This document shows positions 1 through 34,999 of a DNA stretch of 34,999 bases, piece after piece. Source of the DNA: Terriglobia bacterium (lineage in GTDB: Bacteria > Acidobacteriota > Terriglobia > UBA7540). Position numbers and translations under genes: made by a program. The stretch covers positions 1 through 34,999 of the forward strand of contig JAIQGA010000054.1 in the NCBI GenBank assembly GCA_020072925.1, in the 5' to 3' direction. How positions within the stretch are numbered: the stretch's first letter is position 1; each line of letters opens with the position of its first letter. The notes under the pieces are model-generated. The model worked only from the letters and a program-made list of their open reading frames with translations. It ran no database searches and was not told where the DNA came from.

Positions 1-181
1 GCCCCGCCACAGCCAGTCCCCCGGGTCCCCCGATGGGAAGCTGGAAGTCGAGGCGAGCCAGGAAGCGGTCGAAGGCGACCATCTTCCTCAGACGCGTCAA
101 TGCCTGTCCGCACTGGAGACTTTGCTGCCGAAGCCGTTCTTCTAGGGCACGACGAAATGCGGCCGCGGTTTTGTATTTCAC
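1..181 (-). CDS. abiEii: AbiEii-type nucleotidyltransferase toxin, N-terminal part (cut by window edge)
   Basis: Reading leftwards from a GTG at 181, the frame stays open to the window edge, giving about 60 residues that begin with a Lys-Tyr-Lys-Thr stretch and contain LRKMVAFDRFLA, typical of the start of AbiEii/DUF1814 nucleotidyltransferase toxins. The GTG overlaps the TGA stop of the upstream gene (GTGA), the translationally coupled arrangement usual for abiEi-abiEii pairs. In this family the toxin is a nucleotidyltransferase-fold protein that blocks growth, and the partner represses the operon. The catalytic motifs lie beyond the window, so activity cannot be judged. The assignment rests on the N-terminal sequence plus the partner gene. 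Confidence 0.72.
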   Translation of the reverse strand, partial: MKYKTAAAFRRALEERLRQQSLQCGQALTRLRKMVAFDRFLARLDFQLPIGGPGGLAVAG

Positions 182-783
182 GAATGACCTTCCGACAGGT
201 TCGAGTAAGAGTCGATTAGGCGTGCGGCCCGCCCGCCCCGACGCTTCGCCTCGGCCACGAGTGCTTGGCGTGTTGTGAGTCCTCGTCCGAGGGCTTCCCG
301 AATGGCGCGGGCAACATGGTCTTCGGAAAGCCCTGCCCTGGTCACATCCGCTATGGTGCGCGGAACCGAAGTAACCCGCAGCCCTTCGCGCTTCACCACA
401 TTGGAAGGCGACAGGCGATTCGTGTGAAGACGAATTCCCTTTCGCCTGCGCGAGGCAGTTCGCGGAACGGTAACATGAACTACCGCAGGGAGAACGTCAG
501 AAAGGTCGTAGAGGGCAAGTGCACTCTCGTGCGAGATGGCGGACTTCGGTCCACACTTGAGCCAAGCCACAAAGAGGTCTTCGAATCGCGAAGAAGGAAA
601 CTGGGTTAGACGGTAGACTCCGTGAGCGACCCTCTGGAAGCGCCCATTTTTCGAATAGTCGGTCAGACGCTCCCCAGAAAAGCCCACGCTCGCCGCCTGA
701 CGAGCCGTAAAGTATCCTGCCTGCGTCTCCGCAAGATGATAGAGAGCGTCGTGATTGGGATTTTTTTTGGCCACGGTCTTCAT
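178..783 (-). CDS. abiEi: AbiEi-family antitoxin / transcriptional regulator
   Basis: A 201-residue protein if started at the ATG at 783; a GTG at 792 would add three residues but leaves poor spacing to the GAAGG Shine-Dalgarno. The N-terminal 60 residues form a winged-helix module (QAGYFTARQAASVGFSGERL, then RVAHGVYRL), followed by a region with AISHESALALYDLSDVLP and the VPRTIADV motif, all characteristic of AbiEi_4-type antitoxins. Such proteins bind inverted repeats in their own promoter and neutralise AbiEii. The upstream DNA on the coding strand has two TGTG(T)GCA-like motifs about 30 bp apart that could be an operator, but this is weak. It is coupled to the toxin gene by a 4-bp overlap. 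The pair probably acts in phage defence or element maintenance. Confidence 0.85.
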   Translation of the reverse strand: MKTVAKKNPNHDALYHLAETQAGYFTARQAASVGFSGERLTDYSKNGRFQRVAHGVYRLTQFPSSRFEDLFVAWLKCGPKSAISHESALALYDLSDVLPAVVHVTVPRTASRRRKGIRLHTNRLSPSNVVKREGLRVTSVPRTIADVTRAGLSEDHVARAIREALGRGLTTRQALVAEAKRRGGRAARLIDSYSNLSEGHS

Positions 784-1523
784 TGTGTGCACAACCTTCG
801 GAAATACCTAATCTTCTGCACACATTATGCAGCAACGGAGCATGCTCGTCCAGCCCGAATGTGGTGCTGAACGCAGTTGATTTCAAACTGAATTTTCTCA
901 TGGCCACCGGGTTGGGAAACACTAGTCATGGCCCAAGAGAGAGTGGCGCCTCTCGGACGGTGATACCGTGGCAATTGAGACCTTTCGATGGGATCGAAAC
1001 GTCATGGCTGTTCTTGCGTCGTCATGCTGCAAGGGTCCCGCCGGTTGATTTGGCAATGCGGCACGGTAGCCTATAATTTATTTGGAATATGCGTGCGAAG
1101 GAGGTAGGTCGAGTACCATTTCGGTACCACTTGGGTGTCCTGAGCGTGTCTGAACGTCCTTTTCGGTTGCCAGCCGTGCTGCAAAATCACTGAGTTAGAC
1201 CAATTCTACTTGCCGTGAGCGCAAGAGGTCCGCGGTTCGAATCCGCACGCCCCGACCAATCTCCTCGATGGCTACATGGGCTGGAGGACAATGAAACCAC
1301 AGGAACACCCTCCCCGTTGCCGCATTCCAACCTTCACGAAAGTGTCTCATCCTGATACGTTCTTCTGTGGACCGGACACTTCTTCGTGCATCCCCACTTG
1401 TACAGATTCTCTAACTCCCCCAACAACCTGAATACGAACCACTTAGCCATCCAAAGCTTTTCCATTTGGCACGCCTTATGCAGGGCTTCAGGCCGGCAAG
1501 CGGTTGTCTCGAGGCAAACCATA
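784..1523. other. Intergenic region with a tRNA-Pro remnant
   Basis: About 740 bases without a convincing gene between the divergently oriented AbiEi gene and the sensor kinase. The only recognisable content is the 3' tRNA-Pro-like remnant at 1209-1258. The open frames here (for example 783-1076 plus) have no ribosome-binding site or family resemblance. The frame of the sensor kinase extends back to 1386, but its first 46 codons lack the features of a protein start. Confidence 0.6.
1209..1258 (+). pseudogene. Degenerate 3' half of a tRNA-Pro gene
   Basis: The segment has a 5-bp anticodon stem (CTTGC/GCAAG) around a 7-nt loop, an AGGTC variable region, a T-arm with GGTTCGAATCC, the acceptor 3' strand CGCCCCG, discriminator A and CCA. 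CGCCCCG-A-CCA is typical of bacterial tRNA-Pro. The loop reads CGTGAGC, lacking U33 and a proline anticodon; the outer T-stem pair is C-A; and no CGGGGCG acceptor 5' strand or D-arm precedes it. It is therefore a decayed fragment, not a functional tRNA. Such 3' tRNA fragments commonly mark an attachment site of an integrated element, possibly the one that brought the AbiE pair. Confidence 0.6.
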
Positions 1524-6080
<4,557 letters not shown>

Positions 6081-6110
6081 GTATTGCCATGACAATCCTG
6101 ATGGCGGACT

Positions 6111-7031
6111 ATGAAAATCCTTATCGCAGAAGATGACCCCGTTTTGCGACGGATCCTGGAAGGCTTTCTGATGAAATGGGGCTACGACCTGGTGGTGACC
6201 AAGGATGGGGCCGAAGCCTGGAGGGCGCTTGAGCAAGAGGCGGCCCCGCCCCTGGCCGTTGTGGACTGGATGATGCCGGGCATGGACGGCCTGGAATTGT
6301 GCCGCAAAGTCAGGGAACGTGGCGCGGGTCCCTACACTTATATTCTGTTGCTGACCGCCAAGGGGCAGAAGGAGGACATCGTACGAGGCATCGAGGCAGG
6401 CGCGGACGATTACCTGACGAAGCCCTTCGACGTACAGGAACTCCGAGTTCGGATCCGGGCGGGAGTGAGGGTGCTGGAGTTGCAGGAGAAGTTGCGAGAA
6501 TTGGCCACCCGCGACCCTCTTACCGGCCTCTTCAATCGCGGGGCAATTCTTGAGTTGCTGCAAAGGGAGCTTGCCCGTAGCGAACGTCAGGGCGTTTCCA
6601 TTGGCGTCATCATTGCTGACCTCGACCACTTCAAAAAAGTCAACGATACACATGGCCACCTGATCGGAGATGCCGTCCTGTGTGAAGCGGCGAAACGCAT
6701 GAAAGCTGCGGTTCGCACCTACGACTTTGTGGGTCGATACGGAGGAGAGGAGTTTTTGATTTTCTCCCCCGGGTGTGATCTCCGTGACGCCTGCCAGCAA
6801 GCCGAACGCATTCGAGAATACATTGCGCGGGAGCCGGTGGTCACGCCGCCGGCCTCCGTGCAAATAACCGCCAGCTTCGGGGTTTGTGCCAGTGGAGCGG
6901 GCGTTCGAAATGACTTCACGACGCTGATTAATGCTGCGGACGCGGCGCTTTATCGCGCCAAAGAGCGCGGGCGCAATCGCGTTGAGCGGGCCGTGGAATG
7001 GGCCGGCACCCAGGCGACTTCGGGCTGCTGA
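6111..7031 (+). CDS. Response regulator with GGDEF diguanylate cyclase output
   Basis: A 306-residue protein. Residues 1-120 are a receiver domain with the acidic pair Glu7-Asp8-Asp9, phospho-acceptor Asp52 (VVDWMMPGMDG) and Lys104 (LTKPF). Residues 130-295 are a GGDEF domain with active site GGEEF at 211-215 and an inhibitory I-site RTYD at 202-205, five residues upstream, so product inhibition is expected. It should make cyclic di-GMP from two GTP in response to phosphorylation. It lies 30 bp behind the hybrid kinase in the same direction and is probably co-transcribed with it. It converges on the cytochrome cluster, so c-di-GMP control of that cluster is possible but not shown. Confidence 0.95.
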   Translation: MKILIAEDDPVLRRILEGFLMKWGYDLVVTKDGAEAWRALEQEAAPPLAVVDWMMPGMDGLELCRKVRERGAGPYTYILLLTAKGQKEDIVRGIEAGADDYLTKPFDVQELRVRIRAGVRVLELQEKLRELATRDPLTGLFNRGAILELLQRELARSERQGVSIGVIIADLDHFKKVNDTHGHLIGDAVLCEAAKRMKAAVRTYDFVGRYGGEEFLIFSPGCDLRDACQQAERIREYIAREPVVTPPASVQITASFGVCASGAGVRNDFTTLINAADAALYRAKERGRNRVERAVEWAGTQATSGC

Positions 7032-7127
7032 CGAGGCTGGGAACCGGCCGTTCTTTTGCCGCGGCGCCCGTGTGGGTGTGTCATGGGGCCGTGCGGGCAA
7101 ACCGCTTCGCGGAACCTAGAACGATAT

Positions 7128-9185
7128 CTATCTCCTGCCAGCCAACTTTCCAATCCCCCCGGCGGAGCGGAGCTGGTGGGGATAGTTGTGGCATACCAGG
7201 CTGCAGGAGCTCGTCACGCGGTTATATGAGATCGGAGTTGCGCCGTTTAGGGCGACAACTTTGGCGTCAAAGTTCACCAGGCGTTCCCCGGAAATGCTGC
7301 CGGACTGAGTGCCCATCCCGTGAGCCGTATGGCATACCGAGCAGGAGAATCCGTCCTGCTGAACATGGCGCGCGTGTTCGGTGAAGCTGCTGGCAGTCAT
7401 GACCCGGGTGAGATCGTGGCACTTGGCGCAAAGCGCGTACGGTCCGCCATTGGGGCCGCCCTCGGCGCTCAGGCTCGGGTTGGGGAATAGATTCGTAATC
7501 AGCTTGCCGGGCGCGGGCGCCTGGCTGAATTCGTATCGGCGCTCCAGGATGTGTCCGAAGATCGATCCATGCGGGCCATTCGGCCCGTTGCCGCCGAATT
7601 CGCGATTGTCATCGCTATTGTGACAATCGGTGCAGAGGATACGGCTGCTCATGCTGCGCCCCACCGATCGGCCGTCGAGATTCAACATGTTGGGTCGCAG
7701 GCTGGGCTGCGGGAACGGGCTCATGCGATCGTGCATCACCGGATGGCTCGACGTCGCCGTGGCGCTGAATTCCGGGATGACATTCAGCGGGTCGCTGGCG
7801 GAAACCACGCGCAAGGGCAAATAACCAAAATTGGCTTTCACCCGCTTTCCCGTGCTGGGGCCGTGGCAGCGCAAACAATTCTCAAATTGGCTGACCGCCG
7901 GATTGAGGACGGTGATGCCGTCCGTCCCACTGATCCCCTCAACAAGATTCTGTGAGAGACGCACCGCGGGCGCAGGCGGGAAGGTCGCGACGCGGAGGGA
8001 CGAGTGGGGATTATGGCAGTCTACACAGGCAGCATGGCGGTTCTGATTCAACAAGGCGCTCTCGTGGGCGCGGTGTGGCGTGTTATCCGGCGCAAATGCA
8101 TGGCCGTTCTTCGGCGCGATCATTTCCGCAAGGATGTTAGCCGTAGGAGGAGAGGTGTTCGAACTCCCGTTGTGGCAGGTGAGGCAGATCTGGTCGTCAG
8201 ACGCGCGCAGCAGCGAGTTCGACGTTTGGGCGTTATGCGTTGTGTGGCATGACGAACAGCCGTTTTTTCCCACTGTGCCATAGGATCCCAGAGACGCCTG
8301 GCGTGGGTCGGTCGAGGTCCGCCCCATAAACATGGGGGTGTTCCGAACGGTCACTTGCGGCATCACCCGGTTCGCCGCGGTGGCGTGAATGCTGGTCGGC
8401 CATCCTGTGAGCGGATTGGGGTTGCTCGACGCCGCCCTTCCGGCGAGTGGCGTTGCCGCTATTTGCACTGTCCGCGCCGTGCTTGCTAGCGCGTTGGCCA
8501 GGCCCATCCCTGACCCCCCGGGGACGGCACTGTGGCAGGCCAGGCAGAGCGCGCTGCTCGAGTTGTCGATTGCCAGGAAATTCGGATTATTCTTGTCAAT
8601 ATTCTGCACGTGGGGGTTGTGGCAACTCGTGCACTCGACATTCCCGTTGATGAGCTTCACGGCGCCTGTCGGGTCGGCAGTCGAGGGCGGCTTGGCCGTC
8701 AAGGACGGAACCAGATCCGGAGATCCTTTCAGAGGAAGGACAAAACTGATCGGGTGCATGGCGGAGAGGTTGGTCCCAAAAACGTCCGCGGGATACATCT
8801 GCCCGGTCATCGAAACCTGGCCGTAGGCAACCAGCGCTCCCGGCGACCCCGCCACCGTGCCGTCGTGGCAACTCAGGCAGAGCGTGCTGTCCGTACCCAG
8901 CGGCGGCGACGGGCTGGGCGTGTTAACCATTGTCAAACTGGAATAAACGGTGTAGGACTGGACGCTCGAGAGCTTCTGGTTCCAGAGCGGAGTCTGGGCG
9001 ACGCCCGCCGTGCCATTCAGGCCGGAGTGGGGAGCATGGCAATACAGGCAGGAGCCCGACAGGCTGCCCTTAACCGGCGACGTGCCTCCGCGTGAAAGGT
9101 CATGCGCCCCGATCACGTCGGTCTGCGCCCGCGCGGTGCCGGTCGCCAACACGAAAATCAGGCTCGCAAGAACACTCGCTCTCAA
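7128..9185 (-). CDS. Secreted dodecaheme c-type cytochrome with an OmcE-like N-terminal module
   Basis: 685 residues with a signal peptide ending near TGTARA. I count eleven CXXCH motifs plus one CX3CH motif (CSLVCH) near the C-terminus, so up to twelve hemes. The first 220 residues parallel the tetraheme protein at 13579-14475: DVIGAH, CLYCHAPHSG, LCLSCHDGTV, a His-Pro motif, CTSCHNPH and CLACH in the same order. The rest looks like an added multiheme domain. The start is a TTG whose bases overlap the TGA of the upstream NHL gene (TTGA), with GGGGGAG seven bases ahead, so translation is coupled. It is probably an extracellular or outer-surface electron carrier and may join or cap an OmcE-like filament. 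It is the last gene of the cluster. Confidence 0.9.
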   Translation of the reverse strand: MRASVLASLIFVLATGTARAQTDVIGAHDLSRGGTSPVKGSLSGSCLYCHAPHSGLNGTAGVAQTPLWNQKLSSVQSYTVYSSLTMVNTPSPSPPLGTDSTLCLSCHDGTVAGSPGALVAYGQVSMTGQMYPADVFGTNLSAMHPISFVLPLKGSPDLVPSLTAKPPSTADPTGAVKLINGNVECTSCHNPHVQNIDKNNPNFLAIDNSSSALCLACHSAVPGGSGMGLANALASTARTVQIAATPLAGRAASSNPNPLTGWPTSIHATAANRVMPQVTVRNTPMFMGRTSTDPRQASLGSYGTVGKNGCSSCHTTHNAQTSNSLLRASDDQICLTCHNGSSNTSPPTANILAEMIAPKNGHAFAPDNTPHRAHESALLNQNRHAACVDCHNPHSSLRVATFPPAPAVRLSQNLVEGISGTDGITVLNPAVSQFENCLRCHGPSTGKRVKANFGYLPLRVVSASDPLNVIPEFSATATSSHPVMHDRMSPFPQPSLRPNMLNLDGRSVGRSMSSRILCTDCHNSDDNREFGGNGPNGPHGSIFGHILERRYEFSQAPAPGKLITNLFPNPSLSAEGGPNGGPYALCAKCHDLTRVMTASSFTEHARHVQQDGFSCSVCHTAHGMGTQSGSISGERLVNFDAKVVALNGATPISYNRVTSSCSLVCHNYPHQLRSAGGIGKLAGRR

Positions 9186-10288
9186 TGGCCAACTCCCCCG
9201 GCCCGTTTGCTCAGCCCAAAGTACTGGAAGACCTGAACGCGACGATTGTAGGAATCGACCACAAACACGCGGTCGCTTCGGTCGATAAACAGGCCGGTGG
9301 GCAACTGGAATTCCCCGAAGCCTTCGCCCTTTTGCCCGAAGTAATAGAGGAGCCGTCCTTCGCGGTCGAAGACCTGGACCATGCCGCTCAAGCCCTCGAC
9401 GATGTAAATGTGGCCCTCGGAGTCCATGCCGATTCCCTTGGGCCGGAACAATCCCCCCAGTCCGTCGCCGATTTGCCCGATGGCATACTCGAATTTTCCG
9501 GAAAGATCAAAGACCTGAACACGGAAGTTCATGGCGTCGACGACCATCAGATTTTGGCCGTCCAGCCGCAACTCGGTCGGATACCTGAATTCACCTACGC
9601 GCGTGCCGGTCCCCCCGATCTTCTGCACGACGCGCCCCTCCATGTCCAGCACGAAAACCTGATTGCGCAACGTGTCGGTCACGTAGATCCGTTGCGCCTG
9701 GGAATCGACTGCGATTCCCGTCGACCGCTTGAAATATCCTTCGCCCTTCACACTGCCCAGGACTCGGCGGAATTTTCCATGGGCGTCGAAGATAAAGACC
9801 TTGCCAGAGTAGGAATCGGTGACGTAGATGTTATCCGCGGCATCTACAGCCACGCATTGCGGTGAGACCAGCCCGTCCTGATCTTTTTCGCGCGTGATGA
9901 ATTTGTATTTGTGCTGGGTGAAGTCGAAAATGTGAATGCCGGCTACGCCTGGATCAGTCACGATGAAGCGACCACGTGAATCCGTCACCACACTGTAGGG
10001 CATGACCAGGGCGTGAAACTGCGGTTCGCCGGCCACGACATCGAGCAGGCGCCCCCAAAAGCTATGCTTGGTCTTGACTTCTTTCTCCGAGCTGAAGCTG
10101 CCTTCGTAGACGAGTTTGCGTCCCTCCTCGAGCTGCAATTCCGGCACCGTCGCGGGTCCTGCCGGTTTGGTTCGCGGGCGAGCCACCACTGTTCCGGGAA
10201 GCATGATGAGGACCAGTAAGCAGAAGGCAGTAGGCAGTAAGCAGTACCACCATGACCGTTGGTCGGGTGAACGGGGCGTGGCGCGCAT
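9182..10288 (-). CDS. Secreted NHL-repeat beta-propeller protein
   Basis: 368 residues from the ATG at 10288. An N-terminal hydrophobic core (WWYCLLPTAFCLLVLIML) precedes GTVVA, consistent with a signal peptide. Residues from about 100 onward carry NHL repeats of the type GIAVDSQAQRIYVTDTLRNQ and VFVVDSYNRRVQVF, about six blades. The frame is open to 10495, but the extra 69 codons are read from heptamer repeats and are unlikely to be translated. The signal core itself is encoded by the heptamer array at 10214-10248. Beta-propellers of this type accompany multiheme nanowire genes in Geobacter-like clusters, where a role in filament secretion or assembly has been proposed. Its stop overlaps the start of the dodecaheme gene. 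Confidence 0.85.
   Translation of the reverse strand: MRATPRSPDQRSWWYCLLPTAFCLLVLIMLPGTVVARPRTKPAGPATVPELQLEEGRKLVYEGSFSSEKEVKTKHSFWGRLLDVVAGEPQFHALVMPYSVVTDSRGRFIVTDPGVAGIHIFDFTQHKYKFITREKDQDGLVSPQCVAVDAADNIYVTDSYSGKVFIFDAHGKFRRVLGSVKGEGYFKRSTGIAVDSQAQRIYVTDTLRNQVFVLDMEGRVVQKIGGTGTRVGEFRYPTELRLDGQNLMVVDAMNFRVQVFDLSGKFEYAIGQIGDGLGGLFRPKGIGMDSEGHIYIVEGLSGMVQVFDREGRLLYYFGQKGEGFGEFQLPTGLFIDRSDRVFVVDSYNRRVQVFQYFGLSKRAGGVGH
10214..10248. repeat. Heptamer array, CAGTARG type, five units
   Basis: Five consecutive 7-bp units read CAGTAAG, CAGAAGG, CAGTAGG, CAGTAAG and CAGTACC on the plus strand. The array lies inside the NHL gene, near its 5' end, and is the inverse of the array at 10506-10540. Confidence 0.85.
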
Positions 10289-10372
10289 TTCCGCGAACTG
10301 CCTTGAATCGGCATTTTCGGTGCGAATCGCCGGTGACAGGACAGGACGGGGACGACCCACGGTTCGTGAAAG

Positions 10373-10421
10373 GAAACTCGAAACACGAAACTCGAAATTC
10401 GAAATTCGAGTCTCAAAGCTC
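10373..10421. repeat. Heptamer array, GAAAYTC type, seven units
   Basis: Seven consecutive 7-bp units: GAAACTC, GAAACAC, GAAACTC, GAAATTC, GAAATTC, GAGTCTC and AAAGCTC. It lies between the NHL gene and the beta-barrel gene, in the middle of the inverted pair formed by the arrays at 10214 and 10506. Confidence 0.85.
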
Positions 10422-10505
10422 GCAGCGCTTCGAGCGGTTTTCGATTCCCGACTTTCGATTGGCGATTTTCGCGCCGCGTTCATGTGGTTTCTCACCGGTT
10501 GCTTT

Positions 10506-10540
10506 CTTACTGCTTACTGCCTTCTGCCGCCTGCCTACCT
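10506..10540. repeat. Heptamer array, CYTACTG type, inverse of the 10214 array
   Basis: Five 7-bp units: CTTACTG, CTTACTG, CCTTCTG, CCGCCTG and CCTACCT. Read on the minus strand these are CAGTAAG-type units, so together with 10214-10248 they form an inverted pair about 260 bp apart, just downstream of the beta-barrel gene. Confidence 0.85.
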
Positions 10541-10563
10541 CCGGTTGCTTGCCGCACCGGCCA

Positions 10564-12426
10564 TCAAAAGAAGTTGAACCATCTCGAAATCCCCACGTAG
10601 AATGAGCCCACCAGGGCGGGCGGCGTGCCGGTAAAGCTGAACCCTTGAAGTAACCTGTTATAGCCCGAGGTCACGCTCATCTTGCGGAAGTTGTAGATCA
10701 GACGGAAATCCATGTTTTCATTGTTATTGCTCGAACTGAGCACAGAGCTCTGAGTTCCGCTCAAGGCTTTTGCAAAACTTGCGGAGAGTGTGAGCCCGCG
10801 TGTGGGGTTCGAGGCGACGCCCACCGCGTACGACTTTCCGTTGTAGAGCACAACGCCAAGTGGATTCACGATCGGCAACGGAACCGGCGTGGGCACCAGG
10901 CCCGTGGGCGTCAAGAGCGCATTGCCATTGGAGGTGGAGTAGGAACCATTGATGCTGAACTTGGACAAGGAAAGCGAGGTCGTGTAGCTGTGGCTGGAAT
11001 TTGCGGTGCCGGGCTGGTCGGTCAGGAGGCTTTTCGCGCCGCTGACGTAAGCGCCCCAATACGACCTGCGGCCGAGCCGGCGGCCCAGACTGGTCGTGTA
11101 ATTGTAGCCGGAGCTCGTATAGGCGATGAGGATGGTCTGGGTGGCCTGCGAATAACTGATCCCACCCGAGACGTTCCAGCGCCCAATCTCGTGAATGTAA
11201 TTGAGGGAGCCGTTCAGGCCCGTCAGGGTCTGGTTGGTCGTATTGATCGAGGTCCGCGTCACCCCCACAACTCCGTTGAACGAACCGCCCAGAACCGTAT
11301 TGGAATAACTCGCCGTGGCATTGTAAACGTTGGATGCGAGCGACATTCCCCAGAAGTTTTGCTGCTCGCGCTCCACGAAGCCGTGCAGATTGAGGTGCTG
11401 TGCCGGCATCTCGTAATTGGCATATCCGGTCAGACTCAGGTCGGTCGAAGACTGTTGTGTCGCGAATTGCGGCACAGGGACTCCCGCGCCCAGGAGCGTG
11501 TTGTAGAGCGTCCCCTCCAGGTTATCGGTGTAATAGGTGCTCCCACCTACATTCAGATGCGGCATGGGAGCGAAGTTGAGGCTGCCGGTCAGAGTATCGA
11601 TGGTGGTGTCGTAGCGATTCCTATAAGTCGCGTCGCCGAAATCGGTGCCGATCGATGAGCGCGTGGCGTTTGCGGAAAAGCTCCCATCCCACGGCAGGGC
11701 ATGGCCAACTCCAAAGAAAAGGGAATTGGAGCCCGAATTCGAGTGCTGCGGCACTTCGCCGGTCAGAAACTCCGGCGTGACGATATTCGAGCCGGTATGT
11801 TGATAACCGCCGTTCAGGTTGAAGCCCGCGATTTGATAGGCCGACGTCGCCGAAAACATGTTCGAATGAAGGCGCCCCTGCGTATTCGCCCCATAAACCG
11901 AATACGAATTGTTTCCCGTCGAGAAACCGATATTCAGAGTCGGCAGGTTCTCCAGGTGAACGCCCCAATTCACACCCAGCGTATCGTTGTTCCCATGCGT
12001 CGTGAAGTCGGCAAGGCCGGGAATCCCGAAATTCCCGCTGCTGTTGAAGGTGTTGGAATAGGTGATCGAGCCGGGAAAATTACTGCCGCCGAAGAATTTG
12101 GCGCTTGCGTTCACACCGCTGCTGGCGGTAATCGACTGAAAAGTGGAATTTAGGCGCGACTGGTTGTAAAACGGCTGAACGTCGAAAGAGAGAAAATTGG
12201 GATTATGGTACGAGCCCGACAGATCGGCCTGACCTGCGCCCGCGATGCTGTGGTCGGAGCCGTAAACGTTCGAGTAATTGTCACTGTACCCGCCGGAGAG
12301 GTTGCCAGTCAGATTCAGGCTGGCCTCACCTGCCGTCACCTGCGCCGAGCAGCGCGCCGCAAATGCCAGGGCGAGTATCGCCATCAAGATCGGCAGCCTG
12401 TTTATGGGTTGTAGGACCCTCTCCAC
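10564..12426 (-). CDS. Outer-membrane beta-barrel protein of the electron-transfer cluster
   Basis: 620 residues with a GTG start at 12426, preceded by GGGGGAG at five-base spacing. A signal peptide ends near FAARCSA. The remainder is rich in Ser, Asn, Thr, Gly and aromatic residues, in alternating amphipathic strands, and ends in RWFNFF, a C-terminal aromatic residue as in BAM-assembled barrels. No CXXCH motif is present. In porin-cytochrome and nanowire gene clusters such a barrel provides the outer-membrane passage for electrons or for the cytochrome itself. It sits 15 bp behind the prolyl isomerase gene. The family is not recognised beyond the barrel character. Confidence 0.85.
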   Translation of the reverse strand: MERVLQPINRLPILMAILALAFAARCSAQVTAGEASLNLTGNLSGGYSDNYSNVYGSDHSIAGAGQADLSGSYHNPNFLSFDVQPFYNQSRLNSTFQSITASSGVNASAKFFGGSNFPGSITYSNTFNSSGNFGIPGLADFTTHGNNDTLGVNWGVHLENLPTLNIGFSTGNNSYSVYGANTQGRLHSNMFSATSAYQIAGFNLNGGYQHTGSNIVTPEFLTGEVPQHSNSGSNSLFFGVGHALPWDGSFSANATRSSIGTDFGDATYRNRYDTTIDTLTGSLNFAPMPHLNVGGSTYYTDNLEGTLYNTLLGAGVPVPQFATQQSSTDLSLTGYANYEMPAQHLNLHGFVEREQQNFWGMSLASNVYNATASYSNTVLGGSFNGVVGVTRTSINTTNQTLTGLNGSLNYIHEIGRWNVSGGISYSQATQTILIAYTSSGYNYTTSLGRRLGRRSYWGAYVSGAKSLLTDQPGTANSSHSYTTSLSLSKFSINGSYSTSNGNALLTPTGLVPTPVPLPIVNPLGVVLYNGKSYAVGVASNPTRGLTLSASFAKALSGTQSSVLSSSNNNENMDFRLIYNFRKMSVTSGYNRLLQGFSFTGTPPALVGSFYVGISRWFNFF

Positions 12427-12441
12427 ATCAGCTCCCCCGAG

Positions 12442-13485
12442 CTACAGCTTCTCGATCCTGGCGTTCTTGCTCAGCTTGGTTGCCAGAGCGGAGCGAAGCT
12501 GCTCGGTCTTTTCTTTCTGCACTTGCCCGCGCAACGCATCCTTGACGGCCTCGAACGTTTGCATGCCAGCAGGAGTGTGAGCGTTCAGCCGCAGGATGGT
12601 GTAGGCGTGGGTGTCAAACTCGATGATGTCGCTGACCTGGCCGGGGTGCATGGCCAGCAGGGCCTTTACCACCGCGGGTGGGAGTTTCGATCGGTCTGCC
12701 GCCTTGTGATCACCCATCATCACCCGGAAATCGTCATCCGAAAGCTTCTCAGCCAGCAGTCCGAATTCTTCGTAACTCTTAGCGGCCTTGGCCTGGCGCA
12801 GCGCATCCTCGGCGCGCTTCTGCGCTTCCTTCAACTGCGCGGGCGTCGAGTTCTGTGGAGGGAGAATGGAAATGCTCTGGAAGGAGAAGGACTCCGGGGT
12901 GCGGAATCGCTCGGGGTGCTTGTCAAAGTAGGCTTTGGCCTCGGCAACAGAAACCACGGCCTTGCTCGTCACCGCCTGAGCAAGAAATTGGTCGATGAGC
13001 AACGAGCGCTCCACCTTCGTCCGCAGCAATTGCTGCGAGCCCTGAAACTCCACTTGCACGAACTGCTGGTATTCCTTTGGGGAAGCAAACTGCTGGCGAA
13101 ATTCCGCTATGGCGCGCGTGACCCGTGCGGGCGGCACGCTCAGGTTGCGGCGCTTCGCCTCCTGATAGACCAACTCCTCGAAGATCATCATCTTCGTCGC
13201 GCCGTTGCGAATATCCGCTTCCATGGCCCTGGGAAATCCGTTGTGCACGCGCGCGTAGGGAAAGATCTTCAGCATCTCGCGGAGCAGGTCGCGATCCGTC
13301 AGCACCACGCCGTTTACGCGCACCAGCGGCCGGCCTACGGCCTGGAATGAAACGCTGGAGCCAAAGGGTTCCGGCGTGGGGGAAGGCACGTGGGAGGCGA
13401 CTTGCGCCGAAGCCGACGGGAGCGCCATCAGGAGCAGTAGAATTTGTGTCTTCCAACATATCCGTCGCATTTTCACTTCGATCAC
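12442..13485 (-). CDS. Secreted SurA/PrsA-like peptidyl-prolyl isomerase
   Basis: 347 residues. The GTG at 13485 has AAGGA five bases upstream; an ATG at 13470 is the alternative. A signal peptide (LLLLMALPSASA) is followed by a SurA-like helical domain (VNGVVLTDRDLLREML, then KMMIFEELVYQEAKRR) and a parvulin-like part around residues 200-320 (SFSFQSISILPP, SYEEFGLLAEKLSDDD, HPGQVSDIIEFDTHAYTILRL). It probably folds or escorts cytochrome or barrel proteins in the periplasm. Prolyl isomerases are recurrent partners of cytochrome nanowire genes. It lies between the OmcE-like gene and the barrel gene. Confidence 0.9.
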   Translation of the reverse strand: MIEVKMRRICWKTQILLLLMALPSASAQVASHVPSPTPEPFGSSVSFQAVGRPLVRVNGVVLTDRDLLREMLKIFPYARVHNGFPRAMEADIRNGATKMMIFEELVYQEAKRRNLSVPPARVTRAIAEFRQQFASPKEYQQFVQVEFQGSQQLLRTKVERSLLIDQFLAQAVTSKAVVSVAEAKAYFDKHPERFRTPESFSFQSISILPPQNSTPAQLKEAQKRAEDALRQAKAAKSYEEFGLLAEKLSDDDFRVMMGDHKAADRSKLPPAVVKALLAMHPGQVSDIIEFDTHAYTILRLNAHTPAGMQTFEAVKDALRGQVQKEKTEQLRSALATKLSKNARIEKL

Positions 13486-13534
13486 CCAATTCCTTATTCA
13501 CCCCGTAACCCGAATTTCAGTTCGGCCGGGAATA

Positions 13535-13562
13535 ACAGGGGGAGTAGATACACTCCCCCTGT
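13535..13562. terminator. Strong hairpin behind the tetraheme cytochrome gene
   Basis: A perfect 11-bp stem (ACAGGGGGAGT/ACTCCCCCTGT) with a 6-nt loop begins 16 bases after the stop codon at 13579 on the minus strand. No U-tract follows on either strand, so it is more likely an mRNA-stabilising or attenuating structure than a simple intrinsic terminator. It could raise tetraheme mRNA relative to the downstream genes. Confidence 0.65.
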
Positions 13563-13578
13563 ATTAATGAACTACAGA

Positions 13579-14475
13579 CTAGATCGTCGGCACGCTCATC
13601 AAGCCGTGCATTTCGTTCGACTCGCCACCATGGCAATTGCGGCAGAACTGTGCCACGGAGTTGCCGTTGCTGTTGGGGTTGTAGTAGCCACGAATGAAGA
13701 ACATGGTTGAATAACTGCCCTTTGAATTGGTGTAGGCGGTCATGCTGTGCTGATCATGGCAAGTGGTGCACGTCACCGCGTTCACCGTCGTGCCACCAAA
13801 GCTGGCCAGCGGGTTTTTGGCTGCGCCAGAGCTGTTGACGTTATTCCAGAACGAGCCGGGATAGTTGGCCAGGAACGCCTGCGAAGCGGTGCCACTCATG
13901 GAGATGGGAGTGGTAGTGCTGCCGCCTCCGGTGCAGTCCCAGTTGTAGGTGCCCCCACAACCGACGACCGCATACCCGCCCACCGGGTGGTCGTTGCTGT
14001 AGGCTGTGCCGCCGGAGGGAGCCGCTTTGGCGAGGAGCGTCGGAGCGGTTCCGCCCACGATCGGCAAGGTCTCAACGGTTTGCCCTTGCATCATGCCGGC
14101 GTTCGTCAACACGCCGTCATGGCAGCTCAGGCAGAAGAGGATGATGGTGTTGGCGTCATGGGCGCTGGTGAGGCCACCTGAAGCAGGAAGCGTGACCGAG
14201 TAGGTTGCCTTGCCGTCGCCGCTGAAGCTGAAGGTCTTGCCATACAAGGGTGTAAGGTCCTGGCCCCATAGAGCGTACGCGCCGTTCTGGGGATCGGTGC
14301 TCGTGGCAACGCCGTTGCCAAGAGAGCCGCTATGCGGAGCATGGCACATGACGCAGCCACGGCCGTAGCCGTTGTGCGCGCCCAGAACGTCCGCACCACC
14401 TTTGTAGGTGACCTGGGCCATAGCCACACTCGTGGCGGCAAGGACCACAAGGACTAAGAGCGCAAATTTCTTCAT
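13579..14475 (-). CDS. Secreted tetraheme c-type cytochrome, OmcE-like (candidate nanowire subunit)
   Basis: 298 residues, signal peptide 1-20 (cleavage after AMA). CXXCH motifs lie at 41-45, 115-119, 236-240 and 278-282. His34, His48, His106, His163 (NDHPVGG), His243 and His290 are candidate distal ligands. The order GAHNGYGRGCVMCHAPHSG, CLSCHDGV, DHPVGG, CTTCHDQH, C-terminal CRNCH matches what I recall of OmcE-type filament cytochromes of Geobacter, which stack into extracellular wires. Two extra cysteines (173 and 181) in a Gly-rich insert could form a disulfide. The gene has a strong AGGAGG site and is followed by a stable hairpin, which suggests high expression. Filament formation is inferred from family resemblance and neighbours, not proven. 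Confidence 0.85.
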   Translation of the reverse strand: MKKFALLVLVVLAATSVAMAQVTYKGGADVLGAHNGYGRGCVMCHAPHSGSLGNGVATSTDPQNGAYALWGQDLTPLYGKTFSFSGDGKATYSVTLPASGGLTSAHDANTIILFCLSCHDGVLTNAGMMQGQTVETLPIVGGTAPTLLAKAAPSGGTAYSNDHPVGGYAVVGCGGTYNWDCTGGGSTTTPISMSGTASQAFLANYPGSFWNNVNSSGAAKNPLASFGGTTVNAVTCTTCHDQHSMTAYTNSKGSYSTMFFIRGYYNPNSNGNSVAQFCRNCHGGESNEMHGLMSVPTI

Positions 14476-14543
14476 ATTTGTAGAAAACCTCCTAATGAAT
14501 TCTTACCTTCACTACGCCGCTTCGGGCTCCGGCCCAAAACAGC

Positions 14544-14569
14544 TTTTGGCTCTCCGGAGATAGCCAAAA
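14544..14569 (-). terminator. Possible terminator or processing hairpin between NHL and tetraheme genes
   Basis: An 8-bp stem (TTTTGGCT/AGCCAAAA) encloses a CTCCGGAG palindrome, and GCTGTTTT follows on the minus strand, 13 bases after the NHL stop. The U-run is short, so termination would be partial. No clear promoter fits between it and the tetraheme gene. Confidence 0.45.
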
Positions 14570-14581
14570 CTTGTCGCGGCG

Positions 14582-15892
14582 CTATGGCGCCGCAGAATCT
14601 CTCTTTGCCGCGAGGTCTGGCTTGGCTGCCGACGGGTCAGCGGCCGACCGCTTCTGTTCCGACGGTATACCGGCGGACTTCGCGTCGACCCCTTCGCGGC
14701 GCGCCTTCTCCGCGGCGGCTTCGGAGTCGGTCACGTATCGAAATACCTGGATTCGGCCGGGAAACGTCTCAGAAACAATCACCCGATTGAGTCGGTCGAT
14801 GGCGATTCCCCATGGCCCCATAAACTGGCCCGGGTAATTCCCCTGGCCACCAAAGTAAATGAGGAGTCGGCCTTGCTTATCGAAAACCTTCACCTTGTTC
14901 TGCGCCGCGTCCACTACCCAAACGTGGCCGTCGCAATCAACGGCAATACCTTTGGGCCGCTCGAGATCCGCAGGCCCGTCGCCGTCCTTTCCGAAGGTGC
15001 CAACATTCGCGCCGTCGGCGTCGAAAATCTCTACACGGTTGTTGAAGGTGTCGGTGACGTAGACATTCAGGTCCCGGTCCACGGCCACACCCTCCGGAAG
15101 GGAAAAGGTTCCCGGATCGGTCTGCTCGTGCTTCCGGCTGGGTTTCCCGATCTGGCGTAACAGCTTCAACTTGTCGGCGTCGAAGACGTCCACGACATCG
15201 TTGCCGGTGTCGACCACATAGAGAAACCGATTCTCACGATCAATGGCGATACCGCCCGGGCGAACCAGCACATCCGCCCCGAACACGGCTTCCTGCTCGT
15301 GCTTTGCGTTGAACACTACGATGTGGTGCAGCTTGGCGTCTGAAACAAAGAGGCGATCATCGTCGTCCAGCGCCAAGCCCACAATCGCGCGAAAGTTCGC
15401 CTGGCGTCCGTTGCCGATCAGCTCGACGTGTTCTTTGTCCTGCGGATCGAAGACAAAAACCGCGCCCACGCCCTGGTCTGCCGCATAGATCTTCCCCTTT
15501 GAATCGACCGCCACGCCGTACGTCTGGATCAACTGGAAGGGGAGGTTGTCGAGTTTGATCTGGTCAGCGGGCTGCGTTCCGGCAAGGCGGTCCATCCAGG
15601 TCTGCCGGCGTGTCTTCTTCTTGGTATAGAGGCTGGGATCGATTTTTTGCCCCGTGAAGAGATCCTGGAAGGCAATCCGCGTAATTGCCGGCGGGTTCGG
15701 CCATACGATTTTGCTGAGGTCGAAATAAGCTGTCACCCTCTGCTCACTCAGATTCATCGCCGGAGCGACGGCTTGGGATCTCTTCTTGCCTGCATGGAGC
15801 GGCGTCGGCATAACCGACGGGAGTGCGGACAAGCCAAGGGTTGCGGCTGTGAATATCCACCGCCGAATCGAGCCCGTTTCACGCTTCGCCAT
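14582..15892 (-). CDS. Secreted NHL-repeat beta-propeller protein
   Basis: 436 residues from the ATG at 15892, chosen because GGAGG lies eight bases upstream and the start follows the upstream stop within a few bases (TGAGATG). A signal peptide (IFTAATLGLSALPSV to LHA) is followed from about residue 110 by NHL blades such as GVAVDSKGKIYAADQG, GIAIDRENRFLYVVDTGN and GVAVDRDLNVYVTDTFNNRV. It ends in an Ala/Lys-rich tail. It resembles the second NHL protein at 9182-10288 in architecture. It is likely periplasmic or surface-exposed and probably acts as a scaffold for cytochrome export or assembly; no catalytic residues are evident. Confidence 0.9.
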   Translation of the reverse strand: MAKRETGSIRRWIFTAATLGLSALPSVMPTPLHAGKKRSQAVAPAMNLSEQRVTAYFDLSKIVWPNPPAITRIAFQDLFTGQKIDPSLYTKKKTRRQTWMDRLAGTQPADQIKLDNLPFQLIQTYGVAVDSKGKIYAADQGVGAVFVFDPQDKEHVELIGNGRQANFRAIVGLALDDDDRLFVSDAKLHHIVVFNAKHEQEAVFGADVLVRPGGIAIDRENRFLYVVDTGNDVVDVFDADKLKLLRQIGKPSRKHEQTDPGTFSLPEGVAVDRDLNVYVTDTFNNRVEIFDADGANVGTFGKDGDGPADLERPKGIAVDCDGHVWVVDAAQNKVKVFDKQGRLLIYFGGQGNYPGQFMGPWGIAIDRLNRVIVSETFPGRIQVFRYVTDSEAAAEKARREGVDAKSAGIPSEQKRSAADPSAAKPDLAAKRDSAAP

Positions 15893-15893
15893 C

Positions 15894-17324
15894 TCAGTTG
15901 CCTCCAACCCGTACATCTAAGAGGTTCAGGCCATTGATGTGGCAGGAATTGCAGAAGTTCATATCGTCTTTTTGGTTCTTTACCAACATACCCTGCTTGG
16001 TTCCGGCGTGAGGCTGATGACAGCTCAAACAGTTCATCGCAATCGGGGTCTTGGTTTTGGGGTTCATCACGTCCGAAACCGGGTGGGCTTTCGTCGGGTG
16101 CCCCAGGCCATATTGCAGGGGCAGGATGGGCACGTTGCGGAAGTAGGCCTCTGGTAGCTTTACTTCCCCGTTGAAGATGGTAACCATTTGTGTGCCGCTC
16201 AGCTTCTCGGGCCTGGCGTCGGGGCCGTGACACTCCAGGCATAGTGAATTGGCGTTGTTGGCTCGCAAGAGATGAGTGTTTGCTCCCCCGTGCGGTTCGT
16301 GGCAGGCGGCGCATCCCCATTCGAAGGCGGGCTTGTGCGCGTGAGCCTCCTTACCCTGTTCGGCCTGGTCGGAATGACAGTTCAGGCAGGCCGCGACCGG
16401 GTCCGGTTGCAGTAACCCGGGCGTTTTCCCCCCGTGCGGGTTGTGGCAGTCAGTGCAATCACCTTGCGCGCCCGGGTGCTGCACTTTTGCCGTCTCAATC
16501 TTCTTCGCCTCGTCCTCGTGACACATCACGCACTGCGACTTGGCGTTCGCCTGCGTCAGTACGACTTTTCCATCCTTTGCCGGCGCATGACATACGTCGC
16601 AGGTCTTGTCCGCAAAGGGCGGGTGGAGAAACTTCTGCATGAGCATCGGTGCCGCCGACTGATGCGGATCGTGGCAAGCGAGACAATCGGCTTTAGCGAT
16701 GGGCTGATTTTGGTGCGCCTTGAGGAGGGCTTCGTCCTTCAGGTCGTGACAGTCGAGGCACAGTGCGGGGGCGTCCTTGGTCAAGTGGTAGGCGAATTCG
16801 CGTTTTGTGGGGTCACCTGTCTTATGCGGGACGTGGCACGTCTCGCAACCCATATCGAGTGCGGGATGCCGACTGCCTCCTTTGGGAACGTCGAGGCCTT
16901 CGTTGTGGCAGGACAGGCAGAGGTTCTCCTGCTTTGTTGCCCCCGAAGTCGGCTTCAATAGCTGGTCCTTGTTTGCCGATTTGTGTGGATCATGGCATTC
17001 GAGGCATTGGCGGGCGGCCGGGCTGTGGACCTTCCCTTTGATATCGGAGGCTTTCTTATCGGCGTGACAACTGAGGCAGAGGCTTTGAGGTGTGGCGGCG
17101 GTCAGTTTCACTCGGGTAATGTCCCTGGTCACCCGAACCTCGTGGCAACTCAGGCATCCACTCGCCATCGCTGAGTGAACCGACTTGCCTTTCGCTTCGT
17201 CCGCATGGCACTCCAGGCACGTGGCCCCGTCGGTCTTTCCATTCAACGGAACGGCGTGCTTGGCGGCACGTGCGCCCGAGACCGTCAAGCCTATCAATAG
17301 CGAGAAGATCAGGGCCCTTTTCAT
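15894..17324 (-). CDS. Secreted 16-heme c-type cytochrome
   Basis: 476 residues with a signal peptide (LIFSLLIGLTVSGARA) and sixteen CXXCH motifs spread over residues 35-460, many followed by DPH, NPH or EPH in the doubled-CXXCH style. Repeats such as CLECH...VHS...GCLSCH suggest internal duplication, and the N-terminal third parallels the 6-heme protein encoded just upstream. It is predicted to be a periplasmic or outer-membrane-associated electron conduit. Its ATG overlaps the TGA of the preceding gene (ATGA), so the two cytochromes are translationally coupled. Confidence 0.93.
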   Translation of the reverse strand: MKRALIFSLLIGLTVSGARAAKHAVPLNGKTDGATCLECHADEAKGKSVHSAMASGCLSCHEVRVTRDITRVKLTAATPQSLCLSCHADKKASDIKGKVHSPAARQCLECHDPHKSANKDQLLKPTSGATKQENLCLSCHNEGLDVPKGGSRHPALDMGCETCHVPHKTGDPTKREFAYHLTKDAPALCLDCHDLKDEALLKAHQNQPIAKADCLACHDPHQSAAPMLMQKFLHPPFADKTCDVCHAPAKDGKVVLTQANAKSQCVMCHEDEAKKIETAKVQHPGAQGDCTDCHNPHGGKTPGLLQPDPVAACLNCHSDQAEQGKEAHAHKPAFEWGCAACHEPHGGANTHLLRANNANSLCLECHGPDARPEKLSGTQMVTIFNGEVKLPEAYFRNVPILPLQYGLGHPTKAHPVSDVMNPKTKTPIAMNCLSCHQPHAGTKQGMLVKNQKDDMNFCNSCHINGLNLLDVRVGGN

Positions 17325-18145
17325 GCACGCCCCCCCGGAAACAGGTCCTGAAATGTCTCCACCTTCCGCTGGCTTCCGTTTGCATGCTGACGGTGGCTTT
17401 GAAAGCTGAGCCGGGGATTTCCGATTGCACCTCCACTCTCCGCCGCCTTGTGCAGGAGATGCTTCTCGTCGCTGGCATGGGGATCGTGGCAGGAAATGCA
17501 GCTTTGGGCCGCGTCAGCTTTCTTGGACGCGTTGGTGAGCGTCGCGCGGGCGGCCCGAGGCGGCATGCTGATCTGCGCATGCCCGCCGCCAACCTTTGGC
17601 GCCTGCTCAAAGGACCTGAGGTCGTACGTCCGGCCGTCCAGCAGCGATACCGTCTGGGTTTTGGCATTGACGCGCACATCTGGCCGGCCGATGCCGTGGC
17701 AACTCATGCAGAGGCTGTCAACCGAGGCGCGAGCCTGAGCTCTGAACTCCGAAGCGTGCGGGTTATGGCAAATCAAGCACTGTCCGTCGTGGTAGGGCTT
17801 GTGAATCACCAGGGCCTTCTTGACCTCATGGCACTTGGCGCACAAGTCCCCGCCCACCGCGACAAAGTTGATGGTGGTCGTGTTGTCCTCTGACGTCACC
17901 CGGTGGCAGTTCTGGCAACCCATGCCCACCGCAGAGTGAACGAACTTCCCCTCCTTCTTTGTGGGGTGACAGGTCAGACACGTTTCGGACTTGATCTCCT
18001 TCTGCTCGATGAATGGATGTTCGAGGTTGTCGTCAGCCGCAACTTTTGAGATATTGAAAGTCACAAATGCGGACAACGCAGGGAGGAAGAGGAGGCGAGC
18101 TTTCGAGGACTTGCAGGTGCGACTCGCATGTGACAGCATGTCCAT
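17321..18145 (-). CDS. Secreted hexaheme c-type cytochrome
   Basis: 274 residues from the ATG at 18145. A hydrophobic segment (LLFLPALSAFVTFNI) ending near KVAA serves as signal or anchor. Six CXXCH motifs are present (CLTCH, CQNCH, CAKCH, CLICH, CMSCH, CISCH); the spacing and the VHSA...GC..CH pattern match the start of the 16-heme protein, so the two are likely paralogues. The C-terminal 50 residues have no heme motif. It is the first gene of the cluster and probably carries electrons in the periplasm. The Shine-Dalgarno is weak. Confidence 0.9.
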   Translation of the reverse strand: MDMLSHASRTCKSSKARLLFLPALSAFVTFNISKVAADDNLEHPFIEQKEIKSETCLTCHPTKKEGKFVHSAVGMGCQNCHRVTSEDNTTTINFVAVGGDLCAKCHEVKKALVIHKPYHDGQCLICHNPHASEFRAQARASVDSLCMSCHGIGRPDVRVNAKTQTVSLLDGRTYDLRSFEQAPKVGGGHAQISMPPRAARATLTNASKKADAAQSCISCHDPHASDEKHLLHKAAESGGAIGNPRLSFQSHRQHANGSQRKVETFQDLFPGGRA

Positions 18146-18668
18146 ACTCAACTCAATCGCAAGCGTAGCCTGAGCGTCACAGCAACTAAGTCGCCACTGG
18201 CATGCATTTTTTGTCTCTGCCTGCGGCTACAAGTTGTTGAGGATGTTTATATTACGGACACGGTTTTCAGGGCTCGGTCACGGCCTATTGCAGGACTCCA
18301 CAATCTGCGCTGATTTCCTCAGCGGACATCCTGTACACATGACACCTGTCAACGTCGTGGATTATTACACTCTGCAGCTCTCGCGCTCGATAGGATCGCC
18401 AAGTTCTGATGACTCGGACATCGTGTCATGAGACGAGCTCTCTGAGGTTCTGGTCTCAGGCGGTGAACGGAACGGTTTTCAAATTCCCCTGGCTTGCACC
18501 TCAGAGCAGGAACAGCCCGGCTATAGAGGGCCTGCCGCAAGGGGGGTGATCGGGTCAGGGCGGATCGCTCGCCTGTCAGACCTAAGCCTTGGCATTGACA
18601 CTCGGTGACTTCGGGGGTTGATTCATTTCGCCGGACTTTTCCTTTTCCTCAATTGACAGAGGCGCAGG
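18146..18668. other. Leader and upstream region of the cytochrome cluster
   Basis: About 520 bases without a gene. On the minus strand a TAATAT-like -10 lies near 18249-18254, without a good -35 box. GTAGCC/GGCTAC at 18165-18170 and 18225-18230 could pair and form a leader structure. I see no recognised riboswitch. The small frames here lack ribosome-binding sites. Confidence 0.4.
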
Positions 18669-18697
18669 TTGACCGTGCCCGACAGGTCGCTTAAAAT
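18669..18697 (+). promoter_or_regulatory. Original host promoter of the tRNA-Sec gene, now orphaned
   Basis: TTGACC at 18669-18674, a 17-bp spacer, then TAAAAT at 18692-18697, seven bases before the tRNA-Sec 5' copy. This is the promoter expected for selC before integration. It now drives only a truncated tRNA reading into the mobile element. Confidence 0.75.
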
Positions 18698-18745
18698 CAG
18701 TACGGAAGTGCATGCGGGCTGGTGTTCGCCCAGGACTTCAAATCC
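18686..18745 (+). repeat. Left attachment repeat with orphan 5' half of tRNA-Sec
   Basis: 60 bp repeated directly at 29018-29077 with three mismatches, all in the first 17 bases. Positions 18703-18745 are a perfect 43-bp copy. From GGAAG at 18704 it covers acceptor 5' strand, D-arm, anticodon loop and part of the anticodon 3' stem of tRNA-Sec, then diverges (GACATT). It marks the left end of the integrated element. The truncated tRNA cannot function. Confidence 0.93.
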
Positions 18746-19016
18746 GACATTTACTTTTGCACGGTTTAGTACGATGGTGGAAGTGATTGCAAATTAATGG
18801 TCCGTACACTTCTATACTAAGCCATCCAAACGACCACTCACTACAGTTTTCGCTACATCGCGCACTTTTGGAAAAGCGTGTTGCAGCCATTCTACGGTTC
18901 ATTGGGCGTCTGACAGTCTGAGAAGCGCTCCCAGGGCGGTCCCGCGCGCGCGAAGGCCATTCTACGACGACGCGGGATGTATCCTTAACGGCTTTCTGTC
19001 TGCAGGACCTTCTGGG
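18746..19016. other. Left-end non-coding stretch of the element
   Basis: About 270 bases between the left attachment repeat and the stop codon of the 335-residue gene. No gene, clear hairpin or repeat was seen. It may hold integrase arm-binding sites, but no repeated motif supports this. Confidence 0.4.
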
Positions 19017-20024
19017 TCATTTCGACTGGGTCGCTGATTCGCCGGCAACACCCTGCGGTGTACCCGCAGCACCATTGTCAGGGGTTTTGGACAGCGCGTA
19101 AAACACTCGCTGCGCCGTTGTCCTGGCGACGCCCGTATCCAGCGATATCTCCCTCCAGGAGCGGCCTGCCGCCTTCAGTTGCGCTATCCTTTGCGGGTCT
19201 GGGATGACTCGCGGCGGGTCCGGCTGCGAGTTGCGGAGAGCATTGATGCGGCCCCTTTCTCGAACGTAACACCTTGCACAGCACATGTTCCCGCCATATC
19301 CAGCATCTTTTTTCCCGCAGCAGAAACAACCCCACTTGGCGAAATAGCGCGAACAGAGGTCACGGTCCTCAGAGGTCTGGTGCCTCCTGATCTCGTTTGC
19401 CCTTGCCCGTTGGCGGAACCAGCTGCCGAAGCCTAGATCCTCGGGGTCTGCGAGAACCTCCGCGACGCGTTGGTCCACGAGTTCCTTGATACGGTCGTCG
19501 GGTGTTTGAGCCGGTCGAATGCTCTGCGTCGTTTCGTGCGCTATTTCTTTGCGGATTCCTCGGGCGGGCTTCAATGTCGGAGAGCGTTTGACTGGCAATT
19601 TCAGGGCTAACTCAGCAAGCTCTTTGAGTACGAGATGTTGAATGCGGCTTTCAGCCATTTCCAAAATCACGGTGACCATCTCGGTGGTAAGTAGCTTCTG
19701 TCGGCGAATGTGCCCATCTCGAGCCGTCTGAGTCGTGGCCGCGCGCTCCGCTTCCCGCTGGTCAACTATTAACTCAGCTAGCTCGAAGAATTTCTTCCTG
19801 GCTGCCAAGCGACATTCGGAAGCGTGGCCCAGCTGTTGCAGGGCAAACTCCCCAAGCCTATCGTCGCTCGCCGTCGCGAGGTAGTCGATTAAGCCGCTTG
19901 CATCAGTTGTCGGGCAATTGAAATAACGCAGGGTGATGGATTGGACGGGAGACCTGGAGTCTCCAAGCGATTGAGGATTGTAAGTTTCAAGGGAGTTTTC
20001 TTCTGGTATCTTGGGGTCAGCCAT
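19017..20024 (-). CDS. Element protein with Cys-rich zinc-binding motif and C-terminal HTH, function unknown
   Basis: 335 residues, ATG with AAGGAG upstream. The middle is helical and charged. Around residues 235-260 a Cys cluster (CFCCG...MCCARC) looks like a zinc ribbon. Residues 275-310 (RIAQLKAAGRSWREISLDTG, then VARTTAQRVF) form a helix-turn-helix like that at the end of serine recombinases, but no catalytic recombinase domain is present. It is probably a DNA-binding protein. It has its own strong promoter and a leader of about 70 bases, unlike the genes upstream. It is the leftmost gene of the element, where satellites often carry accessory or control genes. The family is not recognised. 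Confidence 0.75.
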   Translation of the reverse strand: MADPKIPEENSLETYNPQSLGDSRSPVQSITLRYFNCPTTDASGLIDYLATASDDRLGEFALQQLGHASECRLAARKKFFELAELIVDQREAERAATTQTARDGHIRRQKLLTTEMVTVILEMAESRIQHLVLKELAELALKLPVKRSPTLKPARGIRKEIAHETTQSIRPAQTPDDRIKELVDQRVAEVLADPEDLGFGSWFRQRARANEIRRHQTSEDRDLCSRYFAKWGCFCCGKKDAGYGGNMCCARCYVRERGRINALRNSQPDPPRVIPDPQRIAQLKAAGRSWREISLDTGVARTTAQRVFYALSKTPDNGAAGTPQGVAGESATQSK

Positions 20025-20098
20025 ATTCGCGCTCCTTCGTAGCGTGGGTGTGGTCAGGGCGCGGTGGGAGCTTTCACCTCCTGCCGTGCCCGCTTTTC

Positions 20099-20127
20099 TT
20101 TATATGCCCTGTCTCGGTGTTTGTCAA
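20099..20127 (-). promoter_or_regulatory. Sigma70-type promoter of the 335-residue gene
   Basis: On the minus strand TTGACA at 20127-20122, a 17-bp spacer, then TATAAA at 20104-20099. It is near consensus and would give a leader of about 70 bases before the ATG at 20024. Confidence 0.75.
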
Positions 20128-20324
20128 TCCGATTCAGAAACGGTACGCGCCAGCGTGTGAGAGGCTGCAAGAGCGCGTTTAGAAAGGCTCAGGATGATTT
20201 GCGAGCAGTGGGCCTATGCGATCAGTCGCAGCGTTCAGAAAGGGGGCTTTCTCCGGGGCCTGACAAGTTGTTGATTCCACACAGGGCAGAAATGGCAAAG
20301 AGGGCAGTTCAGAAACGGAACGAT
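20128..20324. other. Non-coding stretch within the element
   Basis: Between the promoter of the 335-residue gene and the end of the small membrane-protein gene. No gene, terminator or repeat was recognised. Confidence 0.4.
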
Positions 20325-20594
20325 TTATAAACGAGTCTGGGAGTTGGCAGCGCTGCGCGCCGCCTCTGGCGTGGGATGGCGTGAATATCTTGGACTGGAA
20401 ATCTCCCCCTTGAACGCGACAAACCTCATCAAGCTGTAGTCTTTGGTTGCGGTCAAAAGTACTCCGCTCAACAGAGGGTCAAGATTGGTCAGCCCAAGTT
20501 CGCGTGCCCACGGTAAGCAAAGCAGGGCGCTCAGAGCCGTTATCTTCGCCGCAGCCGATCCAATCGCTGCGAAAAGCCTCATGCTGAACCGCAT
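20325..20594 (-). CDS. Small membrane or secreted protein of the element, unknown
   Basis: 89 residues. The ATG is preceded by GAGAGGA at good spacing. Residues 7-30 (LFAAIGSAAAKITALSALLC) are hydrophobic after a basic start, a signal anchor or signal peptide; a second mildly hydrophobic stretch lies at 38-50. The tail is polar and basic. No family was recognised. It lies 70 bp behind another single-span membrane protein, so the two could work together at the membrane. Confidence 0.55.
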   Translation of the reverse strand: MRFSMRLFAAIGSAAAKITALSALLCLPWARELGLTNLDPLLSGVLLTATKDYSLMRFVAFKGEISSPRYSRHPTPEAARSAANSQTRL

Positions 20595-20666
20595 GGCTGT
20601 CCTCTCTTTTGTGAGTCCTTAACCCAGTAGAGTTTGCCTGGGGAAGACCATCTCCAGTTTTCGCGC

Positions 20667-21242
20667 TCACAAGTCGCTTACGAACCTCCAGGCAAAATAC
20701 GCTCCCACCGCGACCCCGCCGATAATGAGGAGATCAGCAATCGTATTCAGAACCTTTGTCCAATCGGTTGCCGGGGTCTGCACGTTTCCTCCACCGCCAA
20801 GAGCATTCGCGATGAGGTTGGCAGCCGAAGGTCCGGTTCCCTGAAAGGTGTTCGATATATCCGCAAGCGTGCTTCCCGTGGACTGACCCTGAACGGTGGC
20901 AACCTGTACGGCCATCTGCGAATTTGCTTTGTTGATCTGACTCGCCAAAAACTGAGGGTCAGTAACTTGTCCTGTGTTGGGGTCAGTCATGCCTCGCGTC
21001 AAATCGGCTGCGTTCGCGGCCTGCAATTCCTTGAGCTGCTGAGGAGAAATCGTTCCATGGTTGATGGCGTAGGTTAAATTGGGGTCTCCGGAGATCAATG
21101 CCCAAGCGGTGTCGCCAAGCCCAGACAAGAAATCCCACCAGCCGTAGTTTGGAAGAAAATCTCCTACACCGCGCACGCCGCGCGACGGCAAAACCTCCAC
21201 AGACAGTGGCCGTCTACCAGGAAAGGGCCGTAGTTTTTGCAT
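20667..21242 (-). CDS. Element protein with C-terminal transmembrane helix, unknown
   Basis: 191 residues, ATG with AAGGAG eight bases upstream. A basic N-terminus (PFPGRRP) is followed by a Trp-rich segment (NYGWWDFLSGLGDTAWALIS), an Ala/Gln/Asn-rich middle that is probably helical, a Gly-rich patch (ALGGGGNV) and a single transmembrane helix at about 165-188 (LLIIGGVAVGAYFAWRFV). Gly-rich low-complexity plus one C-terminal span recalls virion or spanin-like membrane proteins, but nothing specific was recognised. The neighbours are unknown element genes on the same strand. Confidence 0.65.
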   Translation of the reverse strand: MQKLRPFPGRRPLSVEVLPSRGVRGVGDFLPNYGWWDFLSGLGDTAWALISGDPNLTYAINHGTISPQQLKELQAANAADLTRGMTDPNTGQVTDPQFLASQINKANSQMAVQVATVQGQSTGSTLADISNTFQGTGPSAANLIANALGGGGNVQTPATDWTKVLNTIADLLIIGGVAVGAYFAWRFVSDL

Positions 21243-21277
21243 GGTTGCTGCTCCTTCTCTTGGCAGTATTCGGCGGC

Positions 21278-21664
21278 TTAATTGAAGACTTCCCCTGTCG
21301 CTTTGTCGATAATGAACGCCTTGACGGGCAGCTTTTTGCGGCCGGTGCCGCTCCTAACCTGGTAAGTACGGCCGGCAACGTCGAATTCCCAATATTCCTT
21401 ACCCTTGCCGAATGAGAAAAGCCCCCCGCCGCGGGTGATGAGCTTGGCTTTGCCAATCGAGCTTTGCCTGGCGTTCTTCAAACGCAAGCGCTCGCCGTCA
21501 GGGTTCAAGAGCTTCACGTCGCGGAGGTGCTCAGCAACAAACCTTCGAATCTTCGAAACCGCGTCTTCTCGAGAGTTTGCGAACACTCGTAGCTTTGCCA
21601 CGGGTTCGCGGCCCTCGCTCGGATTCTCATGGGGCCGATAGAAGTTTGCGTATACGAATGGCAT
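21278..21664 (-). CDS. Element hypothetical protein, 128 residues
   Basis: The ATG is preceded by a strong AGGAGGT site. The sequence is basic and predicted beta-rich, with aromatic strands (YWEFDVAGRTYQV) and a closing KAFIIDKATGEVF turn. No family was recognised. It is the first of a run of well-initiated minus-strand genes leading into the membrane proteins, with only 35 bp before the next gene, so an operon is likely. Confidence 0.7.
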   Translation of the reverse strand: MPFVYANFYRPHENPSEGREPVAKLRVFANSREDAVSKIRRFVAEHLRDVKLLNPDGERLRLKNARQSSIGKAKLITRGGGLFSFGKGKEYWEFDVAGRTYQVRSGTGRKKLPVKAFIIDKATGEVFN

Positions 21665-21848
21665 GTACTACCTCCTAACCGGAGATTCAGCCCAAAATGT
21701 TCTAGGCCCCCGCTCCGCAGTAATCAAGGAGCAGCAAGCGTATGAAGTTCCCAAGAGCACGCCCGGTCGGGCTTTTGCCTGATCGTCGTGCTCTTTGGGA
21801 GATGAGTCGCCTGGCTTCGCGCCGTGGCCAGCGAGAAGGCTGACTCCC

Positions 21849-22217
21849 TTAGTCGGTTTCGGCTGGCTCTGGCTCTGGCTCTTCTTCCTCGGGCAGAAGT
21901 TCTTGCATTTCCTTGAGCTTCGCGATGACCTCTTCCCTCGACAATTCAGCATCAAGCGCTTCATCGACGAGGCTAGCAATGTCATCCAAAGTTTCTTGAG
22001 AGTCTTGAAGTTCCTGTTCGACTTTTGACCTTCGAGTGGGCATGGTTCGGCTCCTTGAGGGTGGATTTGCGATTTGGATGTGCCGATGAGCGGCATACTC
22101 GTCAACTGTTTCATCCTCGATCTGGCGCGCGAGCTCTGGGTCATTAAGAACATCCTCGGCAAACTGGACGGCCTTTTCTTTTCGGCTTTTGACCTGCTCG
22201 CGCGTGAATTTCTTCAT
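21849..22217 (-). CDS. Small charged protein with an internal in-frame start
   Basis: 122 residues from the ATG at 22217. The first 52 residues are helical and acidic/basic (RKEKAVQFAEDVLNDPELA), and the later part is a predicted coiled coil ending in a Glu/Pro-rich tail. The ATG at 22217 has no clear Shine-Dalgarno. An in-frame ATG at 22043 has AAGGAG seven bases upstream and would give a 64-residue C-terminal product. It could be one protein with an internal start or two genes fused by loss of a stop. I recall similar small proteins from mobile elements but cannot name a function. Confidence 0.65.
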   Translation of the reverse strand: MKKFTREQVKSRKEKAVQFAEDVLNDPELARQIEDETVDEYAAHRHIQIANPPSRSRTMPTRRSKVEQELQDSQETLDDIASLVDEALDAELSREEVIAKLKEMQELLPEEEEPEPEPAETD

Positions 22218-22320
22218 CGCGTGGGCAGCTTAAGCCAGCCCGAGGTATGTGCGTCAAAGGAAATAAACCCCTGTGTACGGGGAAAAAACCTGAGCGGCCA
22301 AATGCTGGAATCTGCGTAAG

Positions 22321-22878
22321 TTAGGCCTTTGGAAAATGATGGCGATTGGACTGTTCGGAGATTTTTTTCGGTCGCACCCCGAGACCGCGTCTGGCGTGAA
22401 GTGCCTTTCTCAAATTTTCGGATTGGTGCTTTTTTTCTTCCATAGTCAAAGTGACGAACCCTGGAATGCACGCTGGGCAAACACGGTGCTCAAAAATGTA
22501 TTCCCAATAGTCACTTGGGTCGGACTGCCTCATCTTCTCGGGTTTCATTTCCTCTGAAAATATCGAGAGGGCCTTGTCGATTCGAGGTTCTTTGGGACGG
22601 CCCCCACGGTGCAAGGAGCGCCGAAGGATCTTCGCAACCTGCGGACGTGCTCCGCCGGCGATTCTTCTTTTGATTTTCTCCGATTCTCGGTTGACCAGGT
22701 GTACAAGCCCAAGCCAGGCTTTGCGCCTGACTCCGATTAAATCGCGTCTGGTGGCAGCTTGGAGTTTTTGCGAAGAGGGGCTATATAGAAGGAGACGCAA
22801 TGACCGCCTTCCGATCGGACCCAGCTCGGCGAAAAGGCATTGAGCGGCGAGAAACAAGCCCTCAGGGTCACAACGCAA
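22321..22878 (-). CDS. Element hypothetical protein with a C-terminal Cys pair, start uncertain
   Basis: An open frame of up to 185 residues. The only upstream start is a TTG at 22878 without a good ribosome-binding site, and the first internal Met is more than 100 residues in, so the start or even the frame may be wrong near the 5' end. The overlapping frame 22737-22949 has an ATG (22934) and could be joined by a frameshift. The middle is strongly basic (SEKIKRRIAGGARPQVAKIL); the end has CPACIPGF and a basic tail. It is possibly a nucleic-acid-binding protein; no family was recognised. Confidence 0.45.
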   Translation of the reverse strand: MRCDPEGLFLAAQCLFAELGPIGRRSLRLLLYSPSSQKLQAATRRDLIGVRRKAWLGLVHLVNRESEKIKRRIAGGARPQVAKILRRSLHRGGRPKEPRIDKALSIFSEEMKPEKMRQSDPSDYWEYIFEHRVCPACIPGFVTLTMEEKKHQSENLRKALHARRGLGVRPKKISEQSNRHHFPKA

Positions 22879-23046
22879 GTAATTAGTTGCCCGAACATCT
22901 CACCGGAACATCCAAATTGTTCTGCGCTCATTTCGCGTTTCCAAAACAAATGTGCGAAAACCTAGAAAAATGCGAAAACTCCTGCATCTTCAGGGTTGCA
23001 AAACCTTGAAAAAGACAGCACGCCGAACATTGAAAAACGACGCAGC

Positions 23047-23754
23047 TCAGCATCCACGGCTCGCTTTTACGAAAAGGAATGTGATCTTGTCGGCATCTCT
23101 GGTTAGTGTGTCCAAGATTTTCTGGGACACGATCTCCCGCATCGCAGGTTCTTCAAAAGGTTCGTGCTGAGGGACCTCGGAGATTAGGGCTTCCCTCACT
23201 CTTTGCATTTCCTCTGGGGGCAGGTATCCACTCACCAAAGAAATTCCGTACGCGAGCCATCGCGACCGAAACTGGGCAACCTGCCTTTCTGCTCGCTTCC
23301 CAGCCTTCTGCTTGGCGTTCTCAGCTTTCAAGGTTTCGCGTTGAAGCTTCAGTTTTTCTTTTTCGAGCAATATCGCTTCGCGCTGCGAGTCAGCCTCATC
23401 GCGTCTGGCGTGTGCTTCAGCCTCTTGTTCGTCGTTCAATTTGGCAATTTCCCGCTGCTGCGCCATGATCTGCCTCTGCAGCTGAAGGCGTTTGAGTTCT
23501 TCCTCCTTCTCGCGTAAACCAGAAGAGTCAAGTCGCTCGCCTCGATCGGCTACACGCCGTGTGCTTTCGGGCGCAATCCGAACATGACCGCCGGGTGTGC
23601 GGAAATAGTCGAGCTCGCCGGCGGTAACCATCCTTCGTACCGTGGGAGGCGACACTCCAAGCAAAGCGGCAGCCTGGCTGACAGAGAGAGAAGCGCCCGG
23701 AGGTTTATCCGGTGAGGTTTTTCTTGAAACGGGCCGTTTCCTCTTTTTTTTCAC
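23047..23754 (-). CDS. Excisionase/MerR-like HTH protein with long coiled coil
   Basis: 235 residues from a GTG at 23754 with GGGAG eight bases upstream. After a Lys/Arg-rich start, residues 22-65 form a MerR/excisionase-type winged HTH (SVSQAAALLGVSPPTVRRMV and YFRTPGGHVRI). Residues 80-155 are a charged coiled coil rich in Glu, Lys and Gln. The C-terminal 80 residues are globular and unrecognised. The gene starts 30 bp from the iteron dyad, so it may bind there as an initiator, a partition-like factor or a repressor. This role is inferred from position only. Confidence 0.8.
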   Translation of the reverse strand: MKKKRKRPVSRKTSPDKPPGASLSVSQAAALLGVSPPTVRRMVTAGELDYFRTPGGHVRIAPESTRRVADRGERLDSSGLREKEEELKRLQLQRQIMAQQREIAKLNDEQEAEAHARRDEADSQREAILLEKEKLKLQRETLKAENAKQKAGKRAERQVAQFRSRWLAYGISLVSGYLPPEEMQRVREALISEVPQHEPFEEPAMREIVSQKILDTLTRDADKITFLFVKASRGC

Positions 23755-23783
23755 CTTAGCGGCTCCCCCATCTCTTTTTTTGC

Positions 23784-24019
23784 GGGGACACCGGGGACAC
23801 TGGGGACACTATCTCCCAATGCGTTGACTTCGCTGCGGTTGTAGCTTTTGAGGTTTGTCCCCGGTCGCTGTTTTGCACCGGGGACAAGCGGGGACAAAAC
23901 CCTATTTTGTCCCCGGTGTCCCCGGTGCCATTTCCCGCAGTGGGGACAAGTCCTGAAACGCGAAGTGCACGGCCTTTCAATGGGTTATGAATATTGTCCC
24001 CGCTGTCCCCGCTGTCCCC
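23784..24019. repeat. Twelve-heptamer symmetric dyad, candidate replication origin
   Basis: GGGGACA starts at 23784, 23793, 23802, 23880, 23890 and 23942; its complement TGTCCCC starts at 23856, 23908, 23917, 23995, 24004 and 24013. Tandem units are mostly 9 bp apart, about one helical turn. The order is three forward, one reverse, two forward, two reverse, one forward, three reverse, symmetric about 23901-23902. It lies between the primase-helicase stop and the HTH/coiled-coil gene and has the features of an iteron-type origin. Confidence 0.85.
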
Positions 24020-24044
24020 ACCTGAAAATGTTATGCCGTGCATT

Positions 24045-26531
24045 TCAAGTCTCCAAAATGGCTGATTTAATTGCATAGACGCGGGTCTTTTCGACTTCCG
24101 GCAGACGGACTTGTAGAGTCAGACGTCCGGCGTCGCAGACTAAGAACCCGCGATCTGCTAGCGTGTGGGCTACCATCTGATAGTCGAAGCCATTACAGAC
24201 TTCGCCCTTGAATACTTCGGACAACACCAAGTACTCTGTCTCGCCCTGAGGGTTCTCACGTTTGAATCCAGCCCGATTTACCACCCGCTCTGGAATTTCC
24301 TGGCCAATGCCTGTGCGACGCGGGAGAACCGATTGGAATCGACTCGCACCGTGCGCCTCAATGAAGGCCCGGACTTGCCGTACTCCAGCTTCACTGTCGG
24401 CCAAACCAATTGTTCCGCGAGCTTCAATCCATTCGACGAGACAACACGATGCGGCATTCTTCGCTTCGCCTCGTTGCCAACCTGTGAGTCCGATGTCGGT
24501 CGCCAATTCGCCGGCTGCTGCTGCCAGTGCGAACCGGCCGGCCGCTCGCCTCACTTCCCCCGAGGAAGATGGCGGCAAATTGCCAGCCAAGAACTCGGTG
24601 CGGAAATTGCCAATTCGATCCTCAACCCCTGGTCGGTTGCCAGTCACGTACTCAAGGAATCGTCGGATCGGCTTCCCGTAAAACATCTTACTGGCATCGC
24701 GCAAATGGCGTGAAAGCGCTTCACTGCTTTCAAACCCATGTAAATCTTCGAAAATACCCATCTGCGCTCCAGCATCAGCAGAAATATTAACTAATCGGAT
24801 ATCGGCGCCCGCACGTGTATGTTTCCCGCCTGATTCAGAGTGTTGGCTAAGCGTAATCTCTCCCGAAGAAATAAACAGTGTGGTCCAGCTGAGACGTTGC
24901 CGCAGGCCCAGTGTCTTTGTCATTCTTTGCTTGCCCTGACCATTCGCGAGCAAGTACAAGCTCTCAGTCGCCTCACGGGAGTCGAGTTGAGAAATCTCAT
25001 CCAAGCAGCCAAGGGAATCATTGTGCAGGTCCCCAAAGGCTTCTAAGCCATTGACGGTGGTCCGCCAAGACTCCACAAAGCCATTGCGACCGCCCCCGCC
25101 CCACACCGAGCCGGCAACCAGCAATGCCGTGGTCTTCCCAGTCGAACTTGTACCGTGGAGGTGAAAACCTCCGGAATCATCTTTTGAGAGTCGAAGTAAT
25201 GGTGCTGCAAAGGCGCATGAGACGAGAAAGACCAAACGCGAATTGCCAGAGCAGAGTTGACCCACATTTTTCGTCCACTCATCTAGAGACCCGCACTCAT
25301 TGAAAAAGTGCTGTGTGTCCAGCGGCGACTGAAAAACGAGTCCTTGGTCGTTGGGGCTTAGTCCAATCGTGGAATCAGGAAACACGAACACGCGATCATG
25401 CCAGCCTAACCTGGAAACGCAACGATACTCGTCGCCTGCCCCTGCCAAGAGCGCCATCGGCATTGCCCAGAAATGCTCCCGCTCACCGTCGGACCATTTC
25501 AATAAGCGGCCCCATCCTTCTCCCTGGTCATTCCTGGTTGCGGCAACGATCTCCAGCGGCGAGCATATACGGATTGGTTCGTTGTCCGCATTCGGGTCCG
25601 TGTAGTACACCCCATCATCGACAACGCGAAACCGTGTCGCATCGGCGTGTGGTATGGCCTTGCGGGATTCACTGCATTCGTTCGGCAAAAACCGCTTGCT
25701 CCATTCCGCCAGTCGGCGAGTGTCCAGACTTGGGGCCTGAGAAATGAGTTCCTCAATCTTCTCGCGTGTCCCACCCATCATTTCCCAGTCGCATACATCG
25801 CCCTTCGGGGGAAGGTTTGGCAGTTCAAGTATTCGAACTGAACCAGCCACCGGAAGGAGATTTTGAGCTATCGAAAGCGCATGGCGCATTCCTGCTTCGT
25901 CATTGTCCGGCAAGATCACGCTCTCGCGGGTTTTGAAGTAAACGGAAAATTCGGATAGCCACTTACCCGCTCCTTCGGAATTGCACGTCGCCGCATATCC
26001 CCAGCTCTTCAGTAGCTCAGCCTTCTTTTCGCCCTCGGAAATCAAGACCCGCTGAGCTTTCATCAGGTCGGGAAGGTGATAGGGAACGCGGTGCGCGTCG
26101 CCCAAACCTTTAACCCACTTCCCCTGATCCCCCGGATGTTCTATGACGAAACTTTTTCCAGAGGATGATTCGATGCGCAGTACCCGGTACACTGGCCGGC
26201 CATTCCCGTTTTCATATACAAAGGTTCCGGTGACTTCGCGCTTTGGTTTCGTAGGCAACGGGCGACCGACTATTCTGAATACTGAATCGAGCGCGTCTCG
26301 AAACCGAAGGTTGGATAACTCCATTTCCAGTCCAATCAAACCCCCTCCGCGTGCGCATTTTGAATGGCAGTACCATCTGCCCGTTGCAGGTTCAACCGAG
26401 AAAGAATCGCGCTGCCCTTGATGTATCGGGCAAGGTCCGCGGAGTTCCTTGCCCATGTGCTTGAGCCTCGGGACTCGGTTCTTGAAATAGCGCGTGATCT
26501 CACCACCCGAGAATTCCACCGCTCTACTCAA
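24045..26531 (-). CDS. Primase-helicase with CHC2 zinc finger, Toprim and DUF927-like ATPase
   Basis: 828 residues from a TTG at 26531, chosen because GGAGG lies five bases upstream and the TTG overlaps the TGA of the preceding gene; the longer frame to 26687 has no such support. Residues 34-60 hold a CHC2-type zinc finger (CPIH...WYCHSKC) as in DnaG-like primases. A Toprim domain follows (LISEGEKKAELL, ILPDNDEAG). The C-terminal half is a DUF927/superfamily 3-like ATPase with Walker A GTSSTGKTT and Walker B-like LGCLDEIS. It should prime and unwind DNA at the element origin, and the putative iteron dyad lies 25 bp beyond its stop codon. All key motifs are intact. Confidence 0.92.
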   Translation of the reverse strand: MSRAVEFSGGEITRYFKNRVPRLKHMGKELRGPCPIHQGQRDSFSVEPATGRWYCHSKCARGGGLIGLEMELSNLRFRDALDSVFRIVGRPLPTKPKREVTGTFVYENGNGRPVYRVLRIESSSGKSFVIEHPGDQGKWVKGLGDAHRVPYHLPDLMKAQRVLISEGEKKAELLKSWGYAATCNSEGAGKWLSEFSVYFKTRESVILPDNDEAGMRHALSIAQNLLPVAGSVRILELPNLPPKGDVCDWEMMGGTREKIEELISQAPSLDTRRLAEWSKRFLPNECSESRKAIPHADATRFRVVDDGVYYTDPNADNEPIRICSPLEIVAATRNDQGEGWGRLLKWSDGEREHFWAMPMALLAGAGDEYRCVSRLGWHDRVFVFPDSTIGLSPNDQGLVFQSPLDTQHFFNECGSLDEWTKNVGQLCSGNSRLVFLVSCAFAAPLLRLSKDDSGGFHLHGTSSTGKTTALLVAGSVWGGGGRNGFVESWRTTVNGLEAFGDLHNDSLGCLDEISQLDSREATESLYLLANGQGKQRMTKTLGLRQRLSWTTLFISSGEITLSQHSESGGKHTRAGADIRLVNISADAGAQMGIFEDLHGFESSEALSRHLRDASKMFYGKPIRRFLEYVTGNRPGVEDRIGNFRTEFLAGNLPPSSSGEVRRAAGRFALAAAAGELATDIGLTGWQRGEAKNAASCCLVEWIEARGTIGLADSEAGVRQVRAFIEAHGASRFQSVLPRRTGIGQEIPERVVNRAGFKRENPQGETEYLVLSEVFKGEVCNGFDYQMVAHTLADRGFLVCDAGRLTLQVRLPEVEKTRVYAIKSAILET

Positions 26532-26869
26532 TTTCGCCTCCGCAAGTAGAGCATCGCGAAAATATAGTGATGTTGCAACGCGCGCACATAATAGGCGAGG
26601 AATGAAGGCACCACATCGGCAAGCCTGGCGACTGTGAAGCGGCGCCCTCGGAATTCGAGAATCGCGAGGGCAATCATTCTGTGCCACTCGTCGCAGAAAT
26701 CTTCCGGCTTAAGATCCCCGAGGGCTTCCGGTGTGCCAAAAGCAATGGCAGCACCAAGGAGCAACCTTTCGGTTTCGAGAGCGGTTACGCCCTCATCATG
26801 GGGTCGCGAAACTTGTAACAAGCGAGGATGTCTGATAGGATGGTTTTCCATACCGAATCCCGAAAGCAT
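26528..26869 (-). CDS. Stand-alone DnaB N-terminal-domain-like protein
   Basis: 113 residues from the ATG at 26869, or 107 from the ATG at 26851. The segment PHDEGVTALETERLLLGAAI resembles the PHxEEAE...LLGA opening of replicative helicase DnaB, and the rest is helical (DFCDEWHRMIALAILEF). No ATPase domain follows; the ATPase is in the next gene, whose start overlaps this stop codon. It may act as a primase- or helicase-loading subunit. An 8-bp hairpin (GGCGACGC/GCGTCGCC, 26875-26896) sits just ahead of the first ATG and could limit translation. Confidence 0.72.
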   Translation of the reverse strand: MLSGFGMENHPIRHPRLLQVSRPHDEGVTALETERLLLGAAIAFGTPEALGDLKPEDFCDEWHRMIALAILEFRGRRFTVARLADVVPSFLAYYVRALQHHYIFAMLYLRRRN

Positions 26870-26930
26870 TTCCAGGCGACGCTGGCCGGCGTCGCCCTTT
26901 CGCTTTTTGCCGACGCGATGCTCGCGGGAG

Positions 26931-27128
26931 CTATTTGCGCCTCTTCTTCGCGCCAGGACCGTTCATTCCTTCGCTTACCAATCTTCGAAGGGCCTCGGGA
27001 GTCACGCAGACACGCCGGCCGAGCCGTACAGGCACAAGTTTGCCCTGTGCGATCCATTTTCTGAGAGTCCACGGAGAGAGACTCACCGTAGCGGCTGCTT
27101 CAGCTATGCTCAGTGCAATCTTTTCCAT
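26931..27128 (-). CDS. Excisionase-like (Xis/AlpA-type) HTH protein
   Basis: 65 residues, ATG with AAGGAG upstream. It is almost entirely one MerR-like winged HTH: LSIAEAAATVSLSPWTLRKW, then GKLVPVRLGRRVCVTPEAL, followed by a Lys/Arg tail. Proteins of this size next to tyrosine integrases act as recombination directionality factors or as repressors. It is transcribed away from the integrase operon from a promoter that overlaps the integrase-operon promoter, so it is well placed to control that switch. Confidence 0.88.
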   Translation of the reverse strand: MEKIALSIAEAAATVSLSPWTLRKWIAQGKLVPVRLGRRVCVTPEALRRLVSEGMNGPGAKKRRK

Positions 27129-27149
27129 ATTGGGTCTCCTTCGACACTC

Positions 27150-27177
27150 ATAGTACTTGACAATCCTTTTCAGTCAA
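27150..27177 (-). promoter_or_regulatory. Promoter of the Xis-like gene (overlaps the divergent promoter)
   Basis: Minus strand TTGACT at 27177-27172, a 16-bp spacer, TACTAT at 27155-27150. It lies wholly within or against the plus-strand promoter at 27157-27185, so RNA polymerase can occupy only one at a time. Confidence 0.7.
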
Positions 27178-27185
27178 AATACAAT
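27157..27185 (+). promoter_or_regulatory. Promoter of the integrase operon, probably leaderless
   Basis: TTGACA at 27157-27162, a 17-bp spacer, TACAAT at 27180-27185. The first ATG (27192) is seven bases past the -10 box, about where transcription should begin, and no Shine-Dalgarno is present, so the first message is probably leaderless. Confidence 0.8.
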
Positions 27186-27191
27186 GTTGGT

Positions 27192-27845
27192 ATGGCTAAA
27201 CGACTAAGGCATGTGTCACGTGAATACTTCGGCGAACGAGAAGCGCATGACATCATCGAGTGGATGAACGAATTTGGAAGCACGCGCCGTGGTCGGCCTG
27301 TCCTGAGGCTCTGGGAAGCATACAACCGCTACGTGCAGTTCCTGCTTACCAATGTCCAGGAAGTCCGCGCCGTCATCGGGAAAGAGATTGGCGTGCGTCC
27401 TGAAGTTTCCCCGGTGCTTGACCGCAAGGCGGAACAGCACTTTAGGCAGCTCGACGAGAGAGAGAATCGGGAATTTCGCCGAAAGGCGGCAAAGGCCTGG
27501 GAACAATGCCACGCGACTGCCACAGAGGAGCATTTTGCTTTCGAGTTTCTTCGACGGATCACCCCTCAACACCTATTAGTCCCCAAGCCGAGACAAGCGT
27601 TGGAACGAAAGACGGCAGGTCAGGCAGCTTTTGAGCTGTATGTTCTGAGTCATCAACCTGCATTTCACAAAATCCGGCAGTGTCAAACCTGCCGAAGATT
27701 CTTCTATGCCCGTTTCAAGCACAAGAAGTTCTGCTCGGTGAAATGCCAGCAGAAGTATTACAAGCAAAGTCCAGAATGGAAGGCTTATCGGGCCGGTTGG
27801 ATGAGGACACACCGCGTTATACTGAAAACTAAGAACGTGAAATGA
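27192..27845 (+). CDS. Zinc-finger protein encoded ahead of the integrase
   Basis: 217 residues from the ATG at 27192; the open frame extends back to 26634, but that part is antisense to other genes and upstream of the promoter. The C-terminal 60 residues contain a treble-clef-like zinc motif (CQTCRRFFYARFKHKKFCSV, then KC), similar to CGNR-type fingers, followed by a basic Tyr/Lys/Arg tail. The N-terminal part is helical. It is probably a DNA-binding regulator or an accessory recombination protein. It is followed after eight bases by the integrase start, so the two are co-transcribed. Confidence 0.8.
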   Translation: MAKRLRHVSREYFGEREAHDIIEWMNEFGSTRRGRPVLRLWEAYNRYVQFLLTNVQEVRAVIGKEIGVRPEVSPVLDRKAEQHFRQLDERENREFRRKAAKAWEQCHATATEEHFAFEFLRRITPQHLLVPKPRQALERKTAGQAAFELYVLSHQPAFHKIRQCQTCRRFFYARFKHKKFCSVKCQQKYYKQSPEWKAYRAGWMRTHRVILKTKNVK

Positions 27846-27853
27846 GGTGAACC

Positions 27854-29026
27854 GTGGCAATCTACCCAAGAGGTAATTGGCTCTGGACTAACTTCTATTT
27901 TGAGAAGAAACACATTCAGGAGAATACACAGGTCCGTGTCGGCAAGAGGCCGAAAGCCAAACAGCAAAACTACAAGCGGGCTGTCGCCTACGAAGAACGT
28001 CGCAAGAATGAGTTGCGCGACCCCTCGTTGGTGAAGGTGAAACGTGAGCGCCCGCCTACTCTGCAAAGCTTCAAGGAGCGTTTCATCAAATCGGTAGAGA
28101 CACGTCTTGCTGACAAGCCCCTGACCATTGAATTCTACAAGTCTAAACTCCAAAACCTTCTGCGATTTACTCCCCTTGCCGAAACCCGACTTGACCAGAT
28201 CGACGAGGGCATGATCGAAAGCTACGTCCAGCACCGCCAGAAGGTTGTCAGGGTCGCATCGGTCAACCGCGAGCTGGCGACGCTCCGCAAGGCGCTAAGA
28301 CTGGCGCAGGATTGGAAACTTATTGACCGCGTTCCGCGAATTCGGTTGCTGCGGGGCGAGCGGGTCCGCGAGTTTGTCTTGAGTGATGCTCAGGAGCAGC
28401 TCTATCTGGACGCCGCTCCTCAGCCTTTGCATGACGTTGCCCTTCTGGGACTCGACACCGGGATGCGGCCCGGTGAAGAACTCGCCCTCAAGTGGGGCGA
28501 GGTGCACTTTGAGCCAGCCAGAGGAGCGAGGCTTGGGTACATCCACGTGAAAGACGGCAAGACTCGGAATGCGAAGCGAAACCTTAGTCTGACTCCGCGC
28601 GTGCGGAGCATGCTCGAAAGCGCAGAGGTACGAAAGACTTCGGTATGGGTCTTTACGAATGAGACAGGTGCAGGGCCTCTATCACGGTTTAGGCTGCGTG
28701 ACCAGCATGATGCGGTTCGGCAGGCACTCAACCTGCCGCAGGAATTCGTCGTCTACTGCCTGAGGCATACCTTCGGAACCCGGCTGGGTGAGTCAGGCGC
28801 CGATGCCTTTACGATTATGAAGATCATGGGCCACAGCAGCGTGACGGTTTCTCAGCGGTACGTACATCCGACGCCCGAGACCCTGGAGAGAGCTTTCGAA
28901 CGGCTCGAAGAGCGGAACCAAAGAGCAGCCGCTAAGCTCTTAGAAGAGCAGAAACGGCTGCTACCCGCTACAGTTTCTACTACAGTGGAAGACGTGGAAG
29001 TTGATACTGAACTAGAAGTCGCTTAG
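27854..29026 (+). CDS. Tyrosine recombinase (integrase) of the tRNA-Sec element
   Basis: 390 residues, GTG start with GAGGTGA upstream. A basic arm-binding N-terminus (1-65) is followed by a core-binding domain (about 70-165) and a catalytic domain (170-345). Arg205 (TGMRPGEE), Lys236, Arg304 (YCLRHTFGT), His327 (MGHSSV) and nucleophile Tyr336 (RYVHP) are present. The His of the usual HxxR box is Tyr301, a variant seen in other phage-type integrases. An acidic C-terminal tail (VEDVEVDTELEVA) is encoded by DNA that also forms the selC promoter, and the TAG stop opens the -10 box. It should integrate the element at the tRNA-Sec anticodon arm. Confidence 0.95.
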   Translation: MAIYPRGNWLWTNFYFEKKHIQENTQVRVGKRPKAKQQNYKRAVAYEERRKNELRDPSLVKVKRERPPTLQSFKERFIKSVETRLADKPLTIEFYKSKLQNLLRFTPLAETRLDQIDEGMIESYVQHRQKVVRVASVNRELATLRKALRLAQDWKLIDRVPRIRLLRGERVREFVLSDAQEQLYLDAAPQPLHDVALLGLDTGMRPGEELALKWGEVHFEPARGARLGYIHVKDGKTRNAKRNLSLTPRVRSMLESAEVRKTSVWVFTNETGAGPLSRFRLRDQHDAVRQALNLPQEFVVYCLRHTFGTRLGESGADAFTIMKIMGHSSVTVSQRYVHPTPETLERAFERLEERNQRAAAKLLEEQKRLLPATVSTTVEDVEVDTELEVA

Positions 29027-29029
29027 AAT
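29001..29029 (+). promoter_or_regulatory. selC: Element-supplied promoter for tRNA-Sec, inside the integrase gene end
   Basis: TTGATA at 29001-29006, a 17-bp spacer, TAGAAT at 29024-29029, seven bases before the tRNA. It mirrors the orphaned host promoter at 18669-18697 in spacing and in the -10 region. The integrase stop TAG (29024-29026) forms the first half of the -10 box. Confidence 0.78.
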
Positions 29030-29077
29030 GAGTGCGGAAGTGCATGCGGGCTGGTGTTCGCCCAGGACTTCAAATCC
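29018..29077 (+). repeat. Right attachment repeat within tRNA-Sec and its promoter
   Basis: Direct repeat of 18686-18745 with three mismatches; 29035-29077 is a perfect 43-bp match. The identity ends inside the 3' strand of the anticodon stem, placing the crossover in the anticodon arm or upstream of it. Confidence 0.93.
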
Positions 29078-29130
29078 TGTGGTCCCGACTTTGTCGGGAC
29101 GGTCGGTTCGATTCCGACACACTTCCGCCA
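29036..29130 (+). tRNA. selC: tRNA-Sec (anticodon UCA)
   Basis: 95 nt including an encoded CCA. The acceptor GGAAGTG pairs with CACTTCC. The anticodon stem CAGGA/TCCTG holds loop CTTCAAA with anticodon TCA at 29070-29072. A long variable arm with an 8-bp stem (GTCCCGAC/GTCGGGAC, 82-89 and 93-100 past 29000) and a 3-nt loop, and a T-arm GTCGG/CCGAC, are diagnostic of selenocysteine tRNA. Its 5' half was delivered by the mobile element and its 3' half is host DNA. It inserts Sec at UGA codons with SelB. No selenoprotein gene is visible in the window. Confidence 0.96.
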
Positions 29131-29176
29131 AACACCCTCACGCCACGGAAGGCGCCAACAGGCGTTTCAGGTTTTC

Positions 29177-29347
29177 ATGCCTCCGCGGAAGTCCAAGCCA
29201 TTTCGCGCCACGCAGGATGTCAAACGCCGCGCGCGGAACCTCGTGGGTTCACCGCCGCCGATCCAGCGACACGAAAGCCGGAAGCACAAACCGCCCAAAC
29301 ACAAGAAGCAGGAATGGGCAGAGGTATCGGACGCGCGTAATTCGTGA
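29177..29347 (+). CDS. Small basic protein, unknown
   Basis: 56 residues starting MPPRKSKPFRA, with a very high content of Lys, Arg and Pro (for example SRKHKPPKHKKQEW) and a short acidic end. It has no signal or membrane segment. Small basic proteins of this style are, from memory, common hypothetical proteins in acidobacterial genomes; nucleic-acid or ribosome binding is plausible. The ribosome-binding site is weak and the frame is open further upstream through the tRNA. It lies 46 bp behind tRNA-Sec. Confidence 0.5.
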   Translation: MPPRKSKPFRATQDVKRRARNLVGSPPPIQRHESRKHKPPKHKKQEWAEVSDARNS

Positions 29348-29389
29348 ATTGCCGATCTTCTGGCGAAAACACGGCCCCGACTCGCGTAG

Positions 29390-29417
29390 CACCTGACACC
29401 TGTAACCTGGCACCTGT
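29390..29417. repeat. Heptamer array, CACCTGW type, four units
   Basis: CACCTGA, CACCTGT, AACCTGG and CACCTGT in direct succession in the gap between the small basic protein and the thioredoxin-fold gene. Confidence 0.75.
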
Positions 29418-29453
29418 TTTTCCAGGCTTGCACGAAGCCTAGCTTTTGGAACT

Positions 29454-29948
29454 TCAACCGGGTTTGTATTCGGGGATGCGCTCTTTAGGCAGGAAAAGTG
29501 CAGTTGTAGTTGCTCCGAGCAATTTGGCAAGTGCCTTCTGAATTTCGAGCAGGTCAGCCTTCACGAATCCCTCGCTGGAGCAAGCGATCTGGCCTTCCCG
29601 ACCTATGAGGAATAGCGACGGGACGTACTTCAACTGATATTGGCGCGACACCGTATAGGGATGGTCGTCCACAAGGATGGGGAAAGTGATGCCGTGTTCC
29701 TTGGCGAAGCGCCGGCTGTCCGCGGCGTCGTTCTGCACGATTCCCCAGACCTGGGCGCCCTGCGCGCGGAATTGCTGGTAGAGGCGCTCGAGAAAAGGGA
29801 AGGTGTACTGGCACGTGGGGCAATTGACTTTGAAGAAGGCTGCAAGCACCGGGCCCTTCGCGAGTGCCTCCTGCAAGGCGAATTTCTCGCCGCTCGTGCT
29901 GAGCAGCTTGAAATGCGGTGCGGCCTTTCCGGCGGTCATCGTCGGCAT
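29454..29948 (-). CDS. Thioredoxin-fold peroxiredoxin/TlpA-like protein
   Basis: 164 residues from the ATG at 29948, which has GGAAGGAG just upstream; the longer frame to 30005 lacks a ribosome-binding site. A redoxin fold is evident: PHFKLLSTSGEKFAL, then VLAAFFKVNCPTCQYTFPFL with a CPTC active-site pair near residue 44, the VPSLFLIG cis-Pro segment and a C-terminal helix. It has no signal peptide, so it is probably a cytoplasmic thiol oxidoreductase or peroxiredoxin. CXXC rather than the single peroxidatic Cys favours a thioredoxin-like or bacterioferritin-comigratory-type role. Confidence 0.85.
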   Translation of the reverse strand: MPTMTAGKAAPHFKLLSTSGEKFALQEALAKGPVLAAFFKVNCPTCQYTFPFLERLYQQFRAQGAQVWGIVQNDAADSRRFAKEHGITFPILVDDHPYTVSRQYQLKYVPSLFLIGREGQIACSSEGFVKADLLEIQKALAKLLGATTTALFLPKERIPEYKPG

Positions 29949-30123
29949 GGTTCTCCTTCCGAATATTCCCTCAACATATCTTAGCAGAATTCCCAGCATG
30001 GCCAATCTGCCGCCACGGTGAATCGAGCGGGCAATTCTAGCGGAAGTCTTTCTGGAAAGATATTCCCGGCCTGGAGGCGGGGCGTGACTGGAGGTTCCCC
30101 GCGTTTGGCGCGGGGAGAGGAGA

Positions 30124-31359
30124 TCAATGGATGCGCTTGACTTTCTTCTGCATGTAATCCATCAACAGGTATTGCCCGAGTGTATAAGGAGTTGTAAAGT
30201 AGGCTTTGCCGCGGCAGATTTCCGTGACTTTCTGGATGAAGTTGACGAGTCCGTAGTCGGAGGCCAGCATAAAGGTATTGATCAGGATGCCGTTGCGCCG
30301 GCACCGGGCGACCTCGTGGAGCGTCTCCGATACGACCAGAGGGTCCAAGCCGAAGGCATTCTTGTAAATCCTTCCGTCTTCGAGCGTCAGCGCCGAAGGC
30401 TTGCCGTCCGTGATCATCACGATCTGGCGCATGTCTTTCTTCTGCCGCGCCAGCAGGCGTTGCGCCAAGCGCAGCCCTTCGCGCGTGTTGGTGTAATAAG
30501 GGCCGACGCGCACGCGCGCCAGCTCCGAAAGCGGCATCTCTTCCGCCGAGTCGTGAAAAAGCACCAGGTGCAGCGTGTCGCCGGGGAACTGCGTGCGGAT
30601 CAGATGCGTCAGCGCCAGCGCCACCTTTTTGGCAGGAGTAAAGCGGTCCTCGCCATAGAGGATCATGCTGTGGCTGCAGTCGAGCATCAGCACCGTGGCG
30701 CAGGAGCTCTGGTACTCACACTGGCGCACCTGGAGGTCCTGGTAGTCGAGGTCGAGCGGCACCTGGAGGCCGTTGCGGCGAATGGCGGAAAGCAGCGTAG
30801 CGTTCACGTCGAGATTCATGGTGTCGCCGAATTCGTACCGGCGGCTCGAGCCGTCGGACTCGACCCCGGTCGCCAGCTCGCACGTGTCGTGACGGCCGAA
30901 ACTGGACTTGCCCAGCGACCCGTGCAGGTCTTTCAAAGTCTTGAATCCCAGACAGTCCAGGGCCTTGTCGGTTTCCGGACCCATCTGGCCGCCCGTGCCC
31001 GGCTTGATTTGCTCGCGCTGGCCGGGGTTGGGCTGCTCGATGGTGATGTAACCCTCTTCCGCCAGGCGCTCGAGCAACTGATCGATCTTTTTGGCGAGGT
31101 CGGAATCCTTGTAGTTCTCCCAGTTCTGGAGCATCTGCTGGAGGAGTTCGTCCGGGAGCTTGCCCTGGTCGCGGAGGGCCTCCAGAAGCGCCTGGTGCAG
31201 TCGCTCCATGGTCCGCTCGGGATCCATTTCCTGAAAGTTGTAATACTGGTTGTAGAAGCCGCTGTCGAGGAGGAAATCCTGAAGAAGCTGCAGCAAGTCT
31301 TCCGCGCTCAGTTCATCGAACGGGCTGGGGACGTATTTGGAATACTTGACGTATTTCAT
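30124..31359 (-). CDS. VWA-domain protein paired with a MoxR/Mg-chelatase-like ATPase
   Basis: 411 residues. The N-terminal 110 residues are helical and acidic. From about residue 220 a von Willebrand A domain carries the metal-ion site DCSHS (227-231), [10 protein letters not shown] and later conserved Asp/Thr residues. No signal peptide. Such proteins act with AAA+ ATPases as chelatase- or chaperone-like complexes that insert cofactors or remodel proteins. The partner ATPase gene lies upstream on the same strand, separated by a heptamer-flanked spacer of about 120 bp. The substrate is unknown. Confidence 0.88.
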
Positions 31360-31363
31360 CGGA

Positions 31364-31398
31364 CCTGTCAGTTGTCCTTTGTTCGTTGTCCGTTGCAG
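31364..31398. repeat. Heptamer array, GTTGTCC type
   Basis: Units CCTGTCA, GTTGTCC, TTTGTTC, GTTGTCC and GTTGCAG in 7-bp register, in the gap between the VWA and ATPase genes. It forms an inverted pair with 31445-31472. Confidence 0.75.
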
Positions 31399-31444
31399 CC
31401 AAGGATGACAAACTCATCGAAGGTAATCAACCTGCGCCACTGAC

Positions 31445-31472
31445 CACGAACAACGGACTACGGACACCGGAC
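31445..31472. repeat. Heptamer array, NACGGAC type, inverse of the 31364 array
   Basis: Units CACGAAC, AACGGAC, TACGGAC and ACCGGAC. Read on the other strand these resemble the GTTGTCC units, so the 46-bp segment between the two arrays is flanked by inverted heptamer arrays. Confidence 0.75.
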
Positions 31473-31478
31473 CAATCT

Positions 31479-32945
31479 TTAATTCAACGGCCTCCGGCGC
31501 GAGCCGAGCGGGCTCGGTTCTTCCTCGGGCGGCTCGGGGCGGCGGTGCTCCACGTGGTAGCCGAGTTCTTCATCGCGGCTGAGCCGCTTCAGCGCGTAGA
31601 GCCCCTCGAGGATGAATTCTGCCCCCGCCACCAGCAAGGCGGGATCGTCTTTGGCCTTCAGTCCCAAGGTTTGGGTCTTGTCAAGTAGGCCCTGGATCTT
31701 CTTGAACTGGGAATACAGATCGTCGACAGGAGCATGGGGAGGGTATTTGAGCGTTCCGCCCAGTTCGAACCACTGCACCACCGACTGGAGATGCACGCCG
31801 TCGAAATACTTCTTGAAGATGCGCGCCGTGGCCTGGCGAATGATATCGCGCGCCACGGAATCCGCGCCACGCATCTCGCCTTCATACTCCAACTCCAGCT
31901 TGCCGGTCAGAGAGGGCAGCGCGGCGTAAATGTCGGAGGGGCGGGGCACGGTCTTGTCCTCATGATTCTTCAGCCGGCGGTACTCGGCGTTGCTGATCAC
32001 GTTTTCGAGACAGGTGATAGGGAGTCGTTGGCTGACGCCGCTGCGCTTATCCACGCGTTTTTCCTGGCGTGCCTCGAAGGCGATGCTCTCGATGACCTCG
32101 CGCACGAACTGCGGAATGACCATCGTGGCGTTTCCATCGCGCTGGGTCCAGGCCTCCTGCGCGGTGATGGTCATGGCGTCCTCGAGCGTGGCGGGATAAT
32201 GCGTGCGGATTTCCGAACCGATGCGGTCCTTGAGCGGCGTGATGATCTTGCCGCGCGCCGTGTAGTCTTCGGGATTGGCCGTAAACACCAGCTCAACATC
32301 GAGGGGCAGCCGCACCGGGTAGCCCTTGATCTGCACGTCCCCTTCCTGCATGATGTTGAATAGTCCCACCTGGATTTTTCCGGCCAAGTCGGGAAGTTCG
32401 TTGATGGCGAAGACGCCGCGGTTCGCGCGCGGCAGCAGGCCGTAATGAATGGTCAATTCGCTTGAGAGCGCGTGTCCGCCGCGCGCCGCCTTGATGGGAT
32501 CCAGGTCGCCGATGATGTCGGCGATGGTCACGTCGGGCGTCGCCAGCTTCTCGACGTAACGCTCGTCGGGAGCGAGGTAGTCGATGGGCGTCGCGTCGCC
32601 CATTTCTTCCAGGCGACGGTGACACGCCTGGCAGAGCGGCTTGAGCGGATCGTCGTTGATCTCGCAGCCGGCGATGAATGGCTTGGCTTCATCGAGCAGC
32701 GTGGTCAGTCCGCGCAGGATGCGGCTCTTCGCCTGCCCGCGCAGCCCCAGCAGAATAAAGTTGTGGCGCGAGAGAATGGCGCTCACAATCTGCGGAACGA
32801 CCGTGTCCTCGTATCCGACGATCCCGGGAAACAGCGTTTCACCGGCCTCGATCTTGCGAATGAGGTTGGCGCGCATCTCGTCTTTGACGCTGACGCTCCG
32901 GTAATGAGACTTCTTCAGTTCTCCCAGCGTTTTTGGTTTTTGCAT
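31479..32945 (-). CDS. MoxR/Mg-chelatase-type AAA+ ATPase
   Basis: 488 residues from the ATG at 32945 (MQKPKTLGEL). Walker A is GLRGQAKS at 67-74, followed by a long insert with two Cys pairs, a Walker B-like region in GVFAINELPDLAGKIQ, and the chelatase-type sensor segment (LVFTANPEDYTARGKIITPL, then KDRIG) with an Arg finger. It is similar to ChlI/BchI and sigma54-type AAA+ modules. The CQACH in the insert is not a heme site, since the protein is cytoplasmic; it may bind zinc. It should power the VWA partner encoded downstream. Its cellular target is unknown. Confidence 0.9.
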   Translation of the reverse strand: MQKPKTLGELKKSHYRSVSVKDEMRANLIRKIEAGETLFPGIVGYEDTVVPQIVSAILSRHNFILLGLRGQAKSRILRGLTTLLDEAKPFIAGCEINDDPLKPLCQACHRRLEEMGDATPIDYLAPDERYVEKLATPDVTIADIIGDLDPIKAARGGHALSSELTIHYGLLPRANRGVFAINELPDLAGKIQVGLFNIMQEGDVQIKGYPVRLPLDVELVFTANPEDYTARGKIITPLKDRIGSEIRTHYPATLEDAMTITAQEAWTQRDGNATMVIPQFVREVIESIAFEARQEKRVDKRSGVSQRLPITCLENVISNAEYRRLKNHEDKTVPRPSDIYAALPSLTGKLELEYEGEMRGADSVARDIIRQATARIFKKYFDGVHLQSVVQWFELGGTLKYPPHAPVDDLYSQFKKIQGLLDKTQTLGLKAKDDPALLVAGAEFILEGLYALKRLSRDEELGYHVEHRRPEPPEEEPSPLGSRRRPLN

Positions 32946-33224
32946 GTGCCCTTTGCCCCACATCTATTATAAGCGACTTGACGAACCCGGCACAACGAAT
33001 GATTCGCAACCCTGTAGCTTCTTGGAAACCCGCTCGATAGGCGGCGCGAGCGGAGCCAATAATGAGGCCCCTTCGAGTCACTGACCCATGCCTCGCGCGA
33101 TTTGATGCGAGTGAATCATGACCGAACGAGTGCAGCGTGGGGAAATTGTTTTTCTTGGGAGGTGCACCAGAGCTTTCAAGTTCAGATCGCGGGTAAACGC
33201 AAAACTGAGGTGGGGGAATTTCCG
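32946..33224. other. Intergenic region
   Basis: About 280 bases between the LON-domain gene and the ATPase gene. I see no gene, convincing hairpin or repeat. Confidence 0.4.
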
Positions 33225-33869
33225 TTACGGCCGGTTGTGGCCGTTCCCGCCCGCCCGCTTGCGGGCTTTTTCGATGCGATCGAACTGTTCGCTCATGAAT
33301 TCCATCGTGCTCACGAGTTGGCGCAGGCGCTCGGCTTCGCTGCGTATCGTCAGCAGTTGCTGCTTCATCTCCACGTCGAGCGGCAGCGGCGCGGCCAGCC
33401 GGAAGGAAAGGTAACGGTAGGGGCGGGTCAGGTGGATGGGCATTTCGGAAGCCTGGCGCAGCTTGCGAATGAATCGGGTGAAGAGTTCGATGGCGCTCGC
33501 GGCCTCGGAATCGCCGGGAGTATCGGCATCATCGTCATCAAAGAACTCGACCGAGCCGCGCAGGTAGGAGCGCTCTTCGTTGGTCAGAACGATTTCGAAG
33601 CGGCGTCGGCCCACGGTGAGGATGTCCATGCGCCCGTCTTCGTATTTCCGCGTGACGTTCACGATGCGCGCGCTGCAGCCCACACTGCAGATTTCGTTTT
33701 CCTTCGCGAACACCACGCCGAATTCCTGCTGTCCGAGGCCTTTGGTCTTGGCTTCCAGGCATTCCGCGACCATCTCTTTGTAGCGGTCTTCGAAGATGTG
33801 CAGGGGAAGCGGTTCCTCGGGGAGCAGGACGACTTCCAGCGGGAACAGGGGAAGGAGAGCTTCTTCCAT
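33225..33869 (-). CDS. LON substrate-binding-domain protein
   Basis: 214 residues, essentially the N-terminal domain of Lon protease: LLPLFPLEVVLLPEEPLPLH, IFEDRYKEMV, FGVVFAKE, GCSARIV and GRRRFEIV, followed by a helical part. No AAA+ or Ser-Lys protease domain follows, so it is a stand-alone LON (PUA-like) protein, common in many bacteria. It may bind unfolded protein segments. The tail is basic (KARKRAGGNGHNRP). The Shine-Dalgarno is weak. Confidence 0.92.
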   Translation of the reverse strand: MEEALLPLFPLEVVLLPEEPLPLHIFEDRYKEMVAECLEAKTKGLGQQEFGVVFAKENEICSVGCSARIVNVTRKYEDGRMDILTVGRRRFEIVLTNEERSYLRGSVEFFDDDDADTPGDSEAASAIELFTRFIRKLRQASEMPIHLTRPYRYLSFRLAAPLPLDVEMKQQLLTIRSEAERLRQLVSTMEFMSEQFDRIEKARKRAGGNGHNRP

Positions 33870-34063
33870 TCCGGGTTACCTTGGCCACCCCAGTCAGTGC
33901 TGGCCGCCGTGCAGTGAGAGGAATAGGGGAGGCAAACTCACCAAACGGCGCGATTATAGCATATGGACGCGCTTCTCCCGCGCGCGCTTCTGTGAGGTTC
34001 TTCCGCATGACGCCGGGGCGCAGACCGACTGGTGCAGCCTTAAGGTGCGCTCCAGTCGCCGGC

Positions 34064-34507
34064 TCACGCCGCATCTCGTTTTGGAACGAACACGAACGGA
34101 AGGACGTTGGATGAGAGGTAGGCCCCATAGGGAGAGACGCTGATCGCCCAAATCCAGGGATCGCCGTAAAACAAGGGAGTGAGGGCGCGCGTCAGGAGGA
34201 GCAGAGACAAGAAATACGCCGTAGCGTTCTTCCCATGGCGAGAGTCCAGCAGCGCAATCTGAGAGCTCAAGAAAAATTTCCCATCCAGCACACATTGCAG
34301 GTCGGTCAGCGCCCATCGATTCATGACGAATGCCGGCACACCGATCAGGACTCCCAAAACATACCCAGCTATGATCCTGACGGCAACCGCTCTCAGGGTG
34401 CCGGGGTCGTTTGCGTACGCTAGATACACCATTGCGCACGGCGGCGCGAGCAGAAGAACACCGAGGATCGCGTTAACACCACGATTTAATCCCCCTCTCA
34501 GCGCCAT
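34064..34507 (-). CDS. Integral membrane protein, unknown
   Basis: 147 residues, ATG with GGAGG six bases upstream. About four hydrophobic spans (AILGVLLLAPPCAMVYLAY, AVRIIAGYVLGVLIGVPAFV, TAYFLSLLLLTRALTPLFY, ISVSPYGAYLSSNVLPFVFV). There are no catalytic motifs. It belongs to no family I recognise and lies near another small membrane protein on the same strand. Confidence 0.6.
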   Translation of the reverse strand: MALRGGLNRGVNAILGVLLLAPPCAMVYLAYANDPGTLRAVAVRIIAGYVLGVLIGVPAFVMNRWALTDLQCVLDGKFFLSSQIALLDSRHGKNATAYFLSLLLLTRALTPLFYGDPWIWAISVSPYGAYLSSNVLPFVFVPKRDAA

Positions 34508-34598
34508 TTCCCGCCTCCCTTACTGTTCATGCCGCGGAAAGTTGCTGCAATTTCAGCGGCCCCTCAGAAGGACGTCCTCACCCTCGGCAAGACCGTCT

Positions 34599-34999
34599 TT
34601 ACGTGAGTTTCCCTTCTTTCATCAGCTTTCTGGCGTAGAGACACATGGCCAACCATATTCCTGCTGCCATCACTACATCCGTCGTCCATATGCTCAAGAA
34701 ACTCGAGGCAGTGGGCCGCTCGAAGGTTAACGTTGAGCAAAATAGCGTAAAAGCTAAGGCTGCGAATGACGCGCAGAAAAGGCAGTAAGCAGCCTTACGC
34801 AGGAGAAACAGCGCCACAGCGGCAGAGAGGGTTACCACGTATAGAATCAGTATCCGGACAGTTCCGAACACCGGCAACCTCTCCAATACGCGTGCCCTTG
34901 CGTCGGGGTTGGCTCGCAGCAATTCCGAAAACACCGCATACTGCCACGCGAAGGCCGACAAGCAGGACACGCAAACGTAAATCACAATTACCCATATCC
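34599..34999 (-). CDS. Integral membrane protein, probably 5' partial, VKOR-like possible
   Basis: The frame is open to the window edge. A GTG at 34985 would give 128 residues starting at a Cys-containing hydrophobic stretch, but codons upstream remain open (IWVIV), so the true start probably lies outside. About four spans. Cysteines sit in CVSC and in LRKAAYCLFCASFAAL, a CXXC at the edge of a helix, which recalls vitamin K epoxide reductase-type quinone-linked thiol oxidoreductases. With the other catalytic cysteines out of view, this is only a suggestion. Confidence 0.55.
   Translation of the reverse strand, partial: IWVIVIYVCVSCLSAFAWQYAVFSELLRANPDARARVLERLPVFGTVRILILYVVTLSAAVALFLLRKAAYCLFCASFAALAFTLFCSTLTFERPTASSFLSIWTTDVVMAAGIWLAMCLYARKLMKEGKLT

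Follow-up and report, generated by a model that had tools for sequence, protein, structure and literature searches.

A putative integrative element bringing its own 5′ half and promoter-like sequence to an acidobacterial tRNA-Sec gene

tRNA halves as integration sites

Islands at selC and other tRNA genes classically restore the 3′ half of their target, and the host promoter stays in its place. Integration into the 5′ half has been described in both archaea and bacteria (PMC8371274, PMC6563490), and a 5′ tDNA fragment was recorded for 159 of 3919 islands in Islander (PMC4383910). A review of archaeal recombinases states that the 5′ half is seldom used in bacteria and that pTN3-like integrases use it, with the rebuilt tRNA expressed from the integrase promoter (PMC8371274). 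In a Thaumarchaeota survey, 5′ recombination is described as considerably less frequent, with reference to Zhao and Williams 2002 (PMC6563490).

The locus described here lies on a contig of a draft Terriglobia assembly (GCA_020072925.1, contig JAIQGA010000054.1; the window is the whole stretch of 34,999 nt that was analysed) and resembles several of these systems. It shares with the classical 3′-half islands a tRNA target, a tyrosine integrase, a crossover in the anticodon region and a restored gene, whereas the element in the window would replace the 5′ half together with the promoter. With the 5′-fragment islands, as far as they are covered by PMC4383910 and by the citation of Zhao and Williams 2002 in PMC6563490, it shares the tyrosine integrase, the tRNA target, the displaced 5′ fragment upstream and an intact tRNA rebuilt with the element's 5′ half. 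It differs in that one integrase clade is found here at many tRNA genes, and apparently also in that a selC promoter-like sequence occupies the last integrase codons with the stop codon inside the −10 box. The pTN3-like integrases of Thermococcales (PMC8371274, PMC5495485) also have the tRNA 5′ half as attB and sever the rebuilt tRNA from its original promoter, but their gene is split by integration, whereas in the window a whole integrase ORF of 390 aa stands beside the tRNA. Integration also couples int and tRNA transcription in the ICEKp1-type, state-dependent systems (PMC13023037); there int is driven by the tRNA promoter, whereas here element DNA would drive the tRNA. In tRNA-dependent lysogeny the host tRNA function is likewise supplied by the element (PMC10865867), but those phages carry a whole tRNA gene and leave the host gene unrebuilt, whereas the element in the window would rebuild it. 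The preliminary description of this DNA had spoken of a reversed strategy. The element is indeed a mirror image of the 3′-half islands, but the strategy is not new, as the Islander, archaeal and bacterial cases show.

The selC element and its hybrid target gene

The two copies of a 60-nt direct repeat (18686–18745 and 29018–29077) were identical at 57 of 60 positions (E = 1e-22) and shared a 43-nt core without mismatch; ungapped extension gave 103 nt at 79% identity (18643–18745 and 28975–29077). The selC part of the repeat had two matches in the whole 6.5-Mb genome, namely the two copies themselves. The right copy runs into an intact tRNA-Sec (73.6 bits), the sole intact selC in the genome, and the left copy breaks off within the 3′ strand of the anticodon stem, its last tRNA position being 42. 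The working selC would thus be composed of element-derived positions 1–42 and a host 3′ half, and since a SelB gene was found in the same genome, it very probably works. The repeat with three mismatches and 43 perfect base pairs over the tRNA-Sec 5′ half, the continuation of the right copy alone into an intact tRNA, and the spacing of 10,332 bp, which we obtained again from start to start of the copies, had all been noticed earlier and were borne out. The locus also has the hallmarks by which tDNA islands are recognised: an intact tRNA gene, a cognate fragment (here of the 5′ half) upstream in the same orientation, and between them an island within the 2–200 kb range containing a tyrosine integrase. 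A classical 3′-half selC island was ruled out, because the displaced piece consists of tRNA positions 1–42 and lies upstream.

Table 1. Features of the selC locus in the window
Feature	Position	Strand	Basis or remark
Stranded host selC promoter-like sequence, TTGACC-17-TAAAAT	18669–18697	+	−10 ends 6 nt from the displaced half; layout as in most selC promoters of the family
attL core, putative displaced host tRNA-Sec 5′ half (positions 1–42 plus one base)	18703–18745	+	43 nt identical to 29035–29077
Integrative element body (10,332 bp between equivalent repeat points)	18746–29034		Repeat comparison
Far-end element protein, function unassigned	19017–20024	−	50–53% identical homologue in the same place in the tRNA-Glu element of G003
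Excisionase-like helix-turn-helix protein, candidate directionality factor	23047–23754	−	TIGR01764 above cut-off; phrog_66
Primase-helicase, CHC2 zinc finger and DUF927, Cch-like	24045–26687	−	Domain and profile matches
Tyrosine integrase, reading towards selC, stop TAG at 29024–29026	27854–29026	+	PF00589, 2.7e-19; phrog_1, 1.6e-49
Element-borne selC promoter-like sequence, TTGATA-17-TAGAAT, sigma70-like	29001–29029	+	0 of 300 shuffles scored as high
attR core, putative element-supplied 5′ half of the working tRNA-Sec	29035–29077	+	43-nt identity to attL core
Predicted hybrid selC, intact tRNA-Sec, anticodon UCA (element 5′ half, host 3′ half)	29036–29130	+	RF01852
Host right flank: thiol-disulfide/peroxiredoxin-like, VWA, MoxR-type and Lon-N-like genes	29454–33869	−	Follow selC in most family genomes

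The integrase reads on the same strand as the tRNA and its stop codon lies 9 nt upstream of it. Besides the genes in Table 1, the element encodes several small proteins without an assigned function; PADLOC gave no clear defence cargo, and the G+C content is slightly below that of most of the flanks. The right-flank gene set lies downstream of selC in most genomes of the family whether an element is present or absent, so the right side is host chromosome and the element is on the 5′ side of selC. On the left, multihaem cytochrome-like CXXCH proteins are clustered with repeat proteins (7128–18151), possibly as an electron-transfer locus. Within the element, a 20-nt inverted repeat (23789–23808 and 23908–23927, CACCGGGGACA-type, 95% complementary, 99 nt apart) adjoins the 3′ end of the primase-helicase gene and is possibly part of a replication origin.

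With a probability of roughly 0.93, and judging from sequence comparison, an integrative element replaced the host's 5′ half and promoter at selC with its own. An element of ~10.3 kb with its own tyrosine integrase would have recombined the tRNA-Sec 5′ half on its circle (attP) with the host selC (attB), the crossover falling in or beside the anticodon loop. As such an element carries the 5′ half and not the 3′ half, the host promoter and 5′ half would be moved 10.3 kb upstream, and the working selC would combine element promoter, element 5′ half and host 3′ half. Expression of the tRNA could continue from a host-like promoter concealed at the 3′ end of the integrase gene. On excision, the 3′ half would regain the stranded promoter and 5′ half, and the element is presumably still mobile.

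A second selC element of the same layout was found in G016. Its integrase, 52% identical to that in the window, lies on the upstream side of selC; 12.27 kb further out there is another selC 5′ half (tRNA positions −12 to 44), with a full promoter of its own. The two elements have the integrase alone in common and differ in cargo. A tRNA-Pro(UGG) gene lies on the opposite strand 1 kb beyond the displaced half in G016. The distance from tRNA-Pro(UGG) to selC downstream of it is 141–250 nt in G001, G011 and G019, whose selC genes carry no element of this integrase clade; without its element, G016 would have this order too, with a wider gap. The integrase of G029 is decayed and so is its displaced selC 5′ half, as expected since this copy is stranded. 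Decayed integrase fragments were also seen beside tRNA-Pro(UGG) (L065, 5037–5582; L073, 5849–6013; L083, ~1.2–1.7 kb past the displaced half), pointing to a second hotspot of integration at this near neighbour of selC.

For the window locus no empty-site genome was found, its left flank being common to no relative compared; with a left-flank cytochrome gene as probe, homologues were found and none adjoined selC. A natural empty site was found at tRNA-Met. The left flank and tRNA-Met of G393 are separated by an element of 12.9 kb that has a displaced 5′ half, and in G410, of the same genus, 60 nt lie between this left-flank sequence and an intact tRNA-Met; the flanks match over a short stretch (137 nt at 68%, plus translated matches) and are colinear. 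For the G135 element no empty site was found within its genus. The lack of an empty site at the exact window locus would agree with an origin of the repeat without site-specific integration, in which the right selC is wholly the host's and the left half is a remnant of an unrelated duplication or rearrangement. We consider this highly improbable: the left copy comes with a full promoter of the selC type, the repeat stops in the anticodon stem like those of other members, the integrase abuts selC, G016 shows the layout independently with different cargo, and the pattern recurs at many tRNA genes.

Promoter-like sequences upstream of selC

Most selC genes in the family have a promoter with a TTGAC-type −35 box, a spacer of 17–18 nt and a TAGAAT-type −10 box ending 6 nt upstream of the tRNA. 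In the element-borne sequence of the window, the −35 box lies within int, and the −10 box begins with the three bases of the int stop codon TAG. The selC members of G006 and G024 have this overlap as well. The selC member in G029 has retained TTGACC-17-TAGTAT, and that in G016 has retained the −10 box with a weak −35 box. A TTGA-type −35 box and a TAGAAT or TAGTAT −10 box at the host's own spacing are thus found in four of five selC elements, G016 being the fifth. As claimed in the preliminary description, a host promoter and 5′ half stranded on the left, and a new 5′ half and selC promoter carried by the element, hold at the level of sequence. In clade members at tRNA-Met, Leu, Thr and other targets, mostly no tRNA-adjacent promoter was recognised, and our promoter-carrying claim is for this reason limited to selC. 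A general rule that 5′-type elements bring a tRNA-adjacent promoter was not borne out; it holds at selC but is not clearly seen at most Met, Leu and Thr targets.

Alternatively, after integration as described, selC could be expressed from transcripts that start at the integrase promoter, or at another promoter upstream, and read through into it. The short distance from the int stop to the tRNA on the same strand, the Met and Leu elements without a clear tRNA-adjacent promoter, and the reviewed case of archaeal pTN3 (PMC8371274) all agree with read-through. It is nevertheless unlikely in view of the four selC elements that keep both boxes at the host spacing, and of the −10 box kept beside a weak −35 box in G016. 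We infer that the element-borne promoter is active, and selC, a single-copy tRNA gene, would then apparently be under the control of mobile DNA through a promoter squeezed into the end of an integrase gene.

Similarity to integrase tails was also seen upstream of selC genes in other genomes. In the 68-nt stretch that precedes selC in G010, identity to the int tail of G024 is 88%, and no integrase was recognised next to this selC on the contig. In G038 the sequence before selC is in frame as an int tail and matches the tails at 23–34 of 62 positions outside the −10/core region, as against 11–26 of 62 for most other host promoters. The case is weaker for G002, G009 and the left copy in the window. 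These matches suggest that element promoters may persist after loss of the element, and this stays a suggestion since promoter constraints force part of the similarity.

The left copy in the window could accordingly be read as the scar of an earlier, similar element whose integrase tail already served as selC promoter, and not as the pristine host promoter. The 103-nt extension of the repeat points in this direction, as do the 29 of 62 positions outside the −10/core region at which the left copy equals the window's int tail and its reading in frame up to a stop at the −10 box. Part of this match is again forced by promoter constraints, however, the mean over five int tails barely exceeds that of ordinary host promoters, and no further int remnant was found upstream; we regard a scar as rather doubtful. 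Taken more broadly, an acidobacterial integrase branch dedicated to tRNA 5′ halves might drive a promoter ratchet at selC, with the promoter swapped at each integration for one lying in the last integrase codons, and this int-tail promoter kept by the host selC when the element decays without precise excision. G010 and G038, and less clearly G002, G009 and the window's left copy, are candidates for this tentative model, which we hold to be possible but short of probable. Should the relics prove to act as promoters in genomes free of elements, a conserved tRNA gene would repeatedly have had its promoter rewritten by mobile elements.

Integrase relatives and the side of integration

A single-sequence query of genome contigs gave no relatives of the window integrase, and a query with an alignment did. 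In a quick tree of 86 integrase homologues, with some long branches, the branch of the window comprised 23 integrases; a neighbouring tRNA was found for 20 of them, and in all 20 the tRNA 5′ end faced the integrase 3′ end. The same orientation was found at 49 of 49 scorable loci in a second sample of public named-genome records, partly overlapping the first and selected at ≥42% identity to the window integrase in the best segment. This cut-off is not a clean border, because two integrases of the neighbouring branch with 43–44% identity are on the 3′ side in the first sample. The targets of the clade were tRNA-Met, Leu, Sec, Lys, Thr and a few others. Among cultured acidobacteria, Granulicella rosea DSM 18704 (L257) is an example, with a partial integrase facing tRNA-Met. 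The selC-specific integrase family envisaged in the preliminary description was therefore rejected, since the relatives occupy the 5′ halves of many tRNA genes. Neither a clade given to 5′-half integration nor a selC promoter built into an integrase stop was found described in the literature searched, a search that most subscription journals lay outside.

Displaced copies beside the 5′-side elements, where found, were mostly exact 5′ halves. In a comparison with 3′-side controls, such halves ended at position 36–44 and were seen at Met, Thr, Ser, Leu and Arg tRNAs, and the displaced copies of the controls were 3′ halves starting at 29–32. The two kinds of fragment overlap in the anticodon loop, which points to a crossover there in either case. 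On the tree, 10 changes of orientation are required, compared to 24.2 with shuffled labels; orientation is thus inherited, yet has switched more than once.

A ~10.4-kb element at tRNA-Glu in G003 (L214, 9218–19677) has a 3′ half as displaced fragment (positions 32–79). Its primase-helicase is 65% identical to that in the window, the far-end protein is also conserved (Table 1) and further genes are in the same order, but the integrases are only 28% identical. Based on this comparison and on that with the G016 element, which has only the integrase in common with the element in the window, the simplest reading is that orientation would travel with the integrase, and we infer that the integrase fixes it. 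With one clade uniformly directed to the 5′ side, a neighbouring branch directed to the 3′ side and one backbone carrying both kinds of integrase, these elements are well suited to the question of what determines the orientation in which integrases use tRNA genes.

A phage collection gave only distant integrases, with ~30% identity or less among the matches listed, and no tRNA was found adjoining the integrase of one viral contig (44% identity). Outside Acidobacteriota, a clade integrase was seen at tRNA-Met in a record labelled Rhodanobacteraceae (L251, 3694–3735 and 10001–11093), with a displaced 5′ half covering tRNA-Met positions 0–41; this could reflect a transfer or a binning error. A few 5′-side loci of the second sample also had a 3′-half or nearly full-length copy, and these extra copies may belong to other elements or other tRNA genes. 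At L233 (13764–13811) and L266 (10434–10493), copies of the tRNA 3′ half lie opposite the clade-integrase side of the tRNA, so that one tRNA gene is possibly flanked by two elements.

Follow-up and report, generated by a model that had tools for sequence, protein, structure and literature searches.

It is not yet settled how self-loading hexameric helicases recognise double-stranded DNA and open it. In a contig from a Terriglobia bacterium, an array of short repeats lies beside a gene for a primase-helicase, and this raises the question of what the array is for. The window, by which we mean the whole 34,999-nt stretch of DNA analysed here, contains twelve copies of the heptamer GGGGACA or its complement TGTCCCC. 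An exact scan places all of them within 23784-24019 and none outside, against a mean of 4.5 and a maximum of 10 copies in shuffled versions of the window. Read strand by strand, their order is +++−++−−+−−− (3F-1R-2F followed by 2R-1F-3R), with offsets of 0, 9, 18, 72, 96, 106, 124, 133, 158, 211, 220 and 229. The starts of mirrored box pairs sum to 47797 or 47798, so that the two-fold symmetry holds to 1 bp around 23901.5. The scan thus agrees with a preliminary description of this DNA, which had reported twelve heptamers in the order 3-1-2-2-1-3, symmetric around 23901-23902. The tandem spacing of 9 bp given there applies to all tandem boxes but a single pair, 23880/23890, which is 10 bp apart. 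When gaps and orientations were permuted, all twelve boxes were mirrored in only 2 of 20,000 trials.

Single heptamers are scattered over the genome (666 copies in 6.5 Mb on 456 contigs, about one per 10 kb). The tandem form GGGGACANNGGGGACA has no second exact occurrence in the genome, and only two further places appear when one mismatch is allowed. We could rule out the heptamer as a genome-wide signal, since the exact tandem form is found only at the dyad; the array is confined to this one locus. The dyad itself contains no strong AT-rich region. Its 60-bp windows have 50-62% GC, the lowest value nearby being 37% at 24020-24079, and its longer spacers have 46-61% GC; the two sets of boxes surround a centre of 11 bp with 27% GC. 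The features of the locus are collected in Table 1.

Table 1. The mirrored array, the neighbouring genes and the element that carries them (positions in the window)
Feature	Position	Strand	Basis
Integrated element; 10,332 bp from one repeat to the next, midpoint 23890	18703-29077		43-bp repeat; integrase, primase-helicase and HTH genes inside
attL, copy of the tRNA-Sec 5' half through the anticodon	18703-18745	+	43-bp perfect direct repeat
HTH_17/excisionase-like DNA-binding protein, directly beyond the dyad	23047-23754	-	HTH_17 8.6e-11; TIGR01764 excise 1e-10
Outer iteron triplet, left half, 3 x GGGGACA, 9-bp spacing	23784-23808	+	Exact scan
Single opposed iteron, left half	23856-23862	-	Exact scan
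Inner iteron doublet, left half, 10-bp spacing	23880-23896	+	Exact scan
A/T-rich dyad centre, 11 bp, 27% GC, candidate opening point	23897-23907		Base composition
Inner iteron doublet, right half	23908-23923	-	Exact scan
Single opposed iteron, right half	23942-23948	+	Exact scan
Outer iteron triplet, right half	23995-24019	-	Exact scan
Primase-helicase, 828 aa, proposed origin-binding initiator; start could be upstream at 26687	24045-26531	-	Pfam, AlphaFold
Tyrosine integrase, adjoins tRNA-Sec	27854-29026	+	Phage_integrase 2.7e-19
Promoter-like TTGATA-17-TAGAAT, 3' end of int, placed for tRNA-Sec	29001-29029	+	Consensus match only
attR, same 43 bp, 5' half of the intact tRNA-Sec gene 29036-29130	29035-29077	+	43-bp perfect direct repeat

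The neighbouring protein carries, in this order, a CHC2 zinc finger, a TOPRIM-type primase region, a DUF927 helicase and a C-terminal winged-helix-like domain. Pfam returned DUF927 (PF06048) with E 2.8e-64 and 218 bits against a cut-off of 22.6, Zn_ribbon_DnaG with 1.4e-9, and a weak match to HTH_56 (Cch). An AlphaFold model of residues 300-828, computed with 26 relatives, reached a pLDDT of 85.1 and a pTM of 0.78. Two structures match the model best, 5dgk of SCCmec Cch with Z 30.3 and 8tch of SaPIbov1 Rep with Z 27.6; the next one has Z 14.1. These alignments span model residues 1-525 and 1-529 and include the C-terminal DNA-binding part, and a sequence search of the PDB again ranked the same two proteins first. 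In SaPIs the C-terminal domain of Rep binds iterons directly downstream of its own gene, apparently as two hexamers, and the isolated C-terminal domain of Cch2 binds iterons specifically (PMC7581432). Because the initiator folds as Cch and SaPIbov1 Rep do, and the origin of SaPI Rep lies directly downstream of the gene, the 236-bp dyad is most likely the replication origin of a 10.3-kb integrated mobile element. As in the PICI/SCC type, the short repeats stand immediately 3' of the initiator gene, the first box about 28 bp beyond its last sense codon, and this position recurs in relatives. The protein of the window lacks 34 residues in the N-terminal part of DUF927, after residue 370 (about position 25425), that are retained by almost every aligned relative with coverage there, and the AlphaFold confidence falls at this gap. 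The gap is either an in-frame deletion or an assembly error, and this copy of the helicase may be impaired or decaying.

If the dyad is an origin of this helicase family, arrays should follow the gene in its relatives. A scan of genomes and viral contigs, anchored on the protein, yielded 37 loci, the window included and some of them near-duplicates. At least six copies of one 7-mer occur in the 300 bp past the helicase stop at 22 of these 37 loci, compared with 7 of 1071 control windows elsewhere in the same loci, and some of the seven are second half-origins. The closest relative (G028, loci L079 and L094) is about 65% identical overall, belongs to a different genus and is integrated at tRNA-Glu. 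It has twelve GGGAACA boxes in the order of the window, position 4 being changed in all twelve, at offsets of 0, 9, 18, 70, 95, 104, 122, 131, 156, 209, 218 and 227. The preliminary description had regarded a relative with the same primase and no dyad as evidence against its reading; the closest one keeps all twelve boxes. The same order, with 12 of 12 boxes mirrored, is found in Legionella rubrilucens (L104, GTGGGGC) and in a Desulfarculaceae genome (L112, GGGTAAC, one box with one mismatch). Decayed versions occur in a betaproteobacterium (GTGGGAC), a Paracoccus (CGTAAGG) and a viral contig (TGTGGGGCA), and a shorter mirrored form at L095 (G038). The loci L097, L116 and L123 are among those whose mirrored arrays, with other words, are full or nearly so. 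At L123 the first triplet, TGTGGGGCA, lies within the end of the helicase reading frame and is translated as the protein tail ACGACGACG. Full two-fold symmetry had been called unusual before; it recurs at DUF927 initiator origins in several phyla.

A later protein-only search of 396 genomes of the phylum added ten places. At L133 and L138 the array follows the helicase gene immediately, with ten GTGGACA boxes, all mirrored to the base pair, at the former and thirteen GGGAACA boxes, ten of them mirrored, at the latter. Arrays of weaker symmetry are present at L136, L137 and L139, those of L136 and L139 not being significant, and at the other five places the exact 7-mer method found none. Relatives without an array by exact 7-mer search include L105, L106, L122, L134 and L135. 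DUF927 initiator homologues also occur on circular plasmids. The loci L143, L145 and L149, annotated plasmids and a satellite-size phage, have mirrored or related arrays: the arrays of the circular 14.6-kb plasmid III of Legionella fallonii, which has genes for a DUF927 protein and an integrase, and of the 16.8-kb Pseudomonas phage phiAH14b agree, and Skermanella pSR-7 has an inside-out array with the triplets inward. Such inside-out origins (−−+−−− then +++−++) are mirrored in 10 of 12 boxes at L145 and 10 of 11 at L096. In E. coli, GGTGGAAC boxes lie downstream of a TOPRIM-DUF927 gene that neighbours a gene for phage polarity suppression.

GGGGACA triplets in 41 viral contigs were not used as proof, many single triplets overlapping long open reading frames; a detectable relative of the primase-helicase is present only in L038, L050, L061, L067 and L076. 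The viral contigs L071, L058, L061 and L050 combine GGGGACA arrays with initiators of VapE-like, DUF5906 and RepA-like ATPase (MarR-like end) types, which suggests that the word is common to unrelated primase-helicases. Because some neighbours are other initiator classes, GGGGACA alone is not diagnostic of DUF927. Low-identity primase-anchored matches of the same class (L011-L037), most of which align in the primase part alone, have no GGGGACA array.

Across the arrays compared here, the repeating unit reads as a six-box half, 3-1-2. Many Alphaproteobacteria have only this half (2R-1F-3R) after the helicase gene. A second copy in the same direction follows 1.4-1.9 kb further on at L111 and L115, and L114 has the distant copy alone. 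In Desulfovibrio sp. OH1186_COT-070 (L110) a complete +++−++ half (TGTCGGAC) at 4370-4455 forms an in-frame insertion within the coding sequence of the helicase; its mirror half follows the gene at a distance of 1.4 kb. Since some relatives have no array and many Alphaproteobacteria only a six-box half, these comparisons indicate that twelve boxes are not required across the whole helicase family, and half-origins seem to suffice in some lineages. The gaps between the single box and the triplet fall into classes of 30-36, 43-46 and 52-54 bp. They follow a period of 10.5 bp, about one helical turn, with R 0.67, a strength reached in 5 of 20,000 uniform draws, for gaps that were assigned by hand and rows that are not fully independent. 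The helicase tree gives no direction of change, and the mirrored layout probably is old and predates the element in the window, because full layouts are present in both deep, well-supported clades. No recent inverted duplication need therefore be assumed for the two halves.

These features can be combined into one mechanism. Each heptamer would be an iteron for the C-terminal winged-helix-like domain of the primase-helicase from the adjacent gene, with one box per subunit. One half (3F-1R-2F, six boxes) would position one hexamer of an MCM-like self-loading helicase, and the mirrored half would seat a second hexamer facing the opposite way. The pair would open the short A/T-rich centre or flanking DNA, and the helicases would be loaded in, and leave toward, opposite directions. 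The fused DnaG-type primase domain would then start synthesis, leading to bidirectional copying of the excised circle. The bidirectional initiation considered in the preliminary description would fit this scheme. Taken as a whole, this explanation, with an integrative, satellite-like element as its carrier, appears highly probable to us. Against it stand the lack of a strong AT-rich block in the dyad, the 34 missing helicase residues, and the relatives with half an array or none. The iteron origin beside the primase-helicase, as the preliminary description had read the locus, is strongly supported by the fold, the position and the conserved arrays of relatives. We judge this class of origin to be real, almost certainly functional, and related to the SaPI/SCC type.

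An origin might also work with unequal halves, one recruiting the hexamer (ori) and the other serving for control or handcuffing, as happens in bipartite systems; firing would then be unidirectional. Phage P4 has separate ori and crr iteron sets, and the lone 2R-1F-3R halves, the same-direction copies at L111 and L115, the distant copy at L114 and the mirrored copy inside the L110 helicase gene all fit such a division. Near-perfect mirroring is kept in several distant lineages, though, and equal roles explain this more simply; we regard unequal halves as unlikely, if still the most serious competitor of those considered. The dyad could instead be an operator or partition-type site of the HTH_17/excisionase-like protein, used in gene control, segregation or excision. 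Repeats next to the gene of a DNA-binding protein are what operators and parS-like sites typically look like. Here the dyad is followed directly by the HTH gene, and in the closest relative, too, an HTH_17-like gene occupies this place. But the array tracks the helicase gene across relatives, and at L143 and L149 the gene downstream of it is annotated just as hypothetical. The dyad region has no promoter-like site, ParA/ParB were not recognised among the proteins scanned, and the array is distant from att. We consider an operator or partition role improbable.

Hairpin-based initiation, which the preliminary description had suggested, would make an extruded or single-stranded long stem the signal, for primosome assembly or nicking. 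The 254-nt dyad strand does fold well beyond its shuffles (z -9.4), but strong folding follows from the inverted boxes alone. With the boxes fixed, spacers pair better than shuffled ones in the window (z -3.6), where the weak flank similarity noted earlier is in part borne out, in L094 (-2.4) and in L116 (-5.9, some of its boxes not being fixed), but not in L104 (-0.7), L112 (-1.2) and L097 (-0.7). Since several members show no spacer pairing beyond chance, the conserved feature is the box geometry rather than a hairpin stem. In several relatives a lone half has no mirrored counterpart in its vicinity, the initiator belongs to the MCM-like helicases, and a nicking-type Rep was not seen. A hairpin signal is therefore very improbable, even more so than an operator.

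The origin reading with two opposed hexamers can be compared with known systems. A SaPIbov1-type PICI replicon shares with the window the initiator fold, the place of the origin directly 3' of the gene for the initiator, two sets of short iterons and an integrative element. It differs in that primase and helicase are fused in the window and no clear AT-rich block separates the window's sets. The published description of SaPIbov1 gives two iteron sets around an AT-rich region and mentions no 3-1-2/2-1-3 mirror, but part of the mirrored layout may already be known for this one element. An analogy with origin-recognising helicases has been drawn for SaPI Rep (PMC7581432). SCCmec Cch is the best structural match and shares DUF927 and, weakly, the HTH_56 domain; in contrast, the characterised SCC origin is that of Cch2, with a different helicase family and AAGTG direct repeats, and no Ccr recombinase was found at the element in the window. 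The alpha protein of phage P4 is a fusion of primase and helicase, as is the protein here; the P4 protein recognises short iterons of the GG..ACA type in either orientation, but it belongs to the D5/SF3-type helicases, and the P4 ori and crr are separated. At the SV40 large T and papilloma E1 origins inverted recognition sites seat two opposed hexamers, as proposed here, whereas their DNA-binding domains are unrelated and at the other protein end, the sites are fewer and the systems are viral. An iteron plasmid origin (RepA/Rep with DnaA help), which has iterons in direct repeat and a winged-helix Rep lacking helicase activity, was rejected, the initiator here being a primase-helicase and the boxes lying in both orientations.

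Our literature search found no paper on mirrored origins of DUF927 initiators, though this says little about their absence, and none on DUF927 initiator origins outside SaPI/PICI and SCC elements. In the literature reached, a mirrored grammar with exchanged words across phyla appears undescribed. A mirrored 2 x 6 layout common to several phyla, with the word changing in concert, offers a testable rule of recognition and opening, and origins of unannotated satellites and plasmids could be found from the helicase gene alone. Matched initiator-iteron pairs might even make a recognition code readable. Around the start of the predicted C-terminal helix (784-793; 485-494 in the crop) the window and L095, both with GGACA words, have DYQMVA; the corresponding residues are DAQAVA in L133 (GTGGACA) and DVRSVA in L094 (GGGAACA), even though no other protein is more closely related to that of the window than the L094 one. 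We only hypothesise that these residues track the iteron word, three against one. A general grammar for bacterial MCM-like self-loading helicases would have one iteron per subunit, six per hexamer and two mirrored sets for opposed hexamers, with iteron word and C-terminal recognition helix changing together while the geometry stays fixed. We offer it tentatively, at somewhat less than even chances. If true, replicon families would not respond to each other's origins, and bacteria would offer a simple model of how a double hexamer opens an origin.

The midpoint of the element lies 12 bp from the dyad centre, and in the related G028 element of 10,381 bp the dyad is 85 bp from the midpoint; since the two elements are homologous, this position is not independent evidence. 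With its 43-bp tRNA-Sec repeat and tyrosine integrase the element has the specific attachment site and integrase of a PICI. It is not classed as one: Pfam and PHROGs recognised no PICI phage-interference, terS or capsid-remodelling genes among the proteins scanned, nor packaging or regulation genes of PICIs in the element, and gave a weak terminase-small match on the HTH protein. The gene at 19017-20024, at the far end of the element, shares 53% identity with the gene in the corresponding position of G028 (L079 17529-18344). tRNA-Sec carries the element on its 5' side, where the element's own identical copy has replaced the 5' half of the gene. The displaced native half at 18703 retains an upstream TTGACC-17-TAAAAT. 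A promoter-like site within int precedes the intact tRNA-Sec, and therefore expression of this tRNA may depend on the element. At 7128-17324, a cluster of host genes for multihaem c-type cytochromes, NHL-repeat proteins and a PPIC-type isomerase resembles an extracellular electron transfer locus.
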